Assembly: GCF_000316115.1 (NCBI RefSeq)
Contig: NZ_JH993797.1
Coordinates: 7,165,961 to 7,229,960 of the forward strand
Origin: Leptolyngbya sp. PCC 7375
GTDB taxonomy: Bacteria; Cyanobacteriota; Cyanobacteriia; Phormidesmidales; Phormidesmidaceae
DNA: 64,000 bases
Reading direction: 5' to 3'
In this document: in pieces, positions 1 to 64,000 of the stretch
How positions within the stretch are numbered: the first letter of the stretch is position 1
Layout of the letters: every line of letters begins with the position of its first letter
Program-made: the position numbers and the translations under genes
The notes under the pieces: generated by a model
Told to the model about the DNA's origin: nothing
The model's database searches: none
Seen by the model: only the letters and a program-made list of their open reading frames with translations

Positions 1-723
1 GCCGAGAAACATGATGGTAGGGTCAGGGCAGAGGGATTGTTGCTTGGGAATCGTCACCGCATTGGGCACGCTCACCACGCCCTTTAGCCGTCCTTGCTGA
101 GTCAAATATTGCTGATCCAGCTGAGAGCACACAAATGTGCGTAAAGCTGTTTGCACGCTGCGTCGCTCTCCCCACCAGAGGGCAGGAATTTGCAAGTAAT
201 AAAGCTTTGTCACCAATCGAGTGGGCGGCTGACGAATCTGACGGGCAAACGAAATATGTTCAACATCATCCAGGTCAAAAAATACTGGAGGTAGGGATTG
301 CTGAGTTTGCAAAATTGGTGTCATTGATTCTAGCCGATGGCAAAAAATTGCATCGGGCTGCCGCTCTAGACAAGTCTCTAAAGCCTTTACCTGTTTAGCC
401 GCGCTAGTTGCCACAAAGTTCCCCTGGGCACGATAGTCAAAGATGGGGGCAAACTGTCGCTGCCATTTGGGTCCTGAATTGTCAGCTGTGTGTTGCGGGC
501 ATAGGAACAGATTAATGGGTGCCCCCCAATGTTCTGATAGGGCTTGTTGGTGAGTTGCGATCGCATCCACAGAACAATCGACATCCGCTGGCACATAAAA
601 CAGGACGTCAAGCTGCGCCATCGCCTTCAACGCCTCCAGAAATAAATTAAACCGTCGAAAGGTGCCCTGAACATCTCGTTTAAGATCCGTAGGAAATCGG
701 CAGGAAATAAGTAAGATTCTCAT
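1..723 (-). CDS. Glycosyltransferase, C-terminus beyond window edge (partial)
   Basis: An open frame of 241 codons runs leftward from an ATG at 723 to base 1 without a stop, so the C-terminal half of the protein is missing. The N-terminus MRILLISCRFPT is a typical GT4/GT-B start, and the frame reaches a VPNAV segment and then IMFLG, which resembles the entry to the second Rossmann domain. An FDLDDVEH motif and CHRLESM upstream of it recall the sugar transferases of the PEP-CTERM/exopolysaccharide-associated Stp1 type; that is from memory and unverified. It starts 4 bp after the stop of the preceding glycosyltransferase, so it belongs to the same operon. It probably adds a sugar to the lipid-linked repeat unit on the cytoplasmic face. 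Confidence 0.8.
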   Translation of the reverse strand, partial: MRILLISCRFPTDLKRDVQGTFRRFNLFLEALKAMAQLDVLFYVPADVDCSVDAIATHQQALSEHWGAPINLFLCPQHTADNSGPKWQRQFAPIFDYRAQGNFVATSAAKQVKALETCLERQPDAIFCHRLESMTPILQTQQSLPPVFFDLDDVEHISFARQIRQPPTRLVTKLYYLQIPALWWGERRSVQTALRTFVCSQLDQQYLTQQGRLKGVVSVPNAVTIPKQQSLCPDPTIMFLG

Positions 724-727
724 GGAA

Positions 728-1957
728 CTAAGCACGATCGGTATTTAGCAACGGCGACAACGTTTGGGAAGAACTAGGGACAGCCCGGCAAAGGTATTGC
801 CAAATCTCCATATAGTTCTGGAGCATTTTTTCTTCAGTAAAGTCCTGAGCGCGATCGCAGGCATTATTTGCCATCTGCTTCATCTCGTCAGGATGTTTAA
901 GCGCCCAGCGAACAGACTCCAGCAAATCACAGCTATCCCCTGTTCTGAAAACAAGCCCATGGACTTGATGGTGGATCACTTCTGGAATGCCACTGGCATT
1001 GGAGGTAATAATCGGTAAACCAGACGCCATCGCCTCTGCTATGGCAAATGATTGCCCTCCTTCAAAATGAGTAGGAAATACAAACAAGTCAGATGCTTGT
1101 AACAATTGGGACACATCTGAACGATAGCCTAAAAGAAAGACTTTATCTGTAACCTGATACTCATTTAGTTGACTCTCTAGAGTCTCTCGCAAATCGCCAT
1201 CACCAACCCAAATGAATCGCACATCGGGAAAATCTCGAATAATGTGCGAAATCGCTGGGATTAAGTCACAATGGCCCTTTTGAAAATTCAACCGACCAAC
1301 AGTGATGAGTAACTTGGTCGTATTAGGCAACGTCAGCTCGTCGAGAATTTGCCGACGACATGTTTGCTGCTGAGCAGCCGTTAATGGAAGAGACACATCT
1401 GAGTTAGCACCGTTATAGATACACGTAAGTTCGCTTTCAGGAATTTGAAACAGGTTAGACAGTAAACGTCGATTATTTTGTGAAATCACCACCCACTGTT
1501 GCTGACGAGTTCTAACCCAGTTATAAAGCTTGACTCGCCAACGATTAACCGGTATCTCCAGTGGCAAAACCAAGCCAAATCGTACAACCGTTGGAATCTT
1601 CAACAGTCCACAAGCAAGGATACTGGCAAAACAATATTCTGGAGCAGGCAAGGTGATTTGAACAACATCAGGTTTAAGTGTCATCAACAACCGTAGTGTT
1701 CTAAAAAAACGAGGCATATGTCGAGCGATGCCTGGCAGCCAGTTTCTATCTTCAGCGATGGAGAGTGGGTGATAGGTTACCCCACTGTCAACAAAATCTT
1801 GAATCAGTGACGTTGTCCCGTCCACATTAGGAAACGCAGCATGCACATCCCATCCATGCTTTACAGCCCCTCCGGAAACAGTTAGGTTATATTGCTCCAC
1901 ACCTCCACGTAATGTGGAGGGGAAAATCATGAGTAGCTTCTTAGGACTAGATTCCAT
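728..1957 (-). CDS. GT4-family glycosyltransferase (409 aa)
   Basis: This is a retaining GT-B glycosyltransferase, probably adding a sugar to a lipid-linked exopolysaccharide repeat. The N-terminal domain has the glycine-rich acceptor loop LRGGVEQYN. The C-terminal domain begins with VGRLNFQKG, near residue 222, and has the nucleotide-sugar signature EGGQSFAIAEAMASG (E-x7-E pattern), followed by PEVIHH. The length is normal for GT4. It lies between two other glycosyltransferases: the next gene starts 4 bp downstream and the previous gene ends about 50 bp upstream, so it is co-transcribed. The donor and acceptor cannot be told from sequence. Confidence 0.9.
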   Translation of the reverse strand: MESSPKKLLMIFPSTLRGGVEQYNLTVSGGAVKHGWDVHAAFPNVDGTTSLIQDFVDSGVTYHPLSIAEDRNWLPGIARHMPRFFRTLRLLMTLKPDVVQITLPAPEYCFASILACGLLKIPTVVRFGLVLPLEIPVNRWRVKLYNWVRTRQQQWVVISQNNRRLLSNLFQIPESELTCIYNGANSDVSLPLTAAQQQTCRRQILDELTLPNTTKLLITVGRLNFQKGHCDLIPAISHIIRDFPDVRFIWVGDGDLRETLESQLNEYQVTDKVFLLGYRSDVSQLLQASDLFVFPTHFEGGQSFAIAEAMASGLPIITSNASGIPEVIHHQVHGLVFRTGDSCDLLESVRWALKHPDEMKQMANNACDRAQDFTEEKMLQNYMEIWQYLCRAVPSSSQTLSPLLNTDRA

Positions 1958-2007
1958 CGATGTAATAATACGCTAAATAGTTCTCTAACCTACGCCTGGC
2001 AAAGGAT

Positions 2008-3411
2008 TCATCTCTGCCCAGAAATATTTGTCGTCCCCATGACTAGCGGTCCTGTAAAGGGCTTGCCATCATCTGCCTTATTCAAAACATTAAGAATTAG
2101 CGTTGCCAATTCATCTCCCCGCTTAGAATAACTAATCTTTCTCTGCGTCTCGACCCTATCGACTACTAACGTTTCACCCGCCATATGTTTAGCCGCTAGT
2201 TGCTCAAGCACCTGAGCCATCGCCTCCACATCAAAGGGATTAACTAAATGCACACCTGGCTTATCACTCAAATAGTTGTGATTCTCACCGGGCGGCACAG
2301 CTGCTAAAATGGGTCGGTCAGTCATCAAATACTCGTAGGTTTTGAGCGATATGCGATCGCCAGGAGTTCCGTCAAGACGATCGGGTAAAGGCATAAATAA
2401 CAAATTTGCCGATTGCAGTTTCTGGAGTGCGTCACTGTATGGCACCGGTCCGGTTACAGTCACCACATCAGATAGGTCCTGATCCTTTAAAACAGCTGAC
2501 GCTGATTCAAATTTATTGCCGTAGATCTTTAATTTGATCTTACCTGCCCAATCAGGATTCTGAGCAACAACCTGTTTAATAGCACGACCAATAAAGATAG
2601 GGCTTGAGCTAGCAGGGTTAACGTTGACATTAAAGTACCGCCCCCAGTTCATCCATGCATGACGTAGCTTCTTAATAACGCTCTGCTTCGGGAAGTCTAA
2701 AAACTCTTCCCAGCCTGTCATACCACCTGTGAAGACAATTTTAAAATCATTTGAGACAGCGTTACTGCCAATAACCCCTTGAAAATCTTGAGGATCAGCC
2801 CCGCCACGGATAAGGTGAAATTTAGAATGTTGCTCTTTAGTCTGTCTAGAACATACCTGTTCTAAACTTAGTTGTGATACATAAACAATAGCATCAGACT
2901 GTCTAACATAAATGTCTTCGAGCCAACGGTTGAGATAGTAGTGAAGTTTAGTTGGAAAAACCGCATAGAGATCATCACAGGTTGAAGGTTCACAGACATT
3001 AATAATCAGAGGTTTACCCGTTAGCCATTTCAGCAAAATACCAATGAGGCCTGCAGAATAGGGTTTAAGGAAGACAATTATTACATCAATATCATAGGTT
3101 TTGATAACGTTGACGCCTTTGAAAACAGCAGGCAACAACCAAAAAATATCTTCATCAGGCCAGACAAACCAATCTAGAAGCTTGCCAAACTTAAGCGCTC
3201 TAATAAAATTAAGCAGTTTTTCAGGCAGCCAAGATCGAACAACATGAATCTGGGTGCGCTCTAGCGCTGCATCCTGGTTACCAGATAAAACATGGACCTG
3301 CCAAGCATCTGGCAGATACTTGAGTGTTTTACTAGAACGAATGGCAGTGGGGGTCGATTCTGGTGGGAACTTCTGGGATATTGATAAAATCTTTTTGTGA
3401 AAATTACCCAT
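2008..3411 (-). CDS. Glycosyltransferase, GT-B fold (467 aa)
   Basis: This is a divergent GT-B glycosyltransferase of the exopolysaccharide operon. The N-terminus (ILSISQKFPPES) and the C-terminal half (VTVTGPVPYSDAL, NLLFMPLPD, LKTYEYLMTDRPILA) match GT4-like enzymes such as WbuB/Fuc4NAc-type transferases. The open frame could begin at 3441, but I prefer the ATG at 3411. It has AAAGAGG nine bases upstream and then begins MGNFHKKIL, whereas 3441 would overlap the upstream gene and add ten residues unlike the family. The Shine-Dalgarno sequence overlaps the stop codon of the pyruvyl transferase gene, which suggests translational coupling. Substrate unknown. Confidence 0.82.
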   Translation of the reverse strand: MGNFHKKILSISQKFPPESTPTAIRSSKTLKYLPDAWQVHVLSGNQDAALERTQIHVVRSWLPEKLLNFIRALKFGKLLDWFVWPDEDIFWLLPAVFKGVNVIKTYDIDVIIVFLKPYSAGLIGILLKWLTGKPLIINVCEPSTCDDLYAVFPTKLHYYLNRWLEDIYVRQSDAIVYVSQLSLEQVCSRQTKEQHSKFHLIRGGADPQDFQGVIGSNAVSNDFKIVFTGGMTGWEEFLDFPKQSVIKKLRHAWMNWGRYFNVNVNPASSSPIFIGRAIKQVVAQNPDWAGKIKLKIYGNKFESASAVLKDQDLSDVVTVTGPVPYSDALQKLQSANLLFMPLPDRLDGTPGDRISLKTYEYLMTDRPILAAVPPGENHNYLSDKPGVHLVNPFDVEAMAQVLEQLAAKHMAGETLVVDRVETQRKISYSKRGDELATLILNVLNKADDGKPFTGPLVMGTTNISGQR

Positions 3412-3420
3412 GACTATAAA

Positions 3421-3427
3421 CCTCTTT
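3421..3427 (-). promoter_or_regulatory. Shine-Dalgarno AAAGAGG deciding the 3411 start
   Basis: On the minus strand AAAGAGG is followed by nine bases and then ATG at 3411. It overlaps the TAA of the upstream gene (3426-3428). This supports the internal start over the longer frame from 3441. Confidence 0.6.
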
Positions 3428-4526
3428 AGACAGGCAAACAAACGCTATTGAAAGCTTTCGCTAAGAAGGCTTTTGAGTTATCAATTTGAGGGCTGAGCTT
3501 TTTATAAACAAAATCATAATCAATTTGTGACCTATCAACCTTGTAGTCACCCGTCAAATCAGTAATAATGCGTCCCTTTAGATCCAATGGAGTTAGCAGA
3601 TCAAATACCTTATTACGTTTTCCTTTACCCACAAAGACCGTAAAATCCTTCCGAAAGAGAAGTGAAAAAATAGTGCCATGAAATGTATTTGTAAAAACAT
3701 ACGATGCATGTTTGAAATAACCTATCCATTCGCTGGGATGAACAGAAATAAAGCTATCATCGGCAATATCCCAAGCATCGCCAATGGAAATCACCTTGAG
3801 ATCTTTTGATTCAGCAATCTCCTGAATAGCCTTTCTCTGTGTATGACCTAATTCTTTATGGTTGTAAACTAACAGATATGGCTTTTCTGCTTTAGGTGGC
3901 ACCAAAACATCTTCATAGTCAACTAAAAACGTAGGATCTAGAACTTTAGCTGGCGCTATACCACATTCTTCTTGAATCACTTTTGCACTGTGATAGTCTC
4001 GAACTGACACATGGTCAAATTCTGCAAGCAGCTTCGATATCCGTTCTTTATTTTCCTTAAATGATTGGGTCCCACCAACACTGGGTGCATAACTCACTTT
4101 GAGGCAATTATCAGCTTGCCCAAAAAAGTCAAGGAAGTAGGAAGCATCAAACCCACGAAATTTTGTGTCTAGGCACCAAACTTGATCGCTACCCGTAATC
4201 ACTGCATCGTAATTAGAAACTTCAAAGATTTCTCGCAGTTTATCGCTTGAGTAGCACTTCGACTTACTAAGGCTCAATGAAGAGACTAAGAATTTGCGCA
4301 TTTGAAGCGCCTTCAAAATATGCTTATGAAAGTCTATATTCCAATCAAGTTTTCTGTTGCGGATAGGCAGCAGTTGCTTCAGATAAAAAGCAACTGCTCC
4401 TTTAGGTCTATAGTCAATGACTTCTACAGTATGTCCCCATGAAGCTAGCGTTTTTGACAGCGCATAGGCTTGCAAAGTCGCGCCGTAGTTCGTTGTGTGA
4501 TGAAAGGTAATAATGCCAATTTTCAT
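3426..4526 (-). CDS. Polysaccharide pyruvyl transferase family protein (366 aa)
   Basis: The protein belongs to the polysaccharide pyruvyl transferase family (PF04230), which transfers pyruvate from phosphoenolpyruvate to a sugar as a ketal and so adds negative charge to the polymer. Visible landmarks are the N-terminal MKIGIITFHHTTNYGA, where NYGA is common in the family, GSDQVW near residues 139-144, SYAPSVGG, the SVRDYHSAK helix and VLDPTFLVD. FTNTFHGTIFSL near residue 277 is the family's conserved His-Gly loop. Length is normal. It overlaps the next gene's Shine-Dalgarno region and follows the MurB-like gene by 47 bp. It implies a pyruvylated, acidic exopolysaccharide. Confidence 0.9.
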   Translation of the reverse strand: MKIGIITFHHTTNYGATLQAYALSKTLASWGHTVEVIDYRPKGAVAFYLKQLLPIRNRKLDWNIDFHKHILKALQMRKFLVSSLSLSKSKCYSSDKLREIFEVSNYDAVITGSDQVWCLDTKFRGFDASYFLDFFGQADNCLKVSYAPSVGGTQSFKENKERISKLLAEFDHVSVRDYHSAKVIQEECGIAPAKVLDPTFLVDYEDVLVPPKAEKPYLLVYNHKELGHTQRKAIQEIAESKDLKVISIGDAWDIADDSFISVHPSEWIGYFKHASYVFTNTFHGTIFSLLFRKDFTVFVGKGKRNKVFDLLTPLDLKGRIITDLTGDYKVDRSQIDYDFVYKKLSPQIDNSKAFLAKAFNSVCLPV

Positions 4527-4573
4527 AGTGTTGCTTATAAAAAAGCGATACGACTGTTTGTTTTATTTTTCTG

Positions 4574-5428
4574 TTACTCAATGACGATGACTTCTAGCTC
4601 AATTTTTTTACCAAGAAAAGCATGCAAAATTTGAGCCATTGAAATTAAAAATCTAATGGGCAAGCTACTTTTTGACTTATTTAGAATCCAATTGGTCGTT
4701 TTCTTAGAGAACGCGGATTGCCCAATGGATAACCCTTCTAATTTTCTCAAGATTCGGTAGTCAGCCTGCTTAAAAACCGATCCACAGTTTGGGGCTGAAT
4801 AGTCTTGAAACTCTTTTGACCATTTTTTTCGTTCTAATATTGGGTCAGACTGAAAATTGATGGATTCAAATTTAAATATCGCCTTGAGAATTAGCTTATT
4901 CTGAATACCTGTAAAAGTAGTTTGCCGATATCCTTTAACAATCTCATTGGGCTGTAGAGTTTTTATTTCATTTTGCTCAAAATCAAAGAAGGTAACACTC
5001 TCTACAAAGTCATAAACTGTCATATTTTGTTGTCGACCACGACCAGCATTCATGGCCAAAGCACCACCAATGGTGGCTGGCACTGATGATAAATAGTAGA
5101 AAGATTCTAGAGATTGATCATAGCAGTATCTCAGTACATCTATCACCTGTGTGGAGGAGGAGATCTCGAACCGTCCTTCTCCTAAAACCTTAATATCTTT
5201 ATTGAGCTTATTTTTTAATACTAGAGACGATATTTTTCTTGACTTAAAGAGGACATTGGAGCCATTGCCTAAAACATATAAAGGCACGCCACGCTCTTGA
5301 GCCCACTGACAATATTGAATGAACTCATCTACAGTATGAAATTCACCATATTTTTCAAAATGATGTTTTGTTCTATAGAAAGATAATTTATCAGTATCTA
5401 GCGAGTTTATTGGTGACTTCATAATCAA
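4574..5428 (-). CDS. MurB-like FAD-binding oxidoreductase in exopolysaccharide operon (284 aa)
   Basis: The sequence has the FAD-binding landmarks of UDP-N-acetylenolpyruvylglucosamine reductase. They are VLGNGSNVLF (residues ~52-61), SVPATIGGALAMNAGRG, a KGYRQTTF segment corresponding to the usual Y-R-x-S/T-x-F region, CGSVFK with the Ser at the position of the proton-donating Ser of MurB, and a C-terminal IELEV stretch where MurB has its conserved Glu. The length (284 aa) is near the short type II MurB enzymes. It sits between a flippase and a pyruvyl transferase, not in a mur/fts cluster, so I infer a dedicated paralogue that may make a lactyl- or muramic-acid-like sugar for the polymer. 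It could instead be the cell's only MurB; the rest of the genome would tell. The gene looks AT-rich next to the rest of the operon. Confidence 0.78.
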   Translation of the reverse strand: MIMKSPINSLDTDKLSFYRTKHHFEKYGEFHTVDEFIQYCQWAQERGVPLYVLGNGSNVLFKSRKISSLVLKNKLNKDIKVLGEGRFEISSSTQVIDVLRYCYDQSLESFYYLSSVPATIGGALAMNAGRGRQQNMTVYDFVESVTFFDFEQNEIKTLQPNEIVKGYRQTTFTGIQNKLILKAIFKFESINFQSDPILERKKWSKEFQDYSAPNCGSVFKQADYRILRKLEGLSIGQSAFSKKTTNWILNKSKSSLPIRFLISMAQILHAFLGKKIELEVIVIE

Positions 5429-5497
5429 AAGATCCTTATACAGCTGATGACGATCGATTCAAGCTTATATAGTTTTATTTAAAAGGTAAGGCATACC

Positions 5498-6961
5498 TCA
5501 ATCCCGTTTCTGTGTGGATCTTGGCAGTGAAGACAATGCCAGTTTATAGGTTTGATTAAACAGATTAGGAGATAGAATCATTACGCAAGATAGGTATGTA
5601 AGTACTCCTATTGCTAGATAGACGGCAAGCGCTGCATATGAGTTAGTCCAGCCACTCAATATCTGTTTAGCTCCCAAGATAAAAATCACCATTAATAGGC
5701 TGCTGATAAGTGGAGTTGTATATTGCAGAAAATATTTTTTGAAGTCTATTTGTATTAATTTTCTCACCATACCTAAGAATATAGGTGAGAAGGAGTAAAC
5801 ACAGAGGGCATAAGATAAGGCAACTGCGGTTATTCCCCACCGAACGGCTACAAAGAAACCAGCAATATTACAAAGGGTAATCAAAAAGACAACCCGTAAT
5901 CGCCATAAAGGTTTATTCATAGCTAAGAGAACCGTTCCAGCAAAGTATTGCACCGATTGAAGAATGCCGATTAGTGCAAGAATGCGCATAACTGGAACGC
6001 TAGGTAGCCACTCTTCTCCAAACAAAGTCTGTATTAACTCTGGTGCGAGAACAACAACTCCTAAAAATGCAGGGAACGAAACTAAGCTGGTGTACCGTGT
6101 AACCCTGTAAAAAGCATCCCTCATTCTCGCTGGCTGTTTTTGCAGCTTAGAAAATGTAGGAAGTGCCACTTGAGTAGTCACACTGGTCAATAGCTTAATC
6201 ATAATCAGCAGCAGTCGATAGGCTACGTTGTAATAGCCTAGGGCAACGGCTCCTAAAAAATAGCCAATCAATAAATCATCCGAGCGTCGGTTAAAGAAAT
6301 CGAGAAAGTTAAAGCCAATGATATTGATACCAAATGAGAAGAGTTCTCTAAAATGTTGAGGAGAAAACCTAAATCCTGGTCGCCAGTCGCTCGACCCCCA
6401 CAACATCAAGGCACCGGTTGAGCCAAATACTATTTCCTTAATGACTAGGCTCCAGACGCCCAATCCCATGATGGCAGCTCCAATTCCGGCTACCCCACAG
6501 GCTGCTGTTGCCACTAAAGAACGTGCTGCAAAAACCTTAAACTGCATATTGCGTTGCAAGATTGCAGACTGCACGCTACTTAGCCCTGCAAACAGAAAAC
6601 TGATGGACATCCACCGAATAATCGGTGCTAGCTCTGGCTCACTATAAAAGTTTGCAACAGCTCCAGCTCCAGCTACAACAGCTAAAAGGAATAATGCCCC
6701 CATCAATACACTGGTCCAAAAAGCTGTATCTAGATGCTCCGGCTCCAGCTTATCTTTTTGAATAATGGCTTGAGCAAAGCCTTGATCCAAAAAGATCTGC
6801 ATAAAATACATAAATACATTTGCCAGAGCCACTAAACCAAAGGCTTCAGCACCGAGCAGCCGAGCTAGCAACAGAAAAATTACAGTTGAGACAAGCTGAG
6901 CTCCCCATTTTTCTATAGCGGACCACATTGCCCCTTGAATTGCTTTCTGTCGCAAACTCAT
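5498..6961 (-). CDS. Wzx/WzxC-like lipid-linked oligosaccharide flippase (487 aa)
   Basis: This is a MOP-superfamily polysaccharide flippase of the WzxC/polysaccharide-biosynthesis type. It would move the undecaprenyl-diphosphate-linked repeat unit from the cytoplasmic to the periplasmic face of the inner membrane. The N-terminus MSLRQKAIQGAMWSAIEKWG is characteristic of this group, followed by about 12-14 hydrophobic segments and the FLDQGFAQAIIQ loop after the second helix. Length is typical. The basic C-terminus (SLPRSTQKRD) is cytoplasmic. Its place between the initiating transferase and the tailoring genes fits a Wzx/Wzy-dependent pathway. Confidence 0.92.
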   Translation of the reverse strand: MSLRQKAIQGAMWSAIEKWGAQLVSTVIFLLLARLLGAEAFGLVALANVFMYFMQIFLDQGFAQAIIQKDKLEPEHLDTAFWTSVLMGALFLLAVVAGAGAVANFYSEPELAPIIRWMSISFLFAGLSSVQSAILQRNMQFKVFAARSLVATAACGVAGIGAAIMGLGVWSLVIKEIVFGSTGALMLWGSSDWRPGFRFSPQHFRELFSFGINIIGFNFLDFFNRRSDDLLIGYFLGAVALGYYNVAYRLLLIMIKLLTSVTTQVALPTFSKLQKQPARMRDAFYRVTRYTSLVSFPAFLGVVVLAPELIQTLFGEEWLPSVPVMRILALIGILQSVQYFAGTVLLAMNKPLWRLRVVFLITLCNIAGFFVAVRWGITAVALSYALCVYSFSPIFLGMVRKLIQIDFKKYFLQYTTPLISSLLMVIFILGAKQILSGWTNSYAALAVYLAIGVLTYLSCVMILSPNLFNQTYKLALSSLPRSTQKRD

Positions 6962-7009
6962 AAGAAACTACCCATATCTAGAAAAGGAACAAGTCAAGTA
7001 AGCAATACG

Positions 7010-7942
7010 TTAGAACGCACCAAATCCAGTTACGACTTTAGGAACTGTCATTAACAACAGTTTTAAATCTTCCTGGAATGTCCACTGTCGAAGGTAATCC
7101 AAATCCATGCGGTTGACCGATGTCAGATCGCAGCCTTTAGAGCGGGTAGTGACCTGCCACATGCCGGTCATACCAGGTAACGCTCTCAATCGTCTCCGCA
7201 ATACTGGCTCAATCCGTACCGCATCATAGAGAGCCCAGGGTCTTGGTCCCACTAAGCTCATCTCACCGCGCAACACGTTAATCAGTTGGGGTAGCTCATC
7301 TAAGCTAAATTTTCGTAGCCAATGACCCACCCGTGTCACCCGTGGATCTTTTTCCAGTTTATGCAGGCCGGTCTGATTTCCCATGACCTTATGGTGCCGT
7401 GCCTCAGCATCTGTCTCCATACTGCGAAATTTGCAAATCTGAAACAGTCTTCCTTGATAGCCAACTCGCCACTGGCGAAATAAAATAGGCCCACGGGAAT
7501 CTAATCGAACCCATAACGCTAATAGTCCCATTAACGGACTGAGTAGAATACATAGGATAGATGCCACTAGCCAATCTGCCAGCCGTTTTACTCGCCAGAG
7601 TATGGGCTGTCGAGCCTGGGGTAAATCGGGAGCTAAAGGTACTCTCAAATAAACCTGCTTGTTAGTCGCACTACAGATATCTGCCCAGGCAGTAAACTTT
7701 GATGATTCTAATTGTGGGTCAAGGTATACTCGCTTGACAGGTGAGCGGCGCAGACAGTCTCGCAACCACACTTTATTGCTGAGAGCAGGAATCTCGGGTT
7801 CTAATTTAGATGAGCGAGGCTTTACGATTAATGCATCTTTTTCCCAAATCAATGTGCAGTTTTCAAATGCAGATGGTGTTCTCTGGGTAGGTGGCACTTG
7901 AAAAACAATGGGAGCCTTTAATAAAACTGTAGAGGTTGTCAT
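7010..7942 (-). CDS. Initiating sugar-phosphate transferase, WcaJ/PF02397 type (310 aa)
   Basis: This bacterial sugar transferase starts each repeat by moving a hexose-1-phosphate from a UDP-sugar to undecaprenyl phosphate. One hydrophobic segment follows KRLADWLVAS (about residues 127-155), then come the cytosolic catalytic motifs GPILFRQWRVG, CKFRSM, DPRVTRVG, RKFSLDELPQL and GEMSLVGPRP (the invariant RPxxxxE-type region reads RPWALYD here). It lacks the four extra N-terminal membrane helices of classical WbaP. Instead residues 1-125 form a soluble region with no domain I recognise, resembling heterocyst-polysaccharide HepC-like proteins of cyanobacteria. The C-terminal VTGFGAF is family-typical. 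Confidence 0.93.
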   Translation of the reverse strand: MTTSTVLLKAPIVFQVPPTQRTPSAFENCTLIWEKDALIVKPRSSKLEPEIPALSNKVWLRDCLRRSPVKRVYLDPQLESSKFTAWADICSATNKQVYLRVPLAPDLPQARQPILWRVKRLADWLVASILCILLSPLMGLLALWVRLDSRGPILFRQWRVGYQGRLFQICKFRSMETDAEARHHKVMGNQTGLHKLEKDPRVTRVGHWLRKFSLDELPQLINVLRGEMSLVGPRPWALYDAVRIEPVLRRRLRALPGMTGMWQVTTRSKGCDLTSVNRMDLDYLRQWTFQEDLKLLLMTVPKVVTGFGAF

Positions 7943-8097
7943 ACGTCTGAAGAGTCTCTTAATAGAAAGCCTGATTCAAGTTAAGCCTGTTGCCTAAAAA
8001 CTTGTCTTAGATAAACTTATAGCAAATAAATCTCCATTTGGGATGTCCGATTAACTACAATTGTGCCAATTCAGTGACTAAACTAGTGGAGTAAAGT

Positions 8098-10374
8098 CTA
8101 GCTGCGCCAGAGCATTACGGGCTCTTTGGAGAGTTTTGAAGAGCCATTGCGCTCATAAAGTTTCATAGGTCGCATACTCTCGCGGTGACCATTGGCGACA
8201 ATGCCAATGGTATTTACTTGATCCAGCATGGTCGTGGTATGGGTTAAATCAGCCTGAGTAATGCGATCTAGGCGGCTGACAATAATGGAGGCGTTACACA
8301 TGGATGCCAGCTGTAGTCCGTCAGCCAGGCCTGAAATAGCAGGGGCATCAACAATCACAAGATCATAATTTGCTTCAGCTTTTTCTAACACCTGTCGCAT
8401 TTGTTGTGAGCTTAGAAGCCTCATGGGGTCTTCAGGTACTGCCCCTGCCAGCAGAACATCAACACTGGTGCCGGAATGAGATAGAGAAACAGGAGAAATT
8501 TTTGTTTTATTCCACCGTGCTAAATTTGGATGCAACAGGGTTGATAAACCCTGAACATTTAATAGACCCAGATATTGATGCAACGATGGATTACGAAAAT
8601 TAGCATCAATCAATAACACCCGTTGGTGAGATCGGGCTGCACTAAGGGCTAAGCCGATGGATAATGTTGTTTTCCCTTCTCCCATTAGAGCCGATGTGAC
8701 GAGTAAAGAAGATAATGGTTGAGGATTGGTCAGCTGAATAGTCTTATAAATCAGATCGACAGCGTCTCGAAATGGCTGGCTTTGGCTGAGGGCAGCAGAA
8801 TCCGCAGGAGCCCGCTCAGCATCCAGAATAGTCAGCAAGGCATCGGCTTTTCGGGTGGGTATTTCAGGAATCACCCCTAAGAGCGGCAAAGCAGCTTGTT
8901 TTCTCAGCTCATCCGATGTACGTACTACCGTGTCTATCGCTTCTCGACCAAAGGCTAACCCACCCCCAATGAATATACCAGCCACTACACCCAACAGTAT
9001 GTTTTGCTTGGGTTGAGGTGAAATTTGTTCACCTAGCTGCGAAGGTTCAACAATATCCCAACTAAAACCACCCTGAGCTAATTCATTACTTAGCTCTTGG
9101 CGTAGTTGTAACAGTTGTTCCAACGATTGCTGCTGTATTTGGGCTTCGGGTTGAATGCGGTCGTATTCTGCAATTAGGCTAGGAAATTTAGAGAGTTCAG
9201 ATTTTAATTGTTGCGCAGCCTGTTCCAAACCATTTTTTCGCGCTTTAAAACGCTGTAAGCTAATCGTAGCCTGCACCAGCTCAGCGGCCAATCCCAGTTC
9301 AATTTCACCCAACTGCCCTTCGGTTAACAACGCCGTTTCATCTAGATTAATCTGTTGCGGGATGTCACCTAATACCCGTTCAACTTCTGATTGCAACAGA
9401 GAAATATTTCCCTCCCGTCGACTTACCAGATCCTGCACTCCTGGATCAGCTTCTGCATAAAGTGATCGCCGTTCCTCTAACTCTAGCTCTGTTGCCTGCA
9501 ATGCATTTAAAAGCTGCTGATAACGCGATGACTGACTTAAACGTGAAGCAATCATCGCCGATTGAGGATCGGCGGCCAGTTGATCTTGCAGAGAATTATA
9601 TTTAGCCTGAGCATCCAAAAATTCAGTTTCAACATCCACTTTCGACTGCTCAATCTGTCTGAGGGATTCAGCAACCGTCAGTGATTGCTGCTCTGGATCA
9701 ATCAGATTCTCTGATTCGCGAAACTCTTTTAAGGCCTGACGAGACACAGCAAGATTTTCTTGCACGCTTTCTATTTGCTGATTAACCAGGGCTAATCCTC
9801 GCTTAAGACGCTGCTCCTGCTGATCTTTGTTATAGCTTAAATAGACATCGCCTAATTTTTCTAAAAACCTTTGAACAACTTCTGGATCTTTACCGGTAAA
9901 GGTTGCTTTGAAAATACCAGTTTTGGCATCGCCTTCAGCCACCTGGGATAGGGTCAACGCATTTTGAAAACCATCAGCACATTCTGATGGTGGGGCTGAC
10001 GCATCACATAGCTCTGGATACTCAGACTGAAGCTGCTTAACCGTTTTTTCGACAAAGGACTTACTGCGCATCAGGTTGAGCTGAGTCGCATAGTCTGTTT
10101 GGGAAGAGGATGAACGTCGCCCTTGCTGTTGTCCGTTGGTGATATCAACCGTCTGGCGGTAGTTAGGCTCAACTAATAACTGCATTGAGCTTTGATAAAG
10201 AGGATCTTCTTTTAAAGTTAATGCGATCGCAATCCCCACCGTTCCTACAATGGCTCCGCCAAACCAGACAAAGCGTCTTAGCAGTATATTCAGAAGCTGA
10301 CCATAGCCAATCTCTGTTTTATCTGAGGAGGAGGAAAATTGTGATGTTCGCATATCTGTGTTGTTATTCGCCAT
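8098..10374 (-). CDS. Wzc-like polysaccharide co-polymerase / BY-kinase (758 aa)
   Basis: This is an inner-membrane protein controlling chain length and export. The N-terminal Wzz domain begins near residue 23 and has its first membrane span at about residues 35-52. A long periplasmic coiled-coil region covers residues ~150-440 (repeated QQIESVQ, LEQAAQQL and similar), and a second span lies near residue 465 (ILLGVVAGIFIGGG). The cytosolic CpsD/CapB-type kinase domain has Walker A GEGKTTLS (~563), Walker A' LLIDANFRNP (~590) and Walker B LVIVDAP (~671). The C-terminus has only one tyrosine (LYERNGSS) instead of the tyrosine cluster that canonical BY-kinases autophosphorylate. The next gene upstream ends 34 bp before it. 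It probably works with the export protein encoded at 11661-12818. Confidence 0.93.
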   Translation of the reverse strand: MANNNTDMRTSQFSSSSDKTEIGYGQLLNILLRRFVWFGGAIVGTVGIAIALTLKEDPLYQSSMQLLVEPNYRQTVDITNGQQQGRRSSSSQTDYATQLNLMRSKSFVEKTVKQLQSEYPELCDASAPPSECADGFQNALTLSQVAEGDAKTGIFKATFTGKDPEVVQRFLEKLGDVYLSYNKDQQEQRLKRGLALVNQQIESVQENLAVSRQALKEFRESENLIDPEQQSLTVAESLRQIEQSKVDVETEFLDAQAKYNSLQDQLAADPQSAMIASRLSQSSRYQQLLNALQATELELEERRSLYAEADPGVQDLVSRREGNISLLQSEVERVLGDIPQQINLDETALLTEGQLGEIELGLAAELVQATISLQRFKARKNGLEQAAQQLKSELSKFPSLIAEYDRIQPEAQIQQQSLEQLLQLRQELSNELAQGGFSWDIVEPSQLGEQISPQPKQNILLGVVAGIFIGGGLAFGREAIDTVVRTSDELRKQAALPLLGVIPEIPTRKADALLTILDAERAPADSAALSQSQPFRDAVDLIYKTIQLTNPQPLSSLLVTSALMGEGKTTLSIGLALSAARSHQRVLLIDANFRNPSLHQYLGLLNVQGLSTLLHPNLARWNKTKISPVSLSHSGTSVDVLLAGAVPEDPMRLLSSQQMRQVLEKAEANYDLVIVDAPAISGLADGLQLASMCNASIIVSRLDRITQADLTHTTTMLDQVNTIGIVANGHRESMRPMKLYERNGSSKLSKEPVMLWRS

Positions 10375-10408
10375 CAGATTTATCGAGCTGCACTAACTAT
10401 CGTGGCCA

Positions 10409-11530
10409 CTATGCAGATGAAGTTAAAACTGGAGCAACGGCTTTATGTTTCTCGTAAGCTTCTTCAATAATTTTCAGCACTCGTTCAAAAAAAACTTTCT
10501 CAGTAAAATTCTTGAGCACATGCTCTCGAATCTGACGATAATTCCAGTTGATGGCATCGGCTCTGAGCAAGGCCTGATGGACAGCTTCTGGAGATTGGCG
10601 GTGGAAAAAGACGCCTGTTTTTCCAGGTAACTGTGTGTCTAACACCCCTCCAGCACCGTAAGCAACAACAGGGGTACCGCTAACATTTGCCTCAATAGGC
10701 ACCAAACCATAATCTTCCAGGGCTGTAACAATTACCGCTTTAGCCCTTGACATCAAGCTTTTACGCTGATCATCGCTGACATGACCCAAGAAAGAAATAT
10801 TGGGTAGAGCGGCCATTTCTAATCGCTCTCTTTCTGGGCCATCACCAGTAATAATCAGTGGCCACCCTAACCAGTTAAAGGCTTCTACTACTACATCTAC
10901 ACGCTTATATCCCAATAACCGAGATGACACCAGGTAATAATCATCTTTCTGATCCGAAAATTCAAACTGGCTGATATCAATTGGATAGTTAACGGTAACC
11001 GCCGGTTGCTGATAGGTTTCTTGAATACGCTCAGTGACAATTGATGAGTTGGAAATATACAGGTCTGGTTTTTGGGCATGTACGAAGTCCACTTCTCTCA
11101 GCTTTTGGAAAATTGGCTGAATGATTGGCATCAAAGTCTTATAACTTTTGTATTGATCAATATAGGTACGTGTATCCCAAAGAAAACGAGTGATATTATG
11201 ACAGAAACAAATGTGGTACGCATTGGGACGCTTGATCACTGACTTTGCAAAGCTGGTTGTACTGCTAATAATCAGCTCATATTGTTGCAAATCTAAGGCT
11301 TCAAAAGCTGGGAAATAAAAGGGAGCCAGCAATCTAAAATTCTGACTTGCTCCGGGGATAGCCTGAAGCTTAGTCGTGTGAACAGGTCGGTCACCAAGAT
11401 TAATCGTATCTTTTGGGCTATATAACGAGGTGTAAATATCTGCGTCTGGAAATCGTCTACAAAGAAGCTCAAATACACGCTCTGCGCCGCCTCTCTGGGT
11501 AAGATAATCATGCACCAATGCAATTTTCAT
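10409..11530 (-). CDS. GT4-family glycosyltransferase (373 aa)
   Basis: This is a GT-B retaining glycosyltransferase. The N-terminus MKIALVHDYLTQRGGAERVFE contains the GGAERV acceptor motif of WbaZ/PimB-like enzymes. The C-terminal half has SSRLLGYKRVDVVVEA, ITGDGPERERLE, ALEDYGLVPIEANVSG (E-x7-E signature) and PVVAYGAGG. Length is typical of mannosyl- or rhamnosyltransferases of this type, but the donor is not determined. It lies between the outer-membrane export gene and the Wzc-like gene, so it is part of the same operon and probably acts early on the repeat unit. Confidence 0.92.
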   Translation of the reverse strand: MKIALVHDYLTQRGGAERVFELLCRRFPDADIYTSLYSPKDTINLGDRPVHTTKLQAIPGASQNFRLLAPFYFPAFEALDLQQYELIISSTTSFAKSVIKRPNAYHICFCHNITRFLWDTRTYIDQYKSYKTLMPIIQPIFQKLREVDFVHAQKPDLYISNSSIVTERIQETYQQPAVTVNYPIDISQFEFSDQKDDYYLVSSRLLGYKRVDVVVEAFNWLGWPLIITGDGPERERLEMAALPNISFLGHVSDDQRKSLMSRAKAVIVTALEDYGLVPIEANVSGTPVVAYGAGGVLDTQLPGKTGVFFHRQSPEAVHQALLRADAINWNYRQIREHVLKNFTEKVFFERVLKIIEEAYEKHKAVAPVLTSSA

Positions 11531-11660
11531 ACTAAAACCAATCTCTAGAAATGATCACAATGTTGAATTAGTAACAATCTAGAGGGAACAAAGGTCCTTG
11601 AAGAATCTCTATTTACGGTACTGAAGGTCGTTGCTTTTCTGCCCCAAAACTCACGCTTTC

Positions 11661-12818
11661 CTAAATGCCCAACAAACGCAAAACAAAGTTTAAAGGTGAT
11701 AAAACCGAGCTGAATGCATCGCCTACACTAGCAACTCCAGAACGTTGGACAATAACCGTGTCGTTTGGGCGTAAAGATGGGTTGGTTTCCTGATTAATCC
11801 CTTGAGCAAAATCAATGTCGATATCGCTCTGGGATACTGTACCGTTGAGATTTAGGCGGACAAGTCTTACGGTTCCTTTTCGAGCCCGATTATTAAACCC
11901 ACCTGCAGCTAAGATTGCTTGATTAAGCGGTGTATTGGGAGGGATCCGAATATTGCCAGGAGATTCTACTTCCCCAACAACATTTACGGAAATCTCATCA
12001 GGTGAAAAGCTAGCTGTGGCTAGTTCAGCCGCTTCATCTGAATTCAGATTTCTAGCCGTAGGAATGATAATGCGATCGCCATCTTGCAACTGCAAGTCTT
12101 CACTGAGATTACCTTCTTTTAGAAGATTCCACAAATTGACGGCAACTGTTTGGGATTTATTTTCCTTATGACGTTGATCAGCTAATAAAGTAGTACTCGA
12201 TACTAAGGCAGCTGATGAGCGCGGCAGCCGACGTTGCACTTCAATTTGGCGAATATCTGCTAACTGGGTGATCCCCCCAGCTAACTCAATTGCCTGGGTC
12301 AAGGTGGGAATATCTTCAGCTGCAACATTTGTACCGCTCTGCGCGGAGATTCGATAAGAGCCAGGTCGATGGACTTCACCAGCGATGGCAATCTGAATAG
12401 GACGCGTCTCAAGCACACTCAGGGTAACCACAGGACGCTGAACATAGGGTTCAAGAGTTTGTTCAATCTGAACTTTTGCTTGCTGGAGAGAAAGACCTTC
12501 AACATCAATAGCCCCGACGATGGGGATATTTAGATTGCCACTGGACAATACTCGAAATTCACCACTGTAGTCAGGGATGTTAAACACATCCACGCGTAAG
12601 TAATCACCAATACCCAGGATGTAGGATTCTCCTACTGTAGGATCAGGTGCCGCCAACTCTGATGAACTTGATGCTTCGACAGGCAAGGAGGGTAACGACG
12701 GTTCAGCTGGAGTCGTAGACTGAGCAACCGCATAGCGGCCTGCAGATTCTCCTAGAGCCAGGCAAATCAGAGTCAGCTTAATCAGAAATATTCCTCTAGT
12801 TGAAAAATGCTTTTTCAT
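11661..12818 (-). CDS. Wza-type polysaccharide export protein with SLBB domains (385 aa)
   Basis: This outer-membrane/periplasmic export protein would give the polymer a path out of the cell. After a signal peptide (MKKHFSTRGIF, then LIKLTLICLALG, with cleavage near AVAQS) it has the Poly_export domain beginning YILGIGDYLRVDVF. Two SLBB-type beta-grasp modules follow, at IQIAIAGEVHRPGSYRI and at SVNVVGEVESPGNIRIPP, and the end is hydrophobic (FVLRLLGI). The frame stays open up to 12875, but I chose the ATG at 12818 because it gives a normal signal peptide with two lysines. Neither site has a clear Shine-Dalgarno sequence, so the longer form (404 aa) is possible. It is the first gene of the leftward operon. 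Confidence 0.88.
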   Translation of the reverse strand: MKKHFSTRGIFLIKLTLICLALGESAGRYAVAQSTTPAEPSLPSLPVEASSSSELAAPDPTVGESYILGIGDYLRVDVFNIPDYSGEFRVLSSGNLNIPIVGAIDVEGLSLQQAKVQIEQTLEPYVQRPVVTLSVLETRPIQIAIAGEVHRPGSYRISAQSGTNVAAEDIPTLTQAIELAGGITQLADIRQIEVQRRLPRSSAALVSSTTLLADQRHKENKSQTVAVNLWNLLKEGNLSEDLQLQDGDRIIIPTARNLNSDEAAELATASFSPDEISVNVVGEVESPGNIRIPPNTPLNQAILAAGGFNNRARKGTVRLVRLNLNGTVSQSDIDIDFAQGINQETNPSLRPNDTVIVQRSGVASVGDAFSSVLSPLNFVLRLLGI

Positions 12819-12875
12819 GATTACTGCCAACAATAAATACAAACATCTAGATGACCAAAGCGATCGCATCATCAC

Positions 12876-14810
12876 TGATCACAGATGTAAACCACATGCA
12901 AGACTCTTCCCACCACAGGGCTAGAGAATTTAGGCAGTGATAACATTGAAACTTGAAAAACTCGTCAAGAATTGCACGCTAAGAATCAACAGAGCCGCAT
13001 ACCCATAGGTATCCTACAGATATCTAACTAAAACTCTGCCGTCTACTACAGTTCTTATTTTTTGGGATCACACACTATAGATGAAAAACCAGTCTTCGTA
13101 AGCTTACATACAGGGCAACAATAAGATCTAGCCTTAACTAACCATTCAGGAAACAGTGACTCGTGAACTACCGACACAATCTGCTTGTGCACTCACCCCA
13201 AGAAGGGGAATGGAGTCGATGTAAACATAGTACTTAAATGTCATCTAGTCAAAATTTTGCTTGCCATTCTGGCTTTTAGGCGTTCTCATATGGGGAAACC
13301 ACGCTTAAAACTTAAAAACCACGAGCATGAATGACGATTATCAGGTATCTAGCAAAAATAGAAGACTTTCAGATTCACATAGACATTGTTGACTGTATCT
13401 AACCATAGATGCGTACAAGAAAGATTTTCTTAGGGGCTTTCAGAAATGAAAACAGATAAACATTCTGAAGCACTAAGCGTTAGTAATTAAACTGCATATC
13501 TGGGTCTAACATAACCTAAATTTTAAAAATGAGCTACGTATCTTTATATTATTTGTGCGGGGTTTCTGTAAAGTCAGATTTTGCTAATGCTAATGCCCAA
13601 AAAGTTACCTGTTTAACATTTTTCGATATCATCAAAAAACAATAATTGCAATGATCTTGGTACATGTTTTCAGTGTTATTTAGGCAGCCATAGCTTCAAT
13701 CAGTATTGCCATGTTAGTTTTTTAGTGTCACAAGCTAAAGTCCTGATATCAGGGAGGTCTGGCCCCAATAATCAATCAGGTTTTGACCAGGAAAACTGGC
13801 AAGTTGACGGATCAACGGTCTATCAATTCGAAAAAATATTCAACTAGATTGAGTTTTTGCTGTTGCTGACTTAGGGGATAAACCGAGCAATCTATTAGGA
13901 TATCAATCTATAACTTGAAGGATGAAATTATGCCGAGGATCAGCGAAGCCAGTTTTTTTACTCTGTTATGACCGACATTATTAGTAGTAGGTCTTACGAA
14001 GTTTACGGCGGTTAGCATAACATTGAGTACGTTGCAATGATCACTGACATAGAACCATATGTTTTTGATTGTCTGTATAACTAGACAGCCGAGAAAACAT
14101 TTTTGCCAAAGAATATTTGAGGCCTTAGTTATTAGAGAACTTTGCAAGGGATGAAGACCTACCGCACCGTGAAAATAGCAATCACATTCTCTTTTGTGAG
14201 TTGATGTAAGCCCTAACGAAGTGACAAAAGGCACAACGTAAAATCGCTGACGAGAAACAATTATTTCATCTAATGCCCTACTGAATTTAAGAGGGTTATG
14301 AATAACTTCTTATTGTTGTGCAAGAGGATCTAGTGTTACTTAATTCTCCCATGCGTAGGAATGTTCCTATTTTTTTACTGGCCTCATCAATCAGCACGAT
14401 TATGGGTTTATTATGAGATGTTGTTACCGATCCGGCTTAATAGAATCATAGTTCGGAGCAGCAACATCTTAAATTATTAAGCTAATATTCCTTAAAGCAC
14501 CTGTGATACCTGTCAGATGCTGAATACAGTAATTTACCTATGTGAGATATACGAGTCTTTATTTCACTAGTAGAAGGAAATTTTATCAAAAAGATTTCAT
14601 TAAGAAGCTACTGGATTCATAAAGTTAGTAGGAATAATTCTATGGACAAACACTGCATAGGATTTTTTCTTACCCATGGATGATATATGGCTTGAGCAGC
14701 TGCATTATCAATAAATGCAATGGCTCAAGGATTGATTCTATGCCAAAGGTCTTTGGAGGCATCTAGGGGACTCATATTATTGCCGTTTCTTTAGTCCATA
14801 CGTCTTGACT
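12876..14810. other. Long intergenic region before the exopolysaccharide operon
   Basis: About 1.9 kb without a convincing gene. It is AT-rich with many stops in all frames. The longest frame (13908-14234, minus) has no recognisable motif. It must contain the promoter of the leftward export operon and that of the rightward 162-aa gene. A 24-base sequence at 14443-14466 recurs with one mismatch at 60729-60752. I could not pick out a credible -10/-35 pair. Confidence 0.5.
14443..14466. repeat. Dispersed 24-bp repeat, copy 1
   Basis: The sequence starting GAATCATAGTTCGGA and ending CAGCAACA matches 60729-60752 at 23 of 24 positions (G versus T at position 16). Both copies are intergenic and in the same orientation. 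At this copy TGTTG about 20 bases upstream can pair with CAACA, so a weak hairpin is possible. Confidence 0.6.
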
Positions 14811-15299
14811 ATGGTATTCGTTAGCACCAAACCCACCCTGCCACGCTGGCTCTGCGAAAATATTTTGTTAGGGAATCTACCTTGGCAACATGGCCTATGT
14901 CAGGCTTACAGTCATTTCAGCCAGGTTTACACATTGCACGATGCCTATTTGCTAGGAACGTATCAAAGTGCAGAAACCTATGGTGAGACTGTTCTTTGTT
15001 TACTATGGGATTCATTGTGGCTTCCCGAAGCCATCACCCGTCAGGCCAATCAGAACGAGCCGATTTTTTTACTGATTAAGGCCACTAAAACCCTGGGTAT
15101 CGCCCTGTCTGAAGGGACATTGCCTAAACCGGAGAAAAAGCCCCAGCGCATCCTTAAGGCAGAGCATGTTGAAGTAGACGATCAAACCGTTTTAGTCATT
15201 GACGATGTTCAGGGTAATACGCTGACGATTGTATTTGCCGGTCAGATGCATTTTCTAGCTGTCGATAACAAGCACCGCATCATTGATCTAGATATCTAG
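14811..15299 (+). CDS. Hypothetical protein (162 aa)
   Basis: I do not recognise a family. The ATG at 14811 is preferred to a TTG at 14805. The product has no signal peptide or membrane helix. It has a hydrophobic, aromatic N-terminal half (LPRWLCENILLGNLPWQHG) and a C-terminal beta-rich segment (VLVIDDVQGNTLTIVFAG, FLAVDNKHRIIDLDI) that could be a small barrel. A basic linker (KPEKKPQRILK) joins the two. It lies 47 bp upstream of crtD on the same strand, so the two may be co-transcribed, but no role in carotenoid synthesis follows from the sequence. Confidence 0.7.
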   Translation: MVFVSTKPTLPRWLCENILLGNLPWQHGLCQAYSHFSQVYTLHDAYLLGTYQSAETYGETVLCLLWDSLWLPEAITRQANQNEPIFLLIKATKTLGIALSEGTLPKPEKKPQRILKAEHVEVDDQTVLVIDDVQGNTLTIVFAGQMHFLAVDNKHRIIDLDI

Positions 15300-15346
15300 C
15301 GGTCAGCACAGACCGTTACACTAGGGTTAGGTAAATAAATGTAAAC

Positions 15347-16873
15347 ATGACCCCATTGGTAGAATCCCACACCCCCCATGGCCCATCCAAGGTGCTTGTC
15401 GTCGGGGCGGGTATTGGCGGGCTGACGGCTGCAGCTTTACTGGCTAAACGGGGTTACCAGGTTCGTGTTTTTGAACAAGCCATGGTGCCGGGGGGCTGTG
15501 CGTCTACCTTTCGACGACGGGGGTTTACCTTTGATGTCGGTGCGACCCAGGTTGCTGGCTTAGAACCAGGGGGAATTCACCATCAAATTTTTTCAGAATT
15601 AGGGATAGATCTACCGGCAGCTGAGCATTGCGATCCGGCTTGTGCAGTTTTCTTACCCGGAGAAACGACGCCGATCAATGTTTGGCGGGATCCGCAGCGG
15701 TGGAAAACCGAGCGTCAACAGCAGTTTCCAGGTAGTGAACCGTTTTGGCAAAAGCTGAGCGATCTATTTAGCTATAGCTGGCGATTTCAGGCCAGACAGC
15801 CGGTGTTGCCACCGCGCAATCTTTGGGATGCTTGGCAGTTGGGCAATTCACTGCGACCGGATACGCTGCTGACGGTGCCCTACACATTCTCAACCGTGGG
15901 CCAATTGCTTAAAGGCTATGGCCTCTATGAAAATCGTCGACTCAAAACATTTTTGGACCTACAGCTCAAGCTCTACTCCCAGGTAGGTGCAGATGAAACA
16001 GCTCTGTTATATGCGGCAACAGCATTGGGAGTATCCCAAGCGCCGCAGGGGTTATTTCATCTACAGGGCAGTATGCAGGGGTTGAGCACTGCATTGGTAA
16101 ACGCAATCAAACAGTTTGGCGGTCAGGTCTTTTTGGGACATGCCGTCGAGAAAATTCAGCTAGAGAACAATCGACCCCGGTTTGCCCAGGTCCGCCATCA
16201 GAAAACGGGTGACACCTGGTTAGAGTCTGCCGCTCATATCGTTGCTAATGTGACTGTGCAGAATTTAACCACATTGCTGGGTGAGCAAACGCCCCAAGGC
16301 TATCAGCGGCGGGTGGATAAGCTGATTCCGTCATCGGGAGCTTTTGTGGTTTACCTCGGTGTAGATCAGGCGACGATTCCTGAAGATTGCCCACCGCACC
16401 TACAGTTTCTCTATGACTATGACGGCCCAATTGGGGAGAATAACTCGCTGTTTGTGTCAGTTAGTCGACCAGGGGATGGTCGTGCACCTGAGGGCAAGGC
16501 AACGATTGTGGCGTCGTCATTTACAGATGTGCAGGCATGGCAAAAGTGTGATGACTATGGGGCGTTGAAGGCTGAGTATGAACGGGATGCGATCGCAAAA
16601 CTCAACCAATATTTCAACCTGGACCCACAGCACATTATCCACGCTGAATCGGGCACTCCCCGCACCTTTGAGCGCTACACAGCTCGACATCAGGGCATGG
16701 TAGGCGGCATCGGTCAGCGGTTATCTACCTTTGGTCCCTTTGGCTTTGCCACCCGGACGCCGATTCCTAAGCTATGGCTGGTAGGGGATTGTGTGCATCC
16801 AGGGGAAGGCACCGCTGGCGTCAGCTATGCAGCCTTGACCGCAGTTAGGCAGATTGATGCCATGGAGCGGTAG
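15347..16873 (+). CDS. crtD: C-3',4' carotenoid desaturase CrtD (508 aa)
   Basis: This FAD-dependent desaturase acts on the psi end group of monocyclic carotenoids during myxoxanthophyll (2'-hydroxy glycoside) synthesis in cyanobacteria. The N-terminal dinucleotide-binding motif is VLVVGAGIGGLTAA (residues ~17-30), followed by PGGCAS, FDVGATQVAGLEPGG and DPACAVFLPGETTP, which I recall as hallmarks of the cyanobacterial CrtD group. The C-terminal FAD-binding segment is LWLVGDCVHPGEGTAGVSYAAL. Length is normal for phytoene-desaturase-like enzymes. It should act at the thylakoid or cytoplasmic membrane with the crt pathway, whose other genes are not in this window. Confidence 0.93.
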   Translation: MTPLVESHTPHGPSKVLVVGAGIGGLTAAALLAKRGYQVRVFEQAMVPGGCASTFRRRGFTFDVGATQVAGLEPGGIHHQIFSELGIDLPAAEHCDPACAVFLPGETTPINVWRDPQRWKTERQQQFPGSEPFWQKLSDLFSYSWRFQARQPVLPPRNLWDAWQLGNSLRPDTLLTVPYTFSTVGQLLKGYGLYENRRLKTFLDLQLKLYSQVGADETALLYAATALGVSQAPQGLFHLQGSMQGLSTALVNAIKQFGGQVFLGHAVEKIQLENNRPRFAQVRHQKTGDTWLESAAHIVANVTVQNLTTLLGEQTPQGYQRRVDKLIPSSGAFVVYLGVDQATIPEDCPPHLQFLYDYDGPIGENNSLFVSVSRPGDGRAPEGKATIVASSFTDVQAWQKCDDYGALKAEYERDAIAKLNQYFNLDPQHIIHAESGTPRTFERYTARHQGMVGGIGQRLSTFGPFGFATRTPIPKLWLVGDCVHPGEGTAGVSYAALTAVRQIDAMER

Positions 16874-16901
16874 GTATAGCGTGAAGGGTGTACTCTCCTC
16901 T

Positions 16902-17606
16902 TCATACTACACCGGTCAAATACTGTTGCCGTTCTTGTTTTGACATTTTCTCGATGGCATAACGCAACATGGTGCGAGGCATTGTTTTGTAATGGGTTTT
17001 CAAGAACGCTTTTTCAGTCGCCACATCCCGCTTGCCAATTTCTCGCAGCATCCAGCCCACAGCTTTATGGAGCAAGTCTTCTGAATCATTTAGCAACAAC
17101 TCTGACAACTGTAGTGTATCGTCAAACTGATTGTTGCGAATAAACTGAAACGTGGACATGATCGCAATTCGTCTTTCCCAGAGGCTACAGGATTGAGCTA
17201 ATTGATAGAGAATTTGTCGATCCTTTGTTTCGAGGTAAACACCCACAATTTTGTAAGCTGAGCTATCCACCAAGTCCCAATTGTTGATGTACTGAGTATT
17301 GTCCAAATATAGCTGATAAATCGTTGTTTTCTCGGCGTCGTTACCTTTACTAAATTTGTGCACCAGGAGTAACAACGCAAACAAGCGTTCTTCATGAAAA
17401 GGAGACATTAACAGTTTTTTGACATCTGACAGTGATGTTGCCTGATGCTTTTTCACCTGTTCTCTCAGCACAGGAACCCGCAGGCCGAGAAATTGGTCAC
17501 CCTCGCCATATTCACCTTTTCCTGTCTTAAAGAAGCGCTGTGAATGTTCTGCTATAACAGGATCAGCAAGGTCTCGAAGAATTTTACTAATGTCTTTTGC
17601 CGTCAT
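16902..17606 (-). CDS. AlkD-like DNA alkylation-repair HEAT protein (234 aa)
   Basis: This is a DNA glycosylase-like protein of the AlkC/AlkD superfamily (PF08713), made of helical HEAT-like repeats that bind alkylated DNA. The active-site signature is present: NNWDLVD gives Trp110 and Asp114, matching Trp109 and Asp113 of Bacillus cereus AlkD, and KAVGWMLRE gives Trp185, matching Trp187. It should therefore be an active 3-/7-alkylpurine glycosylase. Length agrees with AlkD (~237 aa). It follows the methyltransferase gene by 26 bp on the same strand, so the two are probably one transcript. It converges on crtD. Confidence 0.9.
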   Translation of the reverse strand: MTAKDISKILRDLADPVIAEHSQRFFKTGKGEYGEGDQFLGLRVPVLREQVKKHQATSLSDVKKLLMSPFHEERLFALLLLVHKFSKGNDAEKTTIYQLYLDNTQYINNWDLVDSSAYKIVGVYLETKDRQILYQLAQSCSLWERRIAIMSTFQFIRNNQFDDTLQLSELLLNDSEDLLHKAVGWMLREIGKRDVATEKAFLKTHYKTMPRTMLRYAIEKMSKQERQQYLTGVV

Positions 17607-17632
17607 ATTTATTTAATAGCTTTATCCAAGAG

Positions 17633-18385
17633 TTATGCTGATCTTGTGCCAACTAAAACGGGTTGGAAAAACGGTTCATCCAGCCGAGTGACTGACGTGT
17701 AGCCTGCTACTTCCATTAGCTGCATAAGGCGGGTGGGGCTGATTGCATAGTAGCGAGAGCGCATAACGTGGGTGTTAGCGATATCAGATTGTTGATTTTC
17801 TTCAATGAAGTACATTGACACGTCATAAATATCGCCTTCAAAGTCCCATACTTGGAAGACAAAGTAGCGTTTGCCAGCATCTTCACGAACTCCATAAGGT
17901 TTGACAAGGCCCTGACCTATTTCTTCTTTGTCATAATCTCGCACGGTCAGCAGACAACCACCGCCAGTACAAGTGCAGGCATACATCTGTTTAAGTGCCT
18001 TGAGGATTTCCTCATCACTGAGCAGGTGAGGAATTGAGTTATCGCAGGAAATAACAACGTCGAACTGGATTTGATGGTGATTATAGGCCTCTCGCATATC
18101 GCACACAGAGAAGCTGATGTTGAGGTGACGTAATCGCGCTTCTTCTATTGCCCGTTGAATCTCTTTAGGTGAGAGATCGGAGGCTGTAACGCTATAACCT
18201 TTGGCGGCTAGACCGAGGGTTTGTGTGCCAATGCCGCAGGATACGTCTAGAATATGCTGAGCCTTTTCACCCCAATGGTCATGCATAATGGTGGATAGCT
18301 GTGTTGCTTGCGTTTCAACAGCTGTATCCCAATCTTTATAAATAATGTGATAAAAAGGCGCGAGGCGATCGTAGAAATCGTTCAT
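17633..18385 (-). CDS. Class I SAM-dependent methyltransferase (250 aa)
   Basis: This is a Rossmann-fold methyltransferase. Motif I reads ILDVSCGIGTQTLGLA (residues ~44-59), followed by the acidic post-I loop TASDLSP, SVCDMRE (motif II region) and DVVISCDNSIPHL (motif IV region). The N-terminus MNDFYDRLAPFYHIIYKDW resembles glycine/sarcosine- or small-molecule methyltransferases, but the substrate cannot be assigned. The C-terminal half has a beta-sheet insertion (YFVFQVWDFEGDIYDV). It starts a two-gene unit with the AlkD-like gene and is divergent from the signal peptidase gene, sharing a 147-bp intergenic region. Confidence 0.87.
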   Translation of the reverse strand: MNDFYDRLAPFYHIIYKDWDTAVETQATQLSTIMHDHWGEKAQHILDVSCGIGTQTLGLAAKGYSVTASDLSPKEIQRAIEEARLRHLNISFSVCDMREAYNHHQIQFDVVISCDNSIPHLLSDEEILKALKQMYACTCTGGGCLLTVRDYDKEEIGQGLVKPYGVREDAGKRYFVFQVWDFEGDIYDVSMYFIEENQQSDIANTHVMRSRYYAISPTRLMQLMEVAGYTSVTRLDEPFFQPVLVGTRSA

Positions 18386-18532
18386 TATGATGACTCACCG
18401 TTGCCTAAATTTATTAAATAACGACAGGTTTAACCGTGTAAGTTGTTAGCCTACAACTGGTTGCTATACGTTTGCGCTCCTTGACAGGTTATCGTCAATT
18501 TTTACTGATACTTGATTACTGATACTTGAAGC

Positions 18533-19624
18533 ATGAAACCATCGTTTCAGTCAAGCAGGTCAACCCATCTGAACCCTTGGCTAGCCGTGAATTATTCGCT
18601 GGTGTTTCCAGGGCTAGGGCAGTTATACAGCGCTTTTTGGTTGAAAGGAATCAGCCTGGTGCTAATGGCATTTATCATGATCGGCTATGCCACATGGTCT
18701 ATTTTTGGGGCACATGGCCAAACCATGTGGGGGTTTTGGACGATAGGCTGCTTCCTCATGGTTTATAGCTTTAGTATTTTGGATGCCTATCGTGGCACTC
18801 AACCGGGATACGCTAGCCGGATTTCAGTACCTCAGGGTAGGTCTGATCCTTGGTATGCCGTTTTCTTATCACAGCTGTTGCCTGGATTAGGCCACTTGTA
18901 TCTACAGCAGGCCTTGGCTGGTGGGATATTTCTTGGTGCAGGCCTGCTGACGGCTTGGCTAGCGAATTCTATGCCCCAGTTGGTGCCTATTCCACCGCTG
19001 ATTTGGGCGCTAAGCTGTTATCACGTGTATGCCAGTTTTCCCCATCGAACCAGGGGTAAATCAGATGCAAACTGCCAGGTCAGCACTGGCGCGATCGCCC
19101 GCCTCGTTATCGGTCTCCTGGTGATCCGACTGTGCTTAGGTTCAATACCAGGCTGGATTCAACGGGCGGTTGAGCAGTGTATTGTACCAAGTGAGTCCAT
19201 GGCCCCGACATTGCAAGTGGGCGATCGCCTCTTTGTACGGCGTGAGCAAACGTATCGCCCTAACATTGGCGACATTATTGTATTTATCCCACCCGATGAG
19301 GCCCTAATCGATCTTCCTGAGCCAGAGACAGCCGAGGATCTGCTCTATGTAAAACGCGTGATTGGCTTACCCGGTCAGCAGATAACCGTTAAAGAAGGGC
19401 GTGTTTATGTCGGCAATCGCCCGCTTACAGAAGCTTACGCTCAAGCAACACCTGCCTATGGGTGGGGACCGGAAACAGTGCCCGAAAACAGTTATTTTGT
19501 ATTGGGCGATAACCGCAACAACAGTCAGGATTCCCATGTTTGGGGATATGTTCCTGAAGCTAACATTCTAGGTGCAGCCTACAAAATCTACTGGCCACCC
19601 AATCGGGTGCAGCCACTGGGATAG
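18533..19624 (+). CDS. Signal peptidase I with duplicated N-terminal membrane module (363 aa)
   Basis: The C-terminal half (~205-363) is a type I signal peptidase that removes signal peptides on the outer face of the membrane. Box B is VPSESMAPTL with nucleophile Ser222, box D is YVKRVIGLPG with general base Lys274, and box E is GDNRNNSQDSHVWG. The first ~200 residues are unusual. They carry two copies of a membrane unit, NPWLAVNYSLVFPGLGQLY (14-32) and DPWYAVFLSQLLPGLGHLY (105-123), each followed by hydrophobic helices. The usual single anchor helix (IARLVIGLLVIRLCLG) comes only after these. The PGLGQLY motif is shared with small membrane proteins of the TM2/DUF type. Start ATG at 18533. It may process a particular set of exported proteins. 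Confidence 0.9.
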   Translation: MKPSFQSSRSTHLNPWLAVNYSLVFPGLGQLYSAFWLKGISLVLMAFIMIGYATWSIFGAHGQTMWGFWTIGCFLMVYSFSILDAYRGTQPGYASRISVPQGRSDPWYAVFLSQLLPGLGHLYLQQALAGGIFLGAGLLTAWLANSMPQLVPIPPLIWALSCYHVYASFPHRTRGKSDANCQVSTGAIARLVIGLLVIRLCLGSIPGWIQRAVEQCIVPSESMAPTLQVGDRLFVRREQTYRPNIGDIIVFIPPDEALIDLPEPETAEDLLYVKRVIGLPGQQITVKEGRVYVGNRPLTEAYAQATPAYGWGPETVPENSYFVLGDNRNNSQDSHVWGYVPEANILGAAYKIYWPPNRVQPLG

Positions 19625-19660
19625 ATGGCCGAGCAATCGCTAATTTAAAGCTGAAAAGAT

Positions 19661-19686
19661 GGGCACCCATAGAAATTGGGGTGCCC
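19661..19686 (+). terminator. Hairpin between convergent signal peptidase and clpC genes
   Basis: GGGCACCC (19661-19668) and GGGTGCCC (19679-19686) form an 8-bp stem with a 10-nt loop. It lies 36 bp after the signal peptidase stop and 23 bp beyond the clpC stop. No long T run follows, so it may act as a two-way terminator or simply separate the genes. Confidence 0.5.
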
Positions 19687-19709
19687 TAAGCACTTAGGCC
19701 CCTAAGTCG

Positions 19710-22172
19710 TTAACGACTAACACCCACCAACGCAGGCTGTTTCGCAGACCTAACTAAAACTCGAGCATCATCATCCAGATCAAAAACAGCCGTATCGCCA
19801 TCTGTGATCGTTCCTGCCAGCAGGGCTTCAGCCAGGTAATCTTCTACCAGACGAGAGATGGCTCGACGCATGGGACGAGCACCGTAGGTTTGGTCATAGC
19901 CTTCATTCACCAGGTGCTCCCTAAAGGCATCGGTGAGTTCAAAGGTAATGTTGCGTTCAGCCAGGCGTCCAGTTACCTGAGCAAGCAGGATATCGGCAAT
20001 CTGAGCAACTTCCTGCTTGATCAGCTGACGGAAGACGATAATCTCGTCAATACGGTTCAACAACTCAGGGCGGAAGAACTGCTTCATTTCTTCGTTAACC
20101 AAGTTACGAATGTTGTTATAGCGAGACGTCATCTCATCATCGGTACTGAGCTCAAAGCCCAAACCACCGCCACCTTTCTCAATCACCTTGGAACCAATGT
20201 TCGAAGTCATGATGATCAAGGTGTTCTTGAAGCTAACTTTGCGGCCCTTCGCATCATTTAGGTGACCGTCATCCAAAAGCTGTAGCAAAATGTTAAAGAC
20301 ATCGGGATGGGCCTTTTCAATTTCATCCAGCAAAATGACAGTGTAAGGCTTGCGGCGTACGGCCTCGGTTAGCTGTCCGCCTTCGTCATAGCCCACATAT
20401 CCCGGAGGAGAGCCAATCAGCTTAGACACTGATTGAGGTTCCATAAATTCCGACATATCGACGCGAATCATGGCGTCTTCTGCACCAAAGACAGAGGCTG
20501 CCAACGCTTTAGCCAACTCAGTTTTACCGACACCCGTGGGACCTGAGAAAATCAGGCTAGCAATGGGGCGATTGGGGTTACGCATGCCCACACGAGAACG
20601 TCGCACCGCCTTGGCAACCGCTTCAACCGCTTCGTTCTGGCCTATTACACGTTCATGCAGCGTATCTTCCAGATGCAGAATCATGGCAGATTCTGACTCA
20701 GATAAGCGGTTAACGGGTACGCCAGTCCAGGCGGACACAATGTCGGCAATGTCTTCATTCGTTACCTCAGGATGGGGAGTGCCATTGGGCACTAACTCTG
20801 CCAATAGACCTTGCTCCTTAGCCCTTAAAGCAGCCACATCATTGAAAGCCTGACTTTCCAAAAGCTCCATAATTTTGCCCTGCACCTGACGCAGCTCCGT
20901 GCGCTTCTCCCCAGCCGGAATTTTCTGTGAGTATCGCAAACGCACCCGGGAGCCGGCTTCATCAATCAGGTCGATAGCTTTATCAGGCAAGTAACGATCG
21001 TTGATGTAGCGATCTGCCAGCGTCGCTGCGGCCTCAAGGGCTTCATCTGTGATGGTCAGCCGGTGGAACTGTTCGTAACGCCCCCGGATACCGCCCAAAA
21101 TTTCTAACGTATCTTCGACGGAAGGCGGTGCCACCGTCACTCGCTGAAAACGACGCTCCAGAGCTGCATCCTTCTCGATGTACTTGCGGTATTCTTCCAG
21201 GGTCGTCGCTCCAATGCACTGAAGTTCACCGCGAGCCAGGGCGGGCTTCAGCAGGTTAGCCGCATCCATGCTGCCTTCTAAAGAACCAGCACCGACCAGG
21301 GTATGAATTTCATCAATCACTAGAATGATGTTCTGAGCTTCCCGTACTTCAGACATTACCTGGTTGAGACGCTCTTCAAAGTCACCCCGGAAGCGGGTAC
21401 CCGAAACCAGCATTGCCAGGTCAAGACTGATAACGCGACGGTCAAATAACGCCTCAGGCACATCTTGGTTGACGATGCGCTGGGCTAAGCCTTCTGCGAT
21501 CGCAGTTTTACCTACACCCGGTTCACCTACTAACACGGGGTTATTCTTAGTGCGCCGACCCAGAATTTGCACCACCCGCTCAATTTCTTCAAAGCGACCG
21601 ATGACTGGATCCAGCTTTCCATTGGCGGCTAGCTCCGTTAAGTCAGTACTAAACTCAGCCAGGACACCGCTGTTGCGCTTAGAGGCCTGTTCCGGTCGCT
21701 CACCATCACGAGAACGACCACCAGCCGTCACAGCCGACACCTCGCCAATGGTGCGAATCAACTGTGTACGGACCTGAGTAGGATCTACACCTAAATTAGT
21801 CAGGACTCGATAAGCAACGCTTTCTAGGTTTTGAGTCAGACTCAGCAGTAAATGCTCTGGTTCGATGTAGGGATGATCCAGCTTGCGTGCCTCTTGGAAA
21901 GCCTGCTCAAAAACTTGCTTAACCTTAGGCGTAAAAGGAATTTCAGTAGGCCCGTTACCAGATCCACGACCAATAATAGACTCCACTTCAGCACGAGAGT
22001 TGGCCAGGTTGACTCCAAAATCACTGAGTACTCGAGCGGCAATGCTAGAGCCTTCCTTCACAATCCCGAGTAGTAACTGCTCGCTACCAACGAAATTGTG
22101 ACCCAGGCGTCTTGCTTCTTCCTGAGCTTGCATGATCACCGCAATTGCCGCATTGGTGAAATGTTCAAACAT
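19710..22172 (-). CDS. clpC: ClpC-type AAA+ unfoldase, divergent paralogue (820 aa)
   Basis: This hexameric Clp/Hsp100 ATPase unfolds proteins for ClpP. It has two N-terminal Clp_N repeats (residues 1-145), a first AAA module with Walker [10 protein letters not shown] (~216-224) and Walker B VIDEIHTL, and a UVR-like middle segment (~415-470). A second AAA module has [15 protein letters not shown] and [17 protein letters not shown] loop fits the LGF-type ClpP-docking tripeptide. The N-domain differs from the usual cyanobacterial ClpC: it starts [14 protein letters not shown] rather than MFERFTEKAIKVIM, and [16 protein letters not shown] replaces the usual GFVAVEIPFTPR. I infer a second ClpC specialised in substrates or adaptors. 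It is monocistronic, with about 660 bp of leader region. Confidence 0.95.
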
Positions 22173-22832
22173 ATTTTGTGGACCTCTGCCAGGATATGGA
22201 GTCGAAACCTATAAAAGAAACTAAGTAATTGGTGTTAACCAAGATTACTCCAGACATTAAGTTTTTTAACTATGTAATAAAAATATACCCATCTTCGTTG
22301 CATCTCGACAGCCTGGAGAGCCGAAGTTGAGTAAGTGGGGTAATCCGTATAGCCCTGTAGACAACAGATATGGTTTCAGTTTGCCCGAAGGATAAAGGAA
22401 TTTATAGGTCTATGAATCAACGAAGACCGAATCTCCATATCTATGCAGGGTGGATAAAAAATTGATAAAGAAATCGCCCCCTCACTGATGTTTGCTCGTG
22501 GTCAGCAGGGGGGCATCCGGACGGGATCTATTTAAATTGATTATTTTCTTTCAGCTTAAAAGAAGAATTCTAGAAAGAATTTATCAAGAGGGCGAGTGGT
22601 ACGATGCGATATTCTATCAGCCGTAAAAAATAACCTAAAAAATTCAATCAAGAAGAAAAACTATCAGACCTAGCAATAAAAACTCAGGGCAAAACCACCC
22701 AGATATACATCAATTACACGTACACAAATTTCTACGGTCTGTTCATGGCAAATGTTTTAACAGAGTTTTAGCTTAGAAACTCAATCATGAACCGTCTTTG
22801 TGTGGCAGTCTCTCAGCTACTTTGGAGACACC
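22173..22832. other. Intergenic region upstream of clpC, with GC-rich hairpin
   Basis: 660 bp without a credible frame. It must hold the clpC promoter and leader and the end of the 158-aa gene. The only marked structure is the hairpin at 22477-22512, set in AT-rich DNA. No transcription signals could be assigned with confidence. Confidence 0.5.
22477..22512. other. GC-rich hairpin in the clpC leader region
   Basis: CCCCCT (22477-22482) pairs with AGGGGG (22507-22512), and inside it CTGA (22485-22488) pairs with TCAG (22502-22505). It stands out in AT-rich DNA. It could terminate transcription of the upstream 158-aa gene (AT-rich tract to its left on the minus strand) or be a leader element of clpC. 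Function not shown. Confidence 0.4.
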
Positions 22833-23309
22833 TTAGATAACGCCAGCTTGATCGGCATGACAAGTTTCTAAAATTCTTTCATCTAGCTCAGATAGGGTAT
22901 TGATACGAGTAAATCCATCAATACCAAATTCAGGAGCGGCACCACCAGCAGCTAGCATCGGCTGAGTCTCAACTGCAAGAGAGTAGGGATGGCTTGTCTG
23001 CTCATAACTGTCCACAACCATTAAGTCCAAACGGGTCGCAGAAATATCACCATGGAAACAATCGAATGAAGAGCTAGGCATGTAAAAAGCACCAACCGTG
23101 CGATCGCCAGTTACTTCAAACACCATATAAACTGACCCAGGTTGAGCCGCTGCGGGTTGTTGACCATATAGATAAACACCGTCTACAAGGGGTGCATTAG
23201 ATAAAGGATTGGCTAGAGCGCTAGCTGAGCTGAGCAATGTAGCACCGAGGAAAACGAGCGCAGACTTGACGAATTTCGGGCAACGGGGGTGAACTGACAA
23301 ATAAGCCAT
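22833..23309 (-). CDS. Conserved exported hypothetical protein (158 aa)
   Basis: The N-terminus has a signal peptide (basic residues, then FVKSALVFLGATLLSSASALA), so the product is probably periplasmic. The mature part begins DGVYLYGQQP and has YMVFEV, GAFYMPSSSFDCFHG, LDLMVVDSYE and a C-terminal ISELDERILETC-like stretch (LSELDERILETC). I recall this arrangement as a conserved cyanobacterial family without a known role. Two cysteines in the mature part (FDCFHG and ETCHAD) could form a disulfide. It stands alone, divergent from the ABC-class ATPase gene. Confidence 0.8.
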   Translation of the reverse strand: MAYLSVHPRCPKFVKSALVFLGATLLSSASALANPLSNAPLVDGVYLYGQQPAAAQPGSVYMVFEVTGDRTVGAFYMPSSSFDCFHGDISATRLDLMVVDSYEQTSHPYSLAVETQPMLAAGGAAPEFGIDGFTRINTLSELDERILETCHADQAGVI

Positions 23310-23539
23310 GGGATACGTGATTACACCTCTTATGTAACTAGTATTGATGAATTTTTGGGTTAGCTAAGTGATACCTCTAGACATGGCTGATGACGTTTAA
23401 CACTGGGTCATGTGATTGACGTCACAATGAACTGTATTGCTTGTATTGCAAGACTTATACAGATCTAACGCAGTGAAAATGATCAGCTTTAACCGTAAAA
23501 TCATGATTGCTTGACGCAAATGCCGTTCACATCCCACCC

Positions 23540-25237
23540 ATGACGTCACACAATGCCCTTCGGCAACAGCTAGAGCAGCTTGATGGACGCAGCTACTCTG
23601 CTTACAAACGCCTCAAGGGCAGCTATGACTTCCCTGGGTTTAAGCTCATCCTGGCCCATATTCAGGGAGATCCCTTTGCTGCCCCCAGTCGGGTCAGCCT
23701 CTGGACCAGTCACCAACACAGTCAATGGCCACAGAACTACTGGCATGACCAAACGCGACGCATCGTGCTAGCCGATTTTCTGCATCGGCAAATTCATCAG
23801 GCCATCCCCAAAATTCAGCAACGGCGGGGGTCCGGCAAAAGCGGTCGACTGATCATTGCAGATACTAGTCAGGCTGTTTTGGCACGCACAGCTGTACAGG
23901 TCACTGCCGAGGGGATAGAGCTGCGCCTGGGGGTGGGCTTACCTGCCTTTGGCCGCAGAATCGCAGGTCACGCTGCCAGGGATTTGCTAATTCAAGATTT
24001 ACCGCATCTGGTGGCTACGGCTCTACACTATCAGCCCCAATGGTGCCAGGCTATGGAGCAGCATATTGCGACCGTCGAAGATGCCAATGCCCTCAGACAG
24101 CAGTTGTCGGCTCAAAACCTCGTAGCCTTTATTGCCAATGGCTCAATTTTACCCAGACGTAGCGGTGTCGATTCTCGACCTCTAGCAACAGCTATACCGT
24201 TTAAATCGCCAGGTTCTTTAGAGACTACCCTACCAACACCCCATGGTGGACCCGTCACAGGTCTGGGTCTTCCCCAGGGGGTAACGTTAATAGTCGGTGG
24301 CGGCTACCATGGCAAATCGACGGTACTCAAAGCCATTGCCCAGGGGGCCTATAATCATATCCCCGGTGACGGTCGTGAACAGGTGGTAGCCAATACGGCC
24401 ACGGTCAAGATTCGAGCAGAGGATGGTCGCAGTGTGACCGGTGTGGATATTTCGCCGTTTATTGATCGGCTGCCCCAGGGAATATCCACCAGGTCTTTTA
24501 GTACCACTAACGCTAGCGGCAGTACATCCCAAGCCGCCAATATTTTAGAGGCGATTGAAGCTGGGGTGCAGGTATTGTTGATTGATGAGGATACGGCGGC
24601 GACGAATTTGATGATTCGAGATCGCAACATGCAAACGCTCATCGCCAAGGACAAAGAACCCATCACCCCATTTATTGATAAGGTCCGACAGCTTTACACC
24701 GATCACGGTATTTCTACGGTTTTGGTCATGGGCGGCAGCGGTGACTATTTTGAAGTGGCTGACCATGTGATTGCCCTGGATAACTATGGGGCTAAGGATG
24801 TCACTGCTGAGGCTAAGGCAATTGCGGCTGAGTATCCTAGCGATCGCAAAATAGAAGGCGGTCAGAACTTTGGCACCATCACCCAACGATACATTCAGCT
24901 ACCTAAATTTGACACCGATCGCAAACCCGCTAAAGTCAAAACCCAAAGTCTCACCACCCTAACCATCGGCCAAGAAGATATCGACCTACGCGGTATTGAA
25001 CAACTCATAGAGCCCAATCAAACCAGAGCCATCGCCCACGCTATTCTCACCTGGCAACAACAAAATCGTTCCCACTCATTAAAAAGTCTCTTAGACGACA
25101 TCATGGACTGGGTAAATCGAGGAGACTTTGACTCACTCACTCCTTATCCCATGGCCGACCTCAGTGAATTTCGTCGCTATGAACTCGCCGCTGTCATTAA
25201 TCGACTGAGAAGTCTCAGGATAATTGCGGATAGATAG
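23540..25237 (+). CDS. ABC-class ATPase, PF09818-like (565 aa)
   Basis: This is a predicted soluble ATPase of the 'ABC class' (DUF2791/ABC_ATPase). The N-terminal domain contains LRQQLEQLDGRSYSAYKRLKG and YDFPGFKLILAHIQGDPFA. The nucleotide-binding core has a Walker A-like loop VGGGYHGKST (near residue 258), a signature-like STTNASGSTSQAANILEAIE and Walker B VLLIDEDTAATN. A conserved VMGGSGDYFEVADHVI (His switch region) follows. I start it at ATG 23540; the frame is open from a TTG at 23507. It has no membrane segments or transporter partner, and its function in the cell is unknown for the family. A small downstream frame and a hairpin follow. Confidence 0.88.
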   Translation: MTSHNALRQQLEQLDGRSYSAYKRLKGSYDFPGFKLILAHIQGDPFAAPSRVSLWTSHQHSQWPQNYWHDQTRRIVLADFLHRQIHQAIPKIQQRRGSGKSGRLIIADTSQAVLARTAVQVTAEGIELRLGVGLPAFGRRIAGHAARDLLIQDLPHLVATALHYQPQWCQAMEQHIATVEDANALRQQLSAQNLVAFIANGSILPRRSGVDSRPLATAIPFKSPGSLETTLPTPHGGPVTGLGLPQGVTLIVGGGYHGKSTVLKAIAQGAYNHIPGDGREQVVANTATVKIRAEDGRSVTGVDISPFIDRLPQGISTRSFSTTNASGSTSQAANILEAIEAGVQVLLIDEDTAATNLMIRDRNMQTLIAKDKEPITPFIDKVRQLYTDHGISTVLVMGGSGDYFEVADHVIALDNYGAKDVTAEAKAIAAEYPSDRKIEGGQNFGTITQRYIQLPKFDTDRKPAKVKTQSLTTLTIGQEDIDLRGIEQLIEPNQTRAIAHAILTWQQQNRSHSLKSLLDDIMDWVNRGDFDSLTPYPMADLSEFRRYELAAVINRLRSLRIIADR

Positions 25238-25395
25238 ATTTTACTAACTTAGTAGAAACACCCATAAACTCTCCTAAAAATGAAATAATTGAAACTTTAG
25301 TGAATCGATATTGTTATCGATAGTCAGTGAAGCCAGGTGGGCACGTTTAGCTTGAGATAGATGTGTCTTTTTATACCCCTGCCCATACTGGTCAT

Positions 25396-25557
25396 ATGCA
25401 ACACCCTCAAGAACCTCATCTGGAACGGCCGCGCATTCGATGGTCCTGGTTTACCCTCAGCTGTATTTGCCTATTCTCTGGCTTTTTATATCTGGCCGTT
25501 GTGGATATTACAGACCCAGTACAGCTCACACAAAACCCAACAGAGCAACAACCATAG
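25396..25557 (+). CDS. Possible small single-span membrane protein (53 aa)
   Basis: A short frame beginning at ATG 25396 encodes an N-terminal polar stretch (MQHPQEPHLERPRIRW), one hydrophobic helix (FTLSCICLFSGFLYLAVV) and a polar tail. The charge pattern fits a single-span membrane protein with the N-terminus inside. An upstream GTG at 25363 would add 11 residues. It lies about 160 bp after the ATPase gene and 27 bp before a perfect hairpin, which supports expression. No family recognised. Confidence 0.45.
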   Translation: MQHPQEPHLERPRIRWSWFTLSCICLFSGFLYLAVVDITDPVQLTQNPTEQQP

Positions 25558-25584
25558 AGTCTCAATCCATATTCTTCTTATTGC

Positions 25585-25618
25585 AAGGGTTCACCATCAC
25601 TGGCATGGTGAACCCTTT
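25585..25618 (+). terminator. Perfect 13-bp hairpin, probable terminator
   Basis: AAGGGTTCACCAT (25585-25597), a 7-nt loop and ATGGTGAACCCTT (25605-25617) form a perfect stem followed by a short T tract. It lies after the possible 53-aa gene on the plus strand. Confidence 0.65.
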
Positions 25619-25844
25619 AGGAAAGCTCTAATTTCTGCTGATTTTTTAGCTGCTCGATAAAAGCCGCATGCTCAGCAGTTGCTAATCCCTTCTGAAACTT
25701 CTGCTAAACCAGTATTTTCAAGTTTAGGAAGATTCAGGACCAATTGATCAGCTATTGTGACGTACTGGAGTTAGGCTTAAACCAGAGGCATCTACAGGAT
25801 TTTATTCAATTCCATACCAGCCTTCAAACAAACAGGAAATTCCT

Positions 25845-28370
25845 TTAGATTGGACAGTTTTTTTGAGGAATCTCTGAATCATCCGAATGAATTGGTACAA
25901 AGTCAAAATCTACATTAGCTCCAGATGTTGAAGCTCTATCTGGATTGAGAGAAGTATCCTGAACCTTCACAAGTTGCAGTTCTAAGTTAGAGACGCCATT
26001 TTGCTCAAATCTCAGAGCTTTTGAGTCGCTATAATCTACTTCAATACCCGATTTAAGAGCCATATAAATAGAAGAACGACTAGGAGAGTTAAAGAATGGA
26101 AGAGAAGAATTAGTTTCCTTAATGGCTTTAGCAACAGCTATCAATCCAAAGTAAGACATTGCAGTAGCATGATTCACTATTTTTTTATTCCAAAAATTGT
26201 ATGCTTCACAAGCAAAACCCGAAGGATCGCTATCAAAGTGCCAAGGAATAGCAAGAACCATATCTAAAGCTGCTTTTTGTTTTAGGGCATCTGGAGTGTA
26301 AAGGTTTGCCATATCTCCAATTACCGAAATATTACCTGATAAATCCTTATCATCTATATATTCAAGTAGCTTAATTGCTTTACTGGTGGCCCTGATTGAT
26401 GGAAATAAAACTAGAGCTTTAGCTGCTCCATTAACATCTTGCAAAAAAGGGTCCGTGACATTACTTTGAACGGAATTATCATCTTTTACTAGAGAGTCGA
26501 AAGATATCTCCTGTATAACCTCTCCATGCTTCTCAAACTCATTTCTGAAATTGATGGTCAGTTCATTGGCGTAGTCATTCTCTGACGCATAAACAACTGA
26601 AGTTTTGGTATAGCCATTATCTGAAAGATATTGGGATAATTTTTCTGCACCTCTCTTGCTGGCAGGATTCATACGAAAGACGTAGTTATAGTCTTCTAAA
26701 TCATCTAATATACTAATCGGCGTAATGAGTACGAGTTCGTCCTTGTAGACTTTTGCTGCTTCTAGGCTAACGTTGCTTGTCCAGTGCCCCACCACAGCTA
26801 AGATATTGTTGAGTTTAAGAATTTCCTCACTGATCCTTCTTCCAACTTCAGGATCGTCAGCATCATCAACAATTAACAATCTTAAACCTCCACCTCTAAT
26901 TGCACATTCTTCATTTATCTTATTTTGAGCTTGTGCAAACCCACGAAGCATTTCTGCGGCCTTGCCAGGCTCCTCTCCACTAGTAGGTACTGGAACAGCT
27001 ACGGTGTAGCTTTTGCCGTTACATATTTCTCTATTAGCAAGTTTCTTATTTTGCGTGTAGATTTTCTCTTCAGGATTAACATCGAGAGGCCCGTCAAAGT
27101 CTTTGAGAAGACGATTTCCATCTAAACTTAGCCTATCTAGTAATTCCGATGAAAACTTTTGCTTGATTTCCTTATCAAGGCTTACATCTCTTAAGAAGAC
27201 TGCCAAGACACCATAGATGCCCAATAACACTCCGCCAAAAATAAGCACAGTTAATTGCTTTGGATTAGAAAAGAATTTCAATCCAAAGTTATTGATTCTT
27301 TTATCTGCTGAAGAAGAATCATTTACCGTAACTTCCTTGTCCTTCTCACCCACCAGTTCAGCTCTAACAGATGATATCTCGCCAGCAATTTTAGTCTCAG
27401 TAGCTGTAGGTTCAACAGGAATGCCAGTTTCATCTATTTTGGTTCCTGATCCATCTACATTGTCTATTTTTATCTCCGTAGATACATCTGCAGCTACTTT
27501 ACTCTTAACCAGTTCAAATTCAGTAGACTGATCTTGAATAGGTTCAATATTAAACTCTTCAAGTACCTTAACCTTTGCTCTTTCTGCATCTACAGGCATA
27601 ATCCCTTTATCCTGTTGTCGCCCTTCTAAGCTTTTTCTGATTTTTTCGCTGAAAGGATAATTTTCTCCATTCTCAAGTAGATCGCGTAAGGTATCTTCAT
27701 AAAGGAGAATATTCTTTCGATATTCCTCTATAGGTAAAAAAGCCTCGCTCTCAATCTTTAGAGCCTCTTGAAGGGTTAATTTAAGTTCTTCTCGAAGCTC
27801 GTCTAAAGTGCGTCTTTCAACAATTCCTATTTCTCCTCCTGTTCGCAACAAGAGTTCCTCGACTTTTTGCTTATACCGTGATTTACTAGCCTCTTTCTGT
27901 TCAGCTAGCTCTTGACGTTTCTTATGTAGCTCCTTCACAACTTTTCTAATACCCGCAGCTATGTTCGTAAATGCCGCATCTCTGTTAGGCCATGTAGTTA
28001 CAGGTTTTGCATCCTTTGGAAAAGCTTGAAGCATACCAAAAGACATATCAGTCCACTCCGCTGGCCTTACGATGATTGGGATAACTATTGCTTCTCCTTT
28101 TTCATGCCTATTCATTGCCTCTTGAAGTTCTATCTCGTAACAATATTTCGAGGCTATAAAATCGGGACTAATCAAAAGCAAGATAATATCTGCTTTTTTC
28201 AGATTTTTATCTATATCGCCACTCCATTCGCTACCTGCTGGTATCTGACGATCATGCCAAGTACTTATAATGCCTTTCCATTTCAGAGAAGCAAGGCTAG
28301 TATCCAGCTGATCACGAAGCTCTTCATCTTTATGTGAATAAGAAATAAACAACTCAATCTTATCGTTCAT
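25845..28370 (-). CDS. Transmembrane TIR-domain protein with extracytoplasmic receptor-type ligand-binding domain (841 aa)
   Basis: Residues 1-145 are a TIR domain of the bacterial TIR_2 type. It has LFISYSHKDE, the loop WHDRQIPAGSEW, LLLISPDFIASKYCYEIEL with Glu81 at the usual NADase glutamate position, IPIIVRP and KPVTTWPNRDAAF. A charged helical region (about 142-235, rich in Glu, Lys and Arg) looks coiled-coil. A Thr/Glu-rich linker leads to one membrane span (residues ~372-393, TVLIFGGVLLGIYGVLAVFL). Residues ~454-820 are a Peripla_BP_6-like fold of branched-chain amino-acid receptors (YTVAVPVPTSGEEPGKAAEMLRG is split across its first strand and helix; then LLIVDDADDPEVG, AVVGHWTSN, LITPIS, VYASENDYA, VIGDMANLY). 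By charge the TIR side is cytoplasmic. I infer a sensor that couples an external ligand to NAD-type signalling or cleavage. It is monocistronic and looks AT-rich compared with its neighbours. Confidence 0.88.
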   Translation of the reverse strand: MNDKIELFISYSHKDEELRDQLDTSLASLKWKGIISTWHDRQIPAGSEWSGDIDKNLKKADIILLLISPDFIASKYCYEIELQEAMNRHEKGEAIVIPIIVRPAEWTDMSFGMLQAFPKDAKPVTTWPNRDAAFTNIAAGIRKVVKELHKKRQELAEQKEASKSRYKQKVEELLLRTGGEIGIVERRTLDELREELKLTLQEALKIESEAFLPIEEYRKNILLYEDTLRDLLENGENYPFSEKIRKSLEGRQQDKGIMPVDAERAKVKVLEEFNIEPIQDQSTEFELVKSKVAADVSTEIKIDNVDGSGTKIDETGIPVEPTATETKIAGEISSVRAELVGEKDKEVTVNDSSSADKRINNFGLKFFSNPKQLTVLIFGGVLLGIYGVLAVFLRDVSLDKEIKQKFSSELLDRLSLDGNRLLKDFDGPLDVNPEEKIYTQNKKLANREICNGKSYTVAVPVPTSGEEPGKAAEMLRGFAQAQNKINEECAIRGGGLRLLIVDDADDPEVGRRISEEILKLNNILAVVGHWTSNVSLEAAKVYKDELVLITPISILDDLEDYNYVFRMNPASKRGAEKLSQYLSDNGYTKTSVVYASENDYANELTINFRNEFEKHGEVIQEISFDSLVKDDNSVQSNVTDPFLQDVNGAAKALVLFPSIRATSKAIKLLEYIDDKDLSGNISVIGDMANLYTPDALKQKAALDMVLAIPWHFDSDPSGFACEAYNFWNKKIVNHATAMSYFGLIAVAKAIKETNSSLPFFNSPSRSSIYMALKSGIEVDYSDSKALRFEQNGVSNLELQLVKVQDTSLNPDRASTSGANVDFDFVPIHSDDSEIPQKNCPI

Positions 28371-28684
28371 GGCAGATGGACTAATGGCTACAGAGAGTTA
28401 GATAGCTACGGATTAGGGCTCAGGATTTGTACTTAAACACCCTGAATTTATGACTACATACTACTATGTATGGTTCTACTGACTTTAATATGCGTTAATC
28501 TTGTATGACTTAATTGACTTGAGGTGCATCCGAGCCTTTGAGGATGAATGCTTTTCTCAGATCGAGTTCTGTATTAAATGATTCAGTCTCTTTTCACATA
28601 AGAGAACAAAAGGGACTCACTGCCAAAACCAATGAGTCCCTTTATCTAACTAGATTGTTCGACTATTACCTGAACTATGGAGCT
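28371..28684. other. Intergenic region between gnd and the TIR-receptor gene
   Basis: 314 bp holding the TIR gene's promoter region and the gnd terminator hairpin at 28608-28643. A short CATAC/GTATG inverted repeat lies near 28450-28470. Nothing else is supported. Confidence 0.5.
28608..28643 (-). terminator. Rho-independent terminator of gnd
   Basis: AAAGGGACTCA (28609-28619) and TGAGTCCCTTT (28633-28643) form an 11-bp perfect stem with a 13-nt loop. Read on the minus strand it ends in TTTT, 42 bp after the gnd stop codon. Confidence 0.75.
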
Positions 28685-30103
28685 TTAGACCGTGGCTGTT
28701 TCCTTCGTCCACTCAGTATGGAAGGTACCTTCTTTGTCCACCCGCTGATAGGTGTGAGCGCCAAAGTAGTCGCGCTGAGCCTGGGTCAGATTCTGGGGTA
28801 ATTGAGCCCGACGGTAGCTGTCGAAGTAATCTAAAGATGCACTAAAGGCAGGCACTGGCACACCATATTGGGCGGCCATGGCAACCACATCACGCCAAGC
28901 AGACTGGCGATCTAAAATTGTTTGCTTAAACTCAGGAGCCAACAACAAGTTAGGCAGTGCAGGATTCTCAGAAAATGCATGCTTAATTTTGTTCAAGAAT
29001 CTGGCGCGGATGATGCAGCCACCTTTCCAAATGCGGGCACATTCGCCTAGATCCAGGTCATAACCATAGGTCTCTGATGCCTTACGCAACAGGGCCATTC
29101 CTTGAGCATAGGAACAAATTTTAGAACAATACAACGCATCCCGAATCTTGTTGATCCACAGGGTGGTGTTATCAGTGATCGTGCCATCGGGACCGCTAAT
29201 CTGGGTCGATGCGGCCACCCGCTCATCCTTAAGAGAAGACATAATCCGCGCATTGACCGCTGCTGTGATGGTGGGAATACTCACACCCATTTCCAGGGCA
29301 TTCATCACTGTCCAGCGACCAGTGCCTTTTTGACCAGCAGCATCTAAGATTTTTTCTACCAGAGCCGTGTCACCTTCGGCCTTGGTGAAAATATCAGCCG
29401 TAATCTCAATTAAAAAGGAATCCAACTCCTCAGTTGTATTCCACTGGGCAAAGATCTCATGGAGCTGCTGATGTCCCAAACCCAAGACATTTTTCATCAG
29501 ATCATAGGCTTCGGCAATTAGCTGCATGTCGCCATACTCGATGCCGTTATGCACCATCTTGACGTAGTGGCCAGCACCGCCGGGGCCAATGTAGGTGACA
29601 CAGGGACCATCATCCACTTGGGCCGCAATTTTTCTGACCATGGATTCGATGGACTCATAGGCAGCATGGGTACCACCGGGCATCAAACTGGGACCATTCA
29701 GGGCTCCTTCTTCACCGCCGCTTACACCCATGCCGATAAAGCGGAAACCGGCTGCTTCCAGGGTCTTTACACGACGCTCGGTGTCTTCATATAGGGAGTT
29801 ACCACCGTCGATGATCATGTCATCGGGATCAAGCAACGGCATTAATTGCTCAATCACAGCATCCACTGGCTTACCCGCCTTAACCATCAGCAAAATCTGA
29901 CGAGGGCGCTCTAGCGAAGCAACGAACTCCTCCAGGGAATAGGCAGCTACAACATTTTTACCAACTGCTCGATTCGCCATAAAGGCATCGGTTTTTTCGC
30001 GCGATCGGTTGTAAACAGAAATCGGAAAACCGTTGCGTTCGACATTGAGGGCTAGATTTTCCCCCATCACCGCCAGTCCAATTACTCCAAAACTTTGTGC
30101 CAT
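28685..30103 (-). CDS. gnd: 6-phosphogluconate dehydrogenase, decarboxylating (472 aa)
   Basis: This enzyme oxidises 6-phosphogluconate to ribulose 5-phosphate and CO2 with NADP+, in the oxidative pentose phosphate pathway. The N-terminal Rossmann motif is GVIGLAVMGENLALN. Also seen are NRSREKTD (NADP phosphate contact), IIDGGNSLY, GMGVSGGEEGALNGPSLMPGG (active-site loop, split here by family convention), GAGHYVKMVHNGIEYGDMQ with the catalytic Lys, KGTGRWT and the C-terminal RVDKEGTFHTEW. Length is as in E. coli Gnd. It is monocistronic with its own terminator. In cyanobacteria it supplies reductant in the dark. Confidence 0.97.
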   Translation of the reverse strand: MAQSFGVIGLAVMGENLALNVERNGFPISVYNRSREKTDAFMANRAVGKNVVAAYSLEEFVASLERPRQILLMVKAGKPVDAVIEQLMPLLDPDDMIIDGGNSLYEDTERRVKTLEAAGFRFIGMGVSGGEEGALNGPSLMPGGTHAAYESIESMVRKIAAQVDDGPCVTYIGPGGAGHYVKMVHNGIEYGDMQLIAEAYDLMKNVLGLGHQQLHEIFAQWNTTEELDSFLIEITADIFTKAEGDTALVEKILDAAGQKGTGRWTVMNALEMGVSIPTITAAVNARIMSSLKDERVAASTQISGPDGTITDNTTLWINKIRDALYCSKICSYAQGMALLRKASETYGYDLDLGECARIWKGGCIIRARFLNKIKHAFSENPALPNLLLAPEFKQTILDRQSAWRDVVAMAAQYGVPVPAFSASLDYFDSYRRAQLPQNLTQAQRDYFGAHTYQRVDKEGTFHTEWTKETATV

Positions 30104-30519
30104 AACCTGTTTCCTAGTGTCTACGATGTAATATTGGCGCTGTCATTGGCTACCAGCGTAGACACAATTTTCTAAAACATGGACGGACTCATAGGTTTTC
30201 TTCAAACTCCATGTAATAACCATGTATTCAAGGTTTCATTTGCTACTAAAACCCTCGGTTATTCGGGAGGTTGAGTGTGATTTGCATCTTATAGTACAAT
30301 TGAACTGACTATTGGGTCTGTATATACATATATTAATTTTAATTGAAATGACAGCTTTGTCACGAAGACGACCCATGGTTATCCAGGGGTACGGCATGAT
30401 GTATCAGAACTTGAGCTGCCGACCTTGATATGGGGTTTTACTTAGCAGTATCTTCACAGTTAGTATCGGTTTGAGTTAGTTATTCGTTGTCAAAAGTTTT
30501 TTAGCTCCCAACTTGCGTT
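30104..30519. other. Intergenic region between gnd and the parM-like gene
   Basis: 416 bp separating two divergent genes. It should contain both promoters and, if the actin system is of the ParMRC type, possibly the centromere-like site, but I see no clear set of iterons. An alternating TATATACATATAT tract lies near 30321. Confidence 0.45.
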
Positions 30520-31560
30520 ATGCCTACTTCTACGATGAAGCTCCTTAGTATTGATCTGGGCCGTACAGCCACGAAAACCTGTATTAAGCGAAATCAGAAT
30601 GATGTGGTATTAGTTCCTTCGAATGTTGCCCATCTGACAGTAGAGCAAGCTCGACGGGGTGGCTTTGAATCGCAACCCAGCGATCCGTTGCTTGATATGT
30701 GGTTGGAATACCAGGGCAAGGGATATGCCGTTGGGCATTTGGCCGCTGACTTTGGGGCTGATCTAGGTGTGGGGCAATCTAAAGTAGATGATGCCCTGGT
30801 AAAAACATTGGCCTGTGTAGGTTACTTTGGCCTCAAGGGCAACCTGGGCGTTGTATTGGGTTTGCCTTATCACTCCCAGGAGCAGTTTGATAGCGAAAAG
30901 TCAGAAATTATCAGTTTACTGACATCTCCCCATGTCATGGTTTATCGAGGCCAGTCCATGGAAATTAATGTAGACAAGGTTTGGGTAATGCCAGAGGGGT
31001 ACGGCAGTCTAATTTGGAGTGAGGCTCAAAATAAGCGCACCTCCAGTCCTGACTTCCCAAATCTATCGGTCGCCATTGTGGATATTGGCCATCAAACGAC
31101 GGATTTTCTGGCCATTGATCGTTTCCGGTTTGCCCGTGGGGCGTCCCAAAGTGAATCGTTTGGGATGGCTCAGTTTTATGAGCGGGTGGCGGCGCAAATT
31201 GATGGAGCTGATAGTCAATCCCTTTCCTTAATTACGGCTGTACATAATCCCGAAGGGGAGCGTTTTTATCGTCCCAAGGGGGCATCTCGGCCAACGGATT
31301 TGGATGAAATTCTGCCTAGCTTAAGAAAGAGCTTTGCCCGTGAGCTATCCCAACGTTTTCTAAGCTGGTTGCCAGAGCGCGCTACAGATGTGATTGTGAC
31401 GGGTGGTGGTGGTGAATTTTTCTGGAGCGATCTGCGTCCTTTATTAAAAGAGGCCAGACTTAAGGGGCATTTGGCTAAGCCTTCACGACAGGCTAATGCG
31501 TTAGGTCAGTACATCTACGGTGAGGCCCAGCTAGCTAATCTAAAAGCTGCTGCTGGGTAG
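30520..31560 (+). CDS. ParM-like bacterial actin (346 aa)
   Basis: This is an actin-fold ATPase of the ParM/StbA/Alp group, which forms filaments that move DNA or position cell structures. Phosphate-1 loop: SIDLGRTATKT (residues 10-20). Phosphate-2 loop: VAIVDIGHQTTDF (184-196). Adenosine motif: VIVTGGGGEFF (291-301). Length is typical of ParM-like proteins (~320-350 aa) and shorter than MreB/DnaK relatives. The ATG at 30535 (MKLLSIDLG) is an alternative start. The next gene, 117 bp downstream, has the ParR-like arrangement of a small DNA-binding head and flexible tail, so the pair resembles a type II partition module. Neighbours are chromosomal housekeeping genes. Confidence 0.85.
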   Translation: MPTSTMKLLSIDLGRTATKTCIKRNQNDVVLVPSNVAHLTVEQARRGGFESQPSDPLLDMWLEYQGKGYAVGHLAADFGADLGVGQSKVDDALVKTLACVGYFGLKGNLGVVLGLPYHSQEQFDSEKSEIISLLTSPHVMVYRGQSMEINVDKVWVMPEGYGSLIWSEAQNKRTSSPDFPNLSVAIVDIGHQTTDFLAIDRFRFARGASQSESFGMAQFYERVAAQIDGADSQSLSLITAVHNPEGERFYRPKGASRPTDLDEILPSLRKSFARELSQRFLSWLPERATDVIVTGGGGEFFWSDLRPLLKEARLKGHLAKPSRQANALGQYIYGEAQLANLKAAAG

Positions 31561-31677
31561 TTTTCTGGGTAAGTAATTTTAATTTCCAGCCAGTAAAAGT
31601 TAATCGAACCTTAGATTGACGGGTAACCCCCAGCTATGCGTTATTAGGGGCAGTGTTATTTGTGCCGCTGCTCGATC

Positions 31678-32094
31678 ATGCCTGCCAAATCTATCCGTAA
31701 GAGTGTTTCCTTTGACGATAGTGACGGGGATCGGGCTTTGCTGGATGCGATCGCAAACCACCAGTCTAAGCATGCTCAATCGTTTAGCGATCTCTGTAAG
31801 CAGGCACTCCATCAATATCTATTAAGCCGTGAACCCACGCAATCGGTGATGCTGTTTATGGAATTGCAGCATCAGATTGCCCAATTGAATGTGCGTGTAG
31901 CCACCCTCGAAGACAACAGCAGCCTTGCAGCGGCCTTTCCCCAACCAGATAGTCAGCCTGGGGAAACTAACAGGGGAACTCACCATGAGATTCCAGCAGA
32001 GCAGGCCGCAACCCCAGACGAAACAGCAGATGACGTGGCAGTGACCGATGACCCGGTACTTAGTCGCTTGGGTCCTCTATTGGACGAATTCTAA
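31678..32094 (+). CDS. Small ParR-like partner of the actin homologue (138 aa)
   Basis: The ATG at 31678 starts MPAKSIRKSVSFDDSD; an in-frame start at 31660 is less likely. Residues ~1-60 have the basic head followed by helices (DRALLDAIANHQSKHAQSFSDLCKQAL) expected of a ribbon-helix-helix protein. A short coiled coil follows (ELQHQIAQLNVRVATLE). The remainder is acidic, Pro/Ala-rich and disordered, ending in a hydrophobic patch DPVLSRLGPLLDEF. In ParR proteins the C-terminal tail binds the ParM filament, so this last patch is a candidate contact. The assignment rests on gene order and shape, not on close sequence similarity. Confidence 0.65.
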   Translation: MPAKSIRKSVSFDDSDGDRALLDAIANHQSKHAQSFSDLCKQALHQYLLSREPTQSVMLFMELQHQIAQLNVRVATLEDNSSLAAAFPQPDSQPGETNRGTHHEIPAEQAATPDETADDVAVTDDPVLSRLGPLLDEF

Positions 32095-32469
32095 ACTGGG
32101 AAATTACCGGTGTTGATTCAGAGGATAAACCGATCAGTCTAATTGCGTACAAACCAAAACTGAAGACATGAAATCCGACTGGGGGATTAGCCACACCGGG
32201 AAATTTATAGCTTTGCAAACACAATCTTCAAAAAAAACGTAAACTGACTCCGGACACTTCATCAAATCTTGCCCATCTTTGTAAACAAGGCCAGTAGCAT
32301 AAGTTAAAGGGTGTATCAAGAACTTTACATATTCGGGGGTTTAAAGCTGTCTCATTGTTCCTGTAGCCAGATAGCCAGATCCGGTTTGATCTAGCCCATT
32401 AGCTCTGGTGTGACCTTAGATAGCTGATGAATAGTCCTTAATGTTTAGCTGGTTCACTAACCGACTGTA
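32095..32469. other. Intergenic region between the parR-like and fecR-domain genes
   Basis: 375 bp without a supported gene. The 61-codon frame on the minus strand (32134-32319) has no family-like features. It presumably holds the promoter of the FecR-domain gene. Confidence 0.45.
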
Positions 32470-34017
32470 ATGGAAAAACTGAATGTGGTGGCAACGGGCC
32501 GCTGGTTGTCCTTAGTCTGCGCATCCTTGGGCATGCTGTTGACTGTGCCCAGGTCTGCCAGTGCTCAATCTGCTTTGACATGGGCCAGAATAGAACTTAC
32601 ACGTAATCAGGTACAGCTATTTACCAATGGGCGTTCTCGTAGGGCACGGGTCTCCGATGTGCTCGGCGTTGGCGACGCCCTGAGCACGGCTCGCAGGGCA
32701 CGAGCAGAGTTGCGTTTTAATGATGGCTCCCTGGCCCGCATTGGCGAAAGTGCGGTTTTTCAATTTACCCCCAATACCCGTAATTTTCGGCTTTCCAACG
32801 GTACGGTCCTGCTACTAATTCCGCCTGGCCAGGGGCGGACGACTATCCAAACACCTAACGCCGTCACTGGCATCCATGGCTCAGCGCTGTTTGTGCGCTT
32901 TGTCCCTGACACCAACACCACGATTATTGGTGCCCTGACCAACAACCCGGAAGGTCCGATGATGGCCTTTAATGAGGATGGTTCTGCCCAACAGCCGCTC
33001 TACGCTGGAGAGATGGCGGTGCTGCATGAAGATGGCAGGTTAGAGCTTTTTTCTTTTGACCTCCACGAGTTCTATGCCACCAGCGATTTAGTCACTGGCC
33101 TCCTATTGGATAACCCGGAAGCATCCACAGGTGATGAGGCCATTGATGCGGTCAGACAAGAAATTCAGGAGGCCCTGGAAGGAGAGAGTTTTGAGGATGG
33201 TGACGATGTCCTTCAAAATCCAGCCTTCCTTTCAGCCAATTCATCTAACCGTATAGCGTCGTCCACAACCATCCCGGACTTTTCCCTATCGCCCGCTGCT
33301 GACTTTTTACAACAGCGTGATATCAATGAGCGGTTTGATAATACGGTTAATGCTACGGTGAATCAACCAGATATAGAATCGCGACGGCCTAATCCACCTG
33401 GGGTAGATCGCCCTAATCCCCAGCCCCCTGCTAGACCCAATCCACCGACAACGCCTAAACCACCCGTGGCACCTAGACCCGTCGAGCCGACTAATCCTAT
33501 CGGTGGCCCGACCCCCGGTGGCCCGACCCCTGGTGGCCCTGGTGGCCCGACTCCTGGTGGCGACAAGCCTGATCTACCGATTGAGCCCCCTAACCAACCA
33601 ACACCAAATATTCCTGCCCCCGTTACCCCTGAGCCTACAGAACCGATTGCTCAACCAAATCCAAGTGTTGAGCCGATTGCGCCAACACCTGAAACACCAC
33701 TTGAACCGAGGGTTCCTGAACCGGCACCCTCACCACCCGTGATTGATACTCCCGTCATTGTAGGTACCCCTGAACCGACTGTCCCTGAGGTGATTAATCC
33801 ACCTCCTGACAAACCTGCACCCCCCATTGAACCGATTGCGCCTGAAGCCGTTATTCCCCCTGATAACAACGTTGAAAATATCGTGGAAAGCCCCATCGAG
33901 GTGGTCCCCCAGCCTGAGACTGAGGTCCAAATAGACCGTCTGCCAGACGCTGTCGCTGAGCCACCTGTGGAGCCACCGGCACAAACAGCGCCGGTGAACG
34001 CGCCCCCAGGGACCTAA
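32470..34017 (+). CDS. Exported FecR-domain protein with long proline-rich tail (515 aa)
   Basis: A signal peptide (WLSLVCASLGMLLTVPRSASA, positions split around it) targets it to the periplasm. Residues ~55-200 form a FecR-type beta domain: RVSDVLGVGDALSTA, AELRFNDGSLARIGESAVFQF, FRLSNGTVLLL, TIQTPNAVTGIHGSALFV and YAGEMAVL. From ~300 to the end it is almost wholly Pro-rich. It contains GGPTPGG repeats (nt ~33502-33561, period about 15) and PEPTEPI/PIAPTPE-like units. Such a tail probably spans peptidoglycan or binds a surface partner. No FecA/FecI partner is adjacent, so it is not the classical iron regulator. A strong terminator follows. Confidence 0.85.
   Translation: MEKLNVVATGRWLSLVCASLGMLLTVPRSASAQSALTWARIELTRNQVQLFTNGRSRRARVSDVLGVGDALSTARRARAELRFNDGSLARIGESAVFQFTPNTRNFRLSNGTVLLLIPPGQGRTTIQTPNAVTGIHGSALFVRFVPDTNTTIIGALTNNPEGPMMAFNEDGSAQQPLYAGEMAVLHEDGRLELFSFDLHEFYATSDLVTGLLLDNPEASTGDEAIDAVRQEIQEALEGESFEDGDDVLQNPAFLSANSSNRIASSTTIPDFSLSPAADFLQQRDINERFDNTVNATVNQPDIESRRPNPPGVDRPNPQPPARPNPPTTPKPPVAPRPVEPTNPIGGPTPGGPTPGGPGGPTPGGDKPDLPIEPPNQPTPNIPAPVTPEPTEPIAQPNPSVEPIAPTPETPLEPRVPEPAPSPPVIDTPVIVGTPEPTVPEVINPPPDKPAPPIEPIAPEAVIPPDNNVENIVESPIEVVPQPETEVQIDRLPDAVAEPPVEPPAQTAPVNAPPGT
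33502..33561 (+). repeat. In-frame short tandem repeat (GGPTP units)
   Basis: Imperfect tandem units of about 15 bases (GGTGGCCCGACCCCC and variants) encode GGPTP/GGPGGPTP. The repeat count could vary between strains by slippage. Confidence 0.7.
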
Positions 34018-34078
34018 CAATAGATACGGCAGATACGGCAGATACGTCAGGCACGTAGGGCATGGGCCAAGCAGAAGA

Positions 34079-34112
34079 GGACAGAGGAAACAACTTTCCT
34101 CTGTCCTTTTTT
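34079..34112 (+). terminator. Strong rho-independent terminator after the FecR-domain gene
   Basis: GGACAGAGGAAA (34079-34090), loop CAAC and TTTCCTCTGTCC (34095-34106) form a perfect 12-bp stem followed by six T. It lies 62 bp after the stop and ends 8 bp before the convergent gene's stop codon. Confidence 0.88.
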
Positions 34113-34119
34113 GTCCTTG

Positions 34120-35916
34120 TTATATTTGGGGCGCAATCACTTTCTCAGGAAATATCTGTAGAAGAGAGTTTTGACGTTGTTCTAACGTCTCAGTATTTGA
34201 CCACCAGAGAGACTCATAGAAGAAAAAGGAAACGCCAGCATAGGCGCGATCGCGCACCGCTGTCACCTGTTCTTGAATCCGCGCCATGGGCACAGGGCGG
34301 CCGCGCAAACCACTGAGTACACCCACCGCTGTTGGAATGTGACGGCGAGCATCCTGAGCAGGATCACGGTTCATTTCCCAAATGAATCGTCCTAAATCAC
34401 TGCGATAAAGTTGCACAATGAGTTCCTCAATGTAGCCTCGATTCACCCAGGTATCCCAATCTTGCAAAAAGTGCTTGTAGGCAAACTCCTGGGGATTAGG
34501 AGACACTGACACAATTGCCTGGGGCTGCCGGGCCTTCACCACTGCAAAGGTACGACCCATAAAATCGGTAATTTTGTTAGCCCGCCAGCGAGTCCACTCT
34601 GGGTCATGGATATCGGCTGGTGGGGCCTGGCCGTTATGTTCTTGTCGATACAGGTTCACGGTGTAGGGATCATAGCCATAGATCGCCGGTAAACCAAAAT
34701 GATCATCCACCTGGAAGCCATCTATGGGGTAATTAGCGGCCAACTCGCTCACCATGTCAATCATAAATTGTTGCACTTCAGGGTGAAACGGATTGAGCCA
34801 AACCCGATTATGGGTACCTTCTGCTTTCACCGTGCTGCCGTCAGCCTTTTGAGTGAGCCAGTCTGGGTGGCTGCGTGCTAAGGCCGAATCAGCTGGAGCC
34901 ATAAACCCGAACTCAAACCAGGGAATAACCCGCAACCCTAAGGGACGAGCCAGGCTGATCAGCTCCAGCAACATGTCGCGATCGCCCTGGGCCGCTTCCA
35001 GGGCTTCATTACGCTCCCCAGTATCATCTACATCCGGGTACAGACCTTGTTGATAGCCAAAGGTCCGTTTGGCCACATCGCTGGGATACAGGGTATATCC
35101 CCAATTCCACACCGTTGGATATACCGTATTAAAGTTGAGATCTGCTAGCCGTTGCAAACTAGTCTCCAGGGCATCTCGCGAAAATAACACCTGGCTATCA
35201 ACATTGGTCATCCACACCCCGCGAATCTCTCTTGCGGGCATGGGTGCATCAGCCATGGTCCCCGGTTGCACTCGATCAGGAACCAACGCCGCCACGGTCT
35301 GATCTGGGCTCGCCGCACACAGCAAATTAGCTGCCATACCATAGGTGGCACTGCGGCTGGGGTAAAAACGTACCTGTTCCCTGGAGGCTCGGGCATAGGA
35401 CTCAGTCGGTATCATCCCTTGGCCTAACGCTGCTGCCACACCTTCACGATTTTCGTAAGCGATGAGGGCACTGTCACGAAATGTGGCGTCTAATAGCTGT
35501 GTGGCCTGGGCTTCATAGGGTAAAGCCGCACCGGTGGTGAGAATGGATAGGGCTTGCGATCGCAAAAGTGCCCGCTGTCCATTAGCCTCATCACCCAGGG
35601 CTGCATCCAGCAGTTGCTCGACCTCGGTATCCCCCTCAAACGTCAGTCCCAAAGACTCATTGGCAGCTGCAAACTTACCTGGAAAAGCTACTAAGACAGC
35701 TGAGGCAAACGTCTGCTGTGACATGAGTTGAAATGACTGGCGTATTGTCTTTACATCCAATATTTGGCGTTGGCTAAGGGTGACGACACAGGGCTGTTGA
35801 CGCCAGTCTGCAGCCCGCACCCCCCCACAGAAACATCCAAACCAAACGCACATAAAAAAACTCAAAATCCCATAGCGCAGGAATTTTGACCGCAAAAAAG
35901 CTCCTCCAAAAGACAT
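34120..35916 (-). CDS. GHL10-type (PF02638) exported glycoside hydrolase-like protein (598 aa)
   Basis: The signal peptide comprises residues 1-36 (LRYGILSFFMCVWFGCFCGG, then VRAADW). Residues ~40-220 form an N-terminal helical region that I do not recognise. The GHL10 TIM-barrel domain begins REIRGVWMTNVDSQVLFS (~228) and continues with YPTVWNWGYTLYPS, VIPWFEFGF, NPFHPEVQQFMIDMV, IDGFQVDDHFGLP and VSPNPQEFAYKHF. The Asp residues in FQVDDHF and the Glu in WFEFG are likely catalytic-site residues by analogy to related barrels. It probably cleaves a cell-surface or exopolysaccharide glycan. It begins 9 bp after the SUI1 gene's stop, so the two are co-transcribed. Confidence 0.88.
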   Translation of the reverse strand: MSFGGAFLRSKFLRYGILSFFMCVWFGCFCGGVRAADWRQQPCVVTLSQRQILDVKTIRQSFQLMSQQTFASAVLVAFPGKFAAANESLGLTFEGDTEVEQLLDAALGDEANGQRALLRSQALSILTTGAALPYEAQATQLLDATFRDSALIAYENREGVAAALGQGMIPTESYARASREQVRFYPSRSATYGMAANLLCAASPDQTVAALVPDRVQPGTMADAPMPAREIRGVWMTNVDSQVLFSRDALETSLQRLADLNFNTVYPTVWNWGYTLYPSDVAKRTFGYQQGLYPDVDDTGERNEALEAAQGDRDMLLELISLARPLGLRVIPWFEFGFMAPADSALARSHPDWLTQKADGSTVKAEGTHNRVWLNPFHPEVQQFMIDMVSELAANYPIDGFQVDDHFGLPAIYGYDPYTVNLYRQEHNGQAPPADIHDPEWTRWRANKITDFMGRTFAVVKARQPQAIVSVSPNPQEFAYKHFLQDWDTWVNRGYIEELIVQLYRSDLGRFIWEMNRDPAQDARRHIPTAVGVLSGLRGRPVPMARIQEQVTAVRDRAYAGVSFFFYESLWWSNTETLEQRQNSLLQIFPEKVIAPQI

Positions 35917-35925
35917 CCGCCTGCT

Positions 35926-36276
35926 TCAGCCTCCGCTGCGCTTGGCACGATAGCCTTTTTCAATGAGCAGTGCCACTAACTTAGGGGCGTGCTCCCCCTG
36001 AATTTCAATGGTATTATCCTTCACTGTTCCGCCAGAGCCGCACTGAGCTTTGAGGGTTTTAGCCAGCTTTGTCAATGTCTCTGGGGAATGTTGAAACCCA
36101 CTAATAATAGTTACTTTCTTGCCTTTACGCCCTTTACCACTCACCTGCACCCGCAGGTCTTGCTCCGCCGGGGGGCGGTCAGGCACTGCCCTTGCCATTG
36201 CCGGGTTTTGACCAAACTCTGAATACACAACCCGGTTTGTTGCCTGATCTGTCTTTTTACCCTTGTGTTTCGCCAT
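35926..36276 (-). CDS. SUI1/eIF1-family translation factor (116 aa)
   Basis: The C-terminal two-thirds is an SUI1 domain: LRVQVSGKGRKGKKVTIISGF, LAKTLKAQCGSGGTVKDNTIEIQG and LLIEKGYRAKRSGG. This matches bacterial YciH-like proteins, which resemble eIF1 and can affect fidelity of translation initiation. The N-terminus is basic and polar (MAKHKGKKTDQATNRVVYSEFG). Length is typical. It is followed at 9 bp by the glycoside hydrolase gene, an operon pairing without an obvious functional reason. Confidence 0.92.
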   Translation of the reverse strand: MAKHKGKKTDQATNRVVYSEFGQNPAMARAVPDRPPAEQDLRVQVSGKGRKGKKVTIISGFQHSPETLTKLAKTLKAQCGSGGTVKDNTIEIQGEHAPKLVALLIEKGYRAKRSGG

Positions 36277-36433
36277 CTAAGGTGCTCCTTTCTACCCAAA
36301 CATTCAACCCAGCCAGACCTAGAGCATACAGCCTAGGCAACATGACTCTAAACTACCCTTCACAAGGGTTGAATCCAAAGGCCCAGGGCCAGCTTTTGCC
36401 CTAATGGTTTACCCATAGTTTGGCGCAGACAAT

Positions 36434-37504
36434 CTAATCCCAGAAGGCTTCCCACGCATTACGTGGTTGATTTGACGTGTCTTGAGAAGTGCCATCAAAG
36501 GTAGGTACTTCTAGAGGTGCAGCCACTGACGTATCCGTTGATGGCAACACCTGGGAACGGTCAGGTACATTGATTGACGGCTGATTACCAAAGGCCCCCG
36601 TTGAGGGCTGAGCTGATGGGAACGGATTGGCACGATCAGCACCTTGGCGTGCACCATTAAACGTTGAAAGTGACGCCGGGGGGGTGTAGCCAGTTGTCCC
36701 TGGCGGTGGAGACATGTTGGGAGTCGTGCGAATAAAGGACCGATCAAGGCCATTCAAACTACCAGGCACCACGCCCGTATCCACCTGTCCAAAGGAAAAT
36801 GTTGGTGTATCGACATTGCCCTGCTCTGTAGCTGCCGCAGCATCACTCGCAGGTAAAACAGGCAGACCTCTGGAATCTACCTCAGGGATCTGAGCAGATG
36901 TGGTTGCAGCTTCCTGTTCCGCCTCTTGTCGAGCCAAGGCGTCAGCTAAGGCACTGGGAGCTAAAACAGTGGTGGGTTGATTAGCGTCAGGCTGTGATGT
37001 CAAAACAGATTCAGAAGGACGCTGTACCGGTATCGCCCCTTCCCTTTTGTCCGACTGAGTATTAGAGCCCCTGGCCCGAGTTCCAAGGAAACTGTATTCG
37101 TCAATGTAGCGAGTTAAACGCTCCACACCTGTCTCACTAGGTACGCCGCTAGCATTACCCAACGCCTCATTCAGAGATGCTGCAGCGCTGAGCTCACCAC
37201 CAGACGTCAAGGCAGATACATCTGAATCTAGCTGGGCCAGCAGCAATTCTATATTGTCCAATTCCGCAGCTACGGCCTGTTCCTCAGGAGTCAGAGACTC
37301 TAGCAGCACATCACTAGAAGTGGAATCACCGGAACTACCTAACCCCGTAGAACCAATTTGCCATGGTAACTGGCCTGGGTTTTGACGATACTCCCAGGCA
37401 TATGCACCCACAACTCCGGTCACTAGAATGCCAAGCCAAAGCCATGGATTTAAGAGGACCTGTAAGCGAGATGGGAAGTATCGAACAGATGGAGGTAATC
37501 GCAT
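36434..37504 (-). CDS. Hypothetical single-span protein with low-complexity exterior (356 aa)
   Basis: I do not recognise a family. A short basic N-terminus (MRLPPSVRYFPSRLQ) and one hydrophobic span (NPWLWLGILVTGVVGAYAW, residues ~19-37) anchor it in the membrane. A helical segment follows (EEQAVAAELDNIELLLAQLDSDV), then a helical stretch with QEAEQEAATTS. The C-terminal half is rich in Ser, Thr, Pro, Gly and Asn (SPPPGTTGYTPPAS). Such a tail is probably disordered and periplasmic. It has no close partner genes. Confidence 0.72.
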   Translation of the reverse strand: MRLPPSVRYFPSRLQVLLNPWLWLGILVTGVVGAYAWEYRQNPGQLPWQIGSTGLGSSGDSTSSDVLLESLTPEEQAVAAELDNIELLLAQLDSDVSALTSGGELSAAASLNEALGNASGVPSETGVERLTRYIDEYSFLGTRARGSNTQSDKREGAIPVQRPSESVLTSQPDANQPTTVLAPSALADALARQEAEQEAATTSAQIPEVDSRGLPVLPASDAAAATEQGNVDTPTFSFGQVDTGVVPGSLNGLDRSFIRTTPNMSPPPGTTGYTPPASLSTFNGARQGADRANPFPSAQPSTGAFGNQPSINVPDRSQVLPSTDTSVAAPLEVPTFDGTSQDTSNQPRNAWEAFWD

Positions 37505-38167
37505 AAGTCAATGACCCCAATAACGATGGTAATCGTGTGGGCAGCTAAAAAATCAGCAAACAATGAACTAGGAACACAGACGCTCTAAAGAGATTTAGTA
37601 TCCACCTCTATGCTGGCACGTATCAAAAAATCTTGCCTTTAGAAACGTAACGATAGCTTCAGTGGCACAAGCACAAAAAGTTAGCTTGTAAAAGATTAAA
37701 GGTTAGCTTGTAAAAGATTATATGTCATGGGAAAAATTCCCCGTGAATATTACAGGGTTTATTGGGGTCACTGTGGCGCTTCTATAAAGCAGGAGTATAC
37801 TGGGGCAGGGATCCATTTGGATGTTCTAGCAAGCTCCCTTCGGGACGGAAAAAGTAGTTAGCTAAATTGCTCAAGCTGATTACAAAGACGGTGAGTGGCA
37901 TTTATTGGCTACTTTATTTCTCTGAACTCAACTCCGGAGTAGTGTTTTGATATGGGGTCACACAGGATGTCTTAATCGACACCGAGGAAGCCTTTATCAC
38001 AATTAAATTTGCTAAAACTCCAAATATTCAAAGATTCTGTTAAGCGTTCCGGCGTTCCGACGGTCTTGTCCTGATTGTTTTAAGATTAGAGCGCGCCAGG
38101 GTTAGCATCTCTTTTATCTTCAGCAAAGCCTACAGATTATTCCATTGGCGGTTTGGTAGAACATGTA
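37505..38167. other. Intergenic region with a short tandem repeat
   Basis: About 660 bp between divergent hypothetical genes. The only distinct feature is a 19-bp unit present twice (37680-37698 and 37702-37720, GTTAGCTTGTAAAAGATTA). No gene or RNA structure was recognised. Confidence 0.5.
37680..37720. repeat. Tandem 19-bp repeat, two copies
   Basis: GTTAGCTTGTAAAAGATTA occurs at 37680-37698 and 37702-37720 (period 22) and is identical in both copies. Confidence 0.85.
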
Positions 38168-38839
38168 ATGTCTACTTCTAGAGTCCCCAAGCTCCCACCC
38201 ACAGACAATGGCGAAACTAATAGTGTTCGCTATGAGGTGAATCCGGCTATTGCCCTTAATACTTTGACCGATATCTACAAGCAGGTCCAGAAGTATCAGA
38301 TACAACTAAGACAGCTAGTCAATAAAATTCATCAGGTCTATGCAGAAGGGCCTGTGGTATCCGGCTGGTTGGCCTCGGAAGCCAGCTTAAATGCGGCAGT
38401 TGAATACTCAAGTCGTTCTGAGCATGCTCAAACCTGCTATGCAAGGGATCACGCTATCTCATCCCGCTCCTTAGAGGCCATGGATGTTGCTTTGTTTCGC
38501 CATGGCGATGCGGATGATTTGATGAACTATCTGTCAGCTTTAGAAAGTGCCATGTTAGAAAATGGCGCAGTGGCTAACGCAAACACATCCTTGGCTACAG
38601 AATCTCCCTCCAGTTCATTGGCTAACGGCAATCTTAGCCAGTATTATCTATGTCGGCTGAACAGTAGCGGGCAAATTCAAACAGAACAATGCCCCCCCGA
38701 TCAAGTGCCGGTGTTGAGTATGGCCATTGCTCGCTATCGACGGCTCAACCAGTTGATCAAGCAGAAGCAAGCCATTGAAACAAAATTGCAGGTCATTGTG
38801 GAGATTTTAGGGAATATACAAACGGTATTGGCAGATTAA
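38168..38839 (+). CDS. Hypothetical cytoplasmic protein (223 aa)
   Basis: No family recognised. The ATG at 38168 is preferred over a TTG at 38153. The N-terminal part is helical (TLTDIYKQVQKYQIQLRQLVNKIHQVY), then WLASEASLNAAVEYSSRSEHAQTCY. The C-terminal part has a Cys-containing segment (YYLCRLNSSGQIQTEQCPPDQVP) and a final helical stretch (RYRRLNQLIKQKQAIETKLQVIVEIL). The two ends look able to form a coiled coil. No signal peptide or membrane helix is present. The base use resembles the neighbours, so it appears to be an ordinary resident gene. Confidence 0.7.
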   Translation: MSTSRVPKLPPTDNGETNSVRYEVNPAIALNTLTDIYKQVQKYQIQLRQLVNKIHQVYAEGPVVSGWLASEASLNAAVEYSSRSEHAQTCYARDHAISSRSLEAMDVALFRHGDADDLMNYLSALESAMLENGAVANANTSLATESPSSSLANGNLSQYYLCRLNSSGQIQTEQCPPDQVPVLSMAIARYRRLNQLIKQKQAIETKLQVIVEILGNIQTVLAD

Positions 38840-38854
38840 TACCAACCAATGTCA

Positions 38855-38884
38855 TGTAGGGGTGTTCCATGGAACACTCCTACA
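38855..38884. terminator. 30-bp palindromic hairpin between convergent genes
   Basis: A 15-bp arm starting TGTAGGGGTGTTCCA is followed by its near-perfect complement with one G-T pair. It lies 15 bp after one stop codon and 13 bp before the other. I recall similar palindromes (GTAGGGGxGTTCCATGGAAC) as dispersed repeats in cyanobacteria. It could serve as a two-way terminator. Confidence 0.6.
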
Positions 38885-38897
38885 CGACGTTTGAAAA

Positions 38898-39392
38898 TCA
38901 CCAACCCCAGGTATTAGCTTCGCCCTTAAAAGGGCCGACAATATCTGAGGTAATCCAACCGCCGTAAAAATCCCCAGCCTGGGCTTGAACTTGCTCGTTA
39001 TCGACGTAGCAAGCGTCCATGGTGCTTGGGTAAAAGGCCACGTAGTTAGCCATTGACTTGAATCGCTCCGTCGGGGTGGGATAGTACCAAGCCACCCGCT
39101 CCGCTATTTGTTCACCAACGGTGAGCGAGTAATAGTGGGCGCGTCCTTTCCATTCACAAAACGAGGTGCCAGACGCCCCGGTCAAATATTCCATGGCAAT
39201 ATCAGCAGGAGGAATATAGTAGACCGGTGGGTGACTGGTTTCTAACACTCGTTTTGTCTGATTACTTTCAGCAATTACCTGATCATTGAAGACAATTTTA
39301 ATGTGCTTGGGGCTATCCACTAACGCAGGCGGACGTGGATAGTCCCAAACAGATTCCTGGCCTGGACCAGGTGGAATACGTCGAGAAAGCAT
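38898..39392 (-). CDS. DUF427-domain protein (164 aa)
   Basis: The protein carries a DUF427 (PF04248) beta-tent domain: IKIVFNDQVIAES, VLETSHPPVYYIPPADIAMEYL, SFCEWKGRAHYYSLTVG, ERVAWYYPTPTERF and YVAFYPSTMDACYVDNEQV. These include the characteristic PPVYYIP and CEWKG motifs. The biochemical function of the family is not established. Its start is 16 bp from the orthocaspase stop, and both genes are on the minus strand, so the two are probably translated from one message. Confidence 0.9.
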   Translation of the reverse strand: MLSRRIPPGPGQESVWDYPRPPALVDSPKHIKIVFNDQVIAESNQTKRVLETSHPPVYYIPPADIAMEYLTGASGTSFCEWKGRAHYYSLTVGEQIAERVAWYYPTPTERFKSMANYVAFYPSTMDACYVDNEQVQAQAGDFYGGWITSDIVGPFKGEANTWGW

Positions 39393-39408
39393 TTGTATGT
39401 AGAGTCTC

Positions 39409-41667
39409 CTATTCGCCTGTCCAGCGTCGAATTTCGGCTTGGGCTTGGTCGTAATTTTCAGTGCCCTCGGGGATCAGCTCTGCGGCCTCAATGGCACTAA
39501 AAAATAGGCCTTGGTCAGCGCGGGTTTGGGCAATGGTCAACATTTTGCCTGTCCAGTCGCCAATCAACCTTTGGGCATCGGCATACTCAACCGACAGCTC
39601 TTCTGGGATTTCCTGAAGCTTCAAAATGCCGTTTTGATACGTGCTTGCCTGACCTATGCGTGGAATAGATTGGGCTTCGCGAATTAGGGCGCGGGCATCC
39701 GCACGTTTTTCCCATAGGCTAATGCGTTCCTGAGCCTCTTGATAAATATCGGCAGGCTCACTGGGAATCAGCTTTGCTGCGTCAATGGCAGCCTGGAGTT
39801 CAGCCTCAGCAGCACGACCTTCAGCCAGGTCGAGGATAACTTGACTCCAGCGTTGGATGTCAGCCTGGGCCTCAGCATAGTTGGGATCGCCTGGACGAAT
39901 TTGGCGGGCGGTTGCGATCGCACTTGCAAACCGAGATGCTTGACTTGGGCGCAGTGACCGACGTGCCTCTGCTAAAATTGCCGCCGTATCGGCACCATCG
40001 TCAGACCCATCACCGGTCGTATTACCAGCCGCAGGTACAGTATTGGGCGCAGCAGCCGTCGGTGTCTCAGTCTCTGCCGTATCATCGGGCACATCCGCTG
40101 TATCCCCGGCATCCGGGGCGTCTACCTCTAGCCCAGTATCCCCTGCCTCTGCATCGGTGGTCGCCTCTGGGTCGTCAGGGGAGACCGCATCTGGGTCGTC
40201 AGACGTTTCGGCCTCTGGGTCCGCTGTAGCCTCAGCGTCAGGAGTGTCAGCAGCATCGGGCTCATCAGGAACCTCAGTGCCATCAGGGATACCCACTGAA
40301 GGATCGGCATCCGGATCATCCGGCAACGCTCCGTCCGGAGCATCAGCCCCCTCCGGATCCATCCCGATGCGGGCCAACCATTCCGGCGGCACCCGATCTT
40401 GCAGCGTACTTTGCACCAACGGCTGATTACGAAATAGCACCGCCGTCAATAGCAACAGTGCCCCCAGCACACCTAAGGCACCCAGGCAGCCTCCCGTGCG
40501 GTTCTTAGCAGGTGGATCCTCGGGCAGATTATCCACCGTTGTGCTGCCATAGATATCGCCCTGATCATCGGTGTCGGTATCCAGCGAAAACGGCTCCCGT
40601 GGTGGCTCCTCCGGTAGTTCATCTTCCAGTACAAACTCCGGTACAGGCTCTGGGATGAGATCGCCATCGTCACCCGCATCTGGATTGTCGGGAACAAGAC
40701 CCGCATCCATGGCTCCAGCATCTATGGCTGACGTTTCAGGAATTAAAGGCGGTTCTTCCGGGATGTATTCTGGTGTGTCTATGGGTGCGATCGCATCCTC
40801 TGTAACCTCATCTGTAAATTCATCTGTAAATTCATCGTTTGCGATCGCATTCGGAGCCTCCACCATCGCCGCCAACCCTGCTGCTCCAGCAACAGCCGTA
40901 GACTCCACTGACTGAGCCGCAGTTGTTTCCCGTTGATGCCAAAGCAACTGAAACTTTTGTTCTTCAGGGAGTATCACCACCGGATTTTGAATGGGCCGCC
41001 AATGATGTTCACACAGCTCAGGAATCCGTTCGACCAAATAGCGCTCCAGGTGACTGAGGGTGGCACAACCGTCGTAGCGCAGGCCCTCTAATAGTGCTGC
41101 CGTAAACAACCCATGGCGCACCGCCAATGTCTCATGGGAAAACTCGTTGGGCTGACAGGACAAAATTAAGGGAATTCGAGCCTTTTGAGCCAACTTAGCC
41201 ACCTGTTCACCAATGGCTTGACCCGCTAGCGCACTCTGACTACGGTTCATATCCAGCACCATCATGATGTTGTCAGTCGGTGCTTGTTTGAGATATTGCA
41301 CCACATCCTGTAGCGCAATTCCAGTTTGTTTCACCTGGGCCGGATCACCATCCACAGGCATCAGATAGTCTTTGTTATCAGCTTGAGCCCCATAGCCACT
41401 GAAATAAAACCAAAGGGTGTCATCCGGTTGCACCCGGCCTTGGCAAATGGTCTCTAACCAATCATGAATAGCCACCCGGTCAGGGACAACCGCTTCCTGT
41501 TCCGTCGAGGTGGACAAATCACTCAGCAAAATGCAATTTTCCGGCGCAAAACCAGCATCTTCAATCAGGTATCTGCGAATACCCACCGCATCATTTTGAG
41601 CTTGCATCAGCGGCTGAAACCCCTGATACTGATTGATTCCAATAATAATTGCCCAGCAATTCGACAT
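39409..41667 (-). CDS. Orthocaspase-like protein with substituted catalytic residues (752 aa)
   Basis: The N-terminal p20-like domain (residues 1-~240) follows the metacaspase/caspase C14 pattern: WAIIIGINQYQG, AQNDAVGIRRYLIEDAGF, DDTLWFYFSGYGAQ and MMVLDMNRSQ. The usual catalytic His in SGHG is Tyr92 and the Cys of DxCHS is Asn141, so it should be inactive as a cysteine protease. A very acidic linker (~270-400, rich in Asp, Glu and Pro) leads to one membrane span (~397-420, CLGALGVLGALLLLTAVLF). A second Asp/Pro-rich acidic linker follows. The C-terminal ~170 residues hold repeated helical units (ARSLRPSQASRFASAI, AIDAAKLIPSEP, AIEAAELIPEG) separated by GDPNYAEAQ-like turns. It is probably a membrane scaffold or sensor. 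Confidence 0.85.
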   Translation of the reverse strand: MSNCWAIIIGINQYQGFQPLMQAQNDAVGIRRYLIEDAGFAPENCILLSDLSTSTEQEAVVPDRVAIHDWLETICQGRVQPDDTLWFYFSGYGAQADNKDYLMPVDGDPAQVKQTGIALQDVVQYLKQAPTDNIMMVLDMNRSQSALAGQAIGEQVAKLAQKARIPLILSCQPNEFSHETLAVRHGLFTAALLEGLRYDGCATLSHLERYLVERIPELCEHHWRPIQNPVVILPEEQKFQLLWHQRETTAAQSVESTAVAGAAGLAAMVEAPNAIANDEFTDEFTDEVTEDAIAPIDTPEYIPEEPPLIPETSAIDAGAMDAGLVPDNPDAGDDGDLIPEPVPEFVLEDELPEEPPREPFSLDTDTDDQGDIYGSTTVDNLPEDPPAKNRTGGCLGALGVLGALLLLTAVLFRNQPLVQSTLQDRVPPEWLARIGMDPEGADAPDGALPDDPDADPSVGIPDGTEVPDEPDAADTPDAEATADPEAETSDDPDAVSPDDPEATTDAEAGDTGLEVDAPDAGDTADVPDDTAETETPTAAAPNTVPAAGNTTGDGSDDGADTAAILAEARRSLRPSQASRFASAIATARQIRPGDPNYAEAQADIQRWSQVILDLAEGRAAEAELQAAIDAAKLIPSEPADIYQEAQERISLWEKRADARALIREAQSIPRIGQASTYQNGILKLQEIPEELSVEYADAQRLIGDWTGKMLTIAQTRADQGLFFSAIEAAELIPEGTENYDQAQAEIRRWTGE
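40807..40839 (-). repeat. Short in-frame repeat in the acidic linker
   Basis: The 12-base unit TCTGTAAATTCA occurs in tandem and encodes DEFTDEFTDEVTEDA in the acidic linker of the orthocaspase-like protein. Confidence 0.6.
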
Positions 41668-42000
41668 CAGAGGCCACCAAATACAGATTGGACGTTGAAG
41701 GGAACAGAAGCTTTCAGCGCCATATATTACTGCAAGTTGAGCCGTTTGCGTTGGGATCCGGCATCAACTTATAGATCAATCACTGAATTACTTGCTTATC
41801 CAGTCAAAATTGTGGCCTGCACAGCTTTGCTATTCTTGTTCATTCAAGCTACAAAAGTGGGAAAGTTTGACGATAGTCTTACTTAGCTGTCATATCGGAG
41901 TAAACCCTTGAGTTTTCCCGAAACCGCAATTCTGCACATGAACGCAGTTTATATTACAGTTCTACCCGGACGGCATTACTCCTAGCATTTGTTAATCTAC
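41668..42000. other. Divergent intergenic region upstream of the orthocaspase gene
   Basis: 333 bp between the orthocaspase start and the 155-aa gene. A plus-strand frame (41464-41886) covers part of it but overlaps the caspase gene and has no motif. Nothing else is supported. Confidence 0.4.
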
Positions 42001-42468
42001 ATGTCTACGACATCCCTCTACCGACCCTATTCCAGACGGCGACGCCAGCGCACCCTAGCGCAACGCCTCAGCGCCTCATGTGCCCCCCTTGGGTTAGCGG
42101 TCTTACTGGGGACCTCTGGAGCTTTGTGGCTAACCGAAGCTTTGATCATGCCTAAGGCCTCCTATGCCTATACGTCTCGGTTAAATTTATTTTTGACATT
42201 GGAAGACGGTGAACCTTACAGCAGCCTGGTAACGCGGGCGAATATGGCAGCTCGGGCAGGCGCACAGCGTAGTTTTGACCAAGATTTGCTAATCACGGAA
42301 GTCATGATTAGTGTGACTGCGGAAAATAGCGACGGTATTGCTGTGCCTATTCTTAACTTACGGGTCAGCCGTCAGGAGTGGGGTCAGCAGCCGATGACTG
42401 AATATTGGGCGACATATTTTCGGGGGGCTCAGACGTTACTTGAGTCTTCGTCAGAATCGTCGTTTTAG
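42001..42468 (+). CDS. Hypothetical membrane-anchored or exported protein (155 aa)
   Basis: ATG 42001 is preferred to the TTG at 41989. The N-terminus is strongly basic (YRPYSRRRRQRTLAQRL), followed by a hydrophobic segment (APLGLAVLLGTSGALWLTEALIM) that could be a signal anchor. The outer part has LEDGEPYSSLVTRANMAARAGAQRSF, LITEVMISVTAENSDGIAVPILNLRVSRQEW and an acidic-serine end. No family recognised. It precedes the intergenic repeat and rpmF. Confidence 0.7.
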   Translation: MSTTSLYRPYSRRRRQRTLAQRLSASCAPLGLAVLLGTSGALWLTEALIMPKASYAYTSRLNLFLTLEDGEPYSSLVTRANMAARAGAQRSFDQDLLITEVMISVTAENSDGIAVPILNLRVSRQEWGQQPMTEYWATYFRGAQTLLESSSESSF

Positions 42469-42556
42469 GGAATTGGGTGCTCCCCGTTTGGCTTCGGCTT
42501 CGCTCAGCCTACGGTTAATAATTTCCAATCAAGTTTTTAAATGAAGTCAAGGGTTA

Positions 42557-42632
42557 CCTAGGCCCCCAAACCCCCAATTTTTGGAGCTTTGAGTTTTCTT
42601 TACCCCAAACTTGGGGGCTAAGAGGGGCCTGG
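42557..42632. repeat. Imperfect intergenic inverted repeat (CCCCCAAAC type)
   Basis: Arms beginning CCTAGGCCCCCAAA and ending TTGGGGGCTAAGAGG/CCTGG are imperfect inverted repeats with a ~30-nt interior that again contains CCCCCAA and TTGG. It looks like a member of the CCCCAAA-rich dispersed repeats common in cyanobacteria. Function unknown. Confidence 0.5.
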
Positions 42633-42719
42633 ATAACGGTTAGCTGATTTGACAAGACCTGTACTATTAGCTCAAGTTTGGTCTATTATCAATAGGTTGT
42701 CTAATTTTCCAACAGGTCC

Positions 42720-42899
42720 ATGGCGGTTCCTAAGAAGAAACGCTCCAAGTCTAAGCGCAACATGCACCGCGCTGTTTGGAAGCGTAAAGCAGAATTACAG
42801 GCTCAGCGGGCTTTGAGCCTTGGTAAGTCGGTATTGACTAATCGATCCAATAGTTTTGAGTATCCTCAAGATGATGAGGATGAGGACGACGACGAGTAA
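42720..42899 (+). CDS. rpmF: 50S ribosomal protein L32 (59 aa)
   Basis: ATG 42720 begins [20 protein letters not shown], the conserved start of bacterial/plastid L32. It continues [26 protein letters not shown] and ends in an acidic tail ([13 protein letters not shown]). Stop TAA 42897-42899. Length 59 aa agrees with cyanobacterial L32, whose extended acidic tail I recall as usual. It lacks the zinc-binding cysteines of other L32 versions. It is followed by a strong terminator. Confidence 0.96.
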
Positions 42900-42924
42900 G
42901 GTTACGGACGTCTTTTGGATAAAA

Positions 42925-42967
42925 GCAGCGGGTGGGGTTCTGAGGGGCTTCACCCGCTGCTTTTTTT
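42925..42967 (+). terminator. Terminator of rpmF
   Basis: GCAGCGGGTG (42925-42934) pairs with CACCCGCTGC (42951-42960), followed by seven T (42961-42967). It is 25 bp after the rpmF stop codon. Confidence 0.92.
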
Positions 42968-43021
42968 GCGCATTACGGCAAGCCTCGTCAGGTGATACAA
43001 ACACTATTCATGCAAAATAAC

Positions 43022-43052
43022 TATGACGGTGGGCCACGACGGTGGGCCACAA
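43022..43052. repeat. Tandem 14-bp duplication
   Basis: GACGGTGGGCCAC is present twice in direct succession between rpmF and the antiporter gene (about 43024-43050). It may be a promoter-spacing duplication; no function shown. Confidence 0.7.
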
Positions 43053-43098
43053 GTCCACTATACCTATGTTGCTTCTTGCTTTCCTCTAGGCCCATCAT

Positions 43099-45210
43099 AT
43101 GGTTTTAGCTGCAGTCGAGCACGGTGAATCCCTCTCGCTCCATAGCCCGTTAATTTCCCTGACCATCCTGCTACTGGTGGTCTTAACCTTACCTCCCCTA
43201 TTCGAACGCATTAAACTGCCTGGCCTTGTCGGATTATTGTTTGCTGGCGTGGTATTGGGAAAAAGTGGGTTGGCTGTTTTGAATGCCGAGACAGAAACCA
43301 TGGAATTGCTGGCAGAGATCGGGAAAATATACCTGATGTTTGTGATTGCGCTAGAAATTGATCTGGCCAGGTTTCGCAAAACTCGTACCCGTTCCCTAGG
43401 CTTTGGATTATTTATTTTTGTATCCTCGCTAGCCGCTGGGCTTTTAGTTGGACGCTTGCTGGGCTTTGGCTGGAATACGGCCCTACTGATGGGGGCCGTA
43501 TTTGCCCCCCATACATTGTTGGGATATCCAATTGTGAATCGACTGGGGGTAATGGGTAATGAAGCCATTACCGTCACCATTGGTGCAACCATTTTTACCG
43601 ATATTCTGGGGCTTTTACTCCTGGCAATTTCTGTTTCTATCCATGCCGGAGAGTTTTCTCTATTTAGTCTGGTCGCTCAAATTCTTGCCCTTGCCATCTA
43701 TGCCGCTACTGTGCTCTTTGGCCTGGACTGGGCGGGTAAACTTTATTTTCGGCGTACAGGAGATGAACAGGGTAATCAATTTGTTTTTGTTCTTCTAGCG
43801 GTATTCCTAGCTGCAGCTGGAGCCCAACTGGTCAATGTTGAGCGTATTGTTGGCGCTTTTTTGGCGGGTCTGGCGGTCAATGACGTTTTGGGCGAAGGGC
43901 CAGTCAAAGAGAAAGTTGAATTTGTTGGCAGTGTTTTATTTATCCCATTCTTTTTTGTTCATGTGGGTCTTTTAGTTGATCTGCCAGTTTTTATCTCATC
44001 GCTCACATCATCCCTCGGTATTACCCTCGCGATCGTGAGCGGTGTGGTCATCAGTAAGTTTCTGGGAACCTACCTGGCTAAGCTGATGTACCGATATAGC
44101 TGGCATGAGATATTAACCATGTGGTCATTGTGCTTGCCCCATGTGGCGGCACCATTAGCGGCAGCGATTGTGGCCCGTGAGGTTGGATTAATCGATGAGA
44201 CCATTTTTAATGGGGTAATTGTGTTGATGTTGGTAACTGCGATCGCAGGTCCCATCGCTACCAAAGCATTTGCAAGCCAACTAGCCGTCCCCTCAGAAAC
44301 AGCGATCTTAAAGAGTACAGTCCCTCTCGAGCCTGAAGTATGGGGCCAGAACAATAAGCCGCATCCACCTACAGAAGGTCTTCATTCCCATGCTTTTACC
44401 ATTGTCGTACCAATTTTTAATCCCCGTAGCGATCAACATTTGGTAGAAACAGCCGTTCTCCTGGCCTACCATGAGGCAGGAAAAATTGTCCCCTTAGCCA
44501 TCAGTCGTGCCTATGCCCATATGGATGACCCCATCCTGGTGGATGATTTAAAAAAGTGCCAACTGATGGTGCAAGAAGCGAACGATATTAGCCAAACGCT
44601 GAGTGTAAAAGCCAATCCTATTGTCAGGATTGCCGATGATGAAGCCACGGGCATTAGCCACACAGCCCGTGAACAAAATGCCAACCTGGTGGTGATGGGA
44701 TGGAACGAGGATACCACCGGGGTCAGAGCCAGACTCTTTGGCACCACCTTAGAAAGTGTATTTTGGTCATCTCACTGCCCTGTGGCGGTGATGCGGCTCA
44801 AAACAGAACCGACGAATATCCATCGGATATTGGTACCTGTGCGAGATTTAATGCCTAAAACTATTCGTACAGTGCGGTTTGCCCAGTTATTTGCCGATGC
44901 TCACCGTGCAACCGTGACGCTGGTTCATATATACGATCGTCGGACCCCTAAAGCTAACATGCTTCAATTTAAGAAGGATTTGGAAGCAATCGTTACCCAT
45001 GATGAACTGAAAGCGGTCGATCGCATCAAGACCATTGCCCACGATAATGTTACGCAAACGCTGCTCCGGCTTGCAGACAACTTCGATTTGGTTATTCTGC
45101 GTTCCATGCGACGTCGGACCGCAGGGGGACTGATGGTAAGTGATGTTACGACTCAATTAATCCGAGAACTGACCTGTTCTATTGTGTTGTTTGGTGAGCC
45201 CCATATGTAA
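43099..45210 (+). CDS. Cation/proton antiporter with two universal-stress (Usp) domains (703 aa)
   Basis: This is a CPA2-type (KefB/NhaS-like) inner-membrane antiporter. Residues ~20-390 hold about 12 hydrophobic helices, with motifs LPPLFERIKLPGLVGLLFAGVVLGKSGL, FTDILGLLLL and the GAFLAGLAVNDV segment; the substrate ion (Na+ or K+) is not fixed by sequence. The C-terminal cytoplasmic part has two Usp domains: FTIVVPIFNP (~429) with an ATP-like loop MGWNEDTTGVRARLFGTT, and RILVPVRDLMPKT (~574). Length 703 aa is typical for the fused form. Such Usp tails are thought to adjust antiport to stress. ATG 43099 used. Confidence 0.92.
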   Translation: MVLAAVEHGESLSLHSPLISLTILLLVVLTLPPLFERIKLPGLVGLLFAGVVLGKSGLAVLNAETETMELLAEIGKIYLMFVIALEIDLARFRKTRTRSLGFGLFIFVSSLAAGLLVGRLLGFGWNTALLMGAVFAPHTLLGYPIVNRLGVMGNEAITVTIGATIFTDILGLLLLAISVSIHAGEFSLFSLVAQILALAIYAATVLFGLDWAGKLYFRRTGDEQGNQFVFVLLAVFLAAAGAQLVNVERIVGAFLAGLAVNDVLGEGPVKEKVEFVGSVLFIPFFFVHVGLLVDLPVFISSLTSSLGITLAIVSGVVISKFLGTYLAKLMYRYSWHEILTMWSLCLPHVAAPLAAAIVAREVGLIDETIFNGVIVLMLVTAIAGPIATKAFASQLAVPSETAILKSTVPLEPEVWGQNNKPHPPTEGLHSHAFTIVVPIFNPRSDQHLVETAVLLAYHEAGKIVPLAISRAYAHMDDPILVDDLKKCQLMVQEANDISQTLSVKANPIVRIADDEATGISHTAREQNANLVVMGWNEDTTGVRARLFGTTLESVFWSSHCPVAVMRLKTEPTNIHRILVPVRDLMPKTIRTVRFAQLFADAHRATVTLVHIYDRRTPKANMLQFKKDLEAIVTHDELKAVDRIKTIAHDNVTQTLLRLADNFDLVILRSMRRRTAGGLMVSDVTTQLIRELTCSIVLFGEPHM

Positions 45211-45328
45211 CAACACACCTGTTGCCTGAACATTTTAAAGTGCAATACCACAATGGCTTTGGAACTCTAACCTAGAGTAGGCCCTGGCTCAACACACATC
45301 GTCTGATGATCGGTCTGAATGCAAGCGA

Positions 45329-47032
45329 TTACGCCAGTACTTGTGCGATCGCACCCAGCAATTCCTGAGCCCGAATCGGTTTAGTCAAGTAGCCATCGAT
45401 CCCTTGTGCTATTAACCGCTCCTGGGTTTCTGAGATCGCATGGGCCGTAACCATTAAAACAGGCACCTGTATCTGTTGTTTTTGACAGTACTTAAATATC
45501 TCTTGAGCAGCCTCTTCCCCTCCCATGATAGGCATTTCAAGATCCATTAACACCAGGTCAAAAGAATGTTCTAAAAACTGTTTACATGCCTCTTTTCCGT
45601 TGTTAGTCAAGCTCACAATACAGCCATTTTTCTGCAACAGGTGTTCCAAAAGCTTCTGGTTAATGGGATTATCTTCTGCCACCAAAACACGAATTGAACG
45701 ACTCAGCCGTAACCGCACATCCTTGAGAGGGTTGTCGGGCAATACCTGAATCGCAGCAGCCTGAACAATTGGACACGTCAAGGTAAACGAAAAAATTGAG
45801 CCCTCTCCCAACTTACTTTTCAGGTGTAGTTTCGACTTCATAAGCTCCAACAGCCGTGATGAAATCGCCAACCCTAAGCCGGTGCCGCCATGTTCTTGCC
45901 GATTATGGTTACTAGCCTGGACGAACGGTGAGAATATGTCTTGCTGCTGATCGTTGGCAATGCCAATACCCGTATCTGACACACAAATTTTGACAGTTAC
46001 AACATCAGAGGCCCTGTGCTGTAAACTACAGCGCAGATTAATCAACCCATAGCGAGGTGTAAATTTAACCGCATTACTGCATAAATTCAGCAAAATTTGG
46101 GAGAGCCTATTCTTATCGATTAAAAGCCTTTCTGGAATGGACGGGTCAAAGTCAATTGAAAATTGCAGCTGTTTTTGAAAAATCTCATCTTGCAAAACCT
46201 CTTCGATGATTTTGCAAAGATTGCTCAATGATGTTGGGGTCGGTTTGAGGGTTAATTTATTAGCCTCAATTTTTGAGAAATCCAGAACATCGCTGATAAT
46301 AGCCTGCAAAATTTGTGCAGAGGTATTGGCCGTATCCACATACTGCTGCTGCTCTAGCGACAGTTGGGTATCGCACAGCAGGTCCAATGCCCCGATGATG
46401 CCGTGGAGCGGCGTGCGAATATCATGGCTAATCATTGCTAAAAACTGGGATTTTGCCTGATTCGCCTCCAGCGCCTGAAAATGAGCCTCTTCTAGAACAC
46501 TGGTATAGTGGGTAATCTTCTCAGAAAATAGCCGGGCCTCTAGCAAGTACATCACCTGCGACGCCAGCGTCTTGAGGCCATCAATTTGATGCTGGTTCAA
46601 TTTTCTAGGAACAAAATCGATCACACATAGGGAGCCGAGGTTATAGCCCCGAGGCGTAATCAGCGGAATACCTGCATAAAAGCGAATTTTTGGATTGCTC
46701 AATACTAATGGGTTGTCCTTAACCCGCTCATCAGCCGTGGCATCCTCAACGATGAATGGAACTTTGCCCAGAATTGTATATCCACAGAATGCTTGTTGCC
46801 TGGGCGTTTGATTAATATCAAGACCGCAAACAGATTTAAACCACTGGCGATGCTTATCAACCAGGCTGATTAAGCTTACAGGGGTTTGACAAATATAGCC
46901 AGCCAGACGAGTCAGTTGATCAAAGGAGGCTTCAGAAGGGGTATCTAAAATCCTGTAATAACTTAGGTCCGCTAGGCGGTCAGCATCGTTTTTGGGAATA
47001 GGAGCGGCCGGCATATTGAAATCAGGCAGCAT
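45329..47032 (-). CDS. Hybrid sensor histidine kinase: GAF-HisKA-HATPase-REC (567 aa)
   Basis: Residues ~15-165 are a GAF domain of the type found in cyanobacterial kinases ([54 protein letters not shown]). HisKA has [10 protein letters not shown], with phosphoacceptor His203. HATPase has N-box LSNAVKFTP-like ([10 protein letters not shown]), G1 DTGIGI and G2 GGTGLGL. The receiver domain (~447-567) has [11 protein letters not shown], Asp497 in LVLMDLEMP and KP near the end. No membrane helix, so it is soluble; the GAF ligand is unknown. There is no output domain or partner nearby. Confidence 0.95.
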
Positions 47033-47290
47033 CTCTGAGATCTACCGCCTGTAAAGTCTAATATCAGAATTAATAATCTTATTATAGCTGGCTGAATTCC
47101 GTCATTTTTGCGATCGCATTTTTTGAAACCGCTCCTTTTCATAAGCTTCAACGCCTTACCTAGGCTTTCATAAAGATTCTAGCCAGCATTGATAAGCTTA
47201 TTGCCAAAATTTGCTTTTTTCCCGGATATATCTAAAGGCACGGAACTTTCAGGTCTCAGCATCAGGTTAAGGGATGATCAAACCAAATCG
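47033..47290. other. Intergenic region upstream of the histidine kinase
   Basis: 258 bp containing one HIP1 octamer (GCGATCGC, ~47110) and AT-rich DNA. It would carry the kinase promoter. No feature beyond this. Confidence 0.4.
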
Positions 47291-47437
47291 ATGGATATGT
47301 CCAGCCATCAGTTCATCGGTGAAGAGATGGAACCATCGGATTACTGGTGGAAACACTCAAACGACGAAAACCGGCTTACTCCGATGCAGCGGCACGTCCT
47401 AAAGAAATACGTCCCAAAGAAAATAGTAAGGACTTAA
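47291..47437 (+). CDS. Possible small protein (48 aa)
   Basis: A frame starting ATG 47291 encodes MDMSSHQFIGEEMEPSDYWWKHSND followed by basic residues (HVLKKYVPKKIVRT). The frame also stays open upstream to 47189. No family recognised and no clear ribosome site. The polar, Trp-containing composition looks more like protein than noise, but this is weak. Confidence 0.3.
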   Translation: MDMSSHQFIGEEMEPSDYWWKHSNDENRLTPMQRHVLKKYVPKKIVRT

Positions 47438-47598
47438 TTAAGCATTAGTAAAAAGCATGAAGCCCATCTAAAAAGCTTCAGCCTTTAACGTGATGTTCAT
47501 CTTTTCTTTATCTCTGTTTGTGACAGTCAATCGGGGATCGACGGGGACGCGATTAGCAATTAGATAAGCGTGCATAAAAGTTTGAACAAAAACAACCC

Positions 47599-50500
47599 AT
47601 GAGTGATCTAATTATCACAGGCATCATTGACGGTCCTCTTTCAGGGGGATTGCCAAAAGCTATCGAATTTTTCGCCTTAAATGACATTCCAGATTTAAGC
47701 GTCTATGGTTTTGGTTCTGCCAATAACGGTGGTGGTAGTGATGGCCAAGAATATACGTTTTCCGGTTCTGCAAGTGCTGGCGATTATATTTACATAGCCT
47801 CTGAAAACACTGGCTTCAACAATTTTTTGGGCTTTGCTCCCAACGATACCAGTAGTGCAGCCAACATCAATGGTGATGACGCCATTGAACTATTTCTCAA
47901 TGGCACTGTAGTCGATGTGTTTGGAGAAATCGACGTCGATGGTACCGGACAACCCTGGGAGCACCTGGATGGCTGGGCCTACAGAGTTTCTGACACCGAG
48001 GCTGATGGCACATTCAATCTGGCCAATTGGGCATTCAGCGGACCTAATGCGCTAGATGGTGAAACAAGCAACAGTACAGCCAGTAGCCAATTCCCCATCG
48101 GCACCTTCACCGCTGCTGGAACAACTCCTCCTGCGACCGAACTCTTTTTCTCTGAGTATATTGAAGGTAGCAGCAACAATAAAGCCATTGAAATCGCTAA
48201 CTTCACTGGCAGCAGCGTAAATCTAGATGGCTATACCCTTGAATTTTACTTCAACGGCAACACTACACCAGGAACAACTATTAACCTAAACGGAAACACT
48301 GTTGACAACGAAGATGTTTTTGTCATTGCAGATGATAATGCTGCCCCAGAGATTCTTGCTGAGACAGATCTTACGTCTGGCAGCAGCTTTTTTAATGGTG
48401 ATGATGCCATTGTCCTACGTCTAAATGGCAACATTGTCGATGTGATTGGCCAAATCGGCACCGACCCCGGCAGTGAATGGTCTGGTGGCGGTATCGGCAC
48501 CCAAAATGAAACCCTTCGCCGCCGCTCTAGCATTACGACTGGAGACACCGATGGCAGTGATGTCTTTGATCCTAGCGTTGAATGGGAAGGTTTTGCCCAA
48601 GATACATTTGATGGGTTGGGCAGCCATTCTGTTGATGGCGGTACAGGCGGAGGCGCTACATTAGCCATTGCGGCAACAGATGCCGTTAAGGCTGAAGGCG
48701 ATAGCGGTACAACCCCATTCTCCTTCACCGTAACTCGCATAGGAGATACCAGCGGAGCTGCCAGTGTTGACTATGCGGTTTCCAGCAGCGTGGCTGATGC
48801 TAGTGACTTTGATGGGGGTGTATTACCCTCTGGCACCGTTGACTTTGCCGATGGTGAAACCACTCAGGTGATTGATGTTCTGGTTGCCGGAGATACGACG
48901 TCAGAAATTGATGAGGACTTTACTGTTACCCTCGCCAATGCATCTGGCGCAAACATCGCAACAGCTGCGGCCAATGGCACTATTCAGAATGATGATGGTG
49001 TTGCCCTCACCTTAATTTCTGAAATCCAAGGCAGTGGTGCAGCCAGTCCTTTAGTAGGCCAAACCGCCACTATTGAAGCCGTTGTAGTCGGTGACTTCCA
49101 AGACGGTAACAATGGCACTAACGGTGACTTAAATGGCTTCTTTGTGCAAGAACAAGATGCTGATAACGATGGTAATGCATTCACATCTGAAGGTTTATTT
49201 ATCTTTGATGGCAACTCCCCTGCAGTCGATGTCAACATTGGTGACGTTGTTCAGGTCACCGGTACAGTTGCTGAATTCTTTGAATCAACTCAGCTCAGCG
49301 ATGTAACTGTTTCTATCCAAGGAACAGAGGCCCTGCCAACTGCAGCAACGGTGAATTTGCCTGCTGCTGCCAGTACCACTAACAGTGATGGAGATTTCAT
49401 TGCTGACTTAGAACAGTTTGAAGGCATGAGGGTGACTATTCCTGACACTCTTTTTGTGACGGAATATTTTAATTTAGACCGATTTGGTGAAGTTGTACTA
49501 TCCGCTAATGATGCAAGCAATGCACCAGGCACCGATGGTCGTTTAGATCAGTACACCCAGTTTAATTCTCCAGATGCAGCTGGGTTTGCCGCATATCAGG
49601 AAGAAATCGCCAAACGTCGAATTGTCTTAGATGATGGTCAAACCGCTCAGAACCCCGACCCTATTATTTTGGGGCGAGGCGGTAATCCCCTCAGCTCTAC
49701 CAATACCCTACGCGGTGGCGATACAGTCGAAAATCTCTCTGGTGTTCTAGGATTTAGCTTTGATGAGTATCGGATTCAGCCGATTGCTCCGGTTGATTTT
49801 CAACCGACGAATCCTCGCCCTAACACCCCTGAGGATGTGGGCGGTAATCTAACGGTAACCAGCTTCAACGTTCTCAACTTCTTCACCACCCTAGATGAGT
49901 CGGGCAACCCCGGCAGCGGCCCCAATGGTCTATCACCCCGTGGTGCTGATAACCAAGCTGAGTTTGATCGGCAGCTTCAAAAATTGGTGACCACATTAGA
50001 CACCATCGATTCGGATATTATTGGTCTCATCGAGCTTGAAAATGAGTTTGGTGGCGACCAAAACGGTGATGGTCAATTTGCGATCGATGCCTTAGTTAAT
50101 GCCCTCAATAGCGTCAGCACTGACACCTACGCATTTGTTGACCCTGGCCAAACCTTTGTCGACACAGGTGATGCAATTTCTGTTGGGGCCATTTACAATA
50201 CAGCCACTGTAAGAATCGCACCCGGAACAACGGTTGAGACGCTTACAGATGCGGATTTGCCTGGCCTTGGCCTTGATGGCAATGGTCCTGTTTTTGATGG
50301 CGTTAGCACTAACCGTGCACCGCTGGCAGTCACCTTTGAAGAAATCGCCAGTGGCGAACAGCTCACGGTTGCTGTTAATCACTTTAAGTCTAAAGGGGGT
50401 ACAGGCAGCGGTGACAACGCAGATGCCGATGATGGACAGGGTAACTTTAACGGCACTCGTGTACGTGGAGCTGAGGCGCTTGATGCCTGGCTCGATACCG

Positions 50501-51315
50501 ACCCAACTGGCAGCGGTGATGATGACTTCTTGATCATTGGTGACCTGAATGCCTATGCTCAGGAAGACCCCATCACCTTACTGGAAAGCGAAGGGTATAC
50601 CAACGTTGTCGAAAATCCAGAGTCTGCTTACTCCTTTGCATTTGACGGTCAGTTTGGCACCCTGGACTATGGTCTGGCTAGTACCACACTGATTTCCCAG
50701 GTAACTGGTGCAACTGAGTGGCATGTCAATGCCGATGAGCCCGATGCCCTTGACTACAACCTTGACTTTGGCCGCAATCCAAGTCTGTTTGACGGGACCA
50801 CACCTTTCCGCAACTCTGACCATGATCCGCTGATTATTGGTCTAGATCTAGGTCCTGATGTTGTTCCTGGTGAGGAGATTTTTGGTACCCGCCGTCGTGA
50901 TAATCTCACGGGTACAGAGGGTAACGATTTGATTAAAGGGTTTGGCTCAAGAGATACCATTACTGGTGGCGGCGGTGATGACGTCATTGTAGGTGGTCGC
51001 GGCAACGACCTACTCACAGGTGGTGATGGCGGCGACACCTTTGTGTATGAAAGATTGCTGGATAGACACGATCGCATCACAGACTTTGACGTGAATGTTG
51101 ACCTACTAGACTTCAGCGATATCTTTGAGCATAGCCGACGTTATGGTAGTGCCACTCCATTTGATGATTATATTCGAGTAGTTCAAGGGACTGGCGGTAC
51201 ACATGTTCAAGTTGATCTTAATGGTGACTTTGGACGACGCGATCGCTTTAGAATCTTTGCCGTATTAGAAGGCGTCACTGCTGCAGATGTAACAGCTGAC
51301 AACTTTGTTGTCTAA
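47599..51315 (+). CDS. ExeM/NucH-like RTX extracellular nuclease (1238 aa)
   Basis: This is a modular secreted nuclease. Two lamin-tail-like domains span residues ~1-170 (LIITGIIDGPLSGGLPKAIEF) and ~179-335 (FFSEYIEGSSNNKAIEIAN). A Calx-beta domain covers ~353-466 (EGDSGTTPFSFTVTRIGD, with SDFDGG). An OB-fold, YhcR-like domain lies at ~470-590 (ISEIQGSGAASPLVGQ). The endonuclease/exonuclease/phosphatase domain covers ~752-1080 (VTSFNVLNFF, IIGLIELEN, NHFKSKGG, IIGDLNAY, NSDHDPLIIG). RTX Ca2+-binding nonapeptides fill ~1095-1150 (GGGGDDVIVGGRGNDLLTGG). It has no N-terminal signal peptide, and the RTX tail implies type I secretion. It would degrade external DNA, for phosphate or biofilm turnover. 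Monocistronic. Confidence 0.93.
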   Translation: MSDLIITGIIDGPLSGGLPKAIEFFALNDIPDLSVYGFGSANNGGGSDGQEYTFSGSASAGDYIYIASENTGFNNFLGFAPNDTSSAANINGDDAIELFLNGTVVDVFGEIDVDGTGQPWEHLDGWAYRVSDTEADGTFNLANWAFSGPNALDGETSNSTASSQFPIGTFTAAGTTPPATELFFSEYIEGSSNNKAIEIANFTGSSVNLDGYTLEFYFNGNTTPGTTINLNGNTVDNEDVFVIADDNAAPEILAETDLTSGSSFFNGDDAIVLRLNGNIVDVIGQIGTDPGSEWSGGGIGTQNETLRRRSSITTGDTDGSDVFDPSVEWEGFAQDTFDGLGSHSVDGGTGGGATLAIAATDAVKAEGDSGTTPFSFTVTRIGDTSGAASVDYAVSSSVADASDFDGGVLPSGTVDFADGETTQVIDVLVAGDTTSEIDEDFTVTLANASGANIATAAANGTIQNDDGVALTLISEIQGSGAASPLVGQTATIEAVVVGDFQDGNNGTNGDLNGFFVQEQDADNDGNAFTSEGLFIFDGNSPAVDVNIGDVVQVTGTVAEFFESTQLSDVTVSIQGTEALPTAATVNLPAAASTTNSDGDFIADLEQFEGMRVTIPDTLFVTEYFNLDRFGEVVLSANDASNAPGTDGRLDQYTQFNSPDAAGFAAYQEEIAKRRIVLDDGQTAQNPDPIILGRGGNPLSSTNTLRGGDTVENLSGVLGFSFDEYRIQPIAPVDFQPTNPRPNTPEDVGGNLTVTSFNVLNFFTTLDESGNPGSGPNGLSPRGADNQAEFDRQLQKLVTTLDTIDSDIIGLIELENEFGGDQNGDGQFAIDALVNALNSVSTDTYAFVDPGQTFVDTGDAISVGAIYNTATVRIAPGTTVETLTDADLPGLGLDGNGPVFDGVSTNRAPLAVTFEEIASGEQLTVAVNHFKSKGGTGSGDNADADDGQGNFNGTRVRGAEALDAWLDTDPTGSGDDDFLIIGDLNAYAQEDPITLLESEGYTNVVENPESAYSFAFDGQFGTLDYGLASTTLISQVTGATEWHVNADEPDALDYNLDFGRNPSLFDGTTPFRNSDHDPLIIGLDLGPDVVPGEEIFGTRRRDNLTGTEGNDLIKGFGSRDTITGGGGDDVIVGGRGNDLLTGGDGGDTFVYERLLDRHDRITDFDVNVDLLDFSDIFEHSRRYGSATPFDDYIRVVQGTGGTHVQVDLNGDFGRRDRFRIFAVLEGVTAADVTADNFVV

Positions 51316-51327
51316 CAACATCTCGTG

Positions 51328-51369
51328 TGACAGGGTGACAACGTTAATTTTCGTTTGATCACCCTGTCA
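51328..51369 (+). terminator. Hairpin after the nuclease gene
   Basis: TGACAGGGTGA (51328-51338) and TCACCCTGTCA (51359-51369) form a perfect 11-bp stem with a 20-nt loop, 13 bp after the nuclease stop. The T tract is poor (ACAGCTGTTC follows), so termination is likely but not certain. Confidence 0.6.
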
Positions 51370-51425
51370 ACAGCTGTTCAGCCAATGAAATTAGCTTAGG
51401 AAAGTTACCTTTAGATTAATCAATC

Positions 51426-51437
51426 AAGGATTAACTG
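51426..51437. repeat. 12-bp target-site duplication, left copy
   Basis: AAGGATTAACTG is repeated exactly at 52996-53007 and brackets the insertion element. Joining the two flanks through one copy restores a stop codon to the STAS gene. Confidence 0.88.
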
Positions 51438-51439
51438 AA

Positions 51440-51463
51440 CAGTAAGAAGTTTTTGTTGCTTTT
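51440..51463 (+). repeat. Left terminal inverted repeat of the IS
   Basis: This is the 24-bp left repeat; its partner, in reverse complement, is 52966-52990. It matches at AGTAA, AAGTT, TGTTGC and TTTT, with mismatches between. Confidence 0.7.
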
Positions 51464-51554
51464 CAGAAGCGCTCTATAAAAAAGAACATTCCATCGCTCA
51501 GAGAGCCCGGAATGCCCGAAACTAGCTGAAGTGAAAGATTCAGCTGATTTTATT

Positions 51555-52955
51555 ATGGAGCTCTACGAGCGTATCGAGCAAATTATCGTTACATTCCGTC
51601 CAGCCTTTAGTCGCAATGCTACATTCGGGTGGTTTGTGCTGCTGTTGTGGGGAGCCCTACTAACGACCCAGCCCCCTGCGGTGACCAGTTATTTGAATGC
51701 CCTGGGTCTGGGAGCGGAGTACTATCATCAAGCCCTCCATTGGTTTCATTCATCTGGATATGAGATGGACCGGGTGTGCCGTCGTTGGGGCCGTTGGCTC
51801 AGTCATCAGACCGATGGATATCGACTCAAGGGGCATCGAGTGTATGTCGGTGACGGCATTAAGGTCAGCAAAGAGGGGCGTAAAATGCCTGGGGTTAAAG
51901 GCCTGCATCAAGAGTCCGATAACCTCAGTAAACCAGAATGGATACGGGGGCATTATTTTAGTGCGTTGGGCCTTTTAATCGGACTCGACTCCGCGCTGTT
52001 TGTCAGTCTCATTGCGCTTAAACTTCATGATGGCATCATTGCGACCACTGGCGATGCTGAGAGTCGTCTAACCGAGAAAATGGCGCAACTCTGTGTCACC
52101 CATATGGGGCAGGGCAGCTATGCCGTGTTGGATGCCTACTATGCGTGTCGGGTTGTATTACAGCGGTTTCGTCAACACCACCTCCATCTCATTAGTCGCA
52201 GTCGCATCTCAACGGTGGCACGGGCCGAGTTTTCAGCGAATCCACAGGTCGCAAAACGAGGACGCCCTCGACAATGGGGAGCCAAAATCAGGCTCAGAGA
52301 CTTGTTCGAGGAGACCGATAGCTGGTTAAGCGAAACGGTCTCACTCTATGGTCAGCCCGTTTCACTGGTCTATCAGTGTTTTCAGTTTTACTGGGATAGC
52401 CCCACCGAGAAGGTCCTCTTTGTCCTCACCCAACAACCGTGTGGCAAACGGATGATCCTGCTCTCGTCAGACCTCAGCCTCACTGGACTAGAGGTCATTG
52501 AAACCTATACAAAGCGCTTCAAAATCGAGGTCGCTTTTCGCACCTTGGTTCATCTCCTGGGTGGGTTTGCCTATCGGTTCTGGCTCAAAGCACTCGACAA
52601 AATTGCTGACTGGCCTGACTCGATGTACCTGCTCGACTATGACACCGATATCCAGACCCAAATTCTTAGCAAAGTCGAGGCCTTTGAACGCTTTGTCAAC
52701 CTCAATGCTATCGCCTTAGGACTACTGCAAGTGCTCGCTCTGGAAATGCCGAATCATATCTGGCGATACTTTCCGGGCTGGTTTCGTACCCTACCCAAGC
52801 ATGGCTATCCCAGTGAACGGATTGTTCGAATGGCTCTCCAAGACCAGCAAGAGATCGTTTTATCCAAGAGTAGGCCTGCTCTACTGTTGAATAAATTATT
52901 GGCGGGTAAGATAGAGCAGGGCAAAACGTCCAAAACACCTTCGTTGGCAGCGTAG
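51555..52955 (+). CDS. IS4-like DDE transposase (466 aa)
   Basis: This is a DDE-fold transposase of about 470 aa. Candidate catalytic residues, numbered from the GTG at 51531, are Asp108 (VYVGDGIKV), Asp201 (YAVLDAYYA) and Glu333 (YTKRFKIEVAFR). The last gives the Y-x2-R-x3-E element of IS4 transposases. The ATG at 51555 (MELYERIEQ) is preferred over the upstream GTG at 51531, which would add eight residues. The reading frame is intact, so the element may be active. The basic stretch AKRGRPRQWG is typical of DNA contact. It is the only gene of the element. Confidence 0.9.
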   Translation: MELYERIEQIIVTFRPAFSRNATFGWFVLLLWGALLTTQPPAVTSYLNALGLGAEYYHQALHWFHSSGYEMDRVCRRWGRWLSHQTDGYRLKGHRVYVGDGIKVSKEGRKMPGVKGLHQESDNLSKPEWIRGHYFSALGLLIGLDSALFVSLIALKLHDGIIATTGDAESRLTEKMAQLCVTHMGQGSYAVLDAYYACRVVLQRFRQHHLHLISRSRISTVARAEFSANPQVAKRGRPRQWGAKIRLRDLFEETDSWLSETVSLYGQPVSLVYQCFQFYWDSPTEKVLFVLTQQPCGKRMILLSSDLSLTGLEVIETYTKRFKIEVAFRTLVHLLGGFAYRFWLKALDKIADWPDSMYLLDYDTDIQTQILSKVEAFERFVNLNAIALGLLQVLALEMPNHIWRYFPGWFRTLPKHGYPSERIVRMALQDQQEIVLSKSRPALLLNKLLAGKIEQGKTSKTPSLAA

Positions 52956-53352
52956 GAAAACGACAAAAAGGCAACATTAACTTGTTACTCAATAGAAGGA
53001 TTAACTGTACTCTGGGTAAAAGTTTAGGCATGTTCTTGAGAGATTTAGCTTGCCAAGGAATCCCTCGATCTCCGATAACAATTAATCCAACATTGTTTTG
53101 CGTGCGTAAGCTTAACAAGAATTTGGAAAACATGTTAATGCCTGAGCTGTTGAGAAATAACACATCCCTCAGATCCAGCGTTATGGCAGCGGGTTGAGTC
53201 GCTGCTATCTCCAGCAACAGGTACATAATCGGTGCATATTCTGCATATCCCCTGAGCACCAACTGTCCACTGAATTTTACGGTAGCTGTGTCAGCGTTAT
53301 AAGTAATGGAGTAATGATCACCGGACAGTTCTTGATTAAGCATAGTCATCAT
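52708..53352 (-). CDS. STAS-domain protein with IS-derived C-terminal tail (214 aa; native 120 aa)
   Basis: Residues 1-119 form a STAS domain (anti-sigma-factor antagonist fold): VKFSGQLVLRGYAEYAPI, TLDLRDVLFLNSSGIN with Ser69 at the position of the phosphorylatable Ser of SpoIIAA, and IVIGDRGIPWQAK. It would switch a partner protein by phosphorylation. The IS was inserted after codon 119, so the present frame continues 95 codons into the element (LLSNKLMLPFCRF... and so on). Removing the element and one duplication copy restores Asp120 and then a TGA stop. The native protein was therefore 120 aa. Its core is intact; the tail may affect stability. The start may be the ATG at 53343 (MLNQELS). 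Confidence 0.82.
   Translation of the reverse strand: MMTMLNQELSGDHYSITYNADTATVKFSGQLVLRGYAEYAPIMYLLLEIAATQPAAITLDLRDVLFLNSSGINMFSKFLLSLRTQNNVGLIVIGDRGIPWQAKSLKNMPKLLPRVQLILLLSNKLMLPFCRFPTLPTKVFWTFCPALSYPPIIYSTVEQAYSWIKRSLAGLGEPFEQSVHWDSHAWVGYETSPESIARYDSAFPERALAVVLRR
52966..52990 (-). repeat. Right terminal inverted repeat of the IS
   Basis: Read inward this end begins GAGTAACAAGTT and matches the left repeat as described for 51440-51463. Five bases (AATAG) separate it from the target duplication. Confidence 0.65.
52996..53007. repeat. 12-bp target-site duplication, right copy
   Basis: AAGGATTAACTG is identical to the left copy at 51426-51437. Confidence 0.88.
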
Positions 53353-53633
53353 TTCAAGCAGATTACTTGGCTTTGCCCCCAGTCAGGCACAGGTATAAAT
53401 GGTGTCCTGAACTAAGTGTGTCAACACCACTGGGCAGATAAATCCCGCAACCCACATTCCGCATTTTGAAGTGGCATAGTCGGCTATCAATATCAGCCTG
53501 TCTCAAATGCACCCAGACAATACAAATTGTGCATACAGGCAAATTAGCCACATTAATTCAGCCACATCAATAGTTTGATTGACCTACCACTGATATCCTA
53601 TTTAACGTTGTAACATTTTTTCACTAAGCAGAT

Positions 53634-54104
53634 ATGGCAGCGACTACCCGGATGCTTCTCTCTCACAATTGCACACTTCCTGATGGTCAAGTATCCAGCC
53701 TTAGTCGTGACGACTTTGCCAGTGTATTCATTAAAGGGCTTAAGGTGCATACTGATATTACATGCAGCCTAATTGAAAACCCCCATTGGATGGTAGAAGT
53801 TCTTTTTGATGCAGAGCAAACGTCCCCCACTGAGGTGGCCACACTATGTGCTCAGAGTCTTAGCTCTCAACGTTTGGCGGACCCGGCAAAAAGCATTGAC
53901 AGTTTCACAGTGATGTTACTAGGCGGTGTCAAAACCACACCTGCCATGGGTACTTCGTCTACATCATTGCAAACCGGTGAGTGGGGTGTGGATGTGGTAG
54001 AGACAACATCGCCTGAGCAATTTTTAGCGGGTCTCAATTGGGAAACGGTGATTGCTAGCAAGCCGCCTGAGCAAATTTTCAAAGTTACCTGTGTAGTTGA
54101 ATAG
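53634..54104 (+). CDS. Hypothetical protein (156 aa)
   Basis: I do not recognise the family. It begins MAATTRMLLSHNCTLPDG and has alternating strands and helices (ITCSLIENPHWMVEVLFDAEQT, ATLCAQSLSSQRL, SFTVMLLGGVKTT) and a C-terminal GEWGVDVVETTSPEQFLAGLNW and KVTCVVE. There is no signal peptide or membrane helix. It is divergent from the STAS gene, with about 280 bp between starts, so the two may share a control region. A functional link to the STAS protein is possible but not shown. Confidence 0.68.
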   Translation: MAATTRMLLSHNCTLPDGQVSSLSRDDFASVFIKGLKVHTDITCSLIENPHWMVEVLFDAEQTSPTEVATLCAQSLSSQRLADPAKSIDSFTVMLLGGVKTTPAMGTSSTSLQTGEWGVDVVETTSPEQFLAGLNWETVIASKPPEQIFKVTCVVE

Positions 54105-54111
54105 CTCCACT

Positions 54112-54471
54112 ATGGCAGATGATACGGTCCTATTTTGGTCGCGAAATCTGCGGGCTTCTATGGAGCGTCTAGCAATTATACCGGTTGCGATCGCACCCAC
54201 TAAGGAAATCATTACCTCCATCGCTCCATTTAAACTATTCCAGTGGTTAGCTCCCTCTGAGCCCTTATTTCATCAACCTGGATGGTACCCTGCCATTTAT
54301 TATCGGCAGGTCCACGTGATTATTGAACAACCTCTATGGATAACCGCTAAACATAGAGCAAGCTATCGAAACAGCCGTTCAAATACTGAAGTTAAAAGGT
54401 TGACCCAAACTTGCCATACAGAAATTGCGAAGTTGCTACAGAACAGTTCAATGTTGTCTACTGGTGAGTAA
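54112..54471 (+). CDS. Doubtful ORF (119 aa)
   Basis: A frame from ATG 54112, 7 bp after the preceding gene, encodes MADDTVLFWSRNLRASMERL and ends with an ordinary polar stretch. It has no recognisable domain and contains a HIP1 site. A frame on the opposite strand (54024-54221) overlaps it. I list it because its position in a possible operon is suggestive; it may equally be non-coding. Confidence 0.25.
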   Translation: MADDTVLFWSRNLRASMERLAIIPVAIAPTKEIITSIAPFKLFQWLAPSEPLFHQPGWYPAIYYRQVHVIIEQPLWITAKHRASYRNSRSNTEVKRLTQTCHTEIAKLLQNSSMLSTGE

Positions 54472-55685
54472 ACTTACCTATCAAAACGACAACTTAGCTA
54501 TGGAATTGTAGTGTGATGTTGCACTGACTGACTAATCTCTGTAGCAAGATTAATTGATTGAGTTCTATAGCTTTAACCTTAGGTTTAGGCTAATGCTGTT
54601 TTGCCAGCAATAAAAGACTTACTTAAAGCAGCTCACAACAATGATGCCTCTACGAAAAAATAGTCTCATCCAAACTTACAAACCCAGGTTATTCCAGAGG
54701 CTTACATATTCTGCGGAGAGATGTATAGCAAACTGCTGAATGCATATTTCCAAAAGAGAGGCTGTGCCAAGTTATATATTACAACTGTGAACTTTCATCT
54801 CATCAGTCCCAGCCTATTGGTGAAGGGATCTATATTGTGGGTGGAGCGCAAGCTCCCCTGACAGATTAAATCAAAAAGGCCTGTAAAGGCTGAGGAGGTT
54901 AACATAGCTGAATCACAAGAATCTGTCTCGTCAAATCAAGAGCAGCACTCAATTGTGTTATCAATATTTTCTCTAATAAGCTAATGGGAGCACTGTTGTT
55001 GTTATTTAACCGATTTCAACACATCTCTAAGTTAAGCGCATGGTATGAGAGAAATGGTTTTGATAACTGTTTGAGTGTTGTTTTTGTTTAAATTCGCCAA
55101 ATGACTATTGCTGGCGTTACCGAGCCTTAGTCTCCACCCAGCTTTATGGGGGATTCGCCTCGAAGATAAGGTTCGCACCTAGCAGTGACAGGATTGTTCC
55201 ATTCGAGCCACCATAACAAAGCTAAGCCCAGAACCCATGGGTTCCGACTCCCAGAACAACAGCAATGCTAACCATTGAAGCAACTCTTTCCATGGCAGAT
55301 TCAGTTGGTTAGCCGGTAGCCTATCAAAGGTCTATTAATAGCTCTATCGAAAATATTCATAGAAGTATCATAACAAAGGGATACTTCTATGTTGTGAATA
55401 GAGATGCAACAAGTTAGTGGAGATATCTAAATGTCTATTTCGGTAGCCTACTATATAATTCTTTGGAACCATAATATCAATCCATGCATCTATTTTTAAA
55501 AGTCTCTAGGCGGTCCATCAGTGCGAGATATGCAGATGTCTTAGGTGCTTGATAAATATAGGTATTCTGAGTAACAATTTTCTAGTGTCTACCTCTGAGT
55601 TTCTAAAAAATCTCCGGGTTAACATCTGGTCATAAGAACAATAAACAAACGCTCATATTCAAAAAAATATTTAGTCATTTAAACA
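54472..55685. other. Long intergenic region with palindromes
   Basis: About 1.2 kb without a plausible gene. It holds a 14-bp palindrome GAACCCATGGGTTC (55231-55244) and a 12-bp stem CATAGAAGTATC/GATACTTCTATG with a 10-nt loop (55358-55391). The stretch around 55130-55265 is less AT-rich and could be an RNA gene, but it matches no RNA family I know. It could also be decayed mobile DNA. Confidence 0.5.
55358..55391. other. Perfect 12-bp hairpin in noncoding DNA
   Basis: CATAGAAGTATC (55358-55369), 10-nt loop, GATACTTCTATG (55380-55391). No T tract follows, so this is probably not a simple terminator. It could be part of a small RNA or a repeat end. Confidence 0.5.
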
Positions 55686-56429
55686 ATGTACAGTCTTGAA
55701 ACCTTTACAAATGCTGATGTTTCCCATTGCGCTGTTGCTCTTCGTAACCTAGAGTACGAGTCACAGAATATGGAAGATGCTGCCAATCGTATTGTGCGTT
55801 ATATTTACGACAGTTTTCTTGACTCACGCACTGGCGATCAGGAATTGGCCCTTGTTCGCTTCTTTAAAACTCACCCTTTTAGAGAACTGAATCCACAACT
55901 CCAGAGAGAAGCGCAATCAAGCGCCCAAGAACGATATATTCCTCCTTCGACAAAATGTCTGACATTAATGGCCACAGCAGGTGATGAGCCTCAATGGAAT
56001 TCTCGACACAAATCTAACAGTCATCAGGCTATTCCTCTGATAGACGAAGATTTTGTACGACAGGCACCAATGATTTTTCAGCTGATCCAGCAGTTTGGAT
56101 TAGATGTCAGTACGGTAGTTGATACCAATTCTTCCTTAATTACCAAAAGTTCCCATAAAGCATTCAATGTTTTTTATGTATCAACTGCTCTAAATAGTCC
56201 CTATATTCCTGCGCAGAAAAAATTTGTTGTCCCTTATCGGGTGAAATCAGTTCTGGGATTTGGCGGTATGTTGCCATCTAGTGAACTGTTTGCAGTTATT
56301 CTGTTTAGTAAGACTTTTGTGCCTGATCAAACCGCCAATCGGTTTAAGTTTATCTCAGCCTATATTCGTGTAGCTGTTGAATCATTCAATCGCAGCAACA
56401 TTTTTGCGTCGGAAGCTCTAAAAGACTAG
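55686..56429 (+). CDS. Orphan sensory-domain protein resembling cyanobacterial kinase N-termini (247 aa)
   Basis: The product has EDAANRIVRYIYDSFLDSRTGDQELALVRFFKTHPF, split here by its two segments, then KCLTLMATAGDEPQWNSRHKSNSHQAI and a C-terminal YIPAQKKFVVPYRVKSVLGFGGMLPSSELFAVILFSK. I recall these motifs from GAF-like sensory modules at the N-terminus of cyanobacterial histidine kinases; this is from memory. Here no kinase domain follows. After the stop at 56427 another frame stays open (EIEHRQQTLPDLELISNHYQ) to about 56532, which could be a frameshifted remnant. It may act alone by binding a kinase, or be a broken gene. Confidence 0.7.
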   Translation: MYSLETFTNADVSHCAVALRNLEYESQNMEDAANRIVRYIYDSFLDSRTGDQELALVRFFKTHPFRELNPQLQREAQSSAQERYIPPSTKCLTLMATAGDEPQWNSRHKSNSHQAIPLIDEDFVRQAPMIFQLIQQFGLDVSTVVDTNSSLITKSSHKAFNVFYVSTALNSPYIPAQKKFVVPYRVKSVLGFGGMLPSSELFAVILFSKTFVPDQTANRFKFISAYIRVAVESFNRSNIFASEALKD

Positions 56430-56439
56430 TCTCTAACAG

Positions 56440-56532
56440 GAAATTGAGCACCGTCAGCAAACATTGCCTGATTTAGAGCTCATTAGTAACCATTATCAGG
56501 TGACTTATTGTTATCTTGCCCCTGCTCAATAA
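56440..56532 (+). pseudogene. Possible frameshifted extension of the sensory-domain gene
   Basis: A 30-codon open stretch in the +1 frame relative to the preceding gene encodes EIEHRQQTLPDLEL, ISNHYQ and a polar end. It looks protein-like, for example like the start of a coiled coil before a kinase, but is too short to prove. It could also be chance. Confidence 0.2.
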
Positions 56533-56585
56533 CACAAACGCATCTAGCCATTGGATAGATGTGTTTGTCAGCGCTGCCCAGTGCC

Positions 56586-57155
56586 CTAGGACTCTCTGTG
56601 CAGAAGTCGAATCACGCGGCAAGGATTACCCACAGCTACACTATTGGCCGGAATGTTTTTAGTAACAACACTACCTGCACCAATACTGCTGTTATCTCCA
56701 ATAGTGACACCAGGGCAAATAATTGCTCCACCACCAATCCACACATTATTGCCAATGGTAATAGGCGCAGCCATCTCCACACCCGTCATCCGCACTGCCG
56801 GATCAGTCGGATGATAAGCTGTATAAATCTGTACGTTCGGAGCCATTAAGACATCATCACCAATGGTCACCCAATTACAATCGAGAATAGTGCAGTTGAA
56901 ATTGATGTAAAGATTTTTGCCAGCCCGAATATGGTGGCCATAGTCACAGTAAAAAGGTGGATTTATTTCAAACCCAGGTCCAAGATCACTAAAAAGTGAT
57001 TGAATAATTTTCTGGCGCTCCTTCAAATTATCAGGAGGGGTCATGTTTAATACATGCAAAAGACCCTGTGTCTTATGTCGCATAGATACCAACTCTGGAT
57101 CGGTCGACAGATAGGGCTCATTTGCCAACATCTTTTCCCATTCTGTTTTACCCAT
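56586..57155 (-). CDS. Maltose/galactoside O-acetyltransferase-like protein (189 aa)
   Basis: This is an acetyl-CoA-dependent sugar acetyltransferase with a left-handed parallel beta helix. The N-terminal Mac domain starts EWEKMLANEPYLSTDPEL. Hexapeptide repeats follow: INFNCTILDCNWVTIGDDVLMAPNVQIYTAYHPTDP, then ITIGNNVWIGGGAIICPGVTIGDNSSIGAGSVVTKNIPANSVAVGNPCRVIR (both broken into short repeats here). His115 in YTAYHPTD is the catalytic base by analogy with LacA/Maa. Length is typical. No sugar operon is adjacent, so its substrate is not known. Confidence 0.93.
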   Translation of the reverse strand: MGKTEWEKMLANEPYLSTDPELVSMRHKTQGLLHVLNMTPPDNLKERQKIIQSLFSDLGPGFEINPPFYCDYGHHIRAGKNLYINFNCTILDCNWVTIGDDVLMAPNVQIYTAYHPTDPAVRMTGVEMAAPITIGNNVWIGGGAIICPGVTIGDNSSIGAGSVVTKNIPANSVAVGNPCRVIRLLHRES

Positions 57156-57300
57156 AATTTAAGAATTAATTTAAAATCTCAGACTGCGGATGACATAAAG
57201 AGAACACATCACCAATCATTACCCACGATCCACTGCCCTAACGCAAACTTTGAATTTGACGCGTTACTAGTAATCACGATTTGTAGAAGTTGAATTTTCT

Positions 57301-57720
57301 TTATTTAGCGCACGCTTCCCACTCTCCTGACGCCACCCAAACCGCCCCTAAAGGTGGTTTATCCATTATGTATATCCAAGCTTCGCCAATAGGCTGACCA
57401 GCTAAATTAAAAACCATTGCCCGTTGACGTGTATAGTCTTCCTCAACATCATCATCAATGCTCCTATTCTGATGCTCATCGGGATTATAACCTTCTAAAT
57501 AGTCCAGTCTTGCCATGGCGGTTGCATCTAGGGTAAATAAATACCCTTTAACCCAACCATCTCCCATTGTCATAGTTGGGTAGCCTAGATGCGGCAAGTT
57601 GTAGAGTCGGCCCTGCACCTGGGCAGGCTGAGATTGCTTTAAATAAGCGGCGCAATATTGCTGATAATAGATGCCTTCCGGCTTGAGCGTACCGTAAACA
57701 AAAACATCAATGGTTCCCAT
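57301..57720 (-). CDS. Gamma-glutamylcyclotransferase-like (AIG2/GGCT) protein (139 aa)
   Basis: This small protein is of the GGCT/AIG2 fold. The N-terminus VFVYGTLKPEG is the substrate-loop signature, followed by GRLYNLPHLGYPTM, GWVKGYLFTL and DYLEGYNPDEH, where Glu76 is the expected general base. GEAWIYIM is the terminal strand. Length (139 aa) fits. It may act on gamma-glutamyl-amine or dipeptide substrates; the fold includes members with other roles, so the reaction is an inference. It stands alone. Confidence 0.9.
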   Translation of the reverse strand: MGTIDVFVYGTLKPEGIYYQQYCAAYLKQSQPAQVQGRLYNLPHLGYPTMTMGDGWVKGYLFTLDATAMARLDYLEGYNPDEHQNRSIDDDVEEDYTRQRAMVFNLAGQPIGEAWIYIMDKPPLGAVWVASGEWEACAK

Positions 57721-57873
57721 ATGGAAAATCTACCTTTAACAGCACAGTAGCCGTATACGTTTAGTCCAAGGAGTGGTACCTCCTCTTCCATGAGTTCTCC
57801 AATCATTATTAAGTAACTTATGGATTGAGGAAAGAGATACTATTTCTCACATCACTCAAACATACACCGCTAC

Positions 57874-57924
57874 AAAAGGAAACGTGCTGCCGATGGTACA
57901 TCCTTCGACAGCACGTTTCCTTTT
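57874..57924. terminator. Long perfect hairpin, two-way terminator
   Basis: AAAAGGAAACGTGCTG (57874-57889) and CAGCACGTTTCCTTTT (57909-57924) form a 16-bp perfect stem with a 19-nt loop. Each arm ends in four T when read from its own strand. On the minus strand it lies just after the 207-aa gene, 21 bp beyond its stop. Confidence 0.8.
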
Positions 57925-57944
57925 ATTCAGAGAGCGTGTGGGCC

Positions 57945-58568
57945 CTATCTAGTCTTAACTGCCTTTTTAGACAGGCTATAAGTACCGCCACGGCCACGAT
58001 ACCAGTCACCATCACGAGCACCTGCCGACAGGATATTCGAAACGCGGCTACGTGCCTTTAAGTACTGGGGCTTTGGCATATCCTCTTCAAAAATACTCAA
58101 CATCACATCAGTAATCTTAAAGCTATCCTTAGGCTCAGTCTTTAAGACATCAGTCACAACATCAGGCAACCGTTGCTGGCGATACTTCTCGAGTACATAC
58201 CGTTGCCACCGCGCTGATCGACCATCTGCTTTTTTGGTTGGAGCAGATTTTTTAACAGTGCTTGTTTGCCGTGCTTTGGTGGGCTTTGGTTCATCAGCGG
58301 CAATCTTTGATTTTGTCACTCTGGCGAGCTTCGCAGCCACAGTCTCTTCAGCAGCTTTGGTTTTAGTAGATGCAATGGCTTCTTTAATAACAGGAGCTAC
58401 AACGGCAGCAAGTTGACCGTTATCGGCTGATGAGTCAAACATTGCAATGACTGTCTGCAAGCCTTTACGTTGCTCCTGAATTTCAGCAAGTTGTTGCATT
58501 AATGCAGCTTCTTGCGAAGACAAAAGGGACTCAGCTTCTACAAGCTGAGGAAGCACAGTTACTGACAT
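57945..58568 (-). CDS. Basic H1-like conserved protein with coiled coil and winged-helix-like end (207 aa)
   Basis: Residues ~5-50 form an N-terminal coiled coil (LVEAESLLSSQEAALMQQLAEIQEQRKGLQ, in two halves). The middle (~70-120) is Lys/Ala/Thr-rich and basic (TKTKAAEETVAAKLARVTKSK, PTKARQTSTVKKSAPTKK). The C-terminal ~80 residues look like a winged-helix fold (SFKITDVMLSIFEEDMPKPQYLKARSRVSNIL) ending in GRGGTYSLSKKAVKTR. The arrangement resembles histone-H1-like and nucleoid proteins, and the fold assignment is inferred. I recall a group of cyanobacterial proteins of this kind, role unknown. Monocistronic, with its own hairpin. Confidence 0.78.
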   Translation of the reverse strand: MSVTVLPQLVEAESLLSSQEAALMQQLAEIQEQRKGLQTVIAMFDSSADNGQLAAVVAPVIKEAIASTKTKAAEETVAAKLARVTKSKIAADEPKPTKARQTSTVKKSAPTKKADGRSARWQRYVLEKYRQQRLPDVVTDVLKTEPKDSFKITDVMLSIFEEDMPKPQYLKARSRVSNILSAGARDGDWYRGRGGTYSLSKKAVKTR

Positions 58569-59561
58569 GTTACGTTTCCTCTATGGGGTCTAAAGTTCAA
58601 AGATGAAGTCAATTGACGTCTTAATGTGTGACTTTGGAGAGTAATCAAGCATACCGCAATCTCAGCACTTCAAAACACTAATCACCAAAATACTGACAGA
58701 TTAAAGTTTTCCCTAATCTCTCTTTTTCTCTACAAACAGTTGAATCTCGAAGGCGAATAAATTTCAATACTTTTTTAACCACAGATTGCTTTTCATAAGT
58801 AGGTTAGGGCTTCTATCCTATTTCTTATGCTCTACAGCCATTTGACTTTTGGCAATATTTTAGATGCCAAACCTATATAAAATGTGTAGCGTCCTCCAAC
58901 GAAAATAGATCAAAATCAGTGAGATCGAGGCCAGTAAAAACCTCATAATCCGCTTCAGTGAGCAGCTTTTCCCATGATTTTCTTTGATCGACATTTGATC
59001 GACATTTGATGACAAATAAGAAGTAGTTCATCTGAACTAATTGACTAGATAAATCCTCGAAAGGGTGATACTTACTTTTTAGTTGCTATCCTAGCGTTTT
59101 TTCAAATCTCTGAGATTCTTCAATAATCTAATTCACCGAGATGGTGTGCTTATGAAAGCCTCTACAGATGGTTGCTTGACGGCATATTTGGGCCAAAGAT
59201 AAGAATGGCTTCATCAAAGTTCCTGATGGGCTTTAATGTTTTTCATTTAAGAGCACAAACCAGGTAATAGCAGCCCCTTAATCAGCAATCTGTTCAAATA
59301 TGCTTTGAGTAACCATGGATAGATATAGATACTCTAGCCATCTACGTGGGCTTTTTAGCAAAATGTGAGTTAAGTATCTATGGTCTCTCAAAAATTACCT
59401 CAAACTCTGCCACTCCCAACGTTGCGCCAATCTCCCTATGGCCTGGTATGGTCATATTCGAGTCCCCTGGTGAGTGATGCTTTTGATTGCTTTGAAATCT
59501 CCAAGAATTTAGATGCCTGATCAGGTGTCTTCTAGGTGAACTTGAGATCGCTAGTTGCTGT
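58569..59561. other. Intergenic region with one doubtful small ORF
   Basis: About 1 kb of AT-rich DNA. A minus-strand frame at 58873-59031 could encode 52 aa (listed separately). A 67-codon frame at 59378-59581 overlaps the start of the Vut_1 gene's end and is not supported. Nothing else recognised. Confidence 0.45.
58873..59031 (-). CDS. Possible small protein (52 aa)
   Basis: A minus-strand frame with ATG at 59031 and TAG at 58873-58875 encodes MNYFLFVIKCRSNVDQRK, then SWEKLLTEADYEVFTGLDLTD and FDLFSLEDATHFI. The second part looks like real protein (acidic, helical). The frame contains an 11-bp direct duplication (ATTTGATCGAC twice, near 58990-59010), so it may be a decayed gene. No family recognised. 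Confidence 0.3.
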   Translation of the reverse strand: MNYFLFVIKCRSNVDQRKSWEKLLTEADYEVFTGLDLTDFDLFSLEDATHFI

Positions 59562-60362
59562 TCACTTAAATGATTTCCCAAAGACCGGAGACTCTAATTG
59601 CAGGTAGTTCGATAACCAATACACGCACAGATAAAATGGCCCCGTATCCAATAAGGCTGCTACCAGTTTAAATACATAGCCATAACCAATAAACAGCAGT
59701 AGCTGAGTCCAAAGATCCTGGGTCGGATCAATTGGCAAGACGCCAGCAAAAAAATGAGTAATCAGCACCACCGCCGACGTATCCACCAACTGACTGAGCA
59801 ATGTGGAGCCATTGTTTCGTAACCACAAATATTTTCCCTGGGTCAACTCTTTCCAAAAATGAAACAGCTGCACATCCACAAACTGGGCCGTTAGGTATGC
59901 GATCATTGAGGCTGTTACTGTGCCAAAGGTAAGATTCCGAATCTCGAAGAAAATGGGAAGACGTTCAGCTGCATCCTTTACCAATTCTCCTGTGGTGGGA
60001 TCAACTGCTTCAAACCCTGGTAAAACCCCTCCCAGCCAAACAATAAATACAACCCATAGGTTAAGCAACAGTCCCACCCAAACTACCTGATTTGCCCGAT
60101 TACGACCATATAGTTCAGAAATCAGGTCAGTACATAAAAATGTAAGCGGATAGGGTAGTGCTCCTACGGCCACAGTAATGGCAAAATCATTCCAAGTGAA
60201 AATGTTGACAAACCGGCTAATTCCAAGAATATTCAGCATTCCCAAGGTGCCAAGGAATAAGCCTGATAAGACTAGAAAGACTACAGTACGACGCTCCTGA
60301 ATGTAGTCGGGTACTAAATTAGAAGTAACTTTAGAGATCGGATCGTTGATGCTGACTGACAT
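59562..60362 (-). CDS. Vut_1/YhhQ-type queuosine-precursor transporter (266 aa)
   Basis: This inner-membrane protein of the Vut_1 (PF02592) family takes up queuosine precursors (preQ0/preQ1 or queuine). It has about six hydrophobic segments, beginning VVFLVLSGLFLGTLGMLNILGI, split here. The conserved FTWNDFAITVAVGALPYPLTFLCTDLISELYGRNRA region is broken into FAITVGALPYPLTFLCTD-like and LYGRNRA segments. FFAGVLPIDPTQDLW and TGPFYLCVYWL also appear. Length is typical. It is distant from any que genes. Confidence 0.9.
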   Translation of the reverse strand: MSVSINDPISKVTSNLVPDYIQERRTVVFLVLSGLFLGTLGMLNILGISRFVNIFTWNDFAITVAVGALPYPLTFLCTDLISELYGRNRANQVVWVGLLLNLWVVFIVWLGGVLPGFEAVDPTTGELVKDAAERLPIFFEIRNLTFGTVTASMIAYLTAQFVDVQLFHFWKELTQGKYLWLRNNGSTLLSQLVDTSAVVLITHFFAGVLPIDPTQDLWTQLLLFIGYGYVFKLVAALLDTGPFYLCVYWLSNYLQLESPVFGKSFK

Positions 60363-60686
60363 AGATAGGAAACGAGGCCAAAGCTAAGTAACAGGAATAA
60401 AGGCTAACCAGCTGAGCAATTAATGTAGATTTTGGTTGTAAGGCATTCTTATGTTTAGAAGGTATCGTGTATGTAAATCCAGAAGATTATTACTTGAAAG
60501 ATAATCTGAATCTTGACTTGACTCTCATCCTAAACCCTTCTCTCTAGGAGATGAGTACCCTCAACCATTTATCCCATCTATAGAATTAATCCAATCCTGC
60601 CTAGATTCAACGAAGGTTCCCATTGCGCATACCTTAAAACAGAATTTCAGCGGTGAACGCATTGGCATCACCCACTCCCGTCATAT

Positions 60687-60716
60687 ACGTATCTACTTGA
60701 AACGTATCTACTTAAA
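60687..60716. repeat. Tandem 15-bp duplication
   Basis: ACGTATCTACTTGAA (60687-60701) is followed directly by ACGTATCTACTTAAA (60702-60716), one mismatch. It lies just before the dispersed repeat. Confidence 0.8.
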
Positions 60717-60728
60717 ATTTGACAGATG

Positions 60729-60752
60729 GAATCATAGTTCGGATCAGCAACA
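60729..60752. repeat. Dispersed 24-bp repeat, copy 2
   Basis: Starts GAATCATAGTTCGGA and ends TCAGCAACA; matches 14443-14466 at 23 of 24 positions. Confidence 0.6.
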
Positions 60753-60984
60753 ACCTCCATTTATATAGCTGATAAGCCCATTTTTAGCCTTTAGCTCACC
60801 GATACGTGTCATTTCTGATAACGTCTACATTCAACGACTACTTGTCAAACCACTCAAAACTTTTTCGCTCGATGCAGTCCCAATTCCATCCAGATGGGCA
60901 CCAGACGACTAGAATTGATTATGCAATTCTGCAAGGTTGCCGAAAGTGGGCAGCCGCAGATGTATCTAACGGAAAACATTTATT

Positions 60985-60993
60985 AGGAAGGGG
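60985..60993 (+). promoter_or_regulatory. Shine-Dalgarno AGGAAGGGG of leuS
   Basis: AGGAAGGGG ends nine bases before the GTG at 61003, confirming that start codon. Confidence 0.7.
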
Positions 60994-61002
60994 AAACCAA
61001 AC

Positions 61003-63588
61003 GTGGAGTCTCGATACAATCCAGCAGACATCGAGAAAAAATGGCAGCAGCATTGGGTAGAACAGGGGCTAGACAAGACACCTGCGAACCCAGGGCAGAA
61101 AAAATTCTATGCCCTATCCATGTTCCCCTATCCTTCTGGCAACCTGCACATGGGGCATGTGCGTAACTACACGATTACGGATGTCATTGCTCGTGTGCGT
61201 CGCATGCAGGGCTATAACGTGCTTCATCCCATGGGTTGGGATGCGTTTGGTCTACCCGCAGAAAACGCGGCTATTGACCGTGGCATTCCTCCGGCCAAAT
61301 GGACGTATCAGAATATTGGCCAAATGCGAGAGCAGCTCAAAGAGTTGGGTCTTTCTTATGACTGGGAGCGGGAAGTGGCTACTTGCTCGCCAGACTATTA
61401 CCGCTGGACCCAGTGGATCTTCTTGCAGTTTTACGAAGCGGAATTGGCTTACCAAAAGGAAGCCGCTGTTAACTGGGACCCCATCGACCAGACTGTATTG
61501 GCCAATGAACAGGTTGATAGTGAAGGCCGCTCCTGGCGCTCGGGTGCGAAGGTGGAGCGTAAGTTGTTGCGTCAGTGGTTCCTCAAAATTACGGACTATG
61601 CTGACCAGTTGTTGAGCGATCTCGATAAACTTGACGGCTGGCCCGAGCGAGTCAAGCTTATGCAGGCCAACTGGATTGGTAAGTCCACTGGAGCCCACGT
61701 GGTATTTACCACTGAGGACGGTGACGATATCAAGATTTACACCACTCGCCCAGATACGCTTTGGGGCGCATCCTTTATGGTGCTGTCTCCGGAGCATCCG
61801 CTGGTGGAAAAACTCACTACAGCTGACCAGACAGATGCCATTAAGGCCTACCAAGATACGGCAGCAGGCATGAGTGAAATGGATCGTACTGCCGAAAACC
61901 GTGAGAAAACTGGTGTGTGGACTGGAAGCTATGCCGTCAATCCAGTTAACCACCAGAAAATTCCCATTTGGATTGCTGACTATGTGTTGATGGATTATGG
62001 TACTGGCGCAATTATGGCGGTGCCTGCCCATGACCAGCGAGACTTTGAGTTTGCGCGTAAGTTTGATTTACCGATCCATGTGGTGGTGCAACCCGAGGAA
62101 GAAACTTTGGAAGCGGCCAAGATGGAGGAAGCCTATTCCCACGATGGAGTGATGGTTAACTCGGGTCCTCTAGACGGGATTCCTGCGGGCAAAGGGGAAG
62201 GCCAGAGTGTCCCTGCCGCAATTAAGTGGTTAGAGGATAACAATAAGGGTGAAGGCACAGCCAACTATCGTCTGCGAGACTGGTTGATTTCTCGCCAGCG
62301 CTATTGGGGGGTGCCCATCCCCATGATCTACTGCGATAGTTGCGGCACGGTGCCCGTACCTGTCGATCAGCTCCCTGTGGTCTTGCCTGAGGATGTGGAA
62401 TTTAGCGCTCGCGGTGGTTCACCGTTGGCTAAGATGACCGACTGGATCAACTGCCAGTGCCCCAGCTGTGGCACAGATGCCAAGCGAGAAACGGACACGA
62501 TGGATACGTTTATCGATTCGTCCTGGTATTTCTTGCGCTATGCCGATGCCAAAAATGAAGAGTTGCCCTTTGCAAAAAACAAGGCGAATGACTGGCTCGC
62601 AGTAGATCAATATGTGGGCGGTATTGAGCATGCCATTTTGCACCTGTTGTATTCCCGGTTCTTTACCAAGGTGTTGCGCGATCGCAACCTCGTCTCCATT
62701 GACGAACCCTTCCAGCGACTGTTGACCCAGGGCATGGTGCAGGCCATCACCTACAAAAACCCCACCACTGGCAAGTACATCGCCCCTGGCGACATCGCCG
62801 ACCTCAACGAGCCCAAAGATTCTGAAACCGGCGATCCACTGCAGGTGTTCTACGAAAAAATGTCCAAGTCGAAGTACAACGGCGTGGAACCCCGTGTGGT
62901 GCTCGGCAAGTATGGGGCCGACACCGCCCGCATGTTTATCCTCTTTAAAGCACCACCTGAGAAAGATTTGGAATGGGATGATGCCGATGTGGAAGGCCAG
63001 TTCCGTTTTTTGAATCGGGTATGGCTGTTGGTAAACGGCTTTGCAGAGACCCAGGGCAGCAAAAAACGGATTACCAATGTGGATCAAAGCAGTCTCAGCA
63101 AGACTGACAAAGACTTGCGTCGGGCTATTCATACCGCTATTAAAGAAGTCTCAGAAGATGTTGAGGAAGGCTACCAGTTCAACACAGCCGTGTCCGAGCT
63201 GATGAAGCTTAGCAATGCCCTCAAAGATGCCAAACAACAAGACAGTGATGTCTATGCTGAGGGTGTGCAAACCTTAGTACTTCTTTTGGCCCCCTTTTCG
63301 CCCCACATTGCCGAAGAGCTGTGGCAAAAGTTGGGCTTTAGCGAGTCGGTTCACCGCCAAAGCTGGCCTACCTTTGAGGAAAGCGCCTTGGTAGCCGATG
63401 AGATTACCCTAGTGATCCAAATTAAGGGTAAAACCCGAGGCACCATTGCCGTTCCTGCCAGTGCTAGCAAGGATGAGCTAGAGCAGTATGCCCGCGCATC
63501 GGACATTGCCCAAAAACATCTTGCAGGCAAGGAGATTAAAAAGGTAATTGTGGTGCCAGGTAAATTGGTGAACTTCGTGGCTGTTTAA
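61003..63588 (+). CDS. leuS: Leucyl-tRNA synthetase (861 aa)
   Basis: This class I aminoacyl-tRNA synthetase charges tRNA-Leu. Start GTG 61003 gives [14 protein letters not shown], the usual N-terminus in cyanobacteria, with a good Shine-Dalgarno sequence. The HIGH-type motif is HMGH (residues 49-52, after FPYPSGNL). The CP1 editing domain occupies about 230-420 ([32 protein letters not shown]). A zinc-type segment is seen at CDSCG and CQCPSCG. KMSKS appears as KMSKSKYNG. Length is typical. It is followed by thioredoxin, about 140 bp downstream. Confidence 0.98.
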
Positions 63589-63726
63589 GCCCTTGCAGTT
63601 AAACGGTTTCATCGAGGGATGTTACAAGGAATAGCTGAAAGTCGCTGTAATTAGGTGAATGTAACCATCTATGGTTAAGATAGGAGTTGCGATCGCAATA
63701 TTTTGCAACTTTGGAGCATTTTTACC

Positions 63727-64000
63727 ATGACCGCCGACTATATCCCCGATGAAGCCGCTCTCGACAATCTCATCACCAGTAACCCTTTAGTTGTCATAGA
63801 CTTTACAGCCTCTTGGTGTGGTCCATGTAAACTAGTCGGTCCATTAATGGATCAACTAGCTGAAGAATACGGCGAGCAAATCACAGTTGCTAAACTTAAT
63901 ATTGACGCCAATAAGCCCGTTGCTAAGCGCTTTGGCATCAAGAGTATTCCCGCCGTTCTATTCTTCAAACAAGGTGAACAGATAGACACCGTCATCGGAG
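63727..64000 (+). CDS. trxA: Thioredoxin, C-terminus beyond window edge (partial)
   Basis: ATG 63727 begins MTADYIPDEAALDNLI. The active site is SWCGPCK (WCGPC, residues ~35-39), followed by LVGPLMDQLAEEYG, VAKLNIDANKPVAKRFGIKSIPAVLFFKQGEQ (cis-Pro in SIPAV) and TVIG at the edge. 91 codons are visible, so only about 15-20 residues are missing. This cytoplasmic thiol-disulfide reductase works with ferredoxin- or NADPH-thioredoxin reductase. An inverted repeat around a HIP1 octamer (AGTTGCGATCGCAA...TTGCAACT) lies about 30 bp upstream. Confidence 0.95.
   Translation, partial: MTADYIPDEAALDNLITSNPLVVIDFTASWCGPCKLVGPLMDQLAEEYGEQITVAKLNIDANKPVAKRFGIKSIPAVLFFKQGEQIDTVIG

Follow-up and report, generated by a model that had tools for sequence, protein, structure and literature searches.

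Peripla_BP_6 domains have been reported in 8 of 473 orthocaspases (PMC8283722), a Ser/Thr kinase with an ANF-receptor-like domain is known from Nostoc sp. 7120 (gi 17227840; PMC1262709), and caspase proteins with a transmembrane segment and an extracellular periplasmic binding protein (PBP) domain belong to the EACC1 two-gene conflict system (PMC7159879). Among TIR proteins, that of the Thoeris system responds to intracellular phage components (PMC12578639), and the NADase activity of AbTir is blocked by mutation of any of Ser140, Asp167, Glu208, and Arg215, each of which is needed (PMC11374754). Kinase-PBP and orthocaspase-PBP proteins are already present in published tables; for their TIR version, no paper on a TIR-PBP protein or on a transmembrane bacterial TIR receptor was found in the open-access literature.

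The gene described here lies in the marine cyanobacterium Leptolyngbya sp. PCC 7375, within a window (the whole stretch of DNA analysed) of 64,000 nucleotides. It occupies positions 25845-28370 on the minus strand, starts with ATG, and encodes 841 amino acids plus stop, uninterrupted by stops. A chance open reading frame was rejected for this interval. Against the homologue of Adonisia turfae CCMR0081 (G004; 773 amino acids, 45-50% identity over its length), the coding sequence is constrained (dN ~0.29-0.41; dS > 1.4, saturated). As the original prediction had proposed, one chain combines a TIR domain, a membrane span, and a binding domain, and this receptor architecture (TIR, linker, single span, type-1 periplasmic binding domain) is solid, since sequence profiles, hydropathy, AlphaFold models, and Foldseek agree. 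Pfam matches, all above curated cut-offs, were TIR_2 at residues 8-106 (E 1.3e-16), Peripla_BP_6 at 455-804 (1.5e-13), and ANF_receptor (4.2e-10), and the closest PDB sequence relatives were the Leu-binding protein 4mlc/4q6b (1.6e-14) and the Cat1 TIR (2.9e-6).

From the N-terminus, with all parts on the minus strand, the protein comprises the TIR domain (residues 1-145; 27936-28370), a helical linker (146-287; 27510-27935), a low-complexity linker (288-368; 27267-27509) with 9% identity to the homologue, a membrane span (375-393; 27192-27248), and a predicted extracytoplasmic binding domain of the Peripla_BP_6/LIVBP type (433-841; 25848-27074). The span, expected earlier near residues 372-393, has a mean hydropathy of 2.59 and is the only one in the protein. 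The full-length AlphaFold model, run with an alignment of relatives, had a pLDDT of 81.1, with the TIR domain, linker, and outer lobes mostly at 85-96 and residues 293-393 low. The region formerly taken for a coiled coil proved to be the folded helical linker, a module found between caspase, kinase, or TIR domains and WD40, GUN4, FGE, or PBP domains in 65 of 386 genomes of the phylum. In other loci, TIR proteins were fused to FGE-sulfatase/C-lectin, GUN4 (a tetrapyrrole-binding family), or AAA_35 domains (L060 1252-3324; L061 1190-2497; L062 1407-2765; L040 58-2232; L031 1492-3054), with a linker like that of the receptor in all except L031.

A TIR fold for residues 1-145 was borne out by Pfam and by the isolated AlphaFold model (pLDDT 92.5, pTM 0.88), for which the closest Foldseek match by TM-score was AbTir with bound 3AD (7uxu; 0.73/0.82), with plant, SARM1, and TLR TIRs also among the matches. 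Glu81 (codon 28128-28130, minus strand), previously placed at the usual NADase position, aligns in PDB alignments with the corresponding Glu in Cat1 and in the AbTir-like bacterial TIR; its counterpart is Glu in 11/11 close TIRs and in 39 of the 45 fetched TIRs, and that of Ser10 is kept in 41/45. By sequence alignment rather than structure superposition, S10, D40, E81, and R88 correspond to AbTir S140, D167, E208, and R215, the four essential residues, and are conserved in most of the 45 TIRs; the counterpart of AbTir R151 is not kept in the receptor. The TIR domain shares fold and catalytic set with AbTir, Cat1, and other bacterial TIR NADases and keeps an intact candidate NAD-cleaving site. 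It differs from them in that the matched chains have no span or outer domain, and in carrying C77-x-x-x-E81 where AbTir has W204-x-x-x-E208; in TcpC, a change of the matching WxxxE Trp was without effect (PMC11374754). The genome of the strain holds 30 TIR_2 matches. Among its ORFs, some of ~1090-1514 amino acids each carry three to five TIR_2 domains in one frame (C5:1948124-1951051; C5:1939373-1941043; C1:457618-459276; C5:872651-874315; C5:4837585-4839240).

The outer domain, as had been anticipated, adopts the two-lobe fold of amino-acid receptors, with confident AlphaFold lobes and Foldseek matches to 4q6b (E 3.5e-19, TMt 0.82), LivJ/LivK, and mGluR ligand domains. Like LivJ/LivK-type binding proteins, it retains the GHxxS ligand motif (S532); unlike them, it is covalently tied to a span and a TIR domain, and Ile554 stands at the position of LivJ Thr102, a ligand-contacting residue of LivJ-type proteins. 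Since this Thr, present in 46/79 relatives, is replaced, a plain amino acid is less likely than the original prediction implied, and the ligand may be something else. An ABC-transporter substrate-binding protein was considered and rejected, given the fusion to TIR and span and a neighbourhood in which no membrane permease was found.

NAD+ access requires a cytosolic TIR domain. The side of the membrane had previously been assigned by charge, for which the flanks of the span in this protein, with two K/R on the TIR side and four on the outer side, give no support; the relatives do, since among 56 fused relatives the N side has a K/R excess in 39 and a deficit in 9. In addition, the four Cys residues of the outer part (450, 489, 721, and 839) are all kept in the homologue. 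From the charge bias of the family and the conserved outer Cys, we infer that the TIR domain is likely cytosolic.

In cyanobacteria, the same outer domain and single span are joined to Ser/Thr kinase, CHAT protease, caspase, AAA_35, STAND NTPase, or TIR modules. Like these proteins, the receptor has a homologous C-terminal outer domain and one span between output and outer domain. N-terminal modules, counted among the matches listed at loci chosen for long ORFs and thus not to be read as frequencies, were Ser/Thr kinase (~24), CHAT (~13), AAA_35 (8, two weak), caspase (6), and TIR (4), the last being the rarest of the six inner modules among these matches; nSTAND/AAA_16 with TPR was a further form among the typed loci. 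The order of domains was sought in other cyanobacteria and is present in Adonisia turfae and in two more TIR-span-PBP proteins (G010, G022) from other genera of the same family, so that four of the outer-domain matches in 65 genomes of the cyanobacterial family carry TIR. In a 292-genome sample of the phylum, ~60 large fused ORFs were typed among the matches listed and, the window gene excepted, none carried TIR. TIR_2 and Peripla_BP_6 scans of the strain's own genome revealed no second TIR-PBP protein. A contig search gave no match with the full receptor protein and Adonisia turfae only with the outer-domain pair, while a plasmid search returned no full-length match, its best hits being TIRs on their own and outer domains that were either solo or fused to caspases.

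On the outer-domain tree (79 rows), the TIR label needs three changes, forced by the starred branches, and a single clade of the four TIR rows is rejected (p-AU 0.002). Because two of these rows have long branches, recruitment of TIR to the outer domain at least twice is the safe reading of the tree, and three times a likely one. The TIR domain of G022 is of a visibly different subtype (DWVRIE).

The kinase and caspase relatives share with the receptor the N-terminal output, one span, and C-terminal Peripla_BP_6 domain, and the caspase forms also the helical linker; compared with these kinase- and orthocaspase-PBP proteins, the output of the receptor is TIR and the outer pocket is altered (I554). 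EACC1 resembles it in joining a cytosolic conflict effector through a transmembrane segment to an outer PBP domain, but is a two-gene, mainly actinobacterial system, and the receptor neighbours searched match no such partner. With metazoan Toll-like/IL-1 receptors the protein shares a single pass, a probably cytosolic TIR, and an outer ligand domain, and differs from them in its reversed order (TIR N-terminal), a PBP instead of LRR/Ig domains, and an NADase residue set. Membership among Toll-like receptors was rejected on the Peripla_BP_6 outer domain and the reversed order, and the resemblance is an analogy of architecture for which no common descent is claimed.

The gene occupies a variable slot (25558-28680, no strand assigned) that holds other cargo in genus-mates and whose neighbours, gnd and the gene of a P-loop protein of the ABC_ATPase class (PF09818), include no membrane permease. 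Adonisia turfae matches the window at 97% identity on both sides of the slot (20156-25557, and 28681 onward), and in that species the slot holds an unrelated 1146-amino-acid pentapeptide-repeat membrane protein; in another genus-mate it holds a rubrerythrin-like ORF. The receptor gene has a GC of 0.383 and a GC3 of 0.297, against a GC3 of 0.41-0.52 in eight other window genes, in agreement with the AT-richness noted earlier. The transfer that this had hinted at holds, since cargo differs between 97%-identical flanks and GC3 is low, and the receptor gene is a recent, lineage-specific arrival. The homologue in Adonisia turfae lies 3.3 Mb from the slot which, together with the differing cargo, indicates that these genes move. 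Direct repeats or att-like sequences were sought at the slot ends, where only chance matches of 7-11 bases occurred. The slot itself appears as a cargo-swap site with no visible mobility genes (window 25558-28680, TIR receptor; L180 5403-9366, pentapeptide-repeat protein; L181 4765-6150, rubrerythrin-like ORF).

In the window scan, whose matches to ClpC and a desaturase were generic, the receptor had no partner effector beside it, as first proposed, nor any known defence gene; its neighbours are housekeeping genes. Clustering of relatives with defence genes was observed in Adonisia turfae, whose homologue lies directly upstream of Lamassu LmuA, LmuC, and LmuB and an MTase gene, near a XerD-like recombinase, and not for G010 and G022, which adjoin ordinary genes. 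The Lamassu-adjacent homologue is the sole direct hint of defence, a single case and not a statistic. At the Adonisia locus (L057), the Lamassu operon spans 12628-16282 and the recombinase gene 6736-7737, and an uncharacterised 472-amino-acid ORF is found at 8069-9487. Regarding Thoeris, the TIR domain is of the class matched by PADLOC ThsB models, whereas the receptor is membrane-bound and has no adjacent ThsA. Searches of the own genome for the Thoeris partner families PF18185 and PF20016 gave no match, the control genomes being likewise silent. Despite the ThsB-model match, membership in Thoeris was rejected, with no ThsA among the scanned neighbours.

Taken together, the protein may be an outside-in receptor. 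The two-lobed outer domain would bind a small molecule in the periplasm, and binding would alter how the dimer or cluster is arranged, a change passed on through the one span and the helical linker; the TIR domains, presumably cytosolic, would then gather into the head-to-tail assembly that activates TIR NADases and cleave NAD+ to ADP-ribose products, leading either to NAD+ depletion, by which the cell or filament would be arrested or die, or to a second messenger. That ligand binding activates the TIR domain, so that NADase activity or an ADPR-type signal arrests or kills the cell, is, in our judgement, an evenly balanced proposition. It is supported by the folds and domain order, the kept catalytic set, a TIR model closest to the AbTir ligand-bound filament, the topology of relatives, the modular fusions, the repeated recruitment of TIR, the coding constraint, and the Lamassu-side homologue. 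It is weakened by the position of the window gene alone among housekeeping genes, by a charge rule that is ambiguous for its own span, by the 81-residue low-complexity linker and the barely conserved juxtamembrane stretch, odd for a rigid signal path, and by a Lamassu link seen in one case, with the G010 and G022 homologues beside ordinary genes.

Because the protein is one of several receptors that are interchangeable in their outputs, its possible functions are wider than phage defence. With the same topology, the output could be ordinary nutrient, stress, or cell-cell signalling, through an ADPR-type messenger or partner recruitment and without defence or suicide, a reading that we regard as unlikely though a serious competitor: the commonest sister form among the matches listed carries a Ser/Thr kinase, usually regulatory, the outer domain is of an amino-acid-binding class, and the window is free of defence neighbours; however, caspase, CHAT, STAND, and TIR are classes of conflict and death systems (PMC7159879, PMC8195603), the gene came as lone foreign cargo, and a homologue lies beside Lamassu. 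Conversely, a sensor dedicated to phages, which would give early warning by detecting extracellular molecules that come from phages or are set free by lysis and would trigger abortive infection, appears very improbable. The Lamassu operon, MTase gene, and recombinase near the Adonisia homologue would suit it, but form one case only; the PADLOC ThsB model, 319 positions long, matches the TIR domain with an E of 3.6e-60, but only with its TIR half; and ThsA gave no match, although control genomes gave none either.

The TIR domain might also be a non-catalytic assembly module that scaffolds the other TIR proteins of the genome at the membrane. A TIR-rich genome offers possible partners, and C77 replaces the WxxxE Trp; nevertheless, the conservation of E81 and S10 across the fetched TIRs and the tolerance of Trp loss by TcpC (PMC11374754) make this rather improbable.

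Returning to the outside-in receptor, if confirmed, it would represent a bacterial TIR that answers an extracellular signal, unlike that of Thoeris with its intracellular phage components (PMC12578639). More broadly, cyanobacterial receptors of this family may read an external small molecule and convert it into arrest or death via interchangeable kinase, CHAT, caspase, STAND, or TIR modules, the TIR members being TLR-like with a directly enzymatic, NAD-consuming output, assembled at least twice and probably three times; we advance this generalization tentatively, at somewhat less than even confidence. An effector-swapping family allows a direct test of the idea that, in multicellular bacteria, common external cues feed into more than one death or immunity enzyme, and supplies chimera-ready parts, with one outer domain and six natural outputs. 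Within the wider family, STAND/AAA-type PBP receptor genes are adjacent in several genomes (L115, L117, L120, L121, L119, L122; G154, G203, G199), which suggests local duplication. Moreover, a plasmid of a Nostoc lichen symbiont (NZ_CP026693.1; L153 1108-10281) carries a 3057-amino-acid ORF in which a C-terminal Peripla_BP_6 domain is combined with two caspase-like domains.
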